From Streptacidiphilus jiangxiensis (lineage in GTDB: Bacteria; Actinomycetota; Actinomycetes; Streptomycetales; Streptomycetaceae): 64,000 bases of DNA. The DNA lies in assembly GCF_900109465.1 (NCBI RefSeq), contig NZ_FOAZ01000010.1, forward strand, positions 62,001 to 126,000, read 5' to 3'. The notes below the pieces were generated by a model. That model saw only the letters and a list, made by a program, of their open reading frames with translations, searched no databases and was not told the origin of the DNA. Made by a program: the position numbers and the translations under genes. Shown here piece after piece: positions 1-64,000 of this stretch (positions are counted from its first letter, which is position 1; each line of letters opens with the position of its first letter).

Positions 1-169
1 GGCGCATGTCCGTCCAGGTGGAGTCGATGTGGTCGAGGCAGGACTGGCGTGGGCCGCGAGTGCCCTCGGCGTGCCAGCCGGCGGGCAGGTCTCGGTCGGC
101 GCGCCAGATGGAGTACTGGTCCTCGTCGTTGCGGACGACGAGGTACTCGGGTTCCTGAACCGTGGTCAT
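1..169 (-). CDS. mbtH: MbtH-like NRPS accessory protein (3' end cut off by window edge)
   Basis: MbtH proteins are small chaperone-like partners that bind and activate NRPS adenylation domains. The minus strand reads from an ATG at 169, giving 56 residues before the left edge. These contain the family signature: an N-D-E-x-Q-Y-S-I-W block, then L-P-A-G-W, a Cys-Leu pair, and the closing W-T-D-M-R near residues 52-56. Full family members are about 65-75 residues, so only the last few codons are missing. A strong GGGAGGAG ribosome site lies just upstream. It is transcribed away from the NRPS genes at 361-21694 but very probably serves their adenylation domains. The family assignment is secure; which adenylation domain depends on it is inference. 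Confidence 0.9.
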   Translation of the reverse strand, partial: MTTVQEPEYLVVRNDEDQYSIWRADRDLPAGWHAEGTRGPRQSCLDHIDSTWTDMR

Positions 170-360
170 GCGCGGGGCTCCTCCCAGCGGGGTCGATGCA
201 CGGGGACCAGCGTGGACGTGGGCGGGCGGGGGCGCACAGGGGAGAACGAGCGGGCGGGGCCGCCGTCGTGACTGCCGGTTCTTCTCTGTCGGGGCACGGC
301 CGCGCGGCGGCAGGGTGCTGAGGAGTCGCCCCTCGCCGCCACCCTGGAAGGAGTCCCGCC
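170..360. promoter_or_regulatory. Divergent intergenic region between mbtH and the NRPS operon
   Basis: This 191-bp gap separates two divergently transcribed genes, so it should hold promoters for both directions. An AAGGAG ribosome site at about 344-350 decides the ATG at 361 of the first LanB-type gene. I could not identify convincing -10/-35 boxes or an operator by eye. Confidence 0.4.
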
Positions 361-2694
361 ATGTCGTCGGACGTCCCCGAGAACGTGCTGCTGCCCGGTG
401 GGGGGTGGCGGCTGTGGGAGCACTTCGCCCTGCGTGGTCCCGGCTTCCCCGCCGAGGGGGTGCTGCGCATGGCACCGGCCGGACTGGCCGAGGCCGCGGA
501 CAAGTTCGGGCCGAAGGACGCCCTCGCCGGCCCCGACTGGGAGACGTTCGGGTCCGCGCTGGAGGAGGCCGCCGTCGAGACGGCCCGCCACCTGCAGACG
601 ATCGCCGCGACGCCCCGCTTCCGCGCCGCCGTGGCCTGGCAGAACCCGGCCGTGCTGCGCACCGGCATCGCACCGTTCCTGAACTGGACGCCGACCGCGG
701 CGAGCCGCACCAGCATGCCGCGCCAGCGCGAGGAGTTGGTCGCGCACTACTGGCAGCGATTCTGCGTCAAGAACGACACCATCGGCTTCTTCGGCCCCGT
801 CGGCTGGGGGCGCTGGGACCTGTCGACGCAGGGCGTCGAGATCGCGCCCGGCGACGGCTTCCTCGCCGTCTCCCGGGTGTACTTCGCCAGCTGGGGTATC
901 GACGCGCTCGCCAAGTCGCTCGGCGAGGACCCGGAGCTGATGGCGTGGATGCCGCCCACCCGCGTCTCGTTCGTCCGCGTCGGGGACGACGGCACGGTCC
1001 GCGTGCCCGGCCGGCCGCCGCAGGAGATCGCCGAGCCGGACCGCGCGGTGCTGCTGCGCTGTGACGGCACCCGCACCGCCGCCGTGATCGCCGAGGCGCT
1101 GGGTGAGACCCCGGACGCGGTGGTGGAGTCGGTGCGCCGACTGGCCCGCAAGCGCTGGGTGCGCTGGCAGGTGGACGTGCCCGCGAGCACCTACCCGGAG
1201 CAGGCGCTGCGCGCCGTGCTGGAGCGGGTCGGCGACGCGGGGCCGCGCGAGCGGGCGCTCGCCAAGCTGGAGGTGCTGGAGCGCGGCCGGGACGCCGTGC
1301 AGGCGGCCGGGATGGACGCGGACGCGCTGACCGCCGCCGTGGCCGCGCTGGAGGCGGACTTCGCGGAGCTGACCGCGACGGAGGCGCAGCGCGCCAAGGG
1401 CGAGCGGACGGCGCCCTGCCGCGGCCTCGTCTACAGCGACTCCCGCCGCGCCGCGACGGCGACGCTCGGCACCGCGCTGCTGGACGAGCTGGGCCCGCTG
1501 GAGCTGTGCCTGACTGCGGCGCGCTGGATGACGAACCGCTTCGCCGAGGTGATGGAGGGCCGTATCCACGAGGCGTGGCGACGCCTGAAGGAGCGCAGCG
1601 GCGGCGAAGGCGTCGACCTCGGCTCCCTGTGGCTGGAGTGCCTGCCCTCGCCGCACCCGATGTCCAAGGTGGACATCGTCGCGATCCAGCAGGAGCTGCG
1701 CGCCAAGTGGGCGCGCGTGCTGGACGTGCCCGAGGGTGTGCGCCGGGTGCGCCTGAGCTCGGCGGACCTGGCCGCCAAGGTGACCGAGGAGTTCGACGAG
1801 CCGGGCTCGGGCTGGTCGCTGGCCCGCTACTTCAGCCCGGACCTGCTGCTGCTGGCCGAGAGCGCCGACGCGGTCGCCCGCGGCGAGTTCGAATTGGTGC
1901 TGGGCGAGATGCACTGCGCGCTCAACACCATGGGCGCCTCGCTCTTCGTGCACCAGCACCCGGACCGGGACGAGCTGATCGCCGAGACCTCCCGGGACTT
2001 CCCCGGCCCGCGGCTGCTGCCGATGCTGGCCAAGGAGCTGCCGATCAAGTGGTCGGCCCGCAGCCGCCCGTCGCTGGACCGGCCGCAGGACCACGTGGTG
2101 GCGCTGGTCGACCAGACCGGCGACCCGTACCGACCGCGCACCGCACTGGCCGCGGACGTCGAGGTGGTCGAGGGCGAGGACGGCCGCCTGGTGGTGGTGC
2201 TGCCGGACGGCGTGCGCTACCCGGTGCTCGACGCCTACGCGAACACCCTCACCCAGAAGGCGATGGACCGCTTCACGATCCACCCGGAGGGCGACCACAC
2301 GCCCAGGATCACCGTGGACAAGGTCGTCGTCGCCCGCGAGACCTGGCAGCTGCCCGTCGCCGAACTCGCCGCGTTCGCGGACGAGAAGACCGAGGCGGGC
2401 CGGTTCGTGCGGGCCCGGCAGTGGCAGCGCGAACGGGAGCTGCCGCGCTTCGTCTTCGTGGTCTCGCCGACCGAACCGCGTCCGTTCTACGTGGACTTCG
2501 ACAGCCCGGTCTACGTGACGATCCTGGCCAAGGCGGCGCGCCGGCTCGCCCGCAAGGACCCGCAGGCGCGGCTGAAGGTCAGCGAGATGCTGCCGACGCC
2601 CGAGCAGGCCTGGCTGACCGACGACGAGGGCCACGCCTACACCAGCGAGCTGCGGTTCGTCGCCGTGGACCAGACCGTCCCGGGGGTGTCGTGA
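361..2694 (+). CDS. LanB-type protein (lantibiotic dehydratase N-domain / PEARL-like), copy 1
   Basis: Related proteins use aminoacyl-tRNA. LanB enzymes glutamylate Ser/Thr with Glu-tRNA, and PEARLs add amino acids to peptide C-termini. This 777-residue protein looks like the LanB N-terminal (glutamylation) domain only. The family's Arg-rich TPFGLF segment appears here as K-N-D-T-I-G-F-F-G-P-V-G-W-G (about residues 137-150), and the domain-closing segment L-P-R-F-V-F with D-F-D-S-P lies near residues 695-720. No separate SpaB-C/elimination domain follows. It is the first gene of an operon whose next genes overlap by 1-4 nt (A domain, PLP enzyme, carrier protein) and end with a paralogue at 5521-7806. 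Such a protein inside an NRPS operon suggests tRNA-dependent tailoring of a carrier-bound amino acid, which is inference. Start ATG has a good AAGGAG. Confidence 0.8.
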   Translation: MSSDVPENVLLPGGGWRLWEHFALRGPGFPAEGVLRMAPAGLAEAADKFGPKDALAGPDWETFGSALEEAAVETARHLQTIAATPRFRAAVAWQNPAVLRTGIAPFLNWTPTAASRTSMPRQREELVAHYWQRFCVKNDTIGFFGPVGWGRWDLSTQGVEIAPGDGFLAVSRVYFASWGIDALAKSLGEDPELMAWMPPTRVSFVRVGDDGTVRVPGRPPQEIAEPDRAVLLRCDGTRTAAVIAEALGETPDAVVESVRRLARKRWVRWQVDVPASTYPEQALRAVLERVGDAGPRERALAKLEVLERGRDAVQAAGMDADALTAAVAALEADFAELTATEAQRAKGERTAPCRGLVYSDSRRAATATLGTALLDELGPLELCLTAARWMTNRFAEVMEGRIHEAWRRLKERSGGEGVDLGSLWLECLPSPHPMSKVDIVAIQQELRAKWARVLDVPEGVRRVRLSSADLAAKVTEEFDEPGSGWSLARYFSPDLLLLAESADAVARGEFELVLGEMHCALNTMGASLFVHQHPDRDELIAETSRDFPGPRLLPMLAKELPIKWSARSRPSLDRPQDHVVALVDQTGDPYRPRTALAADVEVVEGEDGRLVVVLPDGVRYPVLDAYANTLTQKAMDRFTIHPEGDHTPRITVDKVVVARETWQLPVAELAAFADEKTEAGRFVRARQWQRERELPRFVFVVSPTEPRPFYVDFDSPVYVTILAKAARRLARKDPQARLKVSEMLPTPEQAWLTDDEGHAYTSELRFVAVDQTVPGVS

Positions 2695-4223
2695 TGCGCA
2701 CCTTCGCCGACGAGATCGCCGCTCACGGCGCCGCCGCTCCGGACCGCGTGGCGCTGACCACGCCCACCGGGGACGTGACCTACGGCGAGCTCGCCGCGCG
2801 CGTCGAGGCGGTGGCGGGCCTGCTGCGCAGGGCCGGCGCGGGCCCGGAACGGGTCTGCGCGGTCGCCGTGGAGCGCGGGCCGGACGCGGTGGTGGCCATG
2901 GCCGCCGTGGTCCGCGCGGGGGCGGCGTTCCTCACCCTGGACGTCGAGCAGCCGCCCGCCCGCCTGACCGCGCTGGTCACGAGCGGCGGCGCGGACCTGC
3001 TGCTGGCGGCCGACGACGCGCTCGCGGCGCGCCTGGACCTGCCGATCCCGGGACGCCCGGTGCTGCTGACGGACGAGACGACGGCGACAGCGACGGGGAC
3101 GGGGACAGCGACGGCGCGCCGCGAACCGGTGGCGGTCACGCCCGACCTGCTCGCCTACGTCAGTCACACCTCCGGTACGACCGGCGAGCCCAGTGCCGTG
3201 CTGATCGAACACCGCGGGCTGGACAACTACCTCCGGTTCGTGGCCCGTGACTTCGGCCTCGGGCCGGACACGGTCGCCCTGCAGGTCGCGCCGCTGGGCT
3301 ACGACGCCTCCATCCGCGACACCTTCGCGCCGCTGCTGGCGGGCGGACGGGTCGTGCTGCTGCCGCGCGGCGAGGTGCTGCGGCCCGAGTCGTTCGGCCC
3401 GGCGGTGCGGCAGTACGGCGTCAACACCCTGCTGAGCGTGACGCCGTCGTTCCTCTCCCACCTGGCCGGGCGGCCGGACGCCGGCGAACTGCTGGACGGG
3501 GTCCGCCTCATGGTCTCCAGCGGCGAGTCACTGCGCCCCTACCTGACCGCCGGCGGACGGGCGTTGGTGCCCGGCCGGCTGGTGAACCAGTACGGGCCGA
3601 CCGAGTGCACGATGACCTCGACGCGGCACACCGTCCCCGCCGCCGCGCCCGACACCGACAACGACGTCATCGGCACCCCGATCGACGGGGTGGTCGTCCG
3701 GCTCCTCGACGCGTCACTCGCTCCCGTCGCCGACGGCGAGGTGGGCGAGGTGTGCATCGGCGGCGCCGGAGTGGCCCGCGGCTACCGCGCCCGTCCCGGC
3801 CGTACCGCCGAGCGCTTCGTGCCGGACCCGCTCGGCCCACCCGGCGCCCGCCTCTACCGGACCGGCGACCTGGCCCGACGCAGCCCGGACGGCCTGCACT
3901 ACCTGGGCCGCAGCGACCGGCAGATCAAGATTCGCGGCTACCGGGTGGACCCGGCCGAGGTCGAGGGCGCGCTGCTGACCCACGACGCGGTCGCCGGCGC
4001 CGTCGTCACCGCCGACACCGACGCCCAGGGGCGGGTCTTCCTGCTGGCCCACGTCACCGGCACGTTGGACACCGTCACCGATCCGGCGCTGCGCCTGCAC
4101 CTGGCCCGGACCCTGCCGCCCTACCTGATGCCGCGCCGGTTCGTCCGCCTTGCCGAACTGCCCACCACGCGCGGCGGCAAGACCGACCGCACCGCGCTCG
4201 CCCAGGCGGGAGCAGGCCGATGA
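2694..4223 (+). CDS. Stand-alone NRPS adenylation domain
   Basis: Activates an amino or aryl acid as the adenylate and loads it on a carrier protein, most likely the free one at 5224-5478. The protein is 509 residues with no condensation or carrier domain. Core motifs are visible: A3 as T-S-G-T-T-G-E-P-S-A-V (the usual Lys after Pro is Ser), A4 around G-Y-D-A-S, A5 N-Q-Y-G-P-T-E, A7 Y-R-T-G-D-L, A8 with G-R-S-D-R-Q-I-K-I-R-G-Y, and A10 G-G-K-T-D-R with the catalytic Lys kept. My manual specificity read is D-A-R-S-V-S-Q-M-T-K, which keeps Asp235 (so an alpha-amino acid is plausible) but matches no code I know. The ATG overlaps the previous stop (TGATG); a GTG three bases earlier is an alternative. 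Its own stop overlaps the next ATG. Confidence 0.92.
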   Translation: MRTFADEIAAHGAAAPDRVALTTPTGDVTYGELAARVEAVAGLLRRAGAGPERVCAVAVERGPDAVVAMAAVVRAGAAFLTLDVEQPPARLTALVTSGGADLLLAADDALAARLDLPIPGRPVLLTDETTATATGTGTATARREPVAVTPDLLAYVSHTSGTTGEPSAVLIEHRGLDNYLRFVARDFGLGPDTVALQVAPLGYDASIRDTFAPLLAGGRVVLLPRGEVLRPESFGPAVRQYGVNTLLSVTPSFLSHLAGRPDAGELLDGVRLMVSSGESLRPYLTAGGRALVPGRLVNQYGPTECTMTSTRHTVPAAAPDTDNDVIGTPIDGVVVRLLDASLAPVADGEVGEVCIGGAGVARGYRARPGRTAERFVPDPLGPPGARLYRTGDLARRSPDGLHYLGRSDRQIKIRGYRVDPAEVEGALLTHDAVAGAVVTADTDAQGRVFLLAHVTGTLDTVTDPALRLHLARTLPPYLMPRRFVRLAELPTTRGGKTDRTALAQAGAGR

Positions 4224-5227
4224 CCGCACCCACGCTCCTCGCCGGGCCCGACTTCCGGCCCGCCGGTCGGCAGGACCTGCTCGACCCGGCCGAGGTGGCC
4301 CTTGCCGCCGCCCGCCTGGACGGCCGCGTCCGACACACCCCCCTGCTCCCGTTCCTGCCGGGGCTGCGGCTGAAGGCCGAGCACCTGCAGCACAGCGGCT
4401 CGTTCAAGTTGCGCGGCGCGACCAACGCCGTGCTCGCCCTGCAGGCGGACCGCGTCGTCACCGGCTCCTCCGGCAACCACGGCATCGCACTGGCCCGGCT
4501 CGCCCGTGACCTCGGCATCGAGCTGACGGTCGTGCTGGCCGCCGGAGCCAACCCGGACAAGGCCGCGCTGATCGCCGCCCTCGGCGCCCGCACTGTCACC
4601 GTGTCCGGCGGGGTCGCCGAACGCGAGTTGCGGGCGCAGGAGTTGGCCGAGGCGAGCGGGTCCGTACTGATCCCCTCCTCCGACCACGCACTGGTGGTCG
4701 CCGGGCAGGGCACGGTCGGCCGCGAGGTCCTGGCCGACTGCCCCGACGTGCGGACCCTCTACGTGCCCGCCGGGGGCGGCGGACTGCTGGCCGGCGTCTG
4801 CCTGTCCGCGCTGGACCATCCGGTCCGAGTGGTGGGCGTGGAACCGGCCAAGACCCCCCGCTACGCCCGATCCCTCGCCGCCGGACGCCCGTTGACGCTA
4901 CCGCCGAGCGACACCGTCGCCGACGGACTGCGCGGCCAGCGACCCGGCACCGTCACCTATCCCGTCGTCCGCGACCGGGTCGACGCCCTCGTCGCCGTCA
5001 CCGACGCCGAGATCCTCGCCGCGGCCGAACTCCTGGCCCGGCACGGCGTCGCCGCCGAACCCAGCGGAGCCGTCGCCGTGGCGGGGGCGCTCCGCCACCG
5101 CCTCACGGACAGCCCCACCCCCGCTGTCGCCGTCGTCTCCGGCGGCAACACCCCTGCGGCCCTGCGCGCCGCGACCGCACAACTCTCCCTGACCACCCTT
5201 CACGCACTCGAGGAGCAGTCGTCATGA
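4220..5227 (+). CDS. Threonine/serine dehydratase-like PLP enzyme (fold type II)
   Basis: Fold-type II PLP enzymes of this group deaminate threonine or serine to the 2-oxo acid through an enamine. The protein is 335 residues. The PLP lysine lies in S-G-S-F-K-L-R-G (about residue 54), the substrate loop is S-S-G-N-H-G (about 83-88), the phosphate-binding loop is P-A-G-G-G-G-L (about 180), and V-S-G-G-N closes the core near residue 310. There is no C-terminal ACT regulatory domain, so it resembles catabolic or biosynthetic short forms. It overlaps the adenylation gene by 4 nt and the carrier gene by 4 nt, so it is almost certainly part of the pathway. It may supply 2-oxobutyrate or a derived 2-aminobutyrate starter, or act on carrier-bound Thr/Ser. 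Diaminopropionate synthase is a less likely alternative. Confidence 0.85.
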   Translation: MTAPTLLAGPDFRPAGRQDLLDPAEVALAAARLDGRVRHTPLLPFLPGLRLKAEHLQHSGSFKLRGATNAVLALQADRVVTGSSGNHGIALARLARDLGIELTVVLAAGANPDKAALIAALGARTVTVSGGVAERELRAQELAEASGSVLIPSSDHALVVAGQGTVGREVLADCPDVRTLYVPAGGGGLLAGVCLSALDHPVRVVGVEPAKTPRYARSLAAGRPLTLPPSDTVADGLRGQRPGTVTYPVVRDRVDALVAVTDAEILAAAELLARHGVAAEPSGAVAVAGALRHRLTDSPTPAVAVVSGGNTPAALRAATAQLSLTTLHALEEQSS

Positions 5228-5478
5228 CCGTCACCACCGCCTCCGGCACCAGCACCGTCGAGCTCGTCGTCGCCGTCTACCAGGACGCCCTGGGCGTCAC
5301 CGGCCTCGACCAGGAGAGCGACTTCTTCGAGCACGGCGGCGACTCGCTCACCGCCTTCCAGATCACCAGCCGCCTGCAGGACGCGCTCGGCGCGGAGATC
5401 CCCGTCGCCCTGGTCTTCGCCTACCCGAGCCCGGTCGAGCTGGCCGAGGTGCTCGAAGCCGACTTCGGCCAGGCCTGA
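5224..5478 (+). CDS. Stand-alone peptidyl carrier protein
   Basis: An 84-residue acyl/peptidyl carrier protein. The phosphopantetheine attachment site reads D-F-F-E-H-G-G-D-S-L with Ser near residue 41, and the helical pattern on both sides is typical of a PCP. The ATG overlaps the upstream stop by 4 nt. Together with the stand-alone adenylation domain two genes upstream it forms a free loading pair, so one substrate is activated and modified in trans. The flanking LanB-type proteins and PLP enzyme are the natural candidates to act on what is tethered here, before transfer to the first condensation domain of the NRPS at 7999. Identity as a carrier is clear; partners are inferred from gene order. 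Confidence 0.95.
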   Translation: MTVTTASGTSTVELVVAVYQDALGVTGLDQESDFFEHGGDSLTAFQITSRLQDALGAEIPVALVFAYPSPVELAEVLEADFGQA

Positions 5479-5520
5479 CCGCCGCCCGGCACCCGACCAC
5501 GAAGAGCGAGGAGACCTGAG

Positions 5521-7806
5521 GTGACCGAGATCCGTCTGCCCGGCGGCCGCTGGCGGCTGTGGGAGCAGTTCGGCCTGCGCGGGCCGGGCTTCCCCGCCGA
5601 CGGGGTGCTGCGCCTCGCTCCCGGCGGCCTGGCCGGGGACGCCGACAAGTTCGGCCCCGACGACACCCTGGCCGGCCCCGACTGGGACGCCTTCGCCGAA
5701 CGCTTCGACGAGGCCGCCGTCACCACCGCCCACGAGCTGCAGGCGATCGCCCGCACACCCTCCTTCCGCGAGGCGGTGGCCTGGCAGAACCGGCCCGTGC
5801 TCGACTCCGGCGTCAAGCCGTTCCTCAACTGGACCCCGACCGCGGCCGGTCGCACCAGCATGCCGCGCCAGCGCGAGGAGCTGGTCGCGCACTACTGGCA
5901 GCGGTTCTGCGTCAAGAACGACACCATCGGCTTCTTCGGCCCCGTCGGCTGGGGTCGCTTCGACGGCGCGGCGTCCGACGCCGTGGACGTCGACCCCGGC
6001 GAGGGCCTGGTCGCGGCCACCGAACTGTACTTCGCCGGTTGGGCCGTGGACGCCCTCGCCGCGACCCTCGGCGCCGACCCGGCGGCCCGCGCGTGGATCG
6101 CGCCCCGGCGGGTGCCGTTCGTCCGCGTGGCGGACGAACACGTCGTGGTGCCCGGCCGCCCCCCTCAACCGGCGACGCCGGAGCTGCGGGCGGTGCTGTC
6201 CCGCTGCGACGGCGTCCGCACGGCGCACGCCCTGGCCGAGGAGCTGCCGGGGGTCGACGTCGCGGCCGCGCTGGACGAACTCGTGCGCCGCCGCTGGGCG
6301 GTGTGGCGCCTGGAACTCCCGGCGGACACCCGCCCCGAACGTCGCCTGCACGCCTGGCTGCACACCGTCGGCGACCCCGGCCTGCGCGAACGCGGGCTGC
6401 ACCGCCTGGAGTTGCTGGAACGCGGCCGTGAACGGGTGCGCCGGGCCGAGGGAGCGGAGGCACTCGTCGCCGCGATGTCTCTGCTGGAACGGGAGTTCGT
6501 CGAGCTGACGGAGACCGTCGCCGTCCGCGAGAAGTCCGCGGGTACGGCACCGTGCCGCGCCCTGGTCTACTCCGACTGCCGTCGCGCCGCGACGGCGCGG
6601 ATCGGCGACCGGGTGGCCGAGGAGCTCGCGGCGGCCCTGGAGCCGCTGCTGACGGCCGCCGGCTGGCTCACCTCCAAGCTGGCCGCGGAGGTGACGGCAC
6701 GCGCGGAGGAGGTGTACGACAAGCTCGCGGCGCAGGGACCGGTGGACCTGGCGTCGTTCTGGTTCGCCTGCATGCCGATCCTGCACGGTGACGCGCGGCG
6801 TGCGGCGCAGCGGCTCCAGGAGGAGTTCCAGGCACACTGGCATGCTGTCCTCGCCCCCGAGGAGGGCGTCCGGCGCATCCGGCGCGACCACGACTCCGTC
6901 GCCACGGAGGTGGCGCGAAGGTTCGCGTGGAACGGCGGCCCGGGCTGGACCGCGGCGCGCTACGCCAGTCCCGACGTGATGATCGCGGCGGAGAGCGCGG
7001 AGGCGATCGACCGAGGCGAGTACCGGTTCGTCCTGGGCGAGCTGCATCTCGCGTCGAACACGCTGGGCGCCTCGCTCTTCGTCCACCAGCACGCCGAGCC
7101 GGGCGAGTTGGCGGCGTTGACGGACGAGGACCACCCTGGACCGCGGCTGCTGCCACTGCTGCCGAAGGAGCACCGCGCGCGGCTCTCCGCCCGGGTCAAG
7201 TACGCCCTGCGCCGCCCCGAGGACTACCAGGTCGCCCTCGTCGACCAGACCGGCGACCCGGCCGATCCCCGGACGGTGCTGAGCGCCGACGTGTCGGTCG
7301 TCCGGCGGGACGACGGCCTGCGGCTGGTCCTGCCGGACGGTGCGGAGTTCCCCGCGGTCGACGCGTTCGCGCACGTGCTGACGACACTGGCGATGGACCT
7401 GTTCCAGGTCCTGCCGGAGACGGCCGGGCACAGCCCCCGCGTGACGGTGGGCCGCCTCGTGCTCGCCCGCGAGACGTGGCGCCTGCGCGCGTCGGACCTG
7501 ACCTTCGCCGAGGAGAAGGACGAACGCCGCCGCTTCGTCCGCGCCCGTCAGTGGCGCGAGCGCGAGGGCCTGCCCCGGTTCGCGTTCGTGGTCTCCCCGA
7601 CGGAGTCGCGGCCGTTCTACGTGGACTTCGACAGCCCGGTGTACATGAACGTGCTGGCGAAGGCGGTGAGGCGCCTGGCGCGCAAGGATCCGGACGGCCG
7701 GGTGGTCATCACGGAGATGCTGCCGTCCCCGGAACAGACCTGGCTCACGGACCAGGAGGGACACACGTACACCAGCGAACTGCGGTTCGTTGCAGTGACC
7801 TCTTAA
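5521..7806 (+). CDS. LanB-type protein (lantibiotic dehydratase N-domain / PEARL-like), copy 2
   Basis: Paralogue of the protein at 361-2694, 761 residues from a GTG start with GAGGAGACCTGAG upstream. The two share long near-identical blocks, for example W-Q-R-F-C-V-K-N-D-T-I-G-F-F-G-P-V-G-W-G and the C-terminal F-Y-V-D-F-D-S-P-V-Y. They diverge in the middle, so this is an old duplication within one operon and not a recent copy. Like copy 1 it appears to be the LanB glutamylation-type domain without an elimination domain. Two copies flanking a free A-PCP pair suggest either a heterodimer or two successive aminoacyl-tRNA-dependent steps. The stop codon TAA sits on the first base of a large inverted repeat that probably terminates this first transcript. 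Confidence 0.8.
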   Translation: MTEIRLPGGRWRLWEQFGLRGPGFPADGVLRLAPGGLAGDADKFGPDDTLAGPDWDAFAERFDEAAVTTAHELQAIARTPSFREAVAWQNRPVLDSGVKPFLNWTPTAAGRTSMPRQREELVAHYWQRFCVKNDTIGFFGPVGWGRFDGAASDAVDVDPGEGLVAATELYFAGWAVDALAATLGADPAARAWIAPRRVPFVRVADEHVVVPGRPPQPATPELRAVLSRCDGVRTAHALAEELPGVDVAAALDELVRRRWAVWRLELPADTRPERRLHAWLHTVGDPGLRERGLHRLELLERGRERVRRAEGAEALVAAMSLLEREFVELTETVAVREKSAGTAPCRALVYSDCRRAATARIGDRVAEELAAALEPLLTAAGWLTSKLAAEVTARAEEVYDKLAAQGPVDLASFWFACMPILHGDARRAAQRLQEEFQAHWHAVLAPEEGVRRIRRDHDSVATEVARRFAWNGGPGWTAARYASPDVMIAAESAEAIDRGEYRFVLGELHLASNTLGASLFVHQHAEPGELAALTDEDHPGPRLLPLLPKEHRARLSARVKYALRRPEDYQVALVDQTGDPADPRTVLSADVSVVRRDDGLRLVLPDGAEFPAVDAFAHVLTTLAMDLFQVLPETAGHSPRVTVGRLVLARETWRLRASDLTFAEEKDERRRFVRARQWREREGLPRFAFVVSPTESRPFYVDFDSPVYMNVLAKAVRRLARKDPDGRVVITEMLPSPEQTWLTDQEGHTYTSELRFVAVTS

Positions 7807-7909
7807 GGGGCGCGAGGAACTGCGCGACAAGCCACCGACGAGCAGATGGTCCTCAACGTTCAGGGCCATCCGCACGCCGTTGGTTTCTCGCGCAGTTCCT
7901 CGCGCCCCT
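7806..7909. repeat. 22-bp perfect inverted repeat (REP-like), copy 1; likely terminator
   Basis: Arms at 7806-7827 and 7888-7909 are exact reverse complements built around GGGGCGCGAGGAACT. The 60-nt loop holds a second small stem (GATGG/CCATC). It starts on the last base of the LanB copy 2 stop codon and ends about 90 bp before the NRPS start. The same element occurs at 24284-24384. I recall this GCGAGGAACTGCGCGA-type repeat as common between Streptomyces genes, where it can act as a bidirectional terminator or mRNA end. Confidence 0.85.
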
Positions 7910-7998
7910 GAGCTTGCGTTCGGCACTGCGCGTTCTTCCCTACTGGCCCCCCGGGCCCAAGCGGCAGTCTGCAGGAAACACCCGCTTGGAGGCCTACC

Positions 7999-10900
7999 GT
8001 GACTGCCACTTCCGCCCCACGCGCAGCGTCCTTCGCGCAGCGCCGGCTCTGGTTCCTGGACCAACTCGCCAAGGACGCCTCGGGCTCGCTGCTGCCGCTC
8101 GCGCTGCGCCTGCGCGGAGCCCTCGACGTGGACGCGTTGGCGCGCGCCCTGCGGGGGATCGCCGACCGCCACGAGGTCCTGCGGACCCGCTTCACCGCCG
8201 TCGGCGGCGAGCCGGTGCCGCAGCTGGATCCGGCGGGAAGCACCGTGCTGGAGCAGGTGGAGGCCACGGACGTGGCGACGCTCTTCGCGGAGCAGCTGAG
8301 CCGCCCGCTCGACCTGGCGACCGAGCACCCGATGCGGGCCGCGCTGGCGCGCCTGGCCGACGACGACCACGTGCTGCTGGTGACGATCCACCACATCGCG
8401 GTGGACGGCTGGTCCTGGGACGTGCTGATGCGCGAACTCGCCGCCGGCTACCAGGGCGAGGCGGTCGCCGCGCCCGCGATGCAGTACAGCGACGTGGCCG
8501 CCGCGCAGGCGGAGCGCCTGAGCGGGGCGCGGATGGAGAAGCTGCTCGGCTACTGGCGCGAGCGCCTGGACGGGCTCGCGCCGCTGGCGCTGCCGACGGA
8601 CCGGCCGCGACCGCGGTTCTGGGACGGCGCCGGCGACGTGGTGCGGTTCCGGCTCCCGGCCGAGCTGGTCGCCGAGGTGGACGTGCTGGCCCGCACGCAC
8701 CGCGCGACGCGCTACATGTTGCTGCTCGCGGTCTACCAGGCACTGCTGGGCCACTGGTCCGGCCGCACCGACATCGCCGTCTGCTCCACCCTCGCCGACC
8801 GGGGCAGCGCCAAGGTGGCCGACCTGATCGGGCCGTTCGTCAACACCGTCGTCCTGCGCGCCGACCTGTCCGGCGGGCCGGGCTTCGCCGCACTGCTGGA
8901 CCGGGTGCGCGGCGGTGTCCTGCAGGACCTGTCCCGTTCCGAGGCGCCGTTCGACACCGTGGTGCGGGCCGTCGGCGGCGAGCGGGACCTCTCCCGGCAC
9001 CCGCTCGCACAGGCCTCGTTCACGCTGCTCAACACCGCCCACCACGAGCCGCACCTGCCGGGCCTGGACGTGGAACTGGTGCCGCCGCCGCTGGGCGGGA
9101 CGGCACTGGACGTCTTCCTCGACCTGAACCTCTGCCCGGACGGCACCATCGCCGCGCGGCTGCAGTACGCGACCGCGCTGTTCGACGCGGCCACCATGGA
9201 GCGGTTCAGCACCGCCTACGTGGAGCTGCTGCGCCTGGTGCTGGCGGAGCCCGAGACGCCGGTGCGGGAGCTGGCCGCACGCCTGGCGCCGTTGCCGGGC
9301 ACCGCGCAGGGCACCGACGTCCGGACCCTCCTGACCGAGTGGAGTCGCGCCGCCGACCGCCCCGAGGCCGAGCCCGCGCCCGTCGCAATCAGCGGCCCGG
9401 CCGAGGCGGTCGCGCTCGTCTGCGCGGACCGCCGGGTGAGCTACGGCGAGCTGGACGGCCTGACCGGCGGCCTGGCGAACGCGCTGCGCGACGCAGGCGT
9501 CGGTGTCGGCGCGCCGGTCGGCGTGCTGGTGCGGCGCGGGATCTGGTCGGTGGCCGCGATGGCGGCGGTCTGGCGCGCGGGCGGCGTGTACGTGCCGCTG
9601 GACGCGGACCTGCCGGAGCAACGCCTCACGTTCATGGTGCGGGAGGCGGGCCTGGCCGCGCTGGTCGCGGACGAGAAGACGGCGTTCCTGGCCGAGGAGC
9701 TGGCCGAGTCGGCCGCAGGCAGCACGGTCGAGGCGCCGGCCGCCGGAACCGCCACCGAGCAGGCCGCCTCCGCCGAACCCCGCTCGACCAAGCCCGCCGA
9801 CGCGGCTCCCGCCGGGGGCCACGCGCCGCTCCCGGTCGTCCGCGTCGAGCGTGTCGTGCCCGACACCGACGCGCCGCGCCACGCCCCGCACCCGGCCGAG
9901 CTCGCGCACGTCATCTTCACCTCCGGCTCCACCGGCCGCCCCAAGGCCGTCGGGGTCGAGCACCGCGCGCTCGCCGCGCACGTCGCCGCCGCGCGGGAGC
10001 GGTTCGCGGTGACGGCCGAGGACAAGGTGCTGGCCTTCTCCTCCTTCTCCTTCGACGCCTCGCTCGACCAGCTGCTGCCGGCCCTCGGCTGCGGCGCGCA
10101 GGTGGTGATCCGACCGGACGAGCCGTGGCTGCCGACGCAGATCGCCGAGGCCGTCGCCCGGCACGGGTTGACCGTCGTCAACCTGCCGCCGACCTTCTGG
10201 ACCGAGCTGGCGTTCACCCTCGACCGCCGGTCCGCGGCCTCCCTGGTGACGCTGCGCCTGCTGATCCTCGGCGGCGAGGCGGTGCCGTCCGGCGCCCTCG
10301 CCGCGTGGCAGGAGGTCGCGCCGTGGGTGCGGGTCGTCAACGCCTACGGGCCGACCGAGACCACCGTCACCGCCGCGACCTTCGACGCGACCGAGCAGCC
10401 CGTGGACGGGCGGGTGCCGATCGGACGGCCGCTCGGGTGGCGCCGCGTCTACGTCGTCGACGCGCACGACGAGCCCGTGCCCGTCGGGGTGCCGGGCGAG
10501 CTGCTGATCGGCGGGCCGGAGGTGGCGCGCGGCTACCTCGGCCGGCCGGGGCTGACCGCCGAGCGGTTCGTCCCGGACCCCTTCGCCGCCGACGGCTCGC
10601 GGCTCTACCGCACCGGCGACGTCGTGCAGTGGCTGCCGTCGGGCGCGCTGGAGTTCCTGGGCCGCCGCGACGACCAGGTGAAGATCCGCGGCTTCCGTAT
10701 CGAGCTGGGCGAGGTCGAGGCGGTGCTGCGGGCCGCGCCCGGCGTCGTCGCCGCCGCCGTCCGGCCGGACGCGGCCACCGGGCAGAGCCTGGGCGGCTAC
10801 GTCGTCGGCGACGGCCTGGACACCGCCGCGCTGCGCGCCTTCTGCGCCGAACGACTCCCCCACTACGCCGTGCCCGCCGATTTCCTGGTGCTGGACGCGC

Positions 10901-13900
10901 TGCCGGTGACCGCCTCCGGCAAGCTGGACCGCAACGCCCTGCCGGACCTGCACCCGGACCGGTCCGCCTCCGGCGCCGACTACGTGGCGCCGCGCACCGA
11001 CGACGAGCGGATCATCGCCTCCATCTGGGCCGACGTGCTGGGCGTGGAGCGGATCGGGCTCGACGACGGCTTCTTCGAGCTGGGCGGCCACTCGCTGCTC
11101 GCCACCATGGCCGTCTCCCGCGTCGCCGAGCGGCTGGGCCGCGAGGTGGAGCTGCGGGCGCTGTTCGAGAACCCGCGCATCCGCGAGTTCGGGCCGCTGG
11201 TCGCGGCCTCGCGCAAGTCGGCGGGCGTGCAGGTGGTGCCGGTGGACCGCTCCGGACCGCTGCCGCTCTCCTTCGCGCAGGAGCGCCTGTGGTTCCTGGA
11301 CCGCACCTCGGACCAGGGCGACGAGTACGTGCTCTGGTTCTCCTGGCGACTGCGCGGCCGTCTCGACCGGACGGCCTGGCAGGCCGCGCTCGACGCGATG
11401 GCCGAGCGCCACGAGGTGCTGCGCACCGCCCTGCTGGAGGTCGACGGGCGCCCGGTGCAGCAGGTCTGCGACCCGGTGCCGGTGCCGTTGGAGTGGTTCG
11501 AGGCCGCGCAGGCGCGCGACGAGGAGGAGGTCCGCCGCCAGGCGCACACGCTGGCCACCCGCCGGTTCGACCTGACCCGCCCGCCGATGCTGCGCGCCGG
11601 CGTGTGGCAGCTGGACGACGAGGAGCAGGTCGCCGTCGTCGTCTTCCACCACGTCGCCACCGACGGCTGGTCCAAGGACGTGTTCATCCAGGAGCTCACC
11701 GAGCTCTACCGGGCCGAGCTGGCCGGCCGCCGGGCTGTTCTGCCGCCGCTGCCGGTGCAGTACGGCGACTACGCCGTCTGGCAGCGCGACCGCGCCGAGA
11801 GCGGTGCCCTCGACCAGCAACTGGCCCACTGGACCGAGGCGCTGCGTGGTGTGCCGGTGCTGGAGCTGCCCACCGACCGTCCCCGTCCGGCCGGTTGGTC
11901 GGGGCGTGGCGGCGCGGTGGAACTGACGTTGCCGACGGAGATGGGCGCCCGGCTGGAGTCCTTCGCCCGCGAGCACGGCGTGACGCGGTTCATGGTGCTG
12001 CTGGCCGTCACCCAGGCGGTGCTGGCGCGCTGGACCGGGCAGACGGACATCGCGGTGGGCACCCCGGTGACCGGGCGCGGCCGGGCCGAGCTGGAGCGGC
12101 TGGTCGGCTTCTTCGTCAACACCGTCGTGCTGCGCGCGGACCTCGGCGACGAGCCGACGTTCACCGCGCTGCTGGAGCAGGTCAAGGGCCGGGTGCTGGA
12201 CGCCTTCGACCACCAGGAGGTGCCCTTCGAGCGCGTCGTCGAACAGCTGCGGCCCGAACGCGACCTGTCGCGCAACCCCCTGTTCCAGGTCATGGTGGAC
12301 GTGCAGGAGTCGGCGACGGGCGGCCCCGGCATCGAGGGCCTGGCGGCGAGCGACTTCACGCTTCCCTGGGGCTCCGCCAAGTTCGACCTGACGGCGGCGT
12401 TCCTGCTCTACCCGCACCGCTTCGCGCTCAACGTCGAGTACGCCGCCGACCTGTTCGACCCGGGGACGGCGCTGCGGTTCGCCGCGCACGTCGGCCGGGT
12501 GCTGGAAGCGGTGCTGGAACAGCCCGACGCGGTCGTGGACCGGATCGACCTGCTGACCGCCGAGGAGCGGGCCGAGTTGGTGGCCGCCGCCGGCGCCGAC
12601 GCGGCCGCCGCACCGCCGTTCGCGGTCACGGGCGCGCCGGAGGACATCGCCCTGGTCTGCGAGGGCGAGCGGCTGAGCTACGCCGAGCTCGACGCGCTGA
12701 CGGGCGGCCTGGCCGCCGCGATGGTCGCGGCCGGGGTCACCGCCGGTACGCCGGTGGGTGTCTGCGTGCGCCGCGGCACCTGGTCGGTGGCGGCGATGAC
12801 GGCGGTGTGGCGCGCGGGCGGCATGTACGTGCCGCTGGACGTGCAGCTGCCCGCCGAGCGCCTGCGCTACATGCTGGCCGAGGCCGGCGTGACGCTGGTC
12901 CTGGCGGACGCGGTGACGGCCCCCGTGCTGGCCGGGCTGGACGTGCCGCTGCTGCGCGTCGACGAGGTCCGGCCGGACGCGGACGGGCCCCGGCACGTCC
13001 CGGCGCCGGACGACCTGGCGTACACCATCTTCACCTCCGGCTCGACGGGCCGCCCGAAGGCCGTCGGCGTCGAGCACCACGCGCTGGCCGCGCACGTCGC
13101 CGCCGCCCGCGAGCTGTTCCGGCTGACGCCCGCGGACAGGGTGCTGACCTTCGCCTCGCTCTCGTTCGACGCCTCGCTGGAGCAGATCCTGCCCGCGCTG
13201 AGCGTCGGCGCGCGGGTGGTGATCCGCCCCGACGAGGTGTGGTCGGTGGAGGAGCTGGCCGCGCGGGTGCGGGACGAGGGCGTCACCGTCATGGAGCTGA
13301 CCCCGTCCTACTGGGAGGAGGTCGTCGCCCGCCTGGACGTGGTCGCGCCCGACCTGGTCTCGCTGCGGCTGCTGGTCACCGGCGGCGAGGTGCTGCCGTC
13401 CGCACCGCTGGCCACCTGGTTCCGGCACCTGTCGCACGTGCACGTGGTCAACACCTACGGGCCGACCGAGACCGTCATCTCCGCCACCGCGCACGAGATC
13501 GACGGGCCCGTCGACGGCCGCGTCCCGATCGGCCGCCCGCTCGGCTCGCGCCGCGCCTACGTCGCCGACCCGCACGGCGCGCTGGTGCCCGTCGGCATCC
13601 CCGGCGAACTGCTGGTCGGCGGACCGGAGTTGGCCCGCGGCTACCTGGGCCGCACGGCGCTGACCGCCGAGCGGTTCCTGCCCGACCCGTTCGGGCCCGG
13701 CGGCGGACGCGTCTACCGCACCGGCGACCTGGTGCGTCGACTGCCCAACGGCGAGCTGGAGTTCGTCGGCCGCAGCGACAACCAGGTGAAGATCCGCGGC
13801 TTCCGGGTCGAGCCCGGCGAGGCCGAGGCGGTGTTGCGTCGCCACCCGGGCGTGCACGCCGCGGCCGTGCTGGTCCGCGAGCTGCGCGGCGAGCCGGCAC

Positions 13901-14379
13901 TCGTCGGCTACGTCGCGGGCGCCGGTCTCTCGGCCGACCAGCTGACCGCGCACTGCCGCGCCGAACTGCCCGGCTACCTCGTCCCCTCCGTCTTCGTGCT
14001 GCTGGACCAGCTGCCGCTGACCGTGCAGGGCAAGCTGGACACCGCCGCCCTGCCCGAGCCGGAGGCGCCCGCGCCGGTGGAGTTCGTCGCCCCGCGCACG
14101 CCCACCGAGATCGTCATCGCGCAGATCTGGGCCGAGGTGCTGGGCGTGGCCAAGGTCGGCGTCCAGGACGACTTCTTCGCCCTCGGCGGGCACTCGCTGC
14201 GCGCAGTCTCCGCAGCCTCCCGACTGCGGACCGCCTTCGACTGCCCCGTCCAGGTCCGTGACCTGTTCGAGCACCCGACCGTCGAACTGCTGGCCGCCGA
14301 GGTCGAGCGGCAGCTCGTGGAGCTGATCTCCGCCATGAGCGAGGACGAGATCGACCTGTCCCTGACGTGGACCGACTGA
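7999..14379 (+). CDS. NRPS with two modules: C-A-PCP-C-A-PCP
   Basis: A 2126-residue bimodular synthetase. Rough domains: C1 10-440 (H-H-I-A-V-D-G near 132), A1 465-975, PCP1 with Ser near 1030 (E-L-G-G-H-S-L), C2 1088-1530 (H-H-V-A-T-D-G near 1217), A2 1540-2010, PCP2 Ser near 2067 (A-L-G-G-H-S-L), then a short acidic tail. There is no epimerase, methyltransferase or TE. All core motifs look intact. Manual specificity reads are D-A-D-N-I-G-A-V-T-K for A1 and D-A-E-E-V-G-T-I-S-K for A2; the two acidic pocket residues in A2 favour a basic amino acid (Lys, Orn, Arg type). A1 carries an Ala/Pro-rich insertion at about residues 563-614 between motifs A2 and A3. The N-terminal C domain means it accepts a donor, probably from the free PCP. 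GTG start with GGAGG. Confidence 0.96.
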   Translation: MTATSAPRAASFAQRRLWFLDQLAKDASGSLLPLALRLRGALDVDALARALRGIADRHEVLRTRFTAVGGEPVPQLDPAGSTVLEQVEATDVATLFAEQLSRPLDLATEHPMRAALARLADDDHVLLVTIHHIAVDGWSWDVLMRELAAGYQGEAVAAPAMQYSDVAAAQAERLSGARMEKLLGYWRERLDGLAPLALPTDRPRPRFWDGAGDVVRFRLPAELVAEVDVLARTHRATRYMLLLAVYQALLGHWSGRTDIAVCSTLADRGSAKVADLIGPFVNTVVLRADLSGGPGFAALLDRVRGGVLQDLSRSEAPFDTVVRAVGGERDLSRHPLAQASFTLLNTAHHEPHLPGLDVELVPPPLGGTALDVFLDLNLCPDGTIAARLQYATALFDAATMERFSTAYVELLRLVLAEPETPVRELAARLAPLPGTAQGTDVRTLLTEWSRAADRPEAEPAPVAISGPAEAVALVCADRRVSYGELDGLTGGLANALRDAGVGVGAPVGVLVRRGIWSVAAMAAVWRAGGVYVPLDADLPEQRLTFMVREAGLAALVADEKTAFLAEELAESAAGSTVEAPAAGTATEQAASAEPRSTKPADAAPAGGHAPLPVVRVERVVPDTDAPRHAPHPAELAHVIFTSGSTGRPKAVGVEHRALAAHVAAARERFAVTAEDKVLAFSSFSFDASLDQLLPALGCGAQVVIRPDEPWLPTQIAEAVARHGLTVVNLPPTFWTELAFTLDRRSAASLVTLRLLILGGEAVPSGALAAWQEVAPWVRVVNAYGPTETTVTAATFDATEQPVDGRVPIGRPLGWRRVYVVDAHDEPVPVGVPGELLIGGPEVARGYLGRPGLTAERFVPDPFAADGSRLYRTGDVVQWLPSGALEFLGRRDDQVKIRGFRIELGEVEAVLRAAPGVVAAAVRPDAATGQSLGGYVVGDGLDTAALRAFCAERLPHYAVPADFLVLDALPVTASGKLDRNALPDLHPDRSASGADYVAPRTDDERIIASIWADVLGVERIGLDDGFFELGGHSLLATMAVSRVAERLGREVELRALFENPRIREFGPLVAASRKSAGVQVVPVDRSGPLPLSFAQERLWFLDRTSDQGDEYVLWFSWRLRGRLDRTAWQAALDAMAERHEVLRTALLEVDGRPVQQVCDPVPVPLEWFEAAQARDEEEVRRQAHTLATRRFDLTRPPMLRAGVWQLDDEEQVAVVVFHHVATDGWSKDVFIQELTELYRAELAGRRAVLPPLPVQYGDYAVWQRDRAESGALDQQLAHWTEALRGVPVLELPTDRPRPAGWSGRGGAVELTLPTEMGARLESFAREHGVTRFMVLLAVTQAVLARWTGQTDIAVGTPVTGRGRAELERLVGFFVNTVVLRADLGDEPTFTALLEQVKGRVLDAFDHQEVPFERVVEQLRPERDLSRNPLFQVMVDVQESATGGPGIEGLAASDFTLPWGSAKFDLTAAFLLYPHRFALNVEYAADLFDPGTALRFAAHVGRVLEAVLEQPDAVVDRIDLLTAEERAELVAAAGADAAAAPPFAVTGAPEDIALVCEGERLSYAELDALTGGLAAAMVAAGVTAGTPVGVCVRRGTWSVAAMTAVWRAGGMYVPLDVQLPAERLRYMLAEAGVTLVLADAVTAPVLAGLDVPLLRVDEVRPDADGPRHVPAPDDLAYTIFTSGSTGRPKAVGVEHHALAAHVAAARELFRLTPADRVLTFASLSFDASLEQILPALSVGARVVIRPDEVWSVEELAARVRDEGVTVMELTPSYWEEVVARLDVVAPDLVSLRLLVTGGEVLPSAPLATWFRHLSHVHVVNTYGPTETVISATAHEIDGPVDGRVPIGRPLGSRRAYVADPHGALVPVGIPGELLVGGPELARGYLGRTALTAERFLPDPFGPGGGRVYRTGDLVRRLPNGELEFVGRSDNQVKIRGFRVEPGEAEAVLRRHPGVHAAAVLVRELRGEPALVGYVAGAGLSADQLTAHCRAELPGYLVPSVFVLLDQLPLTVQGKLDTAALPEPEAPAPVEFVAPRTPTEIVIAQIWAEVLGVAKVGVQDDFFALGGHSLRAVSAASRLRTAFDCPVQVRDLFEHPTVELLAAEVERQLVELISAMSEDEIDLSLTWTD

Positions 14380-14407
14380 CCCTGTATCGGATTGGACCTG
14401 AACGATC

Positions 14408-21690
<7,283 letters not shown>

Positions 21691-21694
<4 letters not shown>

Positions 21695-22926
21695 CCCCGA
21701 CCACGCTGACGCGCACCGGCTTCACCGAGCGCTACCTGCTCGACCCGGCCGTCAACGCCGACCCCTACCCGTACCTCGACGCGATGCGCGACCACGAGCC
21801 GGTCTTCTGGAGCCAGATGCACCGCGCCTGGTTCGTCACCGGCTACGACCAGGTCATGCAGTGCCTGCGCGACCCGGCCGTCTCCGCCGACCGGGTGCGC
21901 CCGCTGATGGACGCCGTCCCCGAGGGCGCCCGCGAGGACGCCGAGCGCGCCTTCGGCATCCTCTCCAGCTGGATGGTCTTCAACGACCCGCCGAACCACC
22001 GCCGGCTGCGCCAGGTCTTCCAGGAGCAGTTCGCCGCCAGGGCGGTGGCCCGGTACCGCACCTTCACCGAGCGGGCCACCCACGCCATGCTGGCCCGCAA
22101 GGCCGCGCCCGGGCGCGCCGGCGACCTCTACGCGGACATCGCCAAGCCGCTGCCCGCGCTGGTCTTCGCCCGCTGGCTCGGCGTCCCGCAGGCCCACGGC
22201 CCCTCGTTCTGGTACTGGAACGCCAAGGTGGCCGACCTGGTGCTGGGCACCGCCCAGCAGGAGAGCGAGTACCGCACCTCGCTGCAGTCGCTGTGCAGCC
22301 TGGAGGACTACCTCGCCGACCTGGTCGCCCAGCGGCAGGCGGACCCCAAGGACGACCTGATCAGCTCCGTCCTGGCCGGCGGCCGGATCGGCGACACCGT
22401 CACCACCCCCGAGTTCGTCGGCATGCTGACCCAGATGGCCTTCGCCGGCGGCGAGACCACCAGCAACCTCATCGCCAACACCATGCTGGCGCTGCTCTCC
22501 CAGCCCGAACTGCTCGCCGCGGTCCGCGCCGAACCGGAGCTGGGCGCGGCCGCGGTGGAGGAGACGCTGCGCCTGGACGGCCCGTCGAAGATGTCCGTGC
22601 GCAACGCCGCCCGCGATTTCGAGCTCGGCGGCCACACCGTCCACGCGGGCGACCGGATCTTCCTGGTCACCGCCGCCGCCAACCGCGACCCCGCCAAGTT
22701 CCCCGAGCCGGACCGCTTCGACCTGCACCGCGCCGACGGCACCCACCTCGGCTTCGGCTTCGGCGCCCACTTCTGCATCGGCGCCGCGCTGGCCCGCCTG
22801 GTCGCCGGCGTCGTGGTCTCCGTCCTGGTCCGCGACCACCCGCAGCTCGCCCTCGACGGGCAACGGCTCGCCTGGCAGCCCTCGCTGCTCAACCGCAGCC
22901 TGACCGCCCTGCCCGTCCGCTACTGA
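21691..22926 (+). CDS. Cytochrome P450
   Basis: A soluble 411-residue bacterial P450 that probably hydroxylates or otherwise oxidises the peptide or a carrier-bound residue. The I-helix oxygen-activation motif is A-G-G-E-T-T-S (about 251-257), the K-helix E-E-T-L-R gives ExxR (about 290), and the haem loop is [10 protein letters not shown] with the Cys ligand near residue 361. The ATG overlaps the NRPS stop (ATGA), so it is translationally coupled to the termination synthetase. The redox partners (ferredoxin, reductase) are not nearby. The substrate cannot be predicted from sequence alone. Confidence 0.96.
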
Positions 22927-22956
22927 CCCCTTCCGCCGCCTGCTTCCGCCTGCTTC

Positions 22957-22984
22957 GGGGCGCCGTCCACCGAGACGGCGCCCC
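22957..22984 (+). terminator. GC-rich hairpin after the P450
   Basis: Perfect 11-bp stem GGGGCGCCGTC / GACGGCGCCCC with a 6-nt loop, placed 30 nt after the P450 stop and 21 nt before the exporter start. No T-run follows, so it may be an attenuator or mRNA-stability stem more than a full stop, leaving the exporter in the same operon. Confidence 0.5.
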
Positions 22985-23005
22985 CACGAAAGGTCTCCCC
23001 TCGCC

Positions 23006-24271
23006 ATGGCTGCCACCGCCTCCGCGCCCGCCCCCGTCGTCGAAGCACCCACGCCCACGCTCTGGGCGCCGATCCGGCTGCGCTCCTTCCGCCTGCTCTG
23101 GCTCGGCCAGTCCCTCTCCCTGCTCGGCGACGGTTTCAGCACCATCGCCTTCTCGTGGATCACCCTCGCCGTCACCCACTCCACCCTCGACCTCGGCTAC
23201 GTGCTGACCCTCCAGGCCATCCCGCGTGCACTGCTGACCCTCGTCGGCGGCTCACTCAGCGACAAGTGGTCCCCGCGCACCCTGATGACCGCCTCCAGCC
23301 TCACCCGCGCCCTGGTCATGGGCGCGGTCGGCGCGGCCGGGCTGAGCGGCGGGCTGGGCCTGTGGATGCTGCTGGGCGCGGCCGCGGTGTTCGGCGCGGT
23401 CGACGCGTTCTTCCAGCCCGCGCGGGTCACGGTGCTGCCCTCGGTGGTGGACAAGGAGCTGCTCACCCAGGCCAACGCGCTGCTGGGCACCGGCACGCGG
23501 ATCAGCGCGGTGCTGGGCCCGGCGCTGGGCGGCCTCGTGGTCGCGGTGACGCAGCCGTCGGTCGCCTTCGTCGTCGACGCGGCCTGCTTCGCCCTGTGCG
23601 GACTGCTGGTCTCCCGCATCCGGCCCCTGGCGGGCCGCACTCCGGCGGGCGGGGGCGGCGCGAAGGGCGACAGCCTCGGCACCCGCATCCGCGAGGGCAT
23701 CCGCTTCACGCTCGCCGACTCGCGCATCCGCACCATCATCATGCTCGACACCGCCGTCAACTTCTCCTACGCGGGCCCCTTCACCGTCGGCTTCGCCACG
23801 CTGGCCCGCGCGGCGGGCCACGGCGGCTCCACCACCCTCGGCCTCCTCAACGGCGCACTGGCCGGCGGCGCGATGCTCGGCACGCTCGTCGGGGGCCTGG
23901 TGAAGGGCCACCCCCGCGTCGGCCTGATGGTCGCGGCGCTGGCCGGTTGGCTGGCCATCGGCATGGGCGCGCTGGGCCTGGTCGGCAACCCCGTCGCAGC
24001 GGTGGCCGTGGTGCTGGCGATGGGCTTCGGTATCGGGTTCCAGGGGGTGTTCGGCCTCAGCTGGATCCAGCGCAACATCCCGGGCGAGGTGCTGAGCCGC
24101 GTTGTCTCGGTGGACATGGTCCTCGGCTACGCGGCCGCGCCGATCTCGCTCGTGGCCTGCGGGGCCCTGGCCCGGACGGGCGCGGCGGCCCTGTTCGCTC
24201 TGCCGGCGGTGATCCTGACCCTGACGGCCCTGGCCACGCTTGCCTCCTCGCAGGTTCGCAAGATGAGGTAG
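23006..24271 (+). CDS. MFS exporter (MFS_3 / EntS-like), probable product export and self-resistance
   Basis: A 421-residue integral membrane protein with an Ala/Pro-rich N-terminal tail followed by about 12 hydrophobic segments. The first helix block opens R-L-L-W-L-G-Q-S-L-S-L-L-G-D-G, and the loop 2-3 motif reads G-G-S-L-S-D-K-W-S-P-R, both typical of the MFS_3 group that includes enterobactin exporter EntS and macrolide efflux proteins. It is the last gene of the plus-strand NRPS group, 79 nt after the P450, so it most likely exports the peptide. It converges on the LAL regulator, with a large inverted repeat between them. Confidence 0.9.
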   Translation: MAATASAPAPVVEAPTPTLWAPIRLRSFRLLWLGQSLSLLGDGFSTIAFSWITLAVTHSTLDLGYVLTLQAIPRALLTLVGGSLSDKWSPRTLMTASSLTRALVMGAVGAAGLSGGLGLWMLLGAAAVFGAVDAFFQPARVTVLPSVVDKELLTQANALLGTGTRISAVLGPALGGLVVAVTQPSVAFVVDAACFALCGLLVSRIRPLAGRTPAGGGGAKGDSLGTRIREGIRFTLADSRIRTIIMLDTAVNFSYAGPFTVGFATLARAAGHGGSTTLGLLNGALAGGAMLGTLVGGLVKGHPRVGLMVAALAGWLAIGMGALGLVGNPVAAVAVVLAMGFGIGFQGVFGLSWIQRNIPGEVLSRVVSVDMVLGYAAAPISLVACGALARTGAAALFALPAVILTLTALATLASSQVRKMR

Positions 24272-24283
24272 GTGCACCACCCG

Positions 24284-24384
24284 GGGGCGCGAGGAACTGC
24301 GCGATGAGCCACCGACATGCGGATGGTCCTCACCGCGCAGGGCCATCCGCCCCCGGTGGTTTCTCGCGCAGTTCCTCGCGCCCC
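24284..24384. repeat. 21-bp perfect inverted repeat (REP-like), copy 2; bidirectional terminator
   Basis: Arms at 24284-24304 and 24364-24384 match the arms of the element at 7806-7909, and the loop also keeps the GATGG/CCATC inner stem. It lies between the converging exporter and LAL regulator genes, the ideal place for a bidirectional terminator. The right arm and part of the loop are translated: they encode the last ~18 residues of the regulator before its stop at 24330. Confidence 0.85.
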
Positions 24385-27281
24385 TGGGAGAGTGCGCACA
24401 GTGCGGCTCTGTTGGCCGCCCCCGTCTTCGACATCAGGGCGGCGATGTGCTTCTCCACCGTCCTCGGTGAGATGTACAGCCGCTCCGCGATGTCCTTGTT
24501 GCCCAGGCGCTCCGCGAGCACCACGAACACCTCGTACTCGCGGACCGTCACCCCCTGCGCCCGCAGCGTCTCCGGAATCCGGTCCGCCCCGGAACGGTGC
24601 TGCTGCACCGACGCACCCATCCCCCGCAGCGCGGCCCGGCAGGCGTTCGCGACGGCCTGCACCTCCCGCTGGTGGAAGAAGACCTCCGCGCCGCGCAGCC
24701 AGGCGACGGGCTCGCCCCAGCCGTCGGCGAAGGCGGACTCCGCGACCAGGCGCAAGCCGAGCTGCTGGGCCACGGGGTAGGGCTGCGCCTCCTGCACGGC
24801 CCGGGTGACCGCCTCTCCCGCCTCGCCGCCGCGGCCCTCGCGGCCCAGCAGGACCGCGTCGGCCAGCGCCAGGAACTGGCGGTTCCAGCGCATCCGGCCG
24901 GGCGCGGTCGCCGCGGCCGCGCTCAGCGCGGTGCGATCGGCGCGGCCGTCGAGGACGTCCAGCAGGACGCCGACGCCGAGTCGGCCGCTGAGGTAGTACG
25001 TGCTGGGGTTGTCGCGTTCCAGACGGGCCACTTCGGCGAGTTCGCGACGGGCGAGGTCGCGGTCCTCCTCCATCAGCGCGCAGAAGGTGCGGGCCAGGCC
25101 GACCGCCAGCACCTCCTCCTGGGAGCCCGCCCCGTCCCACGCCGCGAACGCGGACAGCGTCTCCTCCATGGCGGCGCGGTCGCCGACGTGGGCGGCAGCG
25201 CCGGCGCGGGCCATGAGCGTGTAGCGGATCGCGGGGGCGAGGCGCAGGCGCCGCACGACAGCGAGGCACTCGTCGGCGGCCTCCCGGGCCGCGGCGAACT
25301 CACCGCGCAGCACCGCGTCCAGGATCAGGATGCCGTCGACGGTGTAGACGATGGTGGCCGCGCCGAGGCGCAGCGCCTCCTCGCGAGCGGTGCGCAGGCC
25401 GGTCGGGTCGGTCTCCGCGAGCCAGCGGTTGCCGCCCAGGCGCGTGAGCGCGTACAGGCGCTGGAGCGGCAGCCGGTGACGTTCGGCCGCGCCGAGCGCG
25501 CGTTCCAGGACGCTCTGGGCCTCCTCGGGGTCGCGTTCACGGGCGACGACGGCCAGCAGCTCCCAGCCCTGGCAGGCCACCGTGGACAGCTCGTGCCGCT
25601 CGGCGATCTCGACGGCCGACCGGGCGAGCTTCTCCGCGAGCTGGGTGCGGTCCGGACCGGGGGTGTCCAGGGCGAGGTACGCGGCGACGACGTCCACGGG
25701 CGCGACATGGGTCTCGTCGGCCAGGGGACCCAGCGCCTCGCGGGCGAGGGCGATCTGACGGTTTCCGTCGGCCCACCGCCCGGCGGTGTGGGCGACCTTG
25801 GCGAGGCGGGTGTGCAGGGCGGAGATCCGCACGGGGCTGAGGTCGGCGCCGCCGAACTCGTGCAGTTGCTCGGCCAGGTCGAAGGCACGGCCGAACTCAC
25901 CGGTCTCGGCGAGCGCGGGCAGCAGCGACTCCAGCACCTCGGCTCGCGCGTGCGCGTCCTCCAGGCCGCCGAGCAGGCGTTCGGCGCGGTCCAGCAGGGC
26001 GACGGCGGAGCCGATCGCGCCTCCGGCGAGGGCGCGGCGGCCGGCCTCGGCGTAGAGGCGGCCCGCTTCGGCGGCCTCCCCGGCCTGGAGCCGCAGTTCG
26101 GCGACGAGCGGGCACCAGTCGCCGCCCAGCCGCGGGTGCAGCTCCTGGACGGCGTCGGCGGCGCGGTGGGCCAGGTGGGCCCGGTTGGCGGGGGTGAGCT
26201 GGGTGAACAGGGCCTCGAGCGTGAGCGAGTGCCGGAAGGCGTACCAGTCCGGCGCGGGCTCGTCCGGCAGCACCAGCTGGGCTGCGACGCCCGCGTGGAG
26301 GTGGCTGAGCAGGCTGCGGTCGTCGACGCCGGTCATCCGCTGCAGCACGGTCAGCGGGAACCGGCGGCCGAGCACGGCGGCCGCCGAGAGCAGCGCGAGC
26401 CCCTGCGGGCCGAGCCGGTCGATGCGCCGCAGGATGCCCCGCGCGAGCGAGCCGGACACGTCGCTGCGCAGGTCCCCGACCACCCGCCAGCCGTCCGCCC
26501 CCTGCACCAACGAGCCGCCGCCGACCAGGGACTGGAGCAGTTCCTCGACCAGGAACGGGCTGCCCGAGCTGTCGTCCCAGAGGCGTTCCAGCACCGGTTC
26601 GGGCACCTGCGGCGGTTCGACGCCGAGCCCGGCCGCGATCATCTCCTGCACCTGCGGACGGGTCAGCGGCGGCAGTTCGAGGACCGCGCCGGTGCCGCGT
26701 CGCCGCGCGGCCGAGGCGAGGTCGAGGGCGTCGCTGAACTCGCTGCGGATGGTGGCCAGCAGCACCACGGGCGTGTACTCGAGGTTGTCGACGAGGTACT
26801 CGACCACGGCGAGCGTCTCCGGGTCGGCCTCGTGCAGGTCCTCCAGGAGCAGCAGTTGGCCGCAGCCGCGGCCGGCGGCGATGAGCAGCCGCAGCACGGC
26901 CTCGCCGAGGATCACCATGGAGCTGTTGTTCTCGTGCTCCCCGACGCTCCACTCGGGTATCAGCCGTCCCAGGACCGGGCGGTAGGGGCCGAGCGCCTGG
27001 TCGTCGATCGGCTCGCCGCCCCGGAAGAGCTGCATCAGCGCCTCGGTCAGCGGCCGGAACGGGACGGTGGGCCCGGTGGCAGTGCTGCGTCCGCGCAGCA
27101 CCCGCATCCCCGCGGTGAACGCCTCACCGGCGGCTTCCGCCGCCAGGCGCGACTTGCCGACGCCCGCCTCGCCGACCAGGAAGACGGCGCCGCCCCGGCC
27201 CTGGCGGGCGTCGTCCAACGCGTGCCGCAGGTGCCCCAGTTGGGTCTCGCGTCCGATGACGCGTGCCGCCTGAGAACGCAT
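24330..27281 (-). CDS. LAL-type (large ATP-binding LuxR) transcriptional regulator
   Basis: LAL regulators are pathway-specific activators common in actinomycete metabolite clusters. From the ATG at 27281 the protein has 983 residues. It has an N-terminal ATPase with Walker A G-E-A-G-V-G-K-S-R (about 35-43), an acidic Walker B L-L-L-L-E-D-L-H-E-A-D (about 150), a long TPR-like helical middle, and a C-terminal LuxR HTH (about 905-965, with R-E-Y-E-V near its start and I-S-P-R-T-V-E-K-H-I in the recognition helix). The reading frame stays open upstream to 27389, but that stretch runs over a hairpin and a palindrome, so the internal ATG is preferred. The final G-R-E-E-L-R-E-K segment is encoded by an inverted repeat, a recent-looking extension. 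It may control the NRPS operon, the lanM locus, or both. Confidence 0.92.
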   Translation of the reverse strand: MRSQAARVIGRETQLGHLRHALDDARQGRGGAVFLVGEAGVGKSRLAAEAAGEAFTAGMRVLRGRSTATGPTVPFRPLTEALMQLFRGGEPIDDQALGPYRPVLGRLIPEWSVGEHENNSSMVILGEAVLRLLIAAGRGCGQLLLLEDLHEADPETLAVVEYLVDNLEYTPVVLLATIRSEFSDALDLASAARRRGTGAVLELPPLTRPQVQEMIAAGLGVEPPQVPEPVLERLWDDSSGSPFLVEELLQSLVGGGSLVQGADGWRVVGDLRSDVSGSLARGILRRIDRLGPQGLALLSAAAVLGRRFPLTVLQRMTGVDDRSLLSHLHAGVAAQLVLPDEPAPDWYAFRHSLTLEALFTQLTPANRAHLAHRAADAVQELHPRLGGDWCPLVAELRLQAGEAAEAGRLYAEAGRRALAGGAIGSAVALLDRAERLLGGLEDAHARAEVLESLLPALAETGEFGRAFDLAEQLHEFGGADLSPVRISALHTRLAKVAHTAGRWADGNRQIALAREALGPLADETHVAPVDVVAAYLALDTPGPDRTQLAEKLARSAVEIAERHELSTVACQGWELLAVVARERDPEEAQSVLERALGAAERHRLPLQRLYALTRLGGNRWLAETDPTGLRTAREEALRLGAATIVYTVDGILILDAVLRGEFAAAREAADECLAVVRRLRLAPAIRYTLMARAGAAAHVGDRAAMEETLSAFAAWDGAGSQEEVLAVGLARTFCALMEEDRDLARRELAEVARLERDNPSTYYLSGRLGVGVLLDVLDGRADRTALSAAAATAPGRMRWNRQFLALADAVLLGREGRGGEAGEAVTRAVQEAQPYPVAQQLGLRLVAESAFADGWGEPVAWLRGAEVFFHQREVQAVANACRAALRGMGASVQQHRSGADRIPETLRAQGVTVREYEVFVVLAERLGNKDIAERLYISPRTVEKHIAALMSKTGAANRAALCALSQGREELREKPPGADGPAR

Positions 27282-27318
27282 GATCGCTGATCGTAGTTGA
27301 TTGACCCCGTACAAAGGC

Positions 27319-27334
27319 AGACCGGAACCGGTCT
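27319..27334. promoter_or_regulatory. Palindrome upstream of the LAL regulator (candidate operator)
   Basis: AGACCGG-AA-CCGGTCT is a perfect 7-bp dyad with a 2-nt centre, extended by flanking CAAAG/CTTTG. It lies about 40-55 bp upstream of the regulator's ATG at 27281, a promoter-proximal position. It could be an autoregulatory site; no binding protein can be named from sequence. Confidence 0.4.
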
Positions 27335-27357
27335 TTGTGGAGGACCTGTGACGAAGA

Positions 27358-27393
27358 GACAGTGCGGGCCCGCACAAGCGGACCCGCACTGTC
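27358..27393 (-). terminator. Hairpin after the precursor-peptide gene
   Basis: An 11-bp perfect stem, GACAGTGCGGG (27358-27368) and CCCGCACTGTC (27383-27393), sits 19 nt beyond the stop of the small peptide gene at 27412. It probably ends the lanM-peptide transcript before the LAL promoter region. Confidence 0.6.
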
Positions 27394-27411
27394 GTCGGTC
27401 TTCGGTCACGA

Positions 27412-27639
27412 TCACGTGTGCTGGACGGAGACCTGGGTGTCGAAGGTGCTGAGGGCGACCACGATGCCGCTGGTCAGCACGAGTCCGGCGAGCACCCGGG
27501 CCCGGGCGCAGACCCGGTTGCGGCCCGACAGCGTGATGCCGCCGGCGGGGTCCTGCTCCATCGCGTCCGCGGCCTCCACGGCGTCCAGGGCGTCCAGGGC
27601 GTCGGTCGTGGCGATCGCGGCGGTGGGGAGCTGGTTCAT
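27412..27639 (-). CDS. Candidate RiPP precursor peptide for the adjacent LanM protein
   Basis: A 75-residue peptide 81 nt downstream of lanM on the same strand, with an AAGGGA ribosome site and a hairpin terminator. The N-terminal half (about 1-33) is acidic and leader-like (D-A-L-D-A-L-D-A-V-E-A-A-D-A-M-E), ending in P-A-G-G, which resembles a double-Gly cleavage site. The C-terminal part has one Cys (near residue 43), several Ser/Thr, and a strongly hydrophobic stretch (L-A-G-L-V-L-T-S-G-I-V-V-A-L) before S-T-F-D-T-Q-V-S-V-Q-H-T. With one Cys it could form at most one thioether ring, which fits the partner's lost zinc site. I know no named family for it. It could instead be a small membrane protein. 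Confidence 0.55.
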   Translation of the reverse strand: MNQLPTAAIATTDALDALDAVEAADAMEQDPAGGITLSGRNRVCARARVLAGLVLTSGIVVALSTFDTQVSVQHT

Positions 27640-27720
27640 CGTGGTTCTTCCCTTCGTGGGGCGTGCACGGAGTGGGCAGGGCGCGCGAGGTGGGAGGTGC
27701 CGGTCTGTGCGAGGTGCTGG

Positions 27721-30700
27721 TCAGAACAGGAGCGGGGAGGACACGTCGGCGGGGCAGGCGAGGCGCAGCAGTCCGTGGCCGATGCCGGCCAGGCCGTTCA
27801 GCAGGCCGGGTGTGGGCACCTGGTCGGGGGTGCCGCAGCGCGGGCCGAGCAGTTCCACGCTGCCGAGCAGCTCGCCGGTGCGCCGCTCCAGCGCGGTGCG
27901 TGCGGTGCGGCTGCCCCGGTCGGCGAGGAGGCTCAGCGCCTCCAGCGCGCCGGATGCGCCACGCCCGAGGCTCTGGTCCCGACCGGGCAGGCCGTCGAGC
28001 GCGGCGTCCACGGCTGCGGCGAGCGCGTCCGCGTCGGCGACCGGGAGGCCCGCGTCAACGGCGGCGAGCGCGACGCCGGGCAGGCCCGAGTACCAGGAGC
28101 CGTCACCGTCCGCGCGGCCGAGGACGTCGGCCAGCGCCGATCCGAGCAGCGCCCGCCCGACCTCGCGGTGACGGGCACCTGGCCGGCTCGTCTCGAGTGC
28201 GGCGGAGGAGCTCCGCGCGGAGACGGCCATCGCCACGGCGCCGGAGGCGCTCGGCGCGGCGCCGGCACCGGGCTCGCTCTGCGCATCCGCACCGGAGGCC
28301 GCGACGGCGTGGCGCAGGGCCTCACGGGCTGCCTCAGCCGGCCGGACACCCGCTGCTCCGGGCGTGACAGCGCCGGAGGCCCCGCGCTCGGCCGCCGCGG
28401 CGTAGCGCAGCAGCGCCCAGCCGATGCCCGCGTCGCCCTCTGCGAAGCCGGGGGCGGTGCCGGCGGAGCCGGGGGCCACGGCACGGGCGAGGAGGGTGTC
28501 GGCGAGGGTACCGGCCAGCGTTGCCGCCTGCGGCGAGCCGGTGGCCTGCCAGGCCGCGACCGCGGCGGCCAGCGCCCCGGCAAGCCCACCCGCCACTCCG
28601 TCAGCAACCCCACCGAAGACGGCATCACCGAGGGCGGCGTGCCCGAGGGCCGTGAGCGCGAGGGCGAGGCAGTCGTCGAAGGAATCGCCGTCGCCGCTCA
28701 GCGCGTCCGCGCTCGCCGCGTCCGACCCCAGCAGGCCGCGCAGGGCGACCAGTGCCTGGACGATCCCGCCGAGCCCGTCCAGCGCGCCGGGCCCGGCGGC
28801 CTGGCTCAGTTCCGGGTCCAGGGCCAGGGCCCGCAGCAGCGCGGGCAGCGGGCGCAGCACCGCGCGGGCCAGGTCGAGGTAGCGGTCGGCGCCGACCACG
28901 CGGCCGGTCCGAGCCAGGAAGAGCGCCACGCCGGTGTAGCCCTGGGCGAGGCCGGCCCCCATGGGCAGCACCGCCCAGTGGTCGCCGACGACCCGCTCCA
29001 GGCCGAGCCAGTTGGCCCGGTCCCCGGCGTGCACGGCACGGGCCACGAGCTCGTCGGCGACCCCGCACGCGGCGGCGAGCAGTCGGCCCCGGGTCGGCGG
29101 GACGGGCGCGGGGATGGCGGAGGCCAGCAGCCGGGACCGCGGACCGTCCTTCTCCGCCGGTCCGGCCGAGACCGCCAACGAGGCCGCGATGACCCACTCC
29201 TGGTCGTGCCGGTCCACCTCGCCCATCGCCGCGATCTTGGCGCGGACCGCGGTCAGCGCGGGCTCGGGCAGGATCGCGTCGACGCCGGCGCCCGCGGAGC
29301 TCCACACGGCCGTCCGGTCGGGGCGGTGGGTGAAGAGCGGCACGTCGCCGCGCCACAGGTCCGCGATCTCGTGCTCCACCAGCCGCTGGCGGGAGGGGTC
29401 CTGGGCCGACTCGGTCCACAGCACCGCGAACACGGCGTCGCGGGAGAGCGCGTCGCGCAGCAGGTCGGGGTGGGTCGACTCCTCCAGCAGGGTCGCGTAG
29501 AGGCGGGTCGCCCGCACGATCAGCCGGGCCGGGGCGTCCGCCCAGCGGGCCAGCGGCCCGTCGTCGGCCAGCAGTTCGTCACGGTGGTCGGCGACGGCGT
29601 CGTAGCCGAGGCGGAATCCGGCCAGCAGCGCGGCCCGGTGGTCGGTCGGTGCGGCGGCCAGTCCCTGCGGCAGCGGCTGGTTCTGCGCGGCCGTGCTGTC
29701 GACGGTGCCCCGCACGGCGCGCATCAGGTCGGTGCCGGCCTGCTCCCAGCGCAGGCAGGCACTCGGGTAGGCGCCGGAGTCGACCCGGCCCAGCGCGGAG
29801 ATGTCCAGGGCGCCCTGGTCTCCGATCAGCAGCGTCGGCAGCAGGCAGGTCCGCTGGACCGAGGCCTGCAGCGCGTCGGCGGCCGGGTCGTGACCGGCGG
29901 TGGTGGCCTGCGGCAGCCCGCCGTGCAGCAGCGTCTCGGCGTCGACCAGGATCGGCTGGTCGCCACTGGCGATGACGTTCTCGTAGTGCATGTCGGCGCC
30001 GTCGACCGCGTAGAGCAGGGCCAGCAGCGCACCCTGGCGACGGTAGAAGCGGTCCGCCTCGGCGGTGTCCGCGCAGAAGCGGTGCTCGACGAACTCCACC
30101 CAGCCGTAGCCGGGGCGGCGCAGGGTGCGGGCGGTGCGCAGTCCGAGCGCGGGCGCCTTGTCGTCCAGCCAGTCGACCAGCTCGTCCAACAGCGCGTGCT
30201 GGTCCAGAGGTCGGGGCTTGCAGACGGCGCGGGAGCCGTCGGCGAAGGTCACCACCGCGACGCTGCGGCCGCCCTGGTGGGCGTCGCCGAGCCCGAGTTC
30301 GAGACCGGTCAGCGGGCCCGGGTCGACGCCGTGGAACAGGTCGGCCACCAGGTCCTTGCGGTCCCGGTGCAGACGGTCCGTCAACTCCGCGGTGGCCTCG
30401 GCGGCGTCGGCGCAGCTCTGGCCCAGGAGTCGGGCCAGGACCGGGTAGGCGGCGAAGAGCCGGGTCAGGCCGGCGCAGGTGCCGAGCTCCGCGACGAAGG
30501 AGGTGAACCGCTCCCTCGACGTCGTCCCGCTCAACTCCCCCGCCCGCCGGGCCCGGTGCAGCTCGGTGACCAGGGTGCGCGCCGCGAGCCGGGCGAGCCG
30601 GGCGCCCAGACGACGCTCGAAGGCGGCCCGGACGACGCCGTGCTCCTCGGCGGGCAGGGCAAGCCGCTCCTCGACCTCGGCCCAGGCCTGCGCGATCAGC

Positions 30701-31095
30701 GGTCGCAGCACCGGAACGAAGACCTCGGCGCCGTCGTGCTGCCGGACCTGCGCCGCCCCGTCGGGCGACTCCGGCGCCCGCTCGAGGGCGCGCTCGACCG
30801 TCTCCGCCCAGCGGGGCTTGGCAGTCCGGGCCGCGAGCCGCTCCGGCTGCTCCTCGCCGAGCGCCCGCGCCAGCTCGTCCCCGAGGCCGAGCGCCGTCAG
30901 CCGGGCGGCGAGGCCGTCCGCGTGGGCGGAGGCCCACGGGACGGTCCGCAGCGCGTCCAGGCGGAGGCGCGCGGCCCGGTCCACCGTCGGGGCGCCCGGA
31001 GCGGCGAGCCGCTCGCAGAGGGCCAGGCCCCGCGCCCACCACGACTGCGGCAGGCCGGCGATCCGGGATTCGAGGAGTGCGGTGCGTTCGGTCAC
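27721..31095 (-). CDS. lanM: LanM-type class II lanthipeptide synthetase with a zinc-less cyclase domain
   Basis: LanM enzymes dehydrate Ser/Thr by phosphorylation and elimination, then close thioether rings with a zinc LanC domain. This protein has 1124 residues from GTG 31095. The dehydratase half looks intact: G-D-A-H-Q-G-G, K-P-R-P-L (about 310-315) and A-D-M-H-Y-E-N-V-I followed by D-A-E-T-L-L (about 366-385). The LanC half (about 730-1110) keeps the barrel repeats and the final L-N-G-L-A-G-I-G-H-G-L-L, but its zinc motifs read W-Y-S-G where W-C-x-G is expected (near 1001) and S-L-G-R-G where S-L-C-H-G is expected (near 1045). All three metal ligands are therefore replaced, so it is predicted to dehydrate but not cyclise by the usual route. 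An ATG at 31128 in the same frame is an alternative start inside the CCCCCAT boxes. Confidence 0.88.
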   Translation of the reverse strand: MTERTALLESRIAGLPQSWWARGLALCERLAAPGAPTVDRAARLRLDALRTVPWASAHADGLAARLTALGLGDELARALGEEQPERLAARTAKPRWAETVERALERAPESPDGAAQVRQHDGAEVFVPVLRPLIAQAWAEVEERLALPAEEHGVVRAAFERRLGARLARLAARTLVTELHRARRAGELSGTTSRERFTSFVAELGTCAGLTRLFAAYPVLARLLGQSCADAAEATAELTDRLHRDRKDLVADLFHGVDPGPLTGLELGLGDAHQGGRSVAVVTFADGSRAVCKPRPLDQHALLDELVDWLDDKAPALGLRTARTLRRPGYGWVEFVEHRFCADTAEADRFYRRQGALLALLYAVDGADMHYENVIASGDQPILVDAETLLHGGLPQATTAGHDPAADALQASVQRTCLLPTLLIGDQGALDISALGRVDSGAYPSACLRWEQAGTDLMRAVRGTVDSTAAQNQPLPQGLAAAPTDHRAALLAGFRLGYDAVADHRDELLADDGPLARWADAPARLIVRATRLYATLLEESTHPDLLRDALSRDAVFAVLWTESAQDPSRQRLVEHEIADLWRGDVPLFTHRPDRTAVWSSAGAGVDAILPEPALTAVRAKIAAMGEVDRHDQEWVIAASLAVSAGPAEKDGPRSRLLASAIPAPVPPTRGRLLAAACGVADELVARAVHAGDRANWLGLERVVGDHWAVLPMGAGLAQGYTGVALFLARTGRVVGADRYLDLARAVLRPLPALLRALALDPELSQAAGPGALDGLGGIVQALVALRGLLGSDAASADALSGDGDSFDDCLALALTALGHAALGDAVFGGVADGVAGGLAGALAAAVAAWQATGSPQAATLAGTLADTLLARAVAPGSAGTAPGFAEGDAGIGWALLRYAAAAERGASGAVTPGAAGVRPAEAAREALRHAVAASGADAQSEPGAGAAPSASGAVAMAVSARSSSAALETSRPGARHREVGRALLGSALADVLGRADGDGSWYSGLPGVALAAVDAGLPVADADALAAAVDAALDGLPGRDQSLGRGASGALEALSLLADRGSRTARTALERRTGELLGSVELLGPRCGTPDQVPTPGLLNGLAGIGHGLLRLACPADVSSPLLF

Positions 31096-31121
31096 GAGAA
31101 CAACGTCGCAGAGCCGCGCGA

Positions 31122-31329
31122 CCCCCACATGGGGGCTCGACCCCCATATTCTGCGGCGGCCCCCATGGGGGTGGGGGCCGCTCCCCCATGCCCGTCGACG
31201 GGCCCCCGGTCACCCGCTCTGACCTGCGGCTCCGCCGATCACCCACCAGGGCGCCCCGGGGGCTCGCACCGCCTCGCCGCGCCCCCGTCCGGCGGACACC
31301 ACCCCCATGGGCGCCCCCACACCCCCATG
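31122..31329. promoter_or_regulatory. Array of six CCCCCAT-type boxes between lanM and the LuxR genes
   Basis: CCCCCAC/T boxes begin at 31122, 31141, 31160, 31183, 31302 and 31322; the one at 31160-31171 is a full palindrome CCCCCATGGGGG. The steps are 19, 19, 23, 119 and 20 bp, close to two helical turns within each group, which puts the boxes on one face of the DNA. The region is the shared upstream area of divergent lanM and the LuxR-type regulator at 31603. It most likely binds a regulator, perhaps one of the two encoded next door. Confidence 0.6.
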
Positions 31330-31602
31330 CCCGCCACCTGCGCGGACGTGCCCGGCGCGACGGCCCTGTGCGCACGCCCCCGGCGTACCGGGCGGGCCGG
31401 CGCCGCGAGGGGGCGCAAAGGTGGGGGCGCGGCCCGGATGCCGCCGCCGTGCCCGCACCGCAGGCTGAGTGCTGTGCCCGACCGCCACCACCCCGGCGCC
31501 GGGCACCGGCCCTGTCCGGCGGACAGGGCCTCCCCGCCCGAGCCGTACGCCGGGTGCACACCGTCCCGTCCGCACGCCGGTCCATCAGCCCTGGAGGACC
31601 CC

Positions 31603-32232
31603 ATGGCAGAACCCGTACCCGTCCGCGTCGTCGCCCTCGACCCGGTGCTCGAAGCGGGCACGCTCGCCGCCCTGGCCCTCAGCCCGCAGCTGACGAGGAC
31701 CAGCGGAGAGCCCCCCGAGCGCCCGGCCGGCGTCGTCGTGCTGACCGTCGACCGGTTCGGCCACGCCGAGCTCGAGTTGCTGCGCGCCGCCCGCGAGACG
31801 GCGGGTCGACCGGCCGTCGTCCTGGTCGCGGGCGAACTGGCCGCCGCCGACGCGCTGCACGCCCTCGCCGCGGGCGCCCGCGCCCTGCTGCTGCGCCGCG
31901 AGGCCGACCCGGCCCGGCTCACCGAGGCGGTCCTGGCCGCGGCCCACGGGGACTGCACCCTCTCGCCCGACCTCTTCGAGCAGGTCCTCGGCCGCTCCGC
32001 CGACAGCGCGCAGGCCTGGGGCGCACGGCCCGGCATCGTCACGGGCCTGTCGGACCGCGAGAGGGCCGTGCTGCGCATGGTCGCCGAGGGCCACGAGACC
32101 AGCGAGATCGCGACCCACCTGGCCTACTCCCAGCGCACGGTCACCACCGTGCTGCACGACATCACCCAGCGCTTCCGGCTGCGCAATCGCGCCCACGCCG
32201 TCGCCTACGCACTCCGAGCGGGGATGCTGTGA
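31603..32232 (+). CDS. LuxR-type HTH regulator with degenerate receiver-like N-domain
   Basis: A 209-residue DNA-binding protein. The N-terminal ~130 residues have the alternating strand-helix pattern of a response-regulator receiver (V-V-A-L-D-P-V-L-E-A, then V-V-V-L-T-V-D, V-V-L-V-A-G). I see no convincing phospho-acceptor Asp with its acidic pocket, so signalling may be phosphorylation-independent. The C-terminal LuxR HTH (about 145-205) has L-S-D-R-E-R-A-V-L-R and S-Q-R-T-V-T-T-V-L. The ATG has CTGGAGGA upstream. It lies opposite lanM across the CCCCCAT box array and is coupled to a second HTH gene by a 4-nt overlap, so it is a good candidate to control this locus. Confidence 0.88.
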   Translation: MAEPVPVRVVALDPVLEAGTLAALALSPQLTRTSGEPPERPAGVVVLTVDRFGHAELELLRAARETAGRPAVVLVAGELAAADALHALAAGARALLLRREADPARLTEAVLAAAHGDCTLSPDLFEQVLGRSADSAQAWGARPGIVTGLSDRERAVLRMVAEGHETSEIATHLAYSQRTVTTVLHDITQRFRLRNRAHAVAYALRAGML

Positions 32233-32588
32233 ACACCACCACCTCCCACAAGTCGCCCTGCGGCGCGGTCCGCATGCCGTACTCGGCCCTCACACAGCTG
32301 CTGGCCGCGGGCCCCGATCCCGCGCCGGCTTCGGTTTCGGCTTCAGCTCCGGCTCCGGCGGCGGCGGCGGCGCCACGGCACCACGTCGCCGGACGGCCGA
32401 CCTTGACGATTCGTCAAACCGCAGTCCTCGACCTGATGGCCGACGGGCACGGCAACGCCGTGATCGCCCGCACCCTGCGCTGCTCGGAGCACACGGTCAA
32501 GAACACCATCTACGACCTGATGTCGCGCCTCCAGGCCCGCAACCGCGCCCACGCCGTCGCCCACGCGCTGCGCCACGGGCTGATCTGA
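32229..32588 (+). CDS. Small LuxR-type HTH protein without sensor domain
   Basis: 119 residues from a GTG overlapping the previous stop by 4 nt (GTGA). The first ~55 residues are low-complexity Ala/Pro/Ser; the rest is a LuxR-family HTH (about 58-117), with the recognition helix around S-E-H-T-V-K-N-T-I. It ends with the same N-R-A-H-A-V-A-x-A-L-R motif as the upstream regulator, so the two arose by duplication and may heterodimerise. Without a sensory domain it probably depends on its partner or on dosage. Confidence 0.85.
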   Translation: MNTTTSHKSPCGAVRMPYSALTQLLAAGPDPAPASVSASAPAPAAAAAPRHHVAGRPTLTIRQTAVLDLMADGHGNAVIARTLRCSEHTVKNTIYDLMSRLQARNRAHAVAHALRHGLI

Positions 32589-32596
32589 CCCGCTCT

Positions 32597-32640
32597 TCGT
32601 CCCGTCCCGTCTCGTCCCGTCCCGTCCCGTCATCCCGTCC
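32597..32640. repeat. Tandem TCCCG pentamer tract
   Basis: A degenerate run of CCCGT/TCCCG units (about eight) fills most of the gap between the small LuxR gene and the dimethylargininase-like gene. It has no obvious coding role and could vary in length by slippage. Confidence 0.7.
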
Positions 32641-32665
32641 TCTCCCCTCTGCAAAGGAATGTGTT

Positions 32666-33490
32666 GTGCCCGTCGACACCCGCGCCGCACGGCCGCGCCG
32701 CTACCTGATGTGCCGCCCCGACTTCTTCGAGGTCACCTACGCGATCAACCCGTGGATGGACCCCTCCGAGCCCGTCGACACCCAGTTGGCCGTCACCCAG
32801 TGGGAGCGGCTGCACGGCGCGCTCGTCGAGGCCGGTCACACCGTGGAGTTGATCGACCCCGTCCCCGGTCTGCCCGACATGGTCTACGCGGCCAACGGCG
32901 CCACCGTCGTGGACGGCAAGGTGCTGGGCGCGCGCTTCCGCAACGAGGAGCGGGCGGCGGAGGGCGCGGCGTACCTCAACTGGTTCCGGGACAACGGCTT
33001 CACCGACACCCTCGAGCCGGACCACCTCAACGAGGGCGAGGGCGATCTGCTCACCACCCGCTCCTACATCCTGGCCGGCCACGGCTTCCGCAGCAGCGCG
33101 GCCGGGCACCGTGAGGCGGAGGCGTACTTCGGCCGCCCCGTGATCAGCCTGGAGCTGGTCGACCCGCGCTTCTACCACCTGGACACGGCGCTGGCCGTGC
33201 TGGACGGGGACGAGATCATGTACAACCCGTCCGCGTTCTCGGCGGCGAGCCGGGCCACGCTGGAACGCCTCTTCCCCGACGCGATCCTGGCCACGGACGA
33301 CGACGCGGCGGCGTTCGGACTGAACGCCCTCAGCGACGGCCGCAACGTCTTCCTCTCCCGCACGGCTTCCTCCCTCGCCGCGCGCCTGCGCGAACACGGG
33401 TTCACGCCGAGGCTGATCGACCTCTCGGAACTGTTCAAGGGCGGCGGCAGCGTCAAGTGCTGCACCCTGGAGCTCCGCTCGGCCGCGTAG
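32666..33490 (+). CDS. ddaH: Dimethylargininase-like (DDAH) amidinotransferase-fold hydrolase
   Basis: DDAH enzymes hydrolyse methylated arginines to citrulline and the methylamine, using a Cys-His-acid triad in the pentein fold. The protein has 274 residues. The N-terminal block includes R-P-D-F-F-E-V and A-I-N-P-W-M; N-E-G-E-G-D (about 115) is the substrate-binding acid loop. F-Y-H-L-D-T (about 173) holds the catalytic His and G-G-G-S-V-K-C-C (about 258-266) the catalytic Cys. GTG start with AAAGGAA. In many Streptomyces this gene precedes ornithine aminotransferase (rocD); no such gene follows here. It may be plain arginine metabolism, or it may supply or edit a guanidino or ureido residue if the basic-pocket NRPS module uses an arginine derivative (speculative). 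Confidence 0.88.
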   Translation: MPVDTRAARPRRYLMCRPDFFEVTYAINPWMDPSEPVDTQLAVTQWERLHGALVEAGHTVELIDPVPGLPDMVYAANGATVVDGKVLGARFRNEERAAEGAAYLNWFRDNGFTDTLEPDHLNEGEGDLLTTRSYILAGHGFRSSAAGHREAEAYFGRPVISLELVDPRFYHLDTALAVLDGDEIMYNPSAFSAASRATLERLFPDAILATDDDAAAFGLNALSDGRNVFLSRTASSLAARLREHGFTPRLIDLSELFKGGGSVKCCTLELRSAA

Positions 33491-33640
33491 CGGCGGCGCG
33501 GTGCGGCGGCGCGGCGCGGCGGCGCGGGGCTCCGCCGACATGCGGCTCGCGCTCGCCGACGCCCCGCCCGCACGTCGTCCCGGCACCCCGTCGGCGACAC
33601 TGGTGATCAAGGTGACTTCGAAGATCAGTACGATCCCCCG

Positions 33641-35035
33641 GTGATCATCCTCAGAAGGGCGGCAGCCGGGACAGCAGCCTGGCTCGCCGCACTGGCCCTC
33701 GTGGGCGGTCTCCCCGCGACCGCCCACGCGGACAGCACCGACTCCACCGCCCAACCCCCGCCCAAGGTCGAGCTGATCCTCGACGCCAGCGGCTCGATGC
33801 GCACACCGGACATCGGTGGCATGAGCCGCATCTCCGCCGCCCAGCACGCACTCGACGAAGTCGTCGACGCCCTGCCCGACCAGGCCCAGGTCGGCCTGCG
33901 CACCCTCGGCGCGACCTACCCCGGCAACGACAAGGCCGCCGGCTGCAAGGACACCCAGCTGACGGTGCCCATCGGACCGTTGAACCGGGTCGAGATCAAG
34001 ACCGACGTCGCCACGCTGCGCCCGGTCGGCTGGACCCCGATCGGCCTCGCACTGCGCGACGCGGCCAACGACCTGGGCGTCGACAGCTCCAGCCGCCACA
34101 TCGTGCTCGTCACCGACGGCCAGGACGACTGCGCGCCGCCCGACCCCTGCGACGTGGCGCGCGCCCTCGCCGCCGAGGGCACCCACCTGACCGTCGACAC
34201 CCTTGGCCTCACCGAGGACGACAAGGTCCGCCGTCAGCTGACCTGCATCGCCCAGGCCACCGGCGGCACCTACACCGAGGTGCGCACCGAGGGCCAGCTC
34301 AGCACCCGGCTCACCCAACTCGTGCAGTCGGGAACGACCCAGACCGCCGCCCCGCCGGCACCCACCACCGGCACCGCCTCGTGCGCGACGGCCCCGGTGC
34401 TGACGCCCGGCGTCTGGACCGACCGGCAGAACCCGCAGGAGGAGCACTGGTACCGCGTCGCGGTGCCCGCCGGCTCCGAGCTGCGTGCCTCCGCGTCGAT
34501 AGCCATCGACCGGACGGTCGAGCAGCACTACGACATCACCATGCGCGCCACCACGGCCGACGGCCGCGAGTTGGCACGTGGCGCCGGCGCGGACAGCGGG
34601 CGCAACGACGTCGTCTCGACCGGGCTGCGCGCCCTGGCACCGGCCGCGGACCCGGCCGCGTCCTCGGCTGCCGCCTCTTCCGACTCCGCCGCCCCGTCAT
34701 CCGACGCCGCCACCCCCGATCCGACGGCAAGTCCGTCCGCGGACGGCTCGACCGGCTCGACGGGCTCGACGGGCTCGACCGCGGACAGCGGCATGCTCTG
34801 CCTCTCCGTCGCCAACGCGCTGAGCGTGCCGACGGCCGGTGCGGCCAACCAGCCCGGGTTCCCGGTGGAGCTCAGCATCGACGTCGTCCCGGGCGCGTCC
34901 GCCGCGGGTGGCGGCGCGCAGTGGCTCGGCTCCGGCTGGGCCCTGGTCGGGCTGCTCGCCCTGATCGGTCTCCTCAGCGGTCTGGTCTTCGGCTGGCTCG
35001 CGCGCTGGCGCGTGGCCGTGTGGAGGGTGCAGTGA
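33641..35035 (+). CDS. Secreted, membrane-anchored von Willebrand factor A domain protein
   Basis: 464 residues from a GTG. A signal peptide is followed by A-T-A-H-A-D (cleavage near 30). The vWA domain (about 42-230) has the metal-binding MIDAS motif D-A-S-G-S and a later T-D-G-Q-D. A second globular region (about 240-345) follows, then a Ser/Asp/Thr-rich linker with G-S-T repeats (about 350-390), and one C-terminal transmembrane helix (about 430-455) before a short Arg-rich tail. It is therefore an extracytoplasmic domain on the outer face of the membrane. Its stop overlaps the next gene's GTG, so the two act together. Ligand and role are unknown. Confidence 0.85.
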   Translation: MIILRRAAAGTAAWLAALALVGGLPATAHADSTDSTAQPPPKVELILDASGSMRTPDIGGMSRISAAQHALDEVVDALPDQAQVGLRTLGATYPGNDKAAGCKDTQLTVPIGPLNRVEIKTDVATLRPVGWTPIGLALRDAANDLGVDSSSRHIVLVTDGQDDCAPPDPCDVARALAAEGTHLTVDTLGLTEDDKVRRQLTCIAQATGGTYTEVRTEGQLSTRLTQLVQSGTTQTAAPPAPTTGTASCATAPVLTPGVWTDRQNPQEEHWYRVAVPAGSELRASASIAIDRTVEQHYDITMRATTADGRELARGAGADSGRNDVVSTGLRALAPAADPAASSAAASSDSAAPSSDAATPDPTASPSADGSTGSTGSTGSTADSGMLCLSVANALSVPTAGAANQPGFPVELSIDVVPGASAAGGGAQWLGSGWALVGLLALIGLLSGLVFGWLARWRVAVWRVQ

Positions 35036-35871
35036 CGGACATGCCTCGACTCCTGCGGGCGGCGGGAGTGCTGACCCTGCTCGCCCTGCCGTTCCTCGGC
35101 GGCACCGCGCACGCCGACACCCCCTCCCCGTCCCCGTCGGGGAGCACCGCGACCACCGCTCCGGCCGGAACCACCTTCCGCACCGCCGGGTCGCTGGTCC
35201 CCGGCCAGAACGCCCAGGCGACGGGCGCGGTGGGTGACTACTTCTACTGGTCCTTCCAGGCCCAGGCCGGACAGGCGCCGACCGTCACCGCCACCGTCCA
35301 ACTCCCCACCAGGGCGGCCGGGCAGGGCGCGGAGAGCTGGCGGCTCGACCTCTACGACGGTCTGCGCCGCGCCCAACCCTGCGTCGCGGGCTCCCCCCAG
35401 GCGCAGGCGACCGCGGACGCCGCCTCGGTGCAGCTCAGCTGCACCCTGCCGACGATCCGCAGCTGGGCCGAAACCTGGTCCGACGACCCGCTGCCGGGCA
35501 CCTACTACATCCGGCTGACCGTCGGCACCCTCGCCGAGCAGGACCTCGGGCTCCCCGTCAGCGCTCAGCTCACGCTCGCCACCGCGTCGGTCTCCTCCGT
35601 ACCGGCGGACGGGTCGCTCTCCACCCCGCTCACGCTGCCGGCCGGCGGCCCCAGCAGCACCGGTGCCGGAGCATCCGGCACCACCGCCTCCGCCTCCCCG
35701 GCCCCGACCACGGCCGACGCCGCCACCGGTTCCTCACCGGGCTTCTTCTCCCGCCTCTTCTCCGGCGGCAACGCCCGCTGGTGGTGGACCGGCGCCGGAG
35801 CCGTCACGGCGAGCCTGACCGGCGTCCTCGGCTTCACCCTCACCCGCCACCCGCGCCGCTGGTTCTCCTGA
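35032..35871 (+). CDS. Extracytoplasmic membrane-anchored partner of the vWA protein
   Basis: 279 residues. A signal peptide (hydrophobic core L-L-A-L-P-F-L-G-G, ending T-A-H-A-D) leads into a beta-rich domain (about 55-190) that resembles the non-vWA part of the upstream protein (both have W-Y/F-Y-W-S-type strands and a Cys pair). An Ala/Ser/Thr/Pro-rich linker and one transmembrane helix near residues 250-270 follow. It is coupled to the vWA gene by a 4-nt GTGA overlap; an ATG nine bases later is an alternative start. I recognise no named family. The pair probably forms a surface complex. Confidence 0.75.
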   Translation: MTDMPRLLRAAGVLTLLALPFLGGTAHADTPSPSPSGSTATTAPAGTTFRTAGSLVPGQNAQATGAVGDYFYWSFQAQAGQAPTVTATVQLPTRAAGQGAESWRLDLYDGLRRAQPCVAGSPQAQATADAASVQLSCTLPTIRSWAETWSDDPLPGTYYIRLTVGTLAEQDLGLPVSAQLTLATASVSSVPADGSLSTPLTLPAGGPSSTGAGASGTTASASPAPTTADAATGSSPGFFSRLFSGGNARWWWTGAGAVTASLTGVLGFTLTRHPRRWFS

Positions 35872-35882
35872 CCCCCGGCCCG

Positions 35883-35926
35883 GCCCCGTCGCCCGTCCGC
35901 CCGTGCGGGCGGGTGGGCGACGGGGC
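35883..35926. terminator. Long bidirectional hairpin between convergent genes
   Basis: Two stacked perfect stems, GCCCCGTCGCCC/GGGCGACGGGGC outside and CCGCCCG/CGGGCGG inside, separated by a GT/GT mismatch with a 2-nt loop. It lies 11 nt after the plus-strand stop at 35871 and 3 nt before the minus-strand stop at 35930, so it can end both transcripts. Confidence 0.85.
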
Positions 35927-35929
35927 TCG

Positions 35930-36340
35930 TCACCCGCCGACCAACGGCACGAGCTTGAGGAACACCACCGTCGTCCCCGGCGCCAACTCGACGACCGCGT
36001 CCAGCTCCTCCACCTGCCGCTCCCCCACCAGCACGAGAAAACCGTTCCGTCCGAACGCCCCCAACGCCAGTCGGCACTGCTCCTCGGCATCGATCTCCCG
36101 CCGCCCCCGCAGGCGGTAGCCGTCGAGGACCCGCTCCGCCCCGCTCGGCCGCACCAACCCACGGAACACCTCCACGGACTCGGCGTCGTACCGCACGGCC
36201 TGGTGATACCGCGCGACCTCCTCACGCACCCTCCGACGCACCAGCTCGCTCAGCGTCAGCCGCTCCTCCTGCACCGCCAGCTCCCATGCCTCGGCGCACT
36301 CACCGGACGTCGTCTCGTCGACGACGATCACGCTCCCCAT
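35930..36340 (-). CDS. Hypothetical small protein
   Basis: A 136-residue soluble protein from the ATG at 36340. It is rich in charged residues: a helical region with E-R-L-T-L-S-E-L-V-R-R-R-V-R (about 27-40) is followed by alternating strands (F-L-V-L-V-G and T-T-V-V-F-L-K-L-V-P-L) at the C-terminus, which suggest a small alpha/beta domain. No catalytic motif or membrane segment is visible. It stands alone between the vWA pair and the defence island. Coding bias is normal for the genome, so it is likely real. Confidence 0.65.
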   Translation of the reverse strand: MGSVIVVDETTSGECAEAWELAVQEERLTLSELVRRRVREEVARYHQAVRYDAESVEVFRGLVRPSGAERVLDGYRLRGRREIDAEEQCRLALGAFGRNGFLVLVGERQVEELDAVVELAPGTTVVFLKLVPLVGG

Positions 36341-36709
36341 GCCAAGGCATCGTAGGAAGCAGGACTGACAACTCCCGGGGACGTCACCACAGCCGCCTCG
36401 GCGCAGACCGCGCAGCCGGGCGTTTGGTGCGCCACCCACCACGCCTCACTCGTCAAGATCAGCGACCAGTTCCTCGCCGTAGAGACAGTCGCCTGCAGGG
36501 GGTCCGTCTGTGATCGGGTTGGAACTACTGGCTTGGCTCCCGGGCTTCAGGACGCGCGAGGCTCCCGCGTCGATCAAGTTGTCAACGAGGTCTGCGAGCG
36601 CAAGCGGCAGTGAGTGACTGCGTCCGAGGCCAACGATGGCACGAGGATCCGGAGGCAGATTTCCAGGTCGGAACACCGCAGCAATGAAAAATGCGGGAAA
36701 CTGTACCTC
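36341..36709. other. Gene-poor gap before vsr
   Basis: Base composition drops noticeably from here on, marking the left edge of the defence island. The vsr frame is open upstream to an ATG at 36614, but the residues it would add do not resemble the family. I see no other gene or clear repeat. Confidence 0.5.
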
Positions 36710-37126
36710 GTGTCCCCCGCTGCTTCGTCTCCCGCCGTTGCCCAGCGCATGAGCCGTCAGGCGCGGACTGACACCGCGCCCGAGATCGCCGTGCGTCAAC
36801 TTCTTCATCGGGACGGGTACCGCTACCGCGTCAACCTTCCCGTCCCCCAGATGCGGCGTCGCACAATCGACATTGCGTTCACGCGCGCAAAGATCGCAGT
36901 ATTTCTCGACGGATGTTTCTGGCACGGGTGTCCAAGCCATGCGACCAGCCCCAAAGCAAATGCAGACTGGTGGCGGAGCAAGTTGGAGAGGAACGCCGTA
37001 CGAGACGTGGAAACCACCCAGCATCTCGAGTCCCTGGGCTGGACGGTTCTGCGCTTCTGGGAACACGAGAGTCCTTCCTCGATTCAGGCAACAATCGAGG
37101 AAGTGGTCGAATCAAAGCGGCACTGA
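36710..37126 (+). CDS. vsr: Very short patch repair (Vsr) endonuclease
   Basis: Vsr nicks DNA next to T:G mismatches created by deamination of 5-methylcytosine and accompanies C5-methyltransferases. From GTG 36710 the protein is 138 residues, close to family size. The family opening M-S-R-Q-A-R-T-D-T-A-P-E is followed by the nuclease core: Asp in R-T-I-D-I-A-F, then F-L-D-G-C-F-W-H-G-C-P-S-H (zinc and active-site Cys/His) and W-W-R-S-K, R-D and G-W-T-V-L-R-F-W-E-H-E near the C-terminus. An ATG at 36614 would add 32 unrelated residues, so the GTG with GCGGGAA upstream is preferred. It converges on the cytosine methyltransferase gene at 37222-38568, exactly the expected partner. Confidence 0.93.
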   Translation: MSPAASSPAVAQRMSRQARTDTAPEIAVRQLLHRDGYRYRVNLPVPQMRRRTIDIAFTRAKIAVFLDGCFWHGCPSHATSPKANADWWRSKLERNAVRDVETTQHLESLGWTVLRFWEHESPSSIQATIEEVVESKRH

Positions 37127-37221
37127 AAGGCAACCGCCGGACCAGCCATGTCGCCAATCGGATTCAGGCGTCGCCGCGCAGGGTTTCGCCGGTCCGCCCA
37201 GGACTGCCTTCCGCACTCGTA

Positions 37222-38568
37222 TCAGCCATGCAGAAACTCGTGGATCGCTCCCGCTACTGCCTTGCCGAGTGGGATTGGGACTGCGTTGCCGATCTGGCGA
37301 GCGATCTCCTGCTTGGAGCCGCACCAACGGAAGTCCTTGGGGAAGCCCTGAATTCGGGCTGCCTCGTAGTGGGTGATGGGTCGGTCGAGCTCCGGGTGGA
37401 GGTAGCGACCCTTCTCCGGCTTGAAGAACTCGGTGCGAATCGTGACCGAGGGATGGCCGCGGCGCAAGCGACCCATCACATCGCCGGAGCCGGAACGGTG
37501 GTTGTCCCATGACGTCGTCGACAGGTAGGTGACCCCGGGCGGCAAGCCTTCGGGTCCGACCCCCTCGAGGATCTTGATCTGCCCAGCGTCCACCCAGTAA
37601 GCCTTGTTGCGCAGGTCTGTACGATTTCCGCCCCTGTCGATCGCCTTGTAACGGGCAAGCGACAGTTCCTCGGGGTTTCGGCGGATATGCAGGTCCGTCG
37701 TACGGAAGATGCCCGCGATCTTCTCCAGGAGGTGGACGACCTCTGGCACCGAGTCCTTCAGATCAGGCAGCTCGGTTTCCGTGGGGTCCCAGCCCCGCGT
37801 CTCGTCGAAGACACTGTCCACCGCTTCCCAAGCGAGGCTTGTACCGTCGATCTCGCCGGTGGTGAATTCGCCACGGCGACTGTGCGTGGGGGTGGGGTAA
37901 GCAAACTCCCGTCCTGCAACGAGGAGCTCGGTGCGTACGCCGATGACGATGGCCCGACGGCGCGCCTGCACAGCACCGTAGTCGGCCGAGTTGAGCACAT
38001 AGCGCCGGTGGCGCTGGTCCTGCGTGTCACTCTGCCGCGCACCCGGCGGATCAATCAGGGTGTACTCCGAGATCGGGCCGTTGCCGGCCATGCGCGCGCG
38101 GAGGTCGGCAAATTCCGGGGAGCGGACGAAGCGGTCGACGTTCTCGATGACGAAGACCTTCGGCTTCACGGCCTCGACTACTTCGACGTACTCCTCCCAG
38201 AGCCGGTTGCGTTCCGCGCCGACCTTGCCCCGGTTGAGACCCGAGAAACCCTGGCAGGGAGGTCCGCCCACGACCACGTCGACGCCGGCGAGCTCCGGCC
38301 CGGGGGTCCAATCCTCGATGTCAACCACGTGGACCTTGGCGGCGCTGACCTGCTTGTCACGACGCTTTTCGCCGAAGTTTGCCGCATACGTCGCGGCAGC
38401 GGCAGTGTCGTGCTCGACTGCCGCGAGGCTCCGGAACCGGGGTCCTGACTGCTCTTCCCCCACCGGTCGGAATTCGTGGAACCCCTGGGTGAACCCACCG
38501 CAGCCCGCAAAGAGGTCGAGGACGGTGATGTATCCGGGGGTATCGGGGCGGCTGTGCATGCGGTGCAT
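37222..38568 (-). CDS. DNA (cytosine-5) methyltransferase, catalytically intact
   Basis: Transfers methyl from AdoMet to cytosine C5, probably protecting host DNA in this R-M-like system. 448 residues from ATG 38568. Motif I is L-D-L-F-A-G-C-G-G-F (about 17-26). Motif IV is G-G-P-P-C-Q-G-F-S-G with the nucleophilic Cys near 104, motif VI is E-N-V, motif VIII Q-A-R-R-R (about 204), and motifs IX-X include R-I-Q-G-F-P and Q-I-G-N-A-V-P (about 425-432). The variable target-recognition region between VIII and IX is long (~190 residues). The start lies one base after the stop of the upstream methylase-like gene; a longer ATG at 38601 is possible. It is the last gene of the minus-strand operon. Confidence 0.95.
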   Translation of the reverse strand: MHRMHSRPDTPGYITVLDLFAGCGGFTQGFHEFRPVGEEQSGPRFRSLAAVEHDTAAAATYAANFGEKRRDKQVSAAKVHVVDIEDWTPGPELAGVDVVVGGPPCQGFSGLNRGKVGAERNRLWEEYVEVVEAVKPKVFVIENVDRFVRSPEFADLRARMAGNGPISEYTLIDPPGARQSDTQDQRHRRYVLNSADYGAVQARRRAIVIGVRTELLVAGREFAYPTPTHSRRGEFTTGEIDGTSLAWEAVDSVFDETRGWDPTETELPDLKDSVPEVVHLLEKIAGIFRTTDLHIRRNPEELSLARYKAIDRGGNRTDLRNKAYWVDAGQIKILEGVGPEGLPPGVTYLSTTSWDNHRSGSGDVMGRLRRGHPSVTIRTEFFKPEKGRYLHPELDRPITHYEAARIQGFPKDFRWCGSKQEIARQIGNAVPIPLGKAVAGAIHEFLHG

Positions 38569-38569
38569 T

Positions 38570-40513
38570 TTAGCGTCCCAGGGCAGCACGGATGGCCCCA
38601 CCCAGTGCTGTGGCGACAGGTGGCGGAGTGGCGTGTCCGACCTGCCGATAACGTGACGTCTTTCCTCCGGACAGCATCCAGTTCACCGGCAGAGCCTGGA
38701 TGGCGGCGGCCTGGTCGACGGTGAGGTGTGGCGTGCCGTCGGCGGGGAAGTCCGAGTCGGGTACATCGTCCCAGAGGCTTCCGCCATCCACGCGGAGTGC
38801 CGCCCACGCCTTCTTGCTGCCCGTGGGCCCAAGATCGGCCCCGCCACGCCGGTCCGAGCCCCCGACGAGGGCGGGCCCGACACGGTCGGCCTGGGCCGCC
38901 CACTGCGCCGCCCCGATCCAGCCGCGGCTGGCCATCGACGGACCGAGTACTTGCCCGACGGTAGGCGGGCCGGCCAATTCCGGCTCGGGCCACGCGAACG
39001 CTCCGTGCGGTTCCCGGAGTGCCACGATCACGCTACTGCGCCGATTCTGGGCGACGCCGAAGTCTGCCGCGTTGACCACGGTCCACCGGCAAGAGTAGCC
39101 GGCCCGGGCAAGACGCTCGGCGATATCGGTGCGATCGTCGCGAAAGGCATCACTCTCGACGAGGTCCGGCAGGTTTTCCAGCATGATCGCACGTGGCTGC
39201 AGTTGCTCGACGAGGTCGAGAGTGTGGTGCAGGAGGCGCCGTTCCTCGCCGTCCCCCGCGGCCGAGGCTGCCTTGAGGCGCGGCATGCCCGCGCTCAGCA
39301 GATCGACGTCCACCAGGTGCGCGTACTGCTGCGGATCGTGCCCAAGACTCAGGACATCCGTGCACAGAACCGGCCAGTCGGGACGGTTGGCGCTGATCGT
39401 CAGGCAGGCGTCGGGCTTGTTGTCGACGAGCAGGGCCGGAACAAATCCGGCACGCTCCAGCCCCAGGGCCTGCGCCCCGCACCCGGCATAGAGCTCGATG
39501 AACCGCGGCGACCGGAGCCCTGGGCGCAGTCGGGGCGCGAACCGGCCGGAGAGCGAACTGCCATCCGCTACATGTACATTGAACGGCTGATCGGGGAGTA
39601 GGGAGCCGGCCGCGGCCGGCCCGTTCGAGCGGGATTCCGGCATCGCGGCACGGAGTTCCCGCCGGACGTCCCGGGATACAGACACCAGAGCGTCGGCAGC
39701 AGAGGTGCCGCTGGGAAGGGGCGGCGTCTGGGACGTCGTCGTCTCTGCTGACTTGGCCTGCGCCTTCAGAAGAACCTCGACGGTCTCGTCCGCAACGGCC
39801 CTGAGTTCCGCGTCCAGGGCATGTTCCTCGACGCCGTCGAAGAGGACGAAAGGGGCGAGCCGAAGGAGTCGCTTCAGGAAGTCGCGGAGTGCGTCACGTT
39901 CGCCGACGCCGCGGAGGTCGAGGCGGTCCCAGACACGGAGGATGGCCCGGACCATGTGGGAGCTACCGCCGAGAGCGGCACGCCGAGCGTAGATCTGGTC
40001 GAACGCAGCCTCGCCGAGAATGTCGAGCGCGGCGTAGGGGGCGACGGCCTCGGGGTCCCGGACCAGGTGGGCGCGCCACCAAAGACGGCCGAACACGTGC
40101 CTGGTGAGGTCGGTGCCGAGGACGCGGTCACGAGGCGGGTGTGGATATCTCCAGTAGGCAACGTCAGGGAGGAGGACCAGGGCCAGGAATGCCCAGACGT
40201 CACGGGAGGCGGCCTCTGCGGGCACCATGCCCGTTTCGGCGTGGAGGAGTGCCGCGAGTTGCAGGTCGAACTCGGTGTTGCCTCCGCGTGTGGCAGCGTG
40301 GGGGAACCCTGAGCGACGGGCCAGGTCGACGACAGAGTCGCGGAGGTTCCGTAGTTGCGCCGTGTTCACACGGTCGCCGCCGGTGGCGACGTAGACGGCT
40401 GCTTCGTGGGTGGTCGTGGACCGGGCACTGAGTTCATCGACGGACAGGTCACGGTACTCGTGGAAGAGTGGGGCAGCCTGGGCAGCAAGAAGACGAGGGA
40501 ACAACAGGCTCAT
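38570..40513 (-). CDS. DUF6339-like / C5-methyltransferase-like fusion with the catalytic Cys lost
   Basis: 647 residues. The N-terminal ~250 residues are helical and lack methylase motifs; the start (F-P-R-L-L-A, Y-R-D-L-S-V-D-E-L) resembles DUF6339-type proteins seen beside such systems. The C-terminal part is a C5-methylase fold: motif I E-L-Y-A-G-C-G-A-Q (about 343), motif VI L-E-N-L-P-D-L, motif VIII Q-N-R-R-S and a terminal P-P-P-V-A-T-A-L-G-G. Motif IV, normally G-G-P-P-C-Q, reads S-A-G-M-P-R-L (about 407-413), so the nucleophilic Cys is Arg. The flanking sequence shows no frameshift. It is predicted to be inactive as a methylase, perhaps a DNA-recognition or regulatory subunit. It overlaps the upstream gene by 4 nt. 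Confidence 0.85.
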   Translation of the reverse strand: MSLLFPRLLAAQAAPLFHEYRDLSVDELSARSTTTHEAAVYVATGGDRVNTAQLRNLRDSVVDLARRSGFPHAATRGGNTEFDLQLAALLHAETGMVPAEAASRDVWAFLALVLLPDVAYWRYPHPPRDRVLGTDLTRHVFGRLWWRAHLVRDPEAVAPYAALDILGEAAFDQIYARRAALGGSSHMVRAILRVWDRLDLRGVGERDALRDFLKRLLRLAPFVLFDGVEEHALDAELRAVADETVEVLLKAQAKSAETTTSQTPPLPSGTSAADALVSVSRDVRRELRAAMPESRSNGPAAAGSLLPDQPFNVHVADGSSLSGRFAPRLRPGLRSPRFIELYAGCGAQALGLERAGFVPALLVDNKPDACLTISANRPDWPVLCTDVLSLGHDPQQYAHLVDVDLLSAGMPRLKAASAAGDGEERRLLHHTLDLVEQLQPRAIMLENLPDLVESDAFRDDRTDIAERLARAGYSCRWTVVNAADFGVAQNRRSSVIVALREPHGAFAWPEPELAGPPTVGQVLGPSMASRGWIGAAQWAAQADRVGPALVGGSDRRGGADLGPTGSKKAWAALRVDGGSLWDDVPDSDFPADGTPHLTVDQAAAIQALPVNWMLSGGKTSRYRQVGHATPPPVATALGGAIRAALGR

Positions 40514-41409
40514 GCAGTCACCTCGAACATCCGGGTTGCCGCCTGCACTTCTGAGGCGAACAGGTTCGGGGACTGGTCACGACGAAGGCGAATGTCTGTG
40601 ATCGACTGTCCTGGGAAGAGTCTGTCGAAAAGGCTGAGCAAAGTGCTTCCGAGGGAGCTTTCCGCGAAGTCGGCCAAGTCGTCGAAGTCCTCACGGCTGA
40701 GCGCGTATTCGACCATCGTCCGAGCCACGTCAGCCTGAAGGGCGGAGAGCACGACGCGGTCGACGGGACGCGGCCGAGCCGCGTTGGCGACGGCAGCGGT
40801 GACAAGCTCGTTCCGCTCGTTGACCAGGAGCAGTAGCGATCCCATTGTCGCGCTGTCGAGCCCTCCAACGATCTGGAGGTGCCAGGTTGCATCGTCGGGG
40901 AATGAGGTGCGAGCGAAGTCGACTACAGCCATGGGGAATTGCGGCGCATCGCCCTGGAGGCGAAGCACAGTCCGGTCGCTCCACAGTACGGATCCGGCAC
41001 GACGAGGGGTGGAGGACGGGGCGTCAGGCCGTCGTTCCGCCAGGAGGAGGGCGGTGTCGAGTCGCAGGAGTCCGCCAAGGTCCGCGCCGGGCAGGTGGAC
41101 GTTGAGCTCGACAGCCTCCAAGGTTTCACCGGTGAGCCTTGCGCGGTCGGCCGATCCGCCGAGGTTCGTTCCAGTGGCGGTCCAGACGGCGGACAGGACA
41201 ACAGGTGCACCGGCAGGCAGGCCGGTCTGGGCTCGAACCCGGCCCTGGTCGACATGGACCGTGCGACGCAGGTGAAGATCAGTGCGATAGTCCCAGTCGG
41301 CGAGTGCCTCGGGCAGAGGCTCCTCGCCGTCCGGTGTCACGATGCGCCAGGGGCCCGCCTGAACAGTGTCTTCGCCAGGGATCCGATAGGGCAGGACTCG
41401 AACGGTCAC
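40510..41409 (-). CDS. Unknown protein of the defence operon
   Basis: 299 residues, no recognised family. The first ~150 residues look beta-rich, with many short hydrophobic strands (V-V-L-S-A-V-W, V-E-L-N-V-H-L). The C-terminal ~110 are helical (V-L-S-A-L-Q-A-D-V-A-R-T-M-V-E-Y-A-L and S-L-G-S-T-L-L-S-L-F-D-R-L-F). There are no Walker, nuclease or membrane motifs. Both ends overlap neighbours by 4 nt (ATGA), between the GHKL ATPase and the methylase-like gene, so it is a genuine, co-translated member of the system. An adaptor or structural subunit is a reasonable guess. Confidence 0.8.
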   Translation of the reverse strand: MTVRVLPYRIPGEDTVQAGPWRIVTPDGEEPLPEALADWDYRTDLHLRRTVHVDQGRVRAQTGLPAGAPVVLSAVWTATGTNLGGSADRARLTGETLEAVELNVHLPGADLGGLLRLDTALLLAERRPDAPSSTPRRAGSVLWSDRTVLRLQGDAPQFPMAVVDFARTSFPDDATWHLQIVGGLDSATMGSLLLLVNERNELVTAAVANAARPRPVDRVVLSALQADVARTMVEYALSREDFDDLADFAESSLGSTLLSLFDRLFPGQSITDIRLRRDQSPNLFASEVQAATRMFEVTA

Positions 41410-43406
41410 GGATTCCTCACCGCCTGGACACGGATGTCGATCTCGGTCATGGTGTCAGGCGCCGGCCGTACCAGGGCGCGCCAGACAGCCTCGCCCCCGT
41501 CCATGTCACAAGTCTCGGTGGTGCACAGGGTGCCGGCGTCGTTCTCCCAACCAAGAAGGGTGGGCATGGCCGCGCCGGCGGGTGGGTCGGTCTCGCGGGC
41601 CCCGCCGCCCGGGAGGGTCACGGCCAGATCGATGCTGACGCGTTGGCGTCCTGGGACAGGCAAGCGGAAGTCCTGGACGAGGACATCAGTGTTCCCTCTA
41701 GTGTCATAGTAGGGGTCCCCCACCAGACGGACTCGCGGACGTCTCTGCGGAGCTTCCGTGCCGTTGTGCCCTCCCGGCGGGGCAAGAAGATAGTCCCCGC
41801 TCTCCGCCTCCGCGCCCACCTGCGCCCACGACGCTGAACTGTGATCACCGGTCTGCAGCATGTGCAAGTTCCCGCCCGCTGCGGCGCCCGTAGTCTCCGA
41901 GCCCTCCTCCGACTCGCGGACGACCACACCGCGCTTAGGGACGGCCGTGCTTCCGGGTTTCTCGACGGCGATGGCGCCACCGACACCCCAGGCCCCTCCC
42001 ACAAGGCCGGACAGCATGCGACTTGCCGCTCCGAGGGCGATGCCGGCGGAGCCGCCCCGGCTGACACCTGACAGGGCGAAAAGCCCGTCAACGGCTTCGC
42101 CGATACGACGGAACGTGGTCTGGACAAAGGTGCTCTCAGGCCGTTCGAGCGACTGCGGGTGCCAGGCGTCGTGGGTCGGTGGTTCGGCGCGAGCATAGAC
42201 GTCGTCCATGGTGACGTCTGCGCGGAAGACCCCTGCGTAACCCTGGTTCTCACTCGGCGGCTTCGGGCCAGGGTGATAGCTGACCACGAGCTCCGCCGGT
42301 CTCATGAGGGCCACATGGTGAACGAGTGTCTCCAGACCCACCATGCGTGAGGCACGTGTAGGTTCGAGCCCCGGGAGGATTCGCTTGACGAGGCCGAGAC
42401 GTCCCAGGAATCGCTTGGGGCTCTTGCAGTGGAGTTCACTACCGTCCGAACTGGTCATCCGCTCGTACGCGGCGACGAACATGCCGATCGGGTCCAGTTC
42501 GCGGGGATTGGGGACGGGGTGCTCCACGCCGTCACAGGCAACGGCGAAACGCATGGCCGGGGCCTGGCCATCCTGTCCGATCATCTTGGGCCACAAATGC
42601 CAGACGATGGTCTCGGCCAGGTAGTCGGCGGCTTCACGAGGCGCCATTTCGTCGAGGCTCGGATCGATCACCACGATCGTCGTGCCCGTCTCGTGCTCTG
42701 CGAAGGACTGCAGCCCGAGCCTATGAGCGATGTCCTCGGCCGCTTCGCCGACAAGGGGTTCGACCACGTCACCAGTGGTGTCCCCCCACCAGTGACGTCC
42801 GGTGTAACGGCGAGGCTCTGGCCCCCGGGTGTCGACGTAGCTCCGCCAAAGGGTGCAGCCGATGAGGCGGGTCTCCCTACCGCCGGGAACGGCACAACGG
42901 GAGTGGACGAGGATGGTGCCGGGGCGCGAGAGCAGATAGAAGATGCCCTTGCCGAATCCGTAAGTACCACCGCCGAGGGCGGTGTCGCGGGGCTCGCCGA
43001 TATTGCGGATGAAGGAGACGAAATCACGCTCCGGTCCTACAGCGTTGTCCGCGCGGGTGGGACCGCCGAGTCCGCGCGTCCCTCGGTCGGAGATGGTGAG
43101 CAGACGCACCGCTCCCTGGCGCAGGACGTCGCGCAGAGGAAAGCTGTCGCGGCCGACCGGTGCGGTCTCGATGAGGAGATCCCGCCAGGCCGGGGCATGG
43201 GCAGGGCTCACAGTGCTGAGCGCCAGCCGGAAGTCCACGGGCCCGCTCGGGTCGGCGAGGCGGGCATCCCAACTGTTCTGCGCTGACTCTCGAACGAGGA
43301 TGGTCAGGAGGTCCAACTCGGGGCGACCGAGCTGGTTCCGGATGCCCTCCGCGGCACTGGCTCCCTCAGGAGGATACGGCTGGGAGTACCAACCAGGTCG
43401 CGTCAC
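41406..43406 (-). CDS. GHKL (MutL/MORC/Hsp90-type) ATPase
   Basis: A 666-residue ATPase. Bergerat-fold boxes are clear: the N box L-V-R-E-S-A-Q-N-S-W-D-A (about 37-48, with the E and N that bind Mg-ATP), the G1 box S-D-R-G-T-R-G-L-G-G (about 105-115) and the G2 box G-G-G-T-Y-G-F-G-K-G (about 143-152). A long middle region follows, then a poorly conserved C-terminal half with a Gly/Ala-rich stretch and a beta-rich end. MutL/MORC-like ATPases encoded next to Z1 helicases, PD-(D/E)XK nucleases and C5-methylases were recognised by comparative genomics (Iyer, Aravind and colleagues) as unusual restriction systems. ATP-driven DNA clamping or loop capture is the likely role. It overlaps both neighbours by 4 nt. 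Confidence 0.9.
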   Translation of the reverse strand: MTRPGWYSQPYPPEGASAAEGIRNQLGRPELDLLTILVRESAQNSWDARLADPSGPVDFRLALSTVSPAHAPAWRDLLIETAPVGRDSFPLRDVLRQGAVRLLTISDRGTRGLGGPTRADNAVGPERDFVSFIRNIGEPRDTALGGGTYGFGKGIFYLLSRPGTILVHSRCAVPGGRETRLIGCTLWRSYVDTRGPEPRRYTGRHWWGDTTGDVVEPLVGEAAEDIAHRLGLQSFAEHETGTTIVVIDPSLDEMAPREAADYLAETIVWHLWPKMIGQDGQAPAMRFAVACDGVEHPVPNPRELDPIGMFVAAYERMTSSDGSELHCKSPKRFLGRLGLVKRILPGLEPTRASRMVGLETLVHHVALMRPAELVVSYHPGPKPPSENQGYAGVFRADVTMDDVYARAEPPTHDAWHPQSLERPESTFVQTTFRRIGEAVDGLFALSGVSRGGSAGIALGAASRMLSGLVGGAWGVGGAIAVEKPGSTAVPKRGVVVRESEEGSETTGAAAGGNLHMLQTGDHSSASWAQVGAEAESGDYLLAPPGGHNGTEAPQRRPRVRLVGDPYYDTRGNTDVLVQDFRLPVPGRQRVSIDLAVTLPGGGARETDPPAGAAMPTLLGWENDAGTLCTTETCDMDGGEAVWRALVRPAPDTMTEIDIRVQAVRNP

Positions 43407-44434
43407 TCGTGCTCCTGAAGCATCATGCCGATCAGTTCGGCCACTGCCGTGCCGGTCATCGTTGCCGGTGTCTCGCCGGAAAGGTCCACGGTGTACTCCA
43501 CCGCCTGGACAGTCACAGGAACACCCGCGGCTGACAGGCGAGTCGCGGTGAGCCCCGGAAAATCACGGTCGACGAGAAACCATCGCTCCTCGATGACCAC
43601 GAATCGCACATCCTGGTAGTAGGCCTCGTCCGCAGGCGCATAGCCGACCGAAGCGAGCCTGTCGGTCAACGACCGCTCGTCATCGCACTGGGCCATGGCC
43701 CGCCGGACGAGATCCGGCACGGAGCTGCTTCCCGGCGTGGAGTGTTCGGTGCGCTCGAGCCCGAACCAGACCAGGGCCAGGTTCCCGCCAGGCGGCGGAT
43801 CAAGCTGGTCGAGCCCGTGGATGCGGGCGCGGCGACCATCAGGGGCGACAGCGGATTTCACCTCGACGGCGGCCAGCATGGAGGAGAAGTCGTGTCGATA
43901 CCCCGACGGCCCCAACCACAGCCGGTGCGCTCCCGGGTCAGCTTCCAGCAGGCGCCCGAGCAGAAGCAACTCGCCGAACAAGCCTGCCAGTTGCGCGGGC
44001 CCGAGGAGGTCTGCAGAACTACGGAAGAGGGACCGCCAGTGGTCGAGGACTCGGTGGAGTGCACGCACCGCGTCCTCGACACCGGGCTCCAGAGCGGCCA
44101 GCACGTCCACGCACAGGCCTGTGAAGAGGTCGTCGAGGTCTCGCCGCATGCAGGCGAGATCTGCGTATACACAGTATGTGTCTTCGTCCTCGAGCGGTTG
44201 ACGACGCAACACGAGCGCAGGCCCGTCGATCCCCCGGCGCAGACGCCGGCGGGACTCCATCGGCACCATGAGATGCCGGTGGCCCTCGTGATCGACCGCG
44301 ACGACGACCGACCCATTGGGCGTGGACAGCGCCAGCTCCGAAGTACGGAACATACATTCGGTACTGGGCGGTTCTGCGAGCAGGGCCTGCCAGCGTTCTT
44401 CGACGAGGGATCGCAACCGCTCCTCGGCCCTCAC
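43403..44434 (-). CDS. PD-(D/E)XK nuclease-like protein (DUF4420 type)
   Basis: 343 residues, matching the DUF4420 / PD-(D/E)XK group that accompanies Z1 helicases. Candidate active-site residues are Glu in G-L-F-G-E-L-L-L-L (about 153), Asp in Y-R-H-D-F-S-S (about 181) and E-V-K in A-A-V-E-V-K-S-A (about 191-193), in the right order and spacing for the fold. It is probably the DNA-cleaving subunit. Its ends overlap the Z1 and GHKL genes by 4 nt. Family assignment rests on motif order and genomic context, since overall sequence conservation in these nucleases is low. Confidence 0.85.
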   Translation of the reverse strand: MRAEERLRSLVEERWQALLAEPPSTECMFRTSELALSTPNGSVVVAVDHEGHRHLMVPMESRRRLRRGIDGPALVLRRQPLEDEDTYCVYADLACMRRDLDDLFTGLCVDVLAALEPGVEDAVRALHRVLDHWRSLFRSSADLLGPAQLAGLFGELLLLGRLLEADPGAHRLWLGPSGYRHDFSSMLAAVEVKSAVAPDGRRARIHGLDQLDPPPGGNLALVWFGLERTEHSTPGSSSVPDLVRRAMAQCDDERSLTDRLASVGYAPADEAYYQDVRFVVIEERWFLVDRDFPGLTATRLSAAGVPVTVQAVEYTVDLSGETPATMTGTAVAELIGMMLQEHE

Positions 44435-46980
44435 TCCGCCTCCAGGGCGCTGAGGTCCTCGTCCTCGATACGCACACCGGACAGGTTGGCGGAAATGTAC
44501 TTCTCGACGGTGCTGTCCCCACCGACCGCGTCGGGGAAGACCAGGCCGACGCCGACGACATGGTCCTCGGCGGCAAGCGGGGCTCGTCGATTCCGGGACG
44601 GAGCCGGCTCCGACAAGGCGTCGATCGGGTAGAGCACGAGAAGTCCGTGCTCAGGAAGCTGACGGTTACGTTCGGCCCGGATGGCATTCTCGTCAAGGCC
44701 TGCGCCCTCACCCTCCAGGTCCACAGCTGCATCGCGACGGCTCATGAGGGTCTTGATGTCGGCGAGGTCCGGAGTGGGGTTCGGAACGTCGAGACGGGCA
44801 CGCACGACGCGTCCGACCTCGACTCCCGGAGCGAAAGCGAACGCACCGGGCCCCTTGCCGACGGGATTGCCGACGACGGCCACGTTCCACCGCAACAAGG
44901 ATCCGTTGCGGGCGCGCTTGCGGATGTACCCGGCGAGCAGATCGGTGTCGTGCTCGGGGGCCTTCTCGTGCACGCGGTACTGCGCCAGGAACTCCAGAAC
45001 GAGGTCATGAGGGACGTCCCGCAGTACGTACCGTCCGTCCTCCGGACGTTCCTCCACCTTGAGCGCGTGCTTGCGGGCGGACTCCACCAGTTCCTTCGCG
45101 GCCTGGGTGTTCCGCCGCAGCCAATCCTTGTCGGTACTGAAGTAGTGGGTCTGGACGCGTTGGCCTCCGAAGGACGAGGCGGCGGTCACCGCATCCTTCA
45201 TCTTGGCAGCAGCAGTGACGCGCAAGGACGGATGGGTGCGGACGCGTACTGCGAAGGTCAGCGGGGTCACGTCCTGCGTCATGTAGAGCTCGATGTCCCG
45301 GCGCATCTCGGTCTCGACAGTGGCAAGGTGCCGGAACCACTCGGACAGTTCGTCGGTCATCCAGATCCGCGGAAGGTCCGCGTAGCCCTTGCGGAAGCCG
45401 AACCATCGCCCCATCTGCAGGAGTGTGTCGTAGGCCGACACCGAGCGCACGAAGTAGCTGACGGAGAGCCCCTCCAAGGTAAGGCCCCGGGACAACGTGT
45501 TGCCGCCAACCGCAATAGCGACGACCGGGCCCATCTCGTAGTCAAGACGAACCTCGCTGCTGGAGTTGTCCATGATGACGCGGCAGCTCTCGAGGACACC
45601 GGGCAGCTCGGCGCGCAGGTCCTCGAACTCGACCTTGGTCTCCCCGAACTCGACTGCGGCCACCTTCGCCGTCTCCCGCTCCCACAGGAACCGAAGCCGC
45701 TTCACCGCGGCCGGGTCCTGCAACTGCTCGGCGGCACGGCGGAGCAACTGCTTCAGGGGACGTTCGAAGCTGTTGTGCACGGCCGTGTTGACGCTGGTGT
45801 GGATCAGCATCGTGCTGTGCGGGTTACCCGTGCCTCGAACCCGGCGGGCCGCGGTCACCAGGAGGAAGTACTCGACCGCTTCTCGCAAGGTGTCCGTGAT
45901 CAGCGGCTCGAAGCCCTCTGCGTCCTGCTTCGTCTCCGGGCGAACGCACTCCAGATCCTCCAGCGGGACGGAGCGGATCATGTCGTAGCCGTCATCCACG
46001 TCGGAAGGGTTCTCGTCCTCCAGCGCGTAGCGGCCGAACAGTACCTCGGTGCCGAAGTGGCCCTCTGGCTTGTCCAGGTTGACCACGAAGTCCTTCGGGT
46101 ACAGGTCGTCGGCCGCCGGGTCGATCAGCAGATTGGCGAACGGCGACGCCGTGTAGCCAATGTAGGCGCAGCGCGGCAGGCTTCCCATGATGTCAAGGAT
46201 CAACGGATTGATGGACTTGGTCGCCACCGTGGCTTGATCGGCCTCGTCGTCGATGATCAACGCGGGGGCGTCCTGCAGATAGTCCGCGGCGCCTTGCAGC
46301 CACTTCGCAAGCTTCCGGAGCACGGTCGCATTCTTCTTGACCACGCAGAGAACGTGGGTACGGTTGCTGTTGCCGAAGAAGGATGCTGGGTTGTCCTTCG
46401 GAGTGAAGTCCGCGTCCAAGCCGGTGATCTGGGACCACATCGTCGGGTTCGGATCGACGAGCTGCTGGATCAGGCGCGCCTGCGTCTGTCGTCGCAGGCC
46501 GTTGTGAATACCGGCCAGGACGATGAAGAGCTTGTACTTACGATCCGCTGCCTTGGCTATGACCGACGTGAAATTGGTGGTCTTGCCGGACTGCACGAAT
46601 CCGACGACCAGCCCCCGGGTATCGAAGTGCCGCTGCTTGGGGTGCTCCAACAACGATACGACTCGGGTCGAGGACCGGTCGAGCCCCTCCAAGGACGACT
46701 TTGACCAACCATCCTTCTCCAAAAGTGTCCTGACGGCGGGCCAGAACTTGTCCCTGGGTTGAGGTCCCGTGTACCAGGTGTCCCGGTTGTCCTGGACGAC
46801 TGAGAGCGGTCGCTCCATCTCGCGGATGGCGAGCATGGCCTCTTCGTGCCGCCCGCGAATCCGCTCGATGTTCTCGGGCTGCACCCCGATCAGCTCCAGA
46901 CGCTTGACCGCCTCCGCCGGCGTGAAGCTCTCCAGGAGCGCCTTGAAGGTGTCGTACATCTGGTCCAGCTCGTCGCTCAT
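44431..46980 (-). CDS. Z1-domain superfamily II helicase
   Basis: First gene of the operon, 849 residues. The ATPase core shows Walker A G-F-V-Q-S-G-K-T-T-N-F (about 124-134) and Walker B/DEAD L-I-I-D-D-E-A-D-Q-A-T (about 240-250). It continues with the Z1 hallmark G-Y-T-A-S-P-F-A-N (about 275), G-G-N-T-L-S-R-G-L-T-L-E-G (about 495-507) and Q-M-G-R-W-F-G-F-R-K-G-Y (about 524-535). In such systems Z1 proteins probably translocate on DNA and bring the nuclease and GHKL ATPase to foreign DNA. A 7-bp dyad at 47072-47093 upstream may control the operon. The downstream DUF4420 gene overlaps by 4 nt. Confidence 0.93.
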   Translation of the reverse strand: MSDELDQMYDTFKALLESFTPAEAVKRLELIGVQPENIERIRGRHEEAMLAIREMERPLSVVQDNRDTWYTGPQPRDKFWPAVRTLLEKDGWSKSSLEGLDRSSTRVVSLLEHPKQRHFDTRGLVVGFVQSGKTTNFTSVIAKAADRKYKLFIVLAGIHNGLRRQTQARLIQQLVDPNPTMWSQITGLDADFTPKDNPASFFGNSNRTHVLCVVKKNATVLRKLAKWLQGAADYLQDAPALIIDDEADQATVATKSINPLILDIMGSLPRCAYIGYTASPFANLLIDPAADDLYPKDFVVNLDKPEGHFGTEVLFGRYALEDENPSDVDDGYDMIRSVPLEDLECVRPETKQDAEGFEPLITDTLREAVEYFLLVTAARRVRGTGNPHSTMLIHTSVNTAVHNSFERPLKQLLRRAAEQLQDPAAVKRLRFLWERETAKVAAVEFGETKVEFEDLRAELPGVLESCRVIMDNSSSEVRLDYEMGPVVAIAVGGNTLSRGLTLEGLSVSYFVRSVSAYDTLLQMGRWFGFRKGYADLPRIWMTDELSEWFRHLATVETEMRRDIELYMTQDVTPLTFAVRVRTHPSLRVTAAAKMKDAVTAASSFGGQRVQTHYFSTDKDWLRRNTQAAKELVESARKHALKVEERPEDGRYVLRDVPHDLVLEFLAQYRVHEKAPEHDTDLLAGYIRKRARNGSLLRWNVAVVGNPVGKGPGAFAFAPGVEVGRVVRARLDVPNPTPDLADIKTLMSRRDAAVDLEGEGAGLDENAIRAERNRQLPEHGLLVLYPIDALSEPAPSRNRRAPLAAEDHVVGVGLVFPDAVGGDSTVEKYISANLSGVRIEDEDLSALEAE

Positions 46981-47590
46981 CGACGCGTCAGCTCCTCAGT
47001 CCTCACCGGGAACACCAGGCCTTCGAGGGTCAGTCCGTGATACCGGCCGTATACGTAGGCCCCCCACCCACCTGTACGGCGGAGAACGTACAGTACCGCT
47101 CCTCACACTATCTTCACGTCACCCGCGCCCTGATCCGACCTCGCGGCCATCGGTCCGACGCTTGATCGTTCCAGGTCATCCGACCTGAAAGACTCGACCG
47201 GTCAGAGCAGGAGGATCTCCTCAGGACGGCGGTTGGTCGCCTCTGTGGATACATCAGCGACCAGATGTTCGATGCAGGCAGACAGGTCACCGGTGTGGAC
47301 CGGCCCGAGCGTCGGGCCGTCGTGGGCCGGACTGCGAGTCGCGGGTGACGGTGGTGGCCGACTCCCCCAGGATGTGTCCTCAGGTTGGTGTCCTCCTCGG
47401 GGCCTGAGAAGAAGGGGTGGGCCGCACGACCCTGGAGAACCTGACTTGCCCTGGAAGTCCGTTCAGGACCGCCGCTCCACCAGTTGTCCGTGTTCACGAA
47501 ACCTGAGTACGAATACCTATGTCGGCCACCGTTCCGTGTCCCTAGCATCAAGAACCACGGGGGTCTCGTAGGCGAGATGAGGGGGACATC
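46981..47590. other. 610-bp intergenic region between the defence operon and the ESX-like genes
   Basis: Holds the promoter area for the minus-strand Z1 operon and for the plus-strand gene at 47591. A 22-bp dyad lies at 47072-47093. I see no convincing coding sequence on either strand; the open frames here lack good starts and family resemblance. Confidence 0.5.
47072..47093. promoter_or_regulatory. Perfect dyad upstream of the Z1 operon (candidate operator)
   Basis: CTGTACG (47072-47078), 8-nt spacer, CTGTACG inverted as CGTACAG (47087-47093). It lies about 92-113 bp upstream of the Z1 ATG, and a GTATAC hexamer lies at 47049-47054, nearer the gene. Spacing and symmetry suit a dimeric repressor. 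No regulator gene is present in the operon itself. Confidence 0.5.
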
Positions 47591-47992
47591 GTGAGCACAC
47601 CCACGGGCACGGGTCCGTTAGGGCCGTTGGCTCCACCCGCACCTCCGCCGGCCGCAGGGGGTGGGCCACTTGTTGTCGACCCGGCCGTACTGGAGGCGGA
47701 GGGCAAGGTTCTTCAGGAGGTCGGATCGGCTATCCCTGGAGAGGCTCTGCGGCTGTACGGTCCGTCGGACAACGCGGTCACCCAGTTGCACGGGTGGCGT
47801 GTCGCCGCCGCACTGGAAACGTGCACGCAGGCCTGGGTCGATCGGCTGAAGAAGTTCGGCGTCGGCTTGGACCAAAACGGTGCCAAGCTCGTGGCCAGCG
47901 CGACGAACTACAGCACCACCAACTCATCCGCAGCCCAGAGCTTCCAGAACCTGCTCGGCGGTCCCGGCTTCGGCTACCGGGCTGGGGCGTGA
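47591..47992 (+). CDS. WXG100/ESX-like small protein
   Basis: 133 residues from a GTG. The N-terminus is Pro/Gly/Ala-rich (about 1-28), followed by two amphipathic helices: A-L-E-T-C-T-Q-A-W-V-D-R-L-K-K-F-G (about 75-91) and a Ser/Asn/Thr-rich end. The size, absence of a signal peptide and helical-hairpin pattern fit the small proteins that pair with type VII secretion substrates. Its stop overlaps the ATG of the DUF1023 hydrolase gene (TGATG), so the two are co-translated. A classic W-x-G turn is not clear, so this is a context-supported assignment. Confidence 0.7.
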   Translation: MSTPTGTGPLGPLAPPAPPPAAGGGPLVVDPAVLEAEGKVLQEVGSAIPGEALRLYGPSDNAVTQLHGWRVAAALETCTQAWVDRLKKFGVGLDQNGAKLVASATNYSTTNSSAAQSFQNLLGGPGFGYRAGA

Positions 47993-49644
47993 TGGTCACC
48001 TACGCCGAACTGTTGGACGCCCGCTTCGACGCCCTGACCCACGCTGGCGACGCCTACGACGCCCTGTCGAAGGCGTTCGGCGCGCACATCGATGAAGTCA
48101 CCGCGGTGAGTACCGGGCGACAGCAGAACTGGACCGGCCTGGCCGCCTTCGAAGCCGCCACTGCCCTGACCACGCAGAACAACGACCTGACCGCCGCGCA
48201 CGAGGAGATGCTCGGCGTCGGCGTCATCCTTCACGAAGCGGTGGCGTCCTTCGCCGCGGCCCAGTCCGAGCTGACAGCTGCCCTGGAGGCTGCACGCGCG
48301 GCCAACTGCACCGTCGCCCCGGACGGCACGGTCACCGGACCGACCATGAGCGAGGCAGAGCACCACGACCGCGACGCCCAGGAGCAGCAGGGCGTCCTCG
48401 TCGAGCAAATCGCGATGCGCATCGGCAAGGCGGTGCAGGCCGCGGACAAGGCCGACGCCCAGTTCGCTGGCCGCCTGAACGCTTTGGCCGCGCACGGGCG
48501 CGACGGCAGCGGGCTGAGCATCAGCACCGCGAACGCCGACCTGGGCGCGCAGACGGCCGCGACCAAGTCCGGGCCGAAGGCTGTCAACGCCTGGTGGAAG
48601 GGGCTCTCCGCCGCAGAGCAGCAGACTTTCATCCACGACCAGCCGGGCGTGTACGGCAACCTTGACGGCATCCCGGCCGTCGCCCGCGATCAGGCCAACC
48701 GGATCTACCTCGGACAGCTGATCGATCAGTACGAGGGTGGCAGCCAGCCGCTCTCGGACATCGACAACCGGAAACTGCAGGGCTTTCTCGCGATCCAGTC
48801 CCGGCTCGATCATTACCAGGGGATGAATCCGCCTCTGCTGCTCCTCGGTGTCAACGACCAGGGGCAAGGACACGGGATCCTGTCCTACGGCAACCCCGAC
48901 ACGGCGCAGAACGTGAGCGTCTACGTGCCAGGCCTGGGAACCACGCTCGCTGACGTCGCTGGTGGGGACGGTGACCGTGCCTTGCAACTGTGGGAGGCCG
49001 CACATGGTGTCCGCGGCGCGGGAACCACGGCCTCCGTGGTCTGGCTCGGCTACGACCCGCCCCCCGGCCTCGGTGGCGTGGACCCGGCCACGACCGAGGT
49101 CATGAGCTCCGAGCGCGCTGCCAGCGGCGCCCCGACCTACGACCAGTTCCTTACCGGCATCCGCACCACCCACAACGGATCGGTGCACCTGACCGCCCTC
49201 GGCCACAGCTACGGCTCATACCTGGTCGGCCTCGCGGCCCAGCAACCAGGCGGCACCGGCGCCAACGACATCATCCTCATCGGTTCGCCAGGGACCGGTG
49301 CGTCGAACGCCGCCCAGCTCGGCGTGGGTCCCGGACATGTCTGGGTCGGCGCAGCCGCGAACGACCCAGTGACGCACATGCCCTCGAAACTGGATGTCGG
49401 CGCCGTCGGCCTCCTAGGAGCGCAGATCGGTGGCGCGGTCGCGTCGTCGGACCCGCACCAGCTGTGGTTCGGCACCGATCCCGCCAGCGCCCAGTACGGG
49501 GCGCAGCGCTTCGACGTTGCCAACGGGCCGGCGGCCAGCTTCGATTCGCACTCGGCGTACTTCAACGAGAGGAGCAACTCCATGCTCAACATGGCACATA
49601 TCGTCACGGGTACGGGACCGGTCAACCTGGAGCCCCCGCGATGA
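47992..49644 (+). CDS. DUF1023 alpha/beta hydrolase with WXG-like N-domain
   Basis: 550 residues from the ATG that overlaps the previous stop. The N-terminal ~200 residues are helical (A-E-L-L-D-A-R-F-D-A-L, with N-W-T-G-L-A-A-F forming a W-x-G turn near 47), as in type VII substrates. The C-terminal half is an alpha/beta hydrolase of the DUF1023 type: V-Y-V-P-G-L-G-T (about 305), W-L-G-Y-D-P-P (about 347) and the nucleophile elbow G-H-S-Y-G-S (about 403-408). I expect it to be secreted or surface-located through a type VII system and to hydrolyse an ester or amide; the substrate is unknown. It overlaps the lipoprotein gene by 4 nt. Confidence 0.88.
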   Translation: MVTYAELLDARFDALTHAGDAYDALSKAFGAHIDEVTAVSTGRQQNWTGLAAFEAATALTTQNNDLTAAHEEMLGVGVILHEAVASFAAAQSELTAALEAARAANCTVAPDGTVTGPTMSEAEHHDRDAQEQQGVLVEQIAMRIGKAVQAADKADAQFAGRLNALAAHGRDGSGLSISTANADLGAQTAATKSGPKAVNAWWKGLSAAEQQTFIHDQPGVYGNLDGIPAVARDQANRIYLGQLIDQYEGGSQPLSDIDNRKLQGFLAIQSRLDHYQGMNPPLLLLGVNDQGQGHGILSYGNPDTAQNVSVYVPGLGTTLADVAGGDGDRALQLWEAAHGVRGAGTTASVVWLGYDPPPGLGGVDPATTEVMSSERAASGAPTYDQFLTGIRTTHNGSVHLTALGHSYGSYLVGLAAQQPGGTGANDIILIGSPGTGASNAAQLGVGPGHVWVGAAANDPVTHMPSKLDVGAVGLLGAQIGGAVASSDPHQLWFGTDPASAQYGAQRFDVANGPAASFDSHSAYFNERSNSMLNMAHIVTGTGPVNLEPPR

Positions 49645-50228
49645 ACCCAAGGCTGTCGGTTCTTTCCTGCGTTGTTGCGGTTCTCGGCGTCGGCGGATGT
49701 TCAGCCCTGGCCAACACTGCAGGACTCCCGGCTACCGTGACGGCGACTGAACAGCAGGCCCGTTCGAAGGCTGAAGTGCTCGTGGACGACACCGCGGCGC
49801 ACATCCAGCCTGCTCTCAGCTGGCAGGCAAGCACCGTGGGGCACAACCCCAACTACACAGGTGTCGACGGACGCTATGACGGCACCATGCGAGTCGTCGT
49901 TTCCAGAGAGGCTGACGTGCGGCTCGCGAAGGACCGCCTGCCAACCCTGGAAGCTGCCATCACGGACTACTGGCGCCAGCAGGGATTCCAACTTCAGATC
50001 GGCCATGCCACCGATGGAAACTTCGCCATCGACGCCACCAAGGATCAGGTCCACCTCGTGGCGAACAGCGACGCCCCCTGGGGGATCACGATCTCGGCGG
50101 ACGTGGGCACCGTGAAAGGGCCGAAGGACATCAACTCCGTCGACGGATCGCCGATTCCCGACCCCACCGGGTCGAACGGCACCCCGATCAGCCCAGCGCC
50201 GTCCGTCGACCCGTACTGGTCACACTGA
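49641..50228 (+). CDS. Lipoprotein coupled to the DUF1023 hydrolase
   Basis: 195 residues. A short signal sequence ends in a lipobox V-G-G-C (Cys near residue 20), so it should be lipid-anchored on the outer face of the membrane. The mature part is a small alpha/beta domain with A-I-T-D-Y-W-R-Q-Q-G-F (about 108-118) and ends in a Pro/Ser-rich tail. Lipoproteins of this kind are often found directly after DUF1023 hydrolases in actinobacteria. ATG overlaps the previous stop by 4 nt. Function unknown. Confidence 0.85.
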   Translation: MNPRLSVLSCVVAVLGVGGCSALANTAGLPATVTATEQQARSKAEVLVDDTAAHIQPALSWQASTVGHNPNYTGVDGRYDGTMRVVVSREADVRLAKDRLPTLEAAITDYWRQQGFQLQIGHATDGNFAIDATKDQVHLVANSDAPWGITISADVGTVKGPKDINSVDGSPIPDPTGSNGTPISPAPSVDPYWSH

Positions 50229-50487
50229 GGCGGTCGACGTGAGCCGGCCTGGTGGTCACCCGGCTGCTGGGCGTGTTCGCCCAGAAGCCGCAGGTTCCAG
50301 AGATTGAGCGCCCGCTCGGGATGCCTGCCATGCCACGAACCTTCGGATGTACAAGCAGCACCCGGACGTCTGTCGTCACCGAGTGGTTCGCTTGTGACGT
50401 GAACCTGGCGACCCGTATGACGATCCGTCGGTCGCCCTATTGACCTTCATACGCACAATCAAGCCGCAGTGGGGAGCGGGGTACGAG

Positions 50488-50940
50488 GTGTCACAAGAAG
50501 CAACGGGGGGCGGTGCCAGCCCTTCGGCTGCGCAGTTCGCGGTGGAGGTCGCAGCGCTGAAGGCCTTCCGCGACCGGGTGAACGGACTTCTCGAGAACCT
50601 GGACGGGGGCGCGGGATCGACGCTGAGCATCAGCGCCCAGGTGATGACTCCCGGCCATCCAGGCATCGGCTTCACGGAGGTCAACGCGATGGTCTCCCGC
50701 TACCAGGAGACCCACACGAAACTGGTCCAGCTGTCCCAGGCGCTGAGCAGCGCCATTGACGCCATGACGATCAGCATCGACGTCGCGCGGCTCGGCTACG
50801 AGAACGTGGACGCGCAGGAGATCGCCCGGCTGTGGGCCATCCACGACCAGGAGGTGGCCGCCGCCGGCCCGACCCAGGTGAGTTCCCAGCCCGGCGGTGA
50901 GTCCCCCGGCTCCGGGGATCCCCGGACCGGTGCGCTGTGA
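50488..50940 (+). CDS. Small helical protein of the type VII locus
   Basis: 150 residues from GTG 50488, which has GGGAGCGGGG upstream; the frame is open to an earlier ATG at 50440, but that start has no ribosome site. The protein is largely helical (A-L-K-A-F-R-D-R-V-N-G-L-L-E-N-L near 30-45, and a second long helix about 75-115), with a Ser/Gly/Pro tail. The size and helical-hairpin pattern suggest an Esx/PE-like partner for the larger substrate encoded next (50976). No W-x-G motif is visible. Confidence 0.75.
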   Translation: MSQEATGGGASPSAAQFAVEVAALKAFRDRVNGLLENLDGGAGSTLSISAQVMTPGHPGIGFTEVNAMVSRYQETHTKLVQLSQALSSAIDAMTISIDVARLGYENVDAQEIARLWAIHDQEVAAAGPTQVSSQPGGESPGSGDPRTGAL

Positions 50941-50975
50941 CGACGCGAGAAACACGAGGGACGAGGGGGTAGCGG

Positions 50976-52769
50976 ATGAGGACCAGTGACGGTGGCGGCA
51001 GCTGGAGCCCGACCACCAACTTCGAGCAGTTCTCACATGCCCAGCTGTTCGACATGGTCAACGAGTCATCGCCCGCGAGCATCTCGTCGATCGCGAACAC
51101 GTTGAACTCGGCGAGCACTCAAATCCAGTCGATCGCAGACGACCTCAACACCCACATCAACCAGCTCCCGTGGGAGGGAACGGCCGCGGACTCGTTCCGC
51201 ACCTGGGGACGCCAGGTCGTGCAGGCCGTCGACGACCTCGCGATCTTCCACAACAACGCCGGACTCGCGGTCCAGACGGCGGGCGACACGCTCTCCTCCG
51301 TCAAGGCCGGCATGCCGCCCGTGCCGACCGCGGACATCAACCTCGTGCAGAACTACATGCAGCAGGAGAGCTGCAAGATTCCCAGCGGCCCGCCGACCGT
51401 GATCAAGGGACGAGTCCAGTCGCCCTCGTCCTGCCTGCCGTCCAAGCCGGAGGAGATTTCGCAGTCGGACGCCTACGCGGCGCAGGCCCGGGTCGACGCC
51501 GCGCACCAGGAAGCCGTCACCCAGATGGAGAAGCTGGGCGGCGCGTACAACGGTGCAACGCAGACGATGGACGTGAACACCGAGCCGCAGTTTCCCCCAC
51601 CACCGACGGGACTGATGCCCCCGCCCGGATCGGGACTCGACGGCTCAACCACCCGTTCGGGGTCGACTGGCAGCAGCAGTGGCGGTGCAGGCGTCACCGG
51701 TCCGTCCGGTCGCGGTGGTGGCGGCAGCATTGGACGCCAACCGGCCCAGGGACAGAGCGTGCATCGGAAAACTCCTACTCCGAGTCAGCCGGAAGGAGGA
51801 ACCGCCACGCTCCAAGGCATACACACGCCAACCTCGAGTCCAGGATCAGTCAAGACTCCGGGGCCGTCGGGTGAGTCCTCCCCCGGCCACAGCTCCAGCA
51901 GCAAGAGTGGCGGAACCCCGCCCCCCGGTGCCGGAACCGGAGTGCTCACTCCTCCTGCACGAGGTGGCAGCACCCGACGCGGCGGCATAGGGAAGGGTGA
52001 ACCACAGCCCAGCGACCACCCGGGCGAGCCAGGGACCGGTGGCGGCACGAGCCGTGGCGGAATCGGCGGAGCGAAGGCCGGCCGGCCCGGCGGCGAATCC
52101 GTCGACCGCAAGGCAGGCGTTCCCGGTGCGGAAGGCACGGCGGGCGGCTCGGGCACAACGCGCTCCGCGCTCCCCTCCGGGGAAGGCGGCGCAGTCCGTG
52201 CCGGCAGCAGTACTCCTGGTGAGGCCGCAAGTGGGACTGCCACCGGGTCGCCCACGGCCCGCGCCGGGCTTCCCAGTGAGGAAAGCGCAGGCGTCCGTTC
52301 CGGGACGGCAGAGACAGCCGGTGGGAGCGGCGGCCCCATGATGGGCGGGGGCATGGGCGGTCTCGGCCATGCCGGTAGCCGCAGCCGTGGCCGGTCGCGC
52401 CGCGCCCCCTACTACACCGAAGACGCGAAGACCTGGGCGACGGACTCAACCAGCAATCCACCCGTAGTGCCCGCTGGCACGGATGCGGGGGGCCGTAGCG
52501 GGGCCGCTGCCGAGGCGATCGGCGGAGAGGCGGCTGGAACTTCCACCGAGCGGCCGGAAGCGCCCACCGAGGCCGGCTCCGAAGTCCGCACTGCTGCCGG
52601 AGAAGGCGCGGTCGGTGCTACCGCCGGTGGGCCCGTGGTCGGCAGCATGGGTGGCCTCGGCCACGCTGTGAGCGGCAGTCGTCCCCGTGGGCGTCGAGGC
52701 TCCTACTACGCCGTGGACGAGGACCCGTGGACGTCAGGACCAGCCACCAATCCGGCCGTGATTGAGTAG
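50976..52769 (+). CDS. PPE/WXG100-like type VII substrate with long Gly/Ser/Pro-rich tail
   Basis: 597 residues. The N-terminal ~190 residues form a helical domain with the turn L-P-W-E-G-T-A-A-D-S-F (W-x-G near residues 66-68), typical of WXG100/PPE proteins. The remainder is low complexity, with repeats of G-G-x-G-R-G, S-G-E-G-G and two copies of a G-G-L-G-H-A-x-S-x-S-R/P-x-R-G-R module followed by S/A-Y-Y-x-x-D/E (about 455-480 and 560-585). There is no signal peptide. It is probably secreted by an ESX machine encoded elsewhere. The next gene is the mycosin that normally accompanies such machines. Confidence 0.85.
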   Translation: MRTSDGGGSWSPTTNFEQFSHAQLFDMVNESSPASISSIANTLNSASTQIQSIADDLNTHINQLPWEGTAADSFRTWGRQVVQAVDDLAIFHNNAGLAVQTAGDTLSSVKAGMPPVPTADINLVQNYMQQESCKIPSGPPTVIKGRVQSPSSCLPSKPEEISQSDAYAAQARVDAAHQEAVTQMEKLGGAYNGATQTMDVNTEPQFPPPPTGLMPPPGSGLDGSTTRSGSTGSSSGGAGVTGPSGRGGGGSIGRQPAQGQSVHRKTPTPSQPEGGTATLQGIHTPTSSPGSVKTPGPSGESSPGHSSSSKSGGTPPPGAGTGVLTPPARGGSTRRGGIGKGEPQPSDHPGEPGTGGGTSRGGIGGAKAGRPGGESVDRKAGVPGAEGTAGGSGTTRSALPSGEGGAVRAGSSTPGEAASGTATGSPTARAGLPSEESAGVRSGTAETAGGSGGPMMGGGMGGLGHAGSRSRGRSRRAPYYTEDAKTWATDSTSNPPVVPAGTDAGGRSGAAAEAIGGEAAGTSTERPEAPTEAGSEVRTAAGEGAVGATAGGPVVGSMGGLGHAVSGSRPRGRRGSYYAVDEDPWTSGPATNPAVIE

Positions 52770-52815
52770 GCCCCGCTCCCGGTAAGCGGTTCGCCAAGCA
52801 GAGAGCAGGAGTTTC

Positions 52816-54009
52816 ATGGCACGGGGATGGGTGGTCGCTCTTGCAGCGGCCGGTGCGCTGACGCTCGGGCTGGGCACCGCGGCCCAGCCCGCGTCCGCGG
52901 ACTCGGTCCGCGCCGGCGAGTGGTGGCTCGCACCTATGCACGCCACGCAGATGTGGCAGCAGACCAGAGGTGTGGGCATCACTGTTGCCGTGGTCGACAG
53001 CGGCGTCCAGGCCGATCACCCCGACCTGATCGGCCAGGTACTCCCAGGCAAGAACTTCTCGAACCTGCCCGGCGGGGCACAGACCGACACCGATGGCCAC
53101 GGCACCCGCATGGCCTCACTGATAAGTGGCACCGGAAATTCCGACAACGGCCAGGGAGCCATCGGTCTCGCGCCCGGGGTGAAGATCCTGCCGCTACGGA
53201 TCTGGAAGAGCGGATCGAACGAGGCCGACGCCAGTGCGATGTACTCGGTGCAATTGGCGACGGCGGTCAGGTATGCAGCCGACAGCGAGGCACAGATCAT
53301 CAACCTGTCCCAGGGCCAGGAGGAGGATGTCGCCAGTGTCCGCGAGGCGATCGCCTACGCCGAATCCAAGGGAAAGCTCGTCGTGGCGGCAGTCGGCAAC
53401 AGCGGGAACACGGGAAACCCGGTGAACTACCCGGCGGCCTACCCTGGCGTGCTCGGAGTGGCGGCAGTGAATGAGAGCATCAAGCCGACTGCCGAGTCCG
53501 AATACGGATCGCAGGTCGCGCTGGCAGCCCCCGGAGACAACATGGCCGACGCCTGCCCAAGTTCCACCGGTTACTGCACGAGCCATGGCACCAGCGACTC
53601 CACGGCGTTGGTGTCGGCGTCCGCCGCGCTCGTCTGGTCCCTGCACCGGGACTGGACCGCCGACCAAGTCATCCGGGTCCTCATCAATACCGCTGACGGT
53701 CAAGGAAAGTGGGACCCCCACTTCGGCTGGGGCGTCGTTCGCCCCCGCATCGCCTTGACGGACGCGGGGGACCCTGGGCCGGCGGACGTGAACCCTCTCC
53801 TTGCCGCGTCGGCGTCCGGCTCGGCGAGTCCGGTGGCGTCACAGTCCGCGCACGACAGCACCGCAAGCCCGGCCCCAGTGGCTGCGACACAGAACGCGAA
53901 GGACAGCGGGAACGGACTGCTGTACGCCGGGCTCGGGGGCGTCGCACTGCTCGCCGTGATCACCGGTATCGTCCTCGCGCTGCGCCGTCGTACTAGCGGT
54001 GGCATCTAG
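52816..54009 (+). CDS. mycP: Mycosin (MycP), membrane-anchored subtilisin of type VII secretion
   Basis: 397 residues: signal peptide (about 1-29, ending A-S-A-D), S8 protease domain (about 30-300) and one C-terminal transmembrane helix (about 372-392) with an Arg-rich cytoplasmic end. The catalytic triad is Asp in V-V-D-S-G (about 61), His in D-G-H-G-T (about 96) and Ser in S-H-G-T-S-D-S-T-A (about 261); the oxyanion Asn side is A-A-V-G-N-S-G-N. The nucleophile context is G-T-S-D-S-T where most subtilisins have G-T-S-M-A. Mycosins stabilise the ESX membrane complex and process substrates. The EccB/C/D/E core genes are not in this window. Confidence 0.92.
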   Translation: MARGWVVALAAAGALTLGLGTAAQPASADSVRAGEWWLAPMHATQMWQQTRGVGITVAVVDSGVQADHPDLIGQVLPGKNFSNLPGGAQTDTDGHGTRMASLISGTGNSDNGQGAIGLAPGVKILPLRIWKSGSNEADASAMYSVQLATAVRYAADSEAQIINLSQGQEEDVASVREAIAYAESKGKLVVAAVGNSGNTGNPVNYPAAYPGVLGVAAVNESIKPTAESEYGSQVALAAPGDNMADACPSSTGYCTSHGTSDSTALVSASAALVWSLHRDWTADQVIRVLINTADGQGKWDPHFGWGVVRPRIALTDAGDPGPADVNPLLAASASGSASPVASQSAHDSTASPAPVAATQNAKDSGNGLLYAGLGGVALLAVITGIVLALRRRTSGGI

Positions 54010-54971
54010 GCCAGTGGTTCGGGGGCAAACAGGAACAGGCGAACACCGAACGGCCCAAGCGCGTGGGACGATCGCCCAGCTCGCCATCTCGGCATCACTG
54101 TCGCGGAGTCAAGGAGTCCTGGACCGCCGACATGCCCTCGCGCGCAGGCGGCCGCATTGAATCTGCCCCCGGGTTAGCCGGTCCTGCGCTCGACCAGGCG
54201 CACGGTCAGCTGCGCAGGTCGCGACGTCGAGGTCGCCGACCCGATTGTGCGCCGCGGCAACTCCACAGTCGTGGAGACCAGTGTCAAGATGTGCCTGCGA
54301 GCCGGTCGGCGCGGGTGCCTGTTCGACAGCGTTCGGCAGCGAGGGCGGAGCGCATCCTCAGCGAACACACTGGCGAGACGAGCCCATGCGCCCAGCCGTC
54401 CGATCACAGGGCGGACTCCGCTGACGCAAGCTCAAAAATGCAAAGTCCAGCTCCCCGTCCACCATGGGTCTCCCCGCCCTGTCCAATCACGGACGGGATA
54501 CCCTCAGGAGGTACATAAGCGCACGCAGGTCATTGCGTGGATTTGCACAGCGTTGGGTGCCCCTACTCAATACCCGGGGAGCATGTGATCCCCTGTCTTC
54601 GCGCGCGGGGCGGCCAGCAGCGTCCCGTGGGTGTGCGCCGCGGCCTTCCAATGTACTTCTGCGGCAGGTGCTCGCCGACGTTCTCGCGTACTCGGTTCCT
54701 TCCGGCCTGGACGGGCCGTTGCGGCGCGCTGGGACGCGTACGTGACCGGTGGCGGCGCACATCCTGGGCGGGTCCAGGCGCGTTGTGTGTCCGGCCCGCC
54801 CAGGGCTCAACAGCTCAGCTTCGTCGGCGTCGGCCGGAGGCGGTAGGTGCGAAGGTCGCCTCGGATCTGCCGATGGGTGATGGCCGAGGCCAGTCTTTGC
54901 TGGAGGAACCCGCACATCTGGTTTCATCCGCCCCATCCTGTGCCCGCACTCCCTCCGCAGGCACAAAAAGA
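54010..54971. other. About 960 bp without a convincing gene
   Basis: Open frames on both strands are short, Arg/Pro/Ser-rich in the way random high-GC frames are, and lack ribosome sites or family resemblance. The stretch ends at the tRNA terminator hairpin. It is probably degenerate DNA at the border of the integration zone. Confidence 0.5.
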
Positions 54972-55005
54972 CCTGCGGCCCCATGATCACTCATGGGGCC
55001 GCAGG
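54972..55005 (-). terminator. Rho-independent terminator of the displaced tRNA-Lys 3' end
   Basis: A perfect 15-bp stem (CCTGCGGCCCCATGA and its complement) with a 4-nt loop, followed on the minus strand by CTTTTTG. It sits 6 nt beyond the tRNA fragment, exactly where a tRNA gene's own terminator would lie. Confidence 0.9.
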
Positions 55006-55010
55006 CTGTA

Positions 55011-55054
55011 GGTGCGCCGCCAGGGACTCGAACCCCGGACCCGCTGATTAAGAG
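55011..55054 (-). pseudogene. 3' half of a tRNA-Lys gene (anticodon loop to acceptor end), att-like copy 1
   Basis: On the minus strand the 44 nt begin CTCTTAATCAG (anticodon loop of tRNA-Lys with CTT), run through the T-arm GGGTTCGAGTCCC and end in GGCGGCGCACC. The 5' half (acceptor, D-arm and 5' anticodon stem) is absent: the sequence upstream is CTCGG instead of a complementary stem. This is the usual footprint of an element integrated at the tRNA anticodon loop. The tRNA's native terminator still follows, so this is the original chromosomal 3' end. Confidence 0.85.
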
Positions 55055-55210
55055 CCGAGCTAGATCATTTCCCGCTAGTACCAACACACTGCGAAGTGTG
55101 CCAATCTAGGTCAATCTGTCCATCTTTGACACGACCGCGAGTCCCGATGGCACCATCGGACGTCCATCGCGAATGGCGCCGTCACTCCCACCACGCTCCC
55201 GCCACCAGCC
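55011..55210. repeat. Direct repeat copy 1 (tRNA-Lys fragment plus element arm)
   Basis: Beyond the tRNA fragment about 155 bp are shared with 58364-58516: GAGCTxGATCATTTCCC, then ATCTGTCC, CTTTGACA, AGTCCCGATGGC, CATCGCGA and a closing TCCCACCACGCTC. Identity is clear but imperfect, so the copies come from related, not identical, insertions. Confidence 0.8.
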
Positions 55211-55240
55211 AGGATTTCGGCGGCGGTCCGACGCGGATCG

Positions 55241-56266
55241 CTATTGGACTTGAGGCGCGACCACAGCCTCGGGTTGCTGTCGCACAGCGCGCCACAACGA
55301 TGCCAGTTCAGGATCCATGTGGTAACTCGCAACACCGCCCGGCAGCCATTCGATGCTGACTGGCCAACGCTTCTGCGTGAAGCCGTTGGCAGGGTTCTTC
55401 AACCGCATGGTCAGCCCGGCGAGTTGCCCGCGCACGGCTCCCTTCGTGATCCCCGCTTCCTCTGCGATGTCCGCGACCCCCACATACCCCGGTTCCTCAG
55501 CGGCACAGAGATCGAGGAGGGCGAGTGTCGCGGAATTACTGGCGGCAGCGAGTCGGCGCAGGCCGCTCGCGTCCCAGGGAGCGCCTGGCTCGTCGTCGAC
55601 GACCGTGGCTGTCTCACTTCGTCGGCCTATCGTGAATTCTTCGACGTCGGGTACCGGGAAGAGGCGGCTGAAGGACACAACGACCCGCTTGTCGTCCAGC
55701 TGGTAGGGGCGGAACCTGATCAGCGACAGGTCCACTCCCTGTTCGTTGAGCCACACGACCGAGGCGGTGACCGAGGGCGGGAAGTCGGAGGCGATGAGGA
55801 CGATCCGCGGGTGGCGGATGGTCTCGGACGTGAGCAGGAACTCGGTCGTCAAGCGATCGAGGGCTGCGTCCGCATCGACGGTACGTCCTCGCTTCCCGAG
55901 ATGGGCCGCGTACAGCTCCGAGACGTCGTGGGGGGTCAGTCTGCTCACCATCGCGGCGTAGTTGATCGCCTGCATGTGGATGCTGTGCGGGGCCGCCTCG
56001 CGTTTCAGCTCGGCCACGATCAGGTGCCCGTCCGGGGCGATCGCCAGCAGGTCCAGGCGATCCAGGACGCGCTCGCCGTCGGCTGTCTGCCACCCGTCGT
56101 ACTCACAGGTGATGATTTCTACCCCTGGCCCCAGGATGCCGGGGTTGGCCAGGATCCACTCCTGTAGGTGCGCACGCTCCTGCAACGCCAGCTCCGGCAG
56201 CGAAGTCCGGTCGACCGGCACCGCGGAGCTGCCCTGGATGGTCAGGAGAACCTCGTCGTACACCAC
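55241..56266 (-). CDS. NucS-like PD-(D/E)XK nuclease with C-terminal winged helix
   Basis: 341 residues. The nuclease core has L-D-R-L-D-L-L-A-I-A-P-D-G (about 66-78) and V-A-E-L-K-R-E (about 83-89), giving the D...ExK signature of NucS/RecB-like nucleases. A helix follows with Q-A-I-N-Y-A-A (about 98). The C-terminal ~110 residues look like a winged helix (V-A-D-I-A-E-E-A-G-I-T-K-G-A-V-R near 275-290) and so may bind DNA. It is one of two genes inside the 3.3-kb segment bounded by tRNA-Lys remnants. Because it sits beside an Mrr-like enzyme, a defence role is more likely than housekeeping mismatch repair. Confidence 0.85.
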   Translation of the reverse strand: MVYDEVLLTIQGSSAVPVDRTSLPELALQERAHLQEWILANPGILGPGVEIITCEYDGWQTADGERVLDRLDLLAIAPDGHLIVAELKREAAPHSIHMQAINYAAMVSRLTPHDVSELYAAHLGKRGRTVDADAALDRLTTEFLLTSETIRHPRIVLIASDFPPSVTASVVWLNEQGVDLSLIRFRPYQLDDKRVVVSFSRLFPVPDVEEFTIGRRSETATVVDDEPGAPWDASGLRRLAAASNSATLALLDLCAAEEPGYVGVADIAEEAGITKGAVRGQLAGLTMRLKNPANGFTQKRWPVSIEWLPGGVASYHMDPELASLWRAVRQQPEAVVAPQVQ

Positions 56267-56330
56267 AAACTCCCGGTCTTCTTCCGCGCTTGCGCTGATG
56301 GGGGTTGATCAGGACCGGCCTTCGATCGGG

Positions 56331-57938
56331 TCACCTCGGGCCGAGGTGGCCGGACAGGCCGACTTCCTGGAGCAGTTCGACGAGCTGCGGGCCGTCGATG
56401 AGGGTGAGCCGTTTGTCGCGGGCGAACTCGTGGGAGCCGGGTCCGAAGCCTGCGGTGGTGACCAGGATGCCCTTCGCAGCTCCGTGGTGGTCGACGGTTC
56501 CCCACAGATCGCGCACGGCATCCGGGCTCACTGTGTTCCGATACCGCTTGGCCTGGATCACGATCTGACCGCCGGTGACCGGGTCCGGGTCGATCGCGAG
56601 GACGTCCACGCCTTGATCACCGCTTCTCTTGGTCGTGGTCACCTGCAGACCGCGGCGCCGGAAGAGTTCCGCGAGCAGTTCCTCGAATTCGATCGGGTCC
56701 ATGTCGAAGAGGTCGGTGTCCTCCTCGTGGTCGGTCCCTGATTCGGCCAAGGTCCCGCCAACGCTGTCGGGCTGTCGTCCTTGGCGAACGGCTTCAAGTC
56801 GGTCCGGCCGGCCCGAGAGCTGTCCGTGGAGCCCGTGCAGGCAACTCACTGCCTCAACGCGGTCCAGAGCCAGCGCGTTGAACTGGTCCCGACGGCAGGT
56901 CAGCGTCAGCAGGAACGTCTCCGACTCGTTGCCGGTGGCGGGGCTCAACGCCGTCACATAGCCGTTGAGAGCAATGGACTGGAGCACTCCTTGGTCGTCC
57001 GCCCGGAACAGGTCGGCAACCACACGCAGACCACTCTGGGCGAGGACCTCCCGGTGGAGGTTCCGGCGCTCCGTGGGCGGGCGGGAGATCTCGCTCTCGC
57101 GGTCATCGGTCTTGAAGTACCGGATCCGGGCGGTCTCCGGCACGATGTCCACGCTCGGCAGTTCCCAGTTGATCACGAGCTGTCGAGCTGTTGTGTCGTA
57201 AGCCAGGGCGAACTGGCAAGGAAAGCCGACGGGCCATGTACTCGCAGTGTGCAGGAGCGCCGCGGAGAAGTACTGGCGTACCGCCTCACCGTCGCCGGCA
57301 CCCACCTGACACCAGAGCGCATGCACCTCTGCGTCCCTGGCGGCGCTTCGACGCTGTTCTTCGGCAGCCCAGGTCGTGAACTGCTGGTGGTACTCGGAAA
57401 GGCGTCGCCAGCGGTCGGCTTCGGCCGCCTGGGCCTGCTGCCAGTCGTACTCGAAGCGAGCTCGGGCCTCGGCGACCTGAGCTTCATGCTGACGTTTCGC
57501 GCCGGGGCTGAGCGCCTGGAGTCCGCTCAGCGGGGGGACCTGGTAGTACCGACCGTCCGGCATGGCGATCGGACGCCCCAGGTGACCTGGGTCGAACGGC
57601 GGGATCTGGATGGGAGGGCACATCAGTTGCCACGAGAAGGCTGGGGCGGTGAGGCCCGTCTTCAGCACGGACCGAAGGTCGTGGACGAGGGCTTCGATGC
57701 CGCTGTTCCGTGTCGCGACCTCGGCCTCACGGGACTGCTGATAGGCGACCAGGGCGGCCTTCTGGCCACGTGCGGCCTCCCTCTGCGCCGCCCGATACGC
57801 CTGCTCCCGCGCCTGGGCTTGCTGACGCTGAGCTGCCGCGGCGGATCGCTGAGCAGCAGCCTGCTGCCGGCGCTGACGCTGTTGGTGGCGCTGGATCTCA
57901 GCGACGACTGATGCGAGCCCGGAACTACGACGCGCCAC
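56331..57938 (-). CDS. Mrr-family restriction endonuclease with coiled-coil N-terminus
   Basis: 535 residues from GTG 57938, chosen because GGAGGGGAG lies just upstream and the family opening A-R-R-S-S-G-L follows; the frame is open to an ATG at 58058. The N-terminus is a Gln/Ala/Arg-rich coiled coil (about 15-75), followed by a middle domain of unknown fold (about 100-370). The C-terminal Mrr catalytic domain (about 425-530) has F-E-E-L-L-A-E-L-F, then G-D-Q-G-V-D-V-L (catalytic Asp near 444) and Q-A-K-R-Y (about 462). Mrr enzymes cut modified DNA, so this protein may restrict methylated foreign DNA. The host's own C5 methylation at 37222-38568 would need to be tolerated. Confidence 0.9.
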   Translation of the reverse strand: MARRSSGLASVVAEIQRHQQRQRRQQAAAQRSAAAAQRQQAQAREQAYRAAQREAARGQKAALVAYQQSREAEVATRNSGIEALVHDLRSVLKTGLTAPAFSWQLMCPPIQIPPFDPGHLGRPIAMPDGRYYQVPPLSGLQALSPGAKRQHEAQVAEARARFEYDWQQAQAAEADRWRRLSEYHQQFTTWAAEEQRRSAARDAEVHALWCQVGAGDGEAVRQYFSAALLHTASTWPVGFPCQFALAYDTTARQLVINWELPSVDIVPETARIRYFKTDDRESEISRPPTERRNLHREVLAQSGLRVVADLFRADDQGVLQSIALNGYVTALSPATGNESETFLLTLTCRRDQFNALALDRVEAVSCLHGLHGQLSGRPDRLEAVRQGRQPDSVGGTLAESGTDHEEDTDLFDMDPIEFEELLAELFRRRGLQVTTTKRSGDQGVDVLAIDPDPVTGGQIVIQAKRYRNTVSPDAVRDLWGTVDHHGAAKGILVTTAGFGPGSHEFARDKRLTLIDGPQLVELLQEVGLSGHLGPR

Positions 57939-58265
57939 GTGCTCCCCTCCGGCAGAGACGTACGCCTGCCAAGTTTGGTGACAAGCGCCCACGACGGGCA
58001 GCATCGCAGGAACCCCACCCAGCTGCCGTGCCTGCCAGGATAGTGGCCATTCGTACAACAGTTGGGCGCACGGGAATCATGAAGGTGACCGCCCAACAGG
58101 TCAGTACCGGAGTGTCATTCCGGCAGCGCCGACCCTCCGTCGTCCCGGCGAGCCAGTCACGGATGCAGCTGCGCTCATCCGCGACGCTGAGCGCGTCGTC
58201 CCGGGCACCCACCGTCCACGGCGTCGCGAGTAGCCGCAACGGCCGGAACCGAACCGACGAAGCGA

Positions 58266-58307
58266 AAGGCGGCCCACCCGCGAAGGGTGAACCACCTTAT
58301 CCGCCTT
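58266..58307. terminator. Hairpin next to the second tRNA-Lys remnant
   Basis: Outer stem AAGGCGG/CCGCCTT and inner stem CACCC/GGGTG. It occupies the same relative place as the true tRNA terminator beside copy 1, but without sequence similarity or a T-run. Confidence 0.4.
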
Positions 58308-58320
58308 GCCATTTGAAGCC

Positions 58321-58363
58321 GGTGCGCCGCCAGGGACTCGAACCCCCGACCCGCTGACAAGAG
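58321..58363 (-). pseudogene. 3' half of a tRNA-Lys gene, att-like copy 2
   Basis: On the minus strand this reads CTCTTGTCAGCGGG, then the T-arm GGGTTCGAGTCCC and GGCGGCGCACC. It differs from copy 1 by a TA-to-G change at the anticodon-loop edge and one T-arm base. The 5' half is missing again. It is the second boundary of the 55.0-58.3 kb insert. Confidence 0.85.
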
Positions 58364-58516
58364 CCGAGCTGGATCATTTCCCAGTAGCACTAAAACACGG
58401 CGAAATTCACCGTTCTAGGCTGATCTGTCCGTCTTTGACAGGAGCGCCAGTCCCGATGGCGCCAACCGGCATCCATCGCGATCGGCCCCGTCGCTCCCAC
58501 CACGCTCTCACCACCT
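58321..58516. repeat. Direct repeat copy 2 (tRNA-Lys fragment plus element arm)
   Basis: Matches 55011-55210 in order and orientation. Together they bracket 3.3 kb, as expected for stacked integrations at one tRNA. No integrase or excisionase gene lies between them. Confidence 0.8.
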
Positions 58517-58534
58517 TGGGCACGGCACCCGGGT

Positions 58535-58777
58535 TCAGTCAGCTCGGGCCACAAGGAAATACTCCACTCGGTCCGCATCTGCAGTGATACCGAGCAGTTG
58601 CTCCATCTCCGGGATGCGGGACGGCGGGACGTCGAAGACCGATCCAACGAGGTCAGGATGGTCGCCCACCCATGCAGCCGCCGTGTCGATGTCGAAACTT
58701 TCCGGGAGTCGGTACTCCTCGGTGATCCATGGCTGCCCCTTCTCGGCAGCCTCGATCATCCAGATCACTTGACGCAT
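58535..58777 (-). CDS. Candidate immunity protein for the RHS toxin
   Basis: 80 residues from ATG 58777, overlapping the end of the RHS gene by 13 nt on the same strand. This is the standard position for an immunity gene. The protein is small and acidic (many Asp/Glu, e.g. D-I-D-T-A-A-A-W-V-G-D-H-P-D), suiting a partner for a basic RNase domain. It shows no visible similarity to the colicin E3 immunity protein, so it may be a different immunity family. Assignment rests on position, size and charge. Confidence 0.75.
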   Translation of the reverse strand: MRQVIWMIEAAEKGQPWITEEYRLPESFDIDTAAAWVGDHPDLVGSVFDVPPSRIPEMEQLLGITADADRVEYFLVARAD

Positions 58778-61700
58778 TTCCTTCCCGACACCGGGCCCTT
58801 GAGTTGCGCCCCCGTATTGGGATCGTACGCACCGAGGTGCCGTCCGTTCTTGTCGTACTTCTCCACCTCGCCGTGTTGCGAGTCCCACTCGTAGATGTTC
58901 TTCCCGTCCTCCCAGCGAGCGCGCTTGCCACCACCACCCTGGACCGGCGTCTTCGCTGTCGCCTTCCTGGCGTTCGGGAAGCCCGGCAGGGAGGTCGGCG
59001 CCGGCACCCGGGTCGGGATGGTCCGCTTCGCGGGAGTGGGCGTAGGGGCCGGGTTGGCGTTTCCCCCGCCGCCTCCTGAGCCCTTGCGCTTGGCCAGTCC
59101 CAGCGGGTCGATCTCGTCCAATGGATTGGCTACATAGCTGTACGGATCCGGGGCGGGGACGAGGCCAAGGGGGTCGGGGGCCGTGAAGCGACCGGTCTGC
59201 GGGTCGTAGTAGCGGTGCAGCGTGTAGTCGAGGCCGGTTTCCTCGTCGTGGTACTGGCCCGGGAAACGCAACGGGCAGTCGGCCTCGGGGTCGCTGCGGC
59301 GCAACGACAGGTCGGTGCCCCACAGTGATCCACTCCGCTCCCAGGCAATGTGACCATCGGCGGTGACCAGGTGCGTCGGGGTGCCGACGAGGTCCCCGAT
59401 GATGGCCCAGAACCGCTCGCTGACGGTGTCGTCGGCTACGGCGGTGCGCCGTACCTGTGCCCTGGGGATCCACGTGCCGGGTTCGTACTCCCACGTCGTC
59501 ATCGTGACGGCCGAGTCAGTGGCTGAGCGGCGGCCTTCCTCCGCGAGGACCTCGTCGTCCCAGCAGAAGCGGCTTTCTGACACGACCGTGCCGTTGGCAT
59601 CGAGCCGTCGCTTGGCCGTGCGGCGTCCCAGCGCATCGTAGACGTAGTTCCAGTGCTCGCCCTCCGCATTCTTCGCGTCGGTGAGTCGGTCGAAGGCGTC
59701 GTAGCGGTAGGACCAGTCACTCACTCGGCCGGAAAGCGTACGCCGTCGGACCTTGATGACTCTGCCCTGGTCGTCGTAGCTGTAGGACGTGCGTCCTGCC
59801 GCACGCAGCTGAGCTCCGGCGTAGGTGCGGCCGCCGGCGACGTCGAGGGCCTGGCTTCCTGCAGCCGAGTCCGTGAGGGCGCCGGCTTCGTCGTAGCGAT
59901 AGCGCTCCGTCCAGGTCGCCGCCTCCACGGCGGTGACCCTCCCAACGGAGTCGAGTGCGAAGCTCCGACGGCCCACACCGCTGTCGTGATGTCCGATGGC
60001 AATCCCGTCCGCCCGATAGGTCCACTCGCTGCGATGCAGCAGACGCGGCGCCATGCCGTCGACGGAGGCCTGAGAGGCGGTCAGGCTCTGACTCGTCAGG
60101 CGTCCCCGGTTGTCCCAGGAGCTGCTGACGGACGTCGTCCCGCCCACACTCCGATGCTGTTCGCGACCAGCCCGGTCGTAGTCAACGGAGACGACGTTTC
60201 CGGCAAACATCATGTTCGTGGCCTGGTGGGCCTCGTCGTATTGCCACGCTGTGACGACGCCCGCCGGGGTCCTGCGCTCGGTTCGCCGCCCCAAGAGGTC
60301 GTAGCCGTGGGCGAACGACAGGCCGTCGGCGACCTCCGCCAGAACACGGCCGCAGGCGTCGTGGCGGAAGGCGACATCGACCCAGTCGTTCCGGGCGCTG
60401 ACGAGATTTCCAGCCGCGTCGTACCCGAACGCCGCTTGCGCGCCGGCATCGGTGGTGTGTCCGGTGACGCGTCCAACCGGGTCCCAGGCGTAGGTGATGC
60501 TCTGGTTCGCGCCGTTGGTGCGTCGTACGAGCCGGCCGGCGGCGTCGTGCTCGTAACGGAGCGTCCTCCCGTTGAAGTCGGTCTCCGAAGCGAGATCACC
60601 CAGCGCGCTGTATTTGTACCTCCACTCCCGCCCCGCAGCGTCGACGACCGACGTCAGGCGCGGTTCATTGTCGTAGGCGAATGCGAGGCGAGCCCCCTCA
60701 GCGTCGATGCGAGCGGTCGGCATACCGAACGGCCCCGACTCAAACCGAGTACGGTGCCCCGCCGCGTCAACATGCTCCAGCAGGTTGCCCTCAGGGTCAT
60801 GGCGGCGTTCCTCCCGGGTTCCGTCGGGGAGTTGCCGCCAGGCGGGCCTGCCCTCGACAGTCCAGCCGTAACTCGTGACCGTCCCCAGCGGGTCGGTCTC
60901 CACGATGAGCCGTCCGAACGGGTCACGCTCGTAGCGAGTGGTACGTCCCAGGGGATCGGTGACCGAGACGGGCAATCCCGCCGAGTTCGCCCCGTAGTAC
61001 GTTGTCTGACCGTGGGCGTCGGTCTCCGCCACGGTCCGCCCCTGGCCGTCGTAGGTGTAGCGGGTGACCGCCCCACACGGGTCAGTCACCGAAGTCCGGT
61101 TCCCCTGCGCGTCGCACTCGTAGTGCCACGTCGGGCCACCAGGCTCTACCAGCACACGCAGGAAGCCGGCCGTGTCGTACTCGGCGGCCGTCACGGTCCC
61201 GTCCGGGTGGTCGATCCGCACGGTGCGGCCTTGGCTGTCGCGGGTGTAGCGGGTGACGTGCCCGAGGGGATCGGCGTGGCCGAGCAGACGGCCGTACGGG
61301 TCGTAATCGGTGCGGACTACATGGCCGAGAGCGTCTGTGACGGAAGCGACGTGCCCCTGCGCGTCGTAGGCGTAGACAGTTGCGTGGCCGAGACTGTCGG
61401 TGACCGTCGTAGTCCGCTGGACCACGTCGTAGGCGAACGCGGCGGCGAGGAACCCGCCGGTCCCGTCCCCTCGGGCGACACGCCCGTCCGATCCGTACTC
61501 GTAGGCATACCAATGCCCGTTGCGGTCGGTCCAGGAGGTGATCCGGTCCTGCTCGTCCCAGCCGTACACCAGCGGGAGACCCGAGGAGTTGAGCACGGCG
61601 GCAAGGCGTCCCCGGTCATCCCACTCGTAGCCGACGACGCGCGTGCCCCGCCCTTCGTCACTGCCGTCGAGCACCCGCAGCGCCGCGAGCCGCGGCCCTC

Positions 61701-62565
61701 CCACGGTGTGGACCGTGTCGATCGCGACCCGGTAACCACCCGAGTGCCGCACCTCGACGGGCAAGCCCTCAGGCCCGTAGAGGTGCTCGATGCGGTGGCC
61801 GTTACGGTCGGACATCGCCGTCAGCGCACGCGTCTGTTGTTCACCCCCGGCAGGCGGGGGATCGAAATGGCGGACCCACCCCGTCTCCGGGTCCTCGATG
61901 CGGATCGTCCCGCCCGGACCGTCCCAGGTGAGCGGCCAGCGTGCGCCCCTCACCGGCAGCACGCGCGATGAGGAGTCCGTCGGAAGCGGGTAGTGGAGGA
62001 TCTGCGCGTCATCGCCCACGAAGCTGATTCCGTCCGCATCGACCCGCACACGCTGGTCGAGCGTCGACGACCAGCCCGGGCCCAGCCATTGTCCGTCCAT
62101 GTACCCCGACGCATAGGCGCGCCGCAGCTCCAGCGGCAGCAAACCGGGCAAGGCCAGATCGGACGCAGAAGTGATCATCTGGCCGGTGACCACGTCGACC
62201 GGATCGCCACCGGTCGTGCACCCGCCGTTCCCCTCGGACGGCTGCCCCGGCCGCGGTTCCCCCGCTCCGGGATCAGGCCGCTCTCCGCCAGGGCCCGTTG
62301 CTCCCCCACCGTCAGCTGCCCGGCCGCCGCCCCCATCCCCCGGCCCAGCGGGGTCCCCGACATGAGGCGAATGTGCGTCCTTCTCCGCCGACTTCGCAAG
62401 GCTACTGGCGGTGTTGGCCTCGTTCTCGGCCGCATGCTCGGCGACCTGGGTGGCCTTGCTCTTGGTTTCACTCAAGATGTCGCGATAGGCATTCGCGAAG
62501 TCCCCCGCCAAGCCCTTTCCGGACTTTTCAGCGGCCTCCTCGAAGGCCTTGGCAATCTGGCTCAC
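58765..62565 (-). CDS. RHS/YD-repeat polymorphic toxin with colicin-E3-type rRNase tip
   Basis: 1266 residues from GTG 62565 (GGGGGAG upstream; the frame is open to 62859 but that part is unlike the family). A short helical N-terminus (about 1-60) and a Gly/Pro-rich linker lead to G-D-P-V-D-V-V-T-G (about 115), which opens the RHS barrel. More than twenty YD repeats follow. The barrel closes with the RHS-associated core G-R-F-T-A-P-D-P-L-G-L (about 1125) and a Pro/Thr linker. The last ~70 residues match the colicin E3 nuclease: I-Y-E-W-D-S-Q-H-G-E-V-E, then H-L-G-A-Y-D-P-N-T-G and L-K-G-P. The E3 catalytic Asp, His and Glu are all present, so it should cleave 16S rRNA in the decoding site. 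The delivery route is unknown; there is no signal peptide. Confidence 0.93.
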   Translation of the reverse strand: MSQIAKAFEEAAEKSGKGLAGDFANAYRDILSETKSKATQVAEHAAENEANTASSLAKSAEKDAHSPHVGDPAGPGDGGGGRAADGGGATGPGGERPDPGAGEPRPGQPSEGNGGCTTGGDPVDVVTGQMITSASDLALPGLLPLELRRAYASGYMDGQWLGPGWSSTLDQRVRVDADGISFVGDDAQILHYPLPTDSSSRVLPVRGARWPLTWDGPGGTIRIEDPETGWVRHFDPPPAGGEQQTRALTAMSDRNGHRIEHLYGPEGLPVEVRHSGGYRVAIDTVHTVGGPRLAALRVLDGSDEGRGTRVVGYEWDDRGRLAAVLNSSGLPLVYGWDEQDRITSWTDRNGHWYAYEYGSDGRVARGDGTGGFLAAAFAYDVVQRTTTVTDSLGHATVYAYDAQGHVASVTDALGHVVRTDYDPYGRLLGHADPLGHVTRYTRDSQGRTVRIDHPDGTVTAAEYDTAGFLRVLVEPGGPTWHYECDAQGNRTSVTDPCGAVTRYTYDGQGRTVAETDAHGQTTYYGANSAGLPVSVTDPLGRTTRYERDPFGRLIVETDPLGTVTSYGWTVEGRPAWRQLPDGTREERRHDPEGNLLEHVDAAGHRTRFESGPFGMPTARIDAEGARLAFAYDNEPRLTSVVDAAGREWRYKYSALGDLASETDFNGRTLRYEHDAAGRLVRRTNGANQSITYAWDPVGRVTGHTTDAGAQAAFGYDAAGNLVSARNDWVDVAFRHDACGRVLAEVADGLSFAHGYDLLGRRTERRTPAGVVTAWQYDEAHQATNMMFAGNVVSVDYDRAGREQHRSVGGTTSVSSSWDNRGRLTSQSLTASQASVDGMAPRLLHRSEWTYRADGIAIGHHDSGVGRRSFALDSVGRVTAVEAATWTERYRYDEAGALTDSAAGSQALDVAGGRTYAGAQLRAAGRTSYSYDDQGRVIKVRRRTLSGRVSDWSYRYDAFDRLTDAKNAEGEHWNYVYDALGRRTAKRRLDANGTVVSESRFCWDDEVLAEEGRRSATDSAVTMTTWEYEPGTWIPRAQVRRTAVADDTVSERFWAIIGDLVGTPTHLVTADGHIAWERSGSLWGTDLSLRRSDPEADCPLRFPGQYHDEETGLDYTLHRYYDPQTGRFTAPDPLGLVPAPDPYSYVANPLDEIDPLGLAKRKGSGGGGGNANPAPTPTPAKRTIPTRVPAPTSLPGFPNARKATAKTPVQGGGGKRARWEDGKNIYEWDSQHGEVEKYDKNGRHLGAYDPNTGAQLKGPVSGRKCVK

Positions 62566-62889
62566 CGCGCTGCTCCCCCGCACGCCCCTGCTCCAGCATG
62601 TCAGGAGCACGCTATCAAGGGCCCGTTCGACTTGATCATCTCGTCTGCAGGCCGACGCGGAACGCAACAGCGGTCCTCTGCATGCCCGAGCTGCGCTCCC
62701 ACAGCCGGCGAAAGTGAGATCTGCGGCAGCGCGATCATCACGGAGCCGTAGGTCGCACACCGCCCTGACCGTGCCCCGCCGGGGAGGCGAGGCCCCGGAT
62801 GCGGTGATCCGGGAGAACATTTCAGAGTCGAACGGAGACGACGCCTCGAATGATGGCATTTTGCAGCCATTGCGAGGTAACCCGCAGGC
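62566..62889. other. Upstream region of the RHS gene
   Basis: A 324-bp gap between the divergent RHS gene and the antitoxin-like fragment at 62890. It should contain the RHS promoter. I see no gene or clear repeat. Confidence 0.4.
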
Positions 62890-63126
62890 ATGGCTGCCGC
62901 GACCATCCGCGAAGTACCCGACTCGTTCCTCGAACAGCCGAAACTGAAGGCAGCCCAGGGCGGGAAGAGCCTTCAGCCGTACCTTCCCGACCTCGTCACG
63001 CGGGAGGCCACCACGCCCTCCCTGGCCGAGATGATGGCGCGGCTGAGAAGTGGGCGAGCCAGAAGGACGATCCGCAGGCGAGTTCCTCGCCCGCGATCAG
63101 TTCGGTGTCCTGGTACTCCGGGATAA
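62890..63126 (+). pseudogene. Broken VapB/FitA-like antitoxin
   Basis: The ATG at 62890, with GAGGT upstream, opens a ribbon-helix-helix antitoxin: M-A-A-A-T-I-R-E-V-P-D-S-F-L-E then K-A-A-Q-G-G-K-S-L-Q-P-Y-L, closely resembling actinobacterial FitA/VapB proteins. After M-M-A-R-L-R-S-G (about residue 55) the frame turns into Arg-rich nonsense, which suggests a frameshift (the +1 frame continues G-E-P-E-G-R-S). No PIN-domain toxin gene is recognisable downstream. It is most likely a decayed toxin-antitoxin remnant. Confidence 0.6.
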
Positions 63127-63409
63127 CCACGGTCAGCACGGGTGTGCTCGTGCCGGGAGGATACCCAGCGTGCCGAAGTCGAAGGTCGAGCCATGCCCCA
63201 TCCGCCGCCATACCGCCAAGGCCGGCCGACCCGAGCACATGCTCGGGTCCGCCGGCCCGGCGCTCCGCGGGATGGCTGATCTCAGCGATGTCTTCGGCAA
63301 GTCCCCAAGCTGCGCCGTCGGCTTCAAGGCCGAGACGACCTTTGACGGTTTCCCCGGACCACCTCCAAGGCCCATTCTGGGAGAGACACTGCGTGACGGA
63401 GGTGTCCTG

Positions 63410-63748
63410 ATGGGCCTGCTCTGGAGACTCCTCGCTCCGAAGTCCGTGAAACGTGCACGACGCTCCGTAGGCAAGGTGGCGCACCCCGTGCGCACCATGA
63501 CCCCCAAGCCGATCAAAGGGGTGCGACGCGCGGCCTATGGGACGACGCACCCGTGGGAAGTGGTGGAACGCGGGGTCGAAGACCAGGTCGTCCGCTCGGC
63601 GCGCAGCCGGCCCCCATCACCCGTCGTCGCTCGCAACGGCGCGAGCAGCGCGCAGGTTCGCGCGTGGGCGAAGCGGAGTGGGTACTCCGTGGCGGACAAG
63701 GGCCGCCTGCCCGCGTACGTGATCGAGGCCTACAACCGCTCCCACTGA
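63410..63748 (+). CDS. Small protein with an Lsr2-type C-terminal DNA-binding domain
   Basis: 112 residues from ATG 63410, with GGAGG seven bases upstream. The first ~75 residues are very basic and lack the Lsr2 dimerisation domain. The last ~32 residues, V-R-A-W-A-K-R-S-G-Y then D-K-G-R-L-P-A-Y-V-I-E-A-Y, match the Lsr2 C-terminal domain, which binds the DNA minor groove through an R-G-R-like loop (here K-G-R). Lsr2 silences AT-rich foreign DNA in actinobacteria, so a truncated relative inside an integration zone may be a silencer antagonist or a local nucleoid protein. Confidence 0.8.
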   Translation: MGLLWRLLAPKSVKRARRSVGKVAHPVRTMTPKPIKGVRRAAYGTTHPWEVVERGVEDQVVRSARSRPPSPVVARNGASSAQVRAWAKRSGYSVADKGRLPAYVIEAYNRSH

Positions 63749-63831
63749 CGCGTGCGAGGCCCAGGGCGCGCGTCCACGATGATCTGGAGCCTCGACACGC
63801 TCAGCCGGTTCCTCCGCCGGCGCGCCAGAGG

Positions 63832-64000
63832 TCATTCGGCGTAGGTGAGGATCGGGTGGGTGGGGTCGTCGGCGCAGACCAGCAGCCATAGCTGTCCGCC
63901 GCGGCCGCCCCATACGCCTGTGGGACGGTTGTCGTCCCAGTCCTCCGGATCGCCCCACCGGAACCCAGGATCACCGTTGGGCAGCCACGGGCCGTTGAGT
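63832..64000 (-). CDS. Unknown protein, C-terminal 55 residues (5' part beyond window)
   Basis: The minus strand is open from the right edge to a TGA at 63832-63834. The visible residues are rich in Trp, Gly, Asp and Pro (for example P-W-L-P-N-G-D-P and G-D-P-E-D-W-D-D) and end L-W-L-L-V-C-A-D-D-P-T-H-P-I-L-T-Y-A-E. This is a protein-like composition with good codon bias. No family can be named from this fragment. Confidence 0.6.
   Translation of the reverse strand, partial: LNGPWLPNGDPGFRWGDPEDWDDNRPTGVWGGRGGQLWLLVCADDPTHPILTYAE

Follow-up and report, generated by a model that had tools for sequence, protein, structure and literature searches.

What might two LanB-type proteins do inside an NRPS cluster, placed on either side of a free-standing A domain and a free-standing PCP? 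The locus that raises this question lies in a window of 64,000 nucleotides of Streptacidiphilus jiangxiensis DNA, the whole stretch analysed here. The first-pass annotation had described a five-gene order with overlaps of 1-4 nt through the first four genes, and both the coordinates and the Pfam matches bear this out:

361..2694, + strand: LB1, a putatively PEARL-like LanB-family protein of 777 aa (PF04738 match)
2694..4223, + strand: free-standing A domain of 509 aa, pocket DARSVSQMT (AMP-binding and AMP-binding_C matches; code)
4220..5227, + strand: PALP, a fold-type II PLP enzyme of 335 aa, Thr-dehydratase / serine-racemase-like (PF00291, NCBIfam, SSGNH)
5224..5478, + strand: free-standing PCP of 84 aa, motif FFEHGGDSL (PF00550)
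5521..7806, + strand: LB2, a putatively PEARL-like LanB-family paralogue of LB1, 761 aa (PF04738, PEARL-type positions, trees)

The order is thus LanB-type (LB1), free A, PALP, free PCP, LanB-type (LB2), with all five genes on the + strand. LB1 overlaps the A gene by 1 nt, the A gene overlaps PALP and PALP overlaps the PCP gene by 4 nt each, and a 42-nt gap separates PCP and LB2. Pfam E-values for the three central genes are 1.1e-67 (AMP-binding), 3e-67 (PALP), and 2.5e-15 (PP-binding). The cassette stands upstream of two NRPSs, and its surroundings in the window are:

1..169, - strand: divergent MbtH-like protein, starting at 169 and continuing 44 bases past the window's first base (PF03621, E 1.5e-19)
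7999..14379, + strand: NRPS1, C-A-T-C-A-T, codes DADNIGAVT and DAEEVGTIS (Pfam, codes)
14408..21694, + strand: NRPS2, C-A-T-C-A-T-TE, codes DFWNVGMVH, which we take to be Thr-type, and DAFVMAGVW (Pfam, codes)
21691..22926, + strand: cytochrome P450 (PF00067, heme loop)
23006..24271, + strand: MFS exporter (PF07690)
24330..27281, - strand: large LuxR-type (LAL) regulator (AAA_16 and GerE; relatives in related clusters)
31603..32232, + strand: LuxR-type regulator (GerE)

A second, shorter LuxR-like frame follows the last of these and ends at 32588; a LuxR-type regulator pair was present in all six related clusters read, and an MbtH-like gene adjoins the cassette in many loci.

The cassette order is not chance: searching other genomes with LB1 gave 66 loci, 49 of which keep the same five genes in the same order. 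Among these 49, four (L084, L090, L094, L103) have a fragmented LanB or A copy, and L090 also carries an inverted piece. Another 11 of the 66 end less than 5.2 kb past LB1, three Amycolatopsis loci retain LB1-PALP-LB2 but have A and PCP elsewhere in the same cluster, at a distance of about 20 kb, and two hold the LB2 side only. Loci L118 and L120, the latter counted within the 11, contain only a short LanB end piece, perhaps the LB2 end, and then other genes. The hosts include Streptomyces, Streptacidiphilus, Kitasatospora, Salinispora, Amycolatopsis, Actinosynnema, Crossiella, and others, and an annotated Streptomyces fungicidicus plasmid record carries the same five genes; a phylum-wide sample gave a match in 2 of 396 genomes, too few for a test. 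The impression that clusters of the S. griseofuscus type come without an NRPS was wrong, as their NRPSs sit beyond the MFS gene. Separately, a Peptidase S51 is present in the S. griseofuscus-type and S. fungicidicus clusters (one record says ‘peptidase E’), whereas no match to peptidase E was obtained at positions 42001-80000 of the contig, the region surrounding the cassette of the window; the first finding speaks for the starter reading set out below, the second against it.

A small peptide gene (27412-27639) adjoins a LanM-like gene 20 kb from the cassette, and both accompany many cassette clusters. LB1 and LB2 could thus perform ordinary RiPP PEARL or lanthipeptide work on this ribosomal peptide rather than on the PCP. 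However, the Actinosynnema, Crossiella, and Amycolatopsis clusters that were read keep the cassette and gave no match to the LanM-like or peptide genes; the five genes remain together without them, and in the window the A and PCP genes are coupled to LB1 by overlaps. We consider this explanation very unlikely.

Both proteins match Lant_dehydr_N (PF04738) over profile positions 2-649 of 649 and above the curated cut-off, with E-values of 3.4e-51 and 6.1e-51. Sequence searches of the PDB with LB1 or an LB1 alignment returned no LanB relative; the fold search alone gave one, and by that search the predicted LB1 structure has the LanB fold. LB1 shares the N-domain fold with the class I lanthipeptide dehydratases NisB, MibB, and TbtB but, unlike these, LB1 and LB2 come without a C-terminal elimination domain and have PEARL-type positions. 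Pfam finds no second domain after Lant_dehydr_N in either protein, and the elimination domain PF14028 occurs in this genome on contigs C41 and C67 only, being absent from the cassette's own contig. Where dehydratases have an RxTPFG-like motif, LB1 and LB2 have KNDTIGFFGP.

The residues that are conserved instead recall the PEARLs. D494, E516, and E763-x-R765 occur in all 24 LB1/LB2 rows and in 11/11 rows of other NRPS-associated LanBs, while two tandem multi-LanB clusters (12 proteins) have the E-x-R in 12/12, the D in 11, and the E in 10. Together with the tRNA-end Y..R these positions are present in 24/24 LB rows; they are called PEARL-type from their spacing relative to the BhaB residue numbers in the available text of PMC11962472 rather than from an alignment of characterised PEARLs. 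In the model published there, E813-x-R815, D558, and E575 of BhaB bind ATP, Mg, and carboxylate (PMC11962472). By the same spacing, the PEARLs TglB, AmmB, and BhaB share D, E, and E-x-R with LB1 and LB2; as described in the cited texts, PEARLs extend ribosomal scaffold peptides, whereas the neighbours of LB1 and LB2 are a PCP and NRPSs (PMC11962472; PMC12945691). D, E, and R765 are kept in 0/12 true LanBs of this genus, nine of them picked by a TPFG pattern and three (L158, L001, L172) added later; L001 and L172 have an RxTPFG-like motif, whereas L158 has RATPTG and was missed by the pattern. True LanBs also separate from LB1/LB2 in the tree. LB1 and LB2 are thus very likely PEARL-like proteins rather than dehydratases, judging by these positions, and both probably take amino acids from aminoacyl-tRNA. 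This agrees with the earlier proposal that an NRPS cluster here contains a free A-PCP pair flanked by two LanB-family proteins of the aminoacyl-tRNA-using kind.

The first-pass annotation had left open whether the carrier-bound amino acid is extended or dehydrated. For dehydration, the A domain would load Ser or Thr, LB1 and LB2 would use Glu-tRNA to glutamylate the hydroxyl of that residue, and elimination of glutamate by the PLP enzyme, standing in for the absent LanB C-domain, would leave a dehydroamino acid starter. The LanB fold and family of both proteins would suit such a route, as would PALP, which among the best 25 of 35 NCBIfam models is nearest to Ser/Thr dehydratases (below the cut-off of each), so that an eliminase is at hand. 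Dehydration is nevertheless disfavoured, because PF14028 is found only on other contigs and both proteins carry the ATP-type D, E, and E-x-R that 12/12 true LanBs lack; moreover, the Arg239 of the A-domain pocket is unsuited to Ser or Thr, and a PLP enzyme could remove water without glutamylation. We have therefore rejected dehydration as the main reading and regard it as distinctly unlikely.

If the proteins extend, the direction is the next question. LB1 and LB2 could move amino acids from aminoacyl-tRNA to the alpha-amine of the residue on the PCP, which would yield an ordinary N-terminal di- or tripeptide. LanB N-domains do pass an aminoacyl ester to a nucleophile, and there are cases of tRNA-dependent addition to NRPS-made chains, namely by PacB (PMC12945691) and by an L/F transferase working with a C-minus NRPS (PMC10548850). 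However, such a transfer has no need for the conserved ATP positions, and the PEARL and SnaE precedents run the opposite way, which makes N-terminal extension unlikely. SnaE, from the sna cluster for threopeptin, is proposed to use ATP and aminoacyl-tRNA to form an amide at an unactivated carboxylate, and in that account it is, like LB1 and LB2, annotated as LanB and encoded without a carrier peptide gene within an NRPS-PKS cluster (PMC11212132). The systems also differ, since the SnaE cluster has one LanB and the cassette has two, with a free A-PLP-PCP trio between them, and since the carboxylate used by SnaE arises by ureido chain reversal through a C domain with the motif EHHxxHDG (PMC11212132). 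This motif is absent from the window; the C domains of the cluster are not of the EHHxxHDG type, and ureido chain reversal is rejected here on that ground. The first-pass annotation could not tie the arrangement to a described pathway. This holds for the five genes together, which our literature search did not find, but not for an NRPS cluster with just one LanB, of which SnaE is a described case (PMC11212132).

If not by chain reversal, the carboxylate could come with the amino acid that the free A domain loads. The free-A code DARS[VACL]SQMT was found by HMM in 72 A domains (duplicates included), and of 57 genome_contigs loci where the free A had a match, 53 show the full motif pattern; the cassette pocket, DARS[V/A]SQMT, is nearly invariant. 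The cassette A domain has Arg at 239 and Ser at 278, the latter setting it apart from the RH codes, which have His278, and counting against the proposed reading. Arg239 occurs in none of 61 background A domains but in 9 of the 43 A domains at 25 other LanB loci (p 2e-4, a comparison that includes near-copies), the background being the best-scoring TIGR01733 matches of four cassette-holding genomes, with cassette A domains removed; these 61 are partly shared with the 79 NRPS A domains of the cassette loci, and p-values against the combined 140 are therefore set aside. Arg239 suggests that the substrate is acidic and has a second carboxylate, and on the pocket residues we think such a substrate fairly likely. 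Whether the free A domain activates the side chain (iso) is evenly balanced. The Glu of surfactin is alpha-activated and alpha-linked. According to mutation data in the cited account, Lys239 of the surfactin Glu A domain reads the acid of its substrate (PMC11355689), and Arg239 alone is therefore no proof of side-chain activation. The free-A pocket and its Arg239 clue are the new element of this work.

Free A domains working with free carriers and PLP enzymes have precedents. In VinN-VinL-VinO (vicenistatin) and AfcQ-AfcK-AfcP (AFC-BC11), too, a free A domain works with a free carrier, and a PLP enzyme acts on the acidic amino acid while it is bound there, ahead of its transfer; as described, these PLP enzymes are decarboxylases, unlike the cassette PALP, and VinM adds Ala by adenylation, the available text naming no LanB for either system (PMC11253843; PMC11284099; PMC12186527). 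The pocket Arg differs as well: VinN has it at 331, where the cassette A domain has Thr, its own Arg being at 239. The PALP motif SSGNH is present in 65/65 cassette copies (duplicates included), and of three PALP homologues in the same genome one has SAGNH, one SSGNH, and one is without such a motif. The second Ser of SSGNH marks racemases, and we tentatively consider a racemase possible for PALP. It is possible that the free PCP serves as a shuttle rather than as the starter carrier.

We also considered whether an A domain with Arg239 or of the VinN-like kind, or else a ureido C domain, generally accompanies LanBs in NRPS clusters; the prediction set beforehand was that one of these would be present in half or more of the NRPS-LanB loci. 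The first set comprised 25 loci (22 of 31 non-cassette loci, L187, and the plasmid records L189 and L190), with the two plasmid records read over 38 kb and the others over 20 kb or less. Here 20/25 loci fitted the rule (9 Arg239, 8 VinN-like, 3 ureido). The eight have the same type of free A, with the code DYYPTTMRI; the copy from L203 has VinN as its nearest match (PDB 3wvn, E 2e-109) and keeps Arg331. Also in favour of the starter reading proposed below, L190 and L313 combine a methylaspartate mutase, LanB, a carrier, an Arg239/His278 A domain, ATP-grasp, and C, and L053 has the same set minus the mutase. The code DPRHLALLAK is assigned to the ‘AMA’ moiety under an alpha-aminoadipic acid heading in PMC12283262, and the codes of L190 (EVRHLALLA) and L053 (DVRHVALLA) are close to it. 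Out of sample, the rule failed: of 40 loci listed outside the paired cassette and drawn from another family, only 7 fitted, one of them (L309) being a cassette remnant by tree, and Arg239 was found in 4/82 A domains (p 0.14 vs the 61 background domains). Near-copies in both sets (L191/L192, L195/L196, the VinN-like eight, a group of twelve) overstate the independence of these counts. Twelve of the 40 have the LanB domain in one long frame with an A domain, nine of them carrying A domains of the code D[AML][PT]H[LV]GGF[AI]. The EHHxxHDG ureido C domain occurs at L195, L196, L200, L317, L320, and L330.

LB1 and LB2 form one clade (100/100) with the LanBs of L190, L313, L029, L310-L312, L337, and L338. 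A quick tree had placed the L190 and L029/L053 LanBs as sister of LB1/LB2; the careful tree, which includes the second set, instead puts L338 sister to all LB1/LB2, L337 among the LB2s, and L309 inside LB1, and gives no firm order among L190+L313+L029, L311/L312, and L310. The 20 kb read at L337, L338, L310, L311, and L312 hold no Arg239 A domain, and the genomes of these five no match of >50% identity to the cassette free A. Since the nearest LanB relatives are not always found with such an A domain, our confidence in the acidic substrate and in the whole reading was lowered.

The cassette might also work off-line, with the PLP enzyme and the free A-PCP only supplying a non-protein amino acid while the LanBs amidate the C-terminus or a side chain of the finished peptide. 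SnaE is described as possibly acting on a T-bound intermediate or a free molecule (PMC11212132), which would allow this. Against it stand the tight LB1-A-PALP-PCP-LB2 coupling over 49 loci and the free carriers that adjoin a LanB in L053, L311, L313, and L337 or lie near one in L190 and L203, which favour carrier-bound work; off-line amidation is rather unlikely.

The gene content, conserved order, fold, LanB signature, and A-domain code are the observed basis on which we propose that the cassette serves to assemble a special starter on its free PCP. The amino acid loaded by the free A domain would be acidic (aspartate, 3-methylaspartate, or a homologue), with Arg239 gripping the non-activated carboxylate, so that the PCP-bound residue would keep one free carboxylate. 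The PLP enzyme would act on this amino acid, most likely altering its configuration. LB1 and LB2 would each phosphorylate a free carboxylate with ATP and then join an amino acid from aminoacyl-tRNA, and one or two residues would grow from the starter opposite to the NRPS direction. The first C domain of NRPS1 would use the carrier thioester as donor, NRPS1 and NRPS2 would lengthen the chain forward, and TE release and P450 oxidation would follow. The reading in which two tRNA-dependent ligases extend an acidic PCP-bound residue from its free carboxylate has, taken as a whole, a little less than an even chance; two successive additions by LB1 and LB2 are possible, at slightly lower confidence. 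Joining tRNA chemistry to a carrier-bound starter by extension, as first suggested, is still the best reading we infer, with SnaE as its published relative. More doubtful is a two-way assembly line, in which the acidic residue would be tied to the PCP by its side-chain carboxylate with alpha-amine and alpha-carboxylate free, the PLP enzyme would set its configuration, the two ligases would add two encoded amino acids to the alpha-carboxylate, and the NRPS would extend the other arm. Ribosomal-type and NRPS-type chains would then grow oppositely from one residue.

These genes suggest an assembly line that starts on a building block extendable at a second, otherwise inert acid group. If true, this would be a second route, besides ureido chain reversal, to a carboxylate whose extension requires a tRNA-dependent ligase, and the products would have a branch invisible to A-domain prediction. 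In a subset of NRPS clusters, LanB-annotated genes carry the dehydratase label, and given that the cassette is widespread, a single in vitro test would shed light on many clusters that still lack an explanation.

The genes LB1-A-PALP-PCP-LB2, in which two LanB-family proteins (LB1 and LB2) enclose a free A domain, a PLP enzyme (PALP) and a free carrier protein (PCP), form a conserved cassette. LB1 relatives (E 1e-40 or better) occur in 53 of 297 genomes of the same family, the window's own included, and many are paired, ~5 kb apart. The five-gene order pointed out in the first-pass annotation indeed recurs elsewhere: a pattern scan with LB1 across a collection of 84,980 species genomes gave 66 loci, 49 of which carry it (four with a gene in pieces). 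Eleven have less than 5.2 kb of sequence after LB1, three, all Amycolatopsis, read LB1-PALP-LB2, two hold the LB2 side only, and L118 a LanB end piece only. In the three Amycolatopsis genomes, the A domain and an adjoining PCP share the contig at a distance of 20-21 kb. The earlier annotation could not match the arrangement to a described pathway, and full-text searches, most subscription journals excepted, likewise gave no account of a free A-PCP pair flanked by two LanBs; however, a single LanB in an NRPS cluster is known from SnaE (PMC11212132). Two adjacent LanB-type genes also occur in other NRPS clusters (L187, L311, L312, L316, L318, L319 and L323 among the loci read for comparison), that of L311 with a free PCP.

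In the model of BhaB, a PEARL that adds amino acids from aminoacyl-tRNA to a carboxylate, D558, E575, E813 and R815 are the residues that bind ATP, Mg and the carboxylate to be extended (PMC11962472). Judged by spacing to these residue numbers, the counterparts D494, E516, E763 and R765 are present in 24/24 LB1/LB2 rows, and the D, E and E-x-R positions in 11/11 rows of other NRPS-associated LanBs. The tandem multi-LanB clusters L186 and L188, whose gene content suggests PEARL clusters, have E-x-R in 12/12 proteins, D in 11 and E in 10. Among true LanBs of the genus, chosen by the TPFG pattern, D, E and R765 occur in none of nine, nor in any of three more (L158, dropped by that pattern and added later; L001, from the window's own genome; L172). 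A quick tree of 64 proteins separates the true LanBs (support 100) and gives LB1 and LB2 one clade each. In a careful tree of 53 rows, leaving out true LanBs, LB1 and LB2 form one clade, with L309 inside LB1, L337 among the weakly held LB2s (78/70) and L338 as sister (100/100); L190+L313+L029, L311/L312 and L310 surround these in unsettled order, the whole at 100/100. The elimination domain PF14028 has two matches genome-wide, none on the window's contig. Given the PEARL-type positions, the trees and the confinement of PF14028 to other contigs, LB1 and LB2 are very probably PEARL-like ligases rather than dehydratases. Of the earlier proposal that a carrier-bound residue is extended or dehydrated, extension is thus favored by the PEARL-type positions, while dehydration is disfavored by the contig's lack of PF14028 and the true LanBs' lack of these positions.

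The window's free A domain has the pocket code DARSVSQMT, with Arg at position 239. The cassette-wide code DARS[VACL]SQMT was found by HMM in 72 A domains (duplicates from overlapping loci included), and among the 57 genome_contigs loci where the free A had a match, a stricter motif search recovered the full pattern in 53; of the other four, one is truncated. Arg239 is absent from 61 background A domains (the 63 best-scoring matches of the own genome, Amycolatopsis, S. griseofuscus and Crossiella, minus two cassette A domains) and present in 9/43 A domains of 25 other LanB loci (p 2e-4, near-copies included), with the codes DVRHVALLA, DPRNFGFQV, DPRHCGFQA, EVRHLALLA, DPRHCAFQA (twice), DPRH (cut), DPRHVGAQL and DPRSIGGQL. 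Eight more of the 25 (L202-L205, L207-L210; window's family) have free A domains of a single kind close to the LanB, with the code DYYPTTMRI, VinN-like where checked: that of L203 matches VinN best in the PDB (E 2e-109) and keeps the Arg aligned to VinN Arg331. In L203 these are joined by a free carrier and by PALP and OCD genes. Three of the 25 contain a ureido C domain. In published systems, VinN takes 3-methylaspartate and activates it as a beta-amino acid; AfcQ, which has a presumed alpha-carboxylate-binding Arg, activates the side chain of L-Asp; and VinO and AfcP are PLP enzymes acting on the carrier-bound product (PMC11253843, PMC12186527, PMC11284099). Lys239 of a surfactin Glu domain decides between Glu and Gln (PMC11355689). 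Because of these Arg and Lys precedents, Arg239 probably indicates an acid with a second carboxylate, while being silent on which carboxylate is activated. Three gene sets add weight to an acidic substrate:

L190, 16000-26000: LanB mini-cluster with methylaspartate mutase, free carrier, Arg239/His278 A domain, ATP-grasp and C domain
L313, 7000-15800: the same set
L053, 10000-19600: the same set without the mutase

The L190 mini-cluster is carried by a plasmid of 146 kb for which a relaxase gene is annotated.

A wider prediction, fixed beforehand, expected an Arg239/VinN-like A domain or else a ureido C domain in no fewer than half of further NRPS-LanB loci. Among 40 loci outside the paired cassette, read from 346 genomes drawn from another family, only seven fit (Arg239: L309, L313, L331, L333; ureido: L317, L320, L330), which rules out such a general rule; Arg239 occurred in 4/82 A domains versus 0/61 background (p 0.14). 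L309 looks like a decayed cassette, and hence no independent case, since its LanB falls within LB1, its A domain is shortened (DARGVGQLP, 389 aa) and it shares the regulators and LanM-like gene of cassette clusters. The best-scoring LanBs outside the paired cassette, near LB2 or sister to LB1/LB2, have no paired partner nearby:

L337, 8868-11463
L338, 8916 onwards

Within the 20 kb examined, neither has an A domain with Arg239, and in neither genome does any match to the free A exceed 43% identity at E 1e-75; the same goes for L310, L311 and L312. Near the cassette too, the rule therefore holds in part only. L337 also has a free PCP, a LanM-like gene and the cassette clusters' regulators. In 12 of these 40 loci (L314, L315, L339-L348), a frame of ~1900-2140 aa contains an A domain with the code DLLWLGGTF or DALWLGGTF and ends in a LanB domain; NRPS and LanB may be fused here.

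The PLP enzyme lies under the cut-off of every NCBIfam model among the best 25 of 35 matches, of which the best is Ser/Thr dehydratase (206.6 of 331 bits). SSGNH occurs in 65/65 cassette copies (duplicates included), and three homologues elsewhere in the genome have SAGNH, SSGNH and neither. The second Ser marks serine-racemase-type enzymes; a racemase is thus a possible reading and no more than a leaning. Such PLP enzymes bind a free alpha-carboxylate, which fits side-chain loading. We propose that the acid would be loaded on the free PCP, its configuration set, tRNA-derived amino acids attached by LB1 and LB2 to the spare carboxylate, and the thioester taken over by NRPS1. Two additions, one per LanB, are plausible because both keep the checked catalytic positions. 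A gene for a peptidase of family S51 is present in the S. griseofuscus-type and S. fungicidicus clusters. Peptidase E hydrolyses dipeptides of the alpha-Asp-X type, an activity that would be in keeping with an amidated Asp, but near the window's own cassette (contig positions 42001-80000) there is no peptidase E match.

Further genes of the window are:

27412-27639, - strand: 75-aa peptide with one Cys
27721-31128, - strand: LanM-like protein (DUF4135 + LANC_like)
52936-54009: subtilase
58765-62193, - strand: RHS-repeat protein with the Pfam domain 'Cytotoxic' at its C-terminus, a probable interbacterial toxin

The peptide and LanM-like genes recur with a LAL regulator and LuxR pair in many cassette clusters, and the ribosomal peptide is perhaps linked to the NRPS cluster as a signal. 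The LanM-like gene of S. fungicidicus bears the annotation 'type 2 lanthipeptide synthetase LanM', and DTTCCP stands near the peptide end in L309 and L337.

The cassette accompanies at least two NRPS programmes. That of the window is also found in S. griseofuscus, Actinosynnema and S. fungicidicus. The other, in Amycolatopsis, Salinispora, Crossiella and S. seoulensis, combines an additional PALP with an OCD gene (presumably SbnA/SbnB-like) and a carbamoyltransferase gene; some of its clusters also have genes for an aminotransferase and TauD. These assignments are by Pfam for Amycolatopsis and S. seoulensis, otherwise by similarity or by eye. The product of the cassette is therefore used by different assembly lines.
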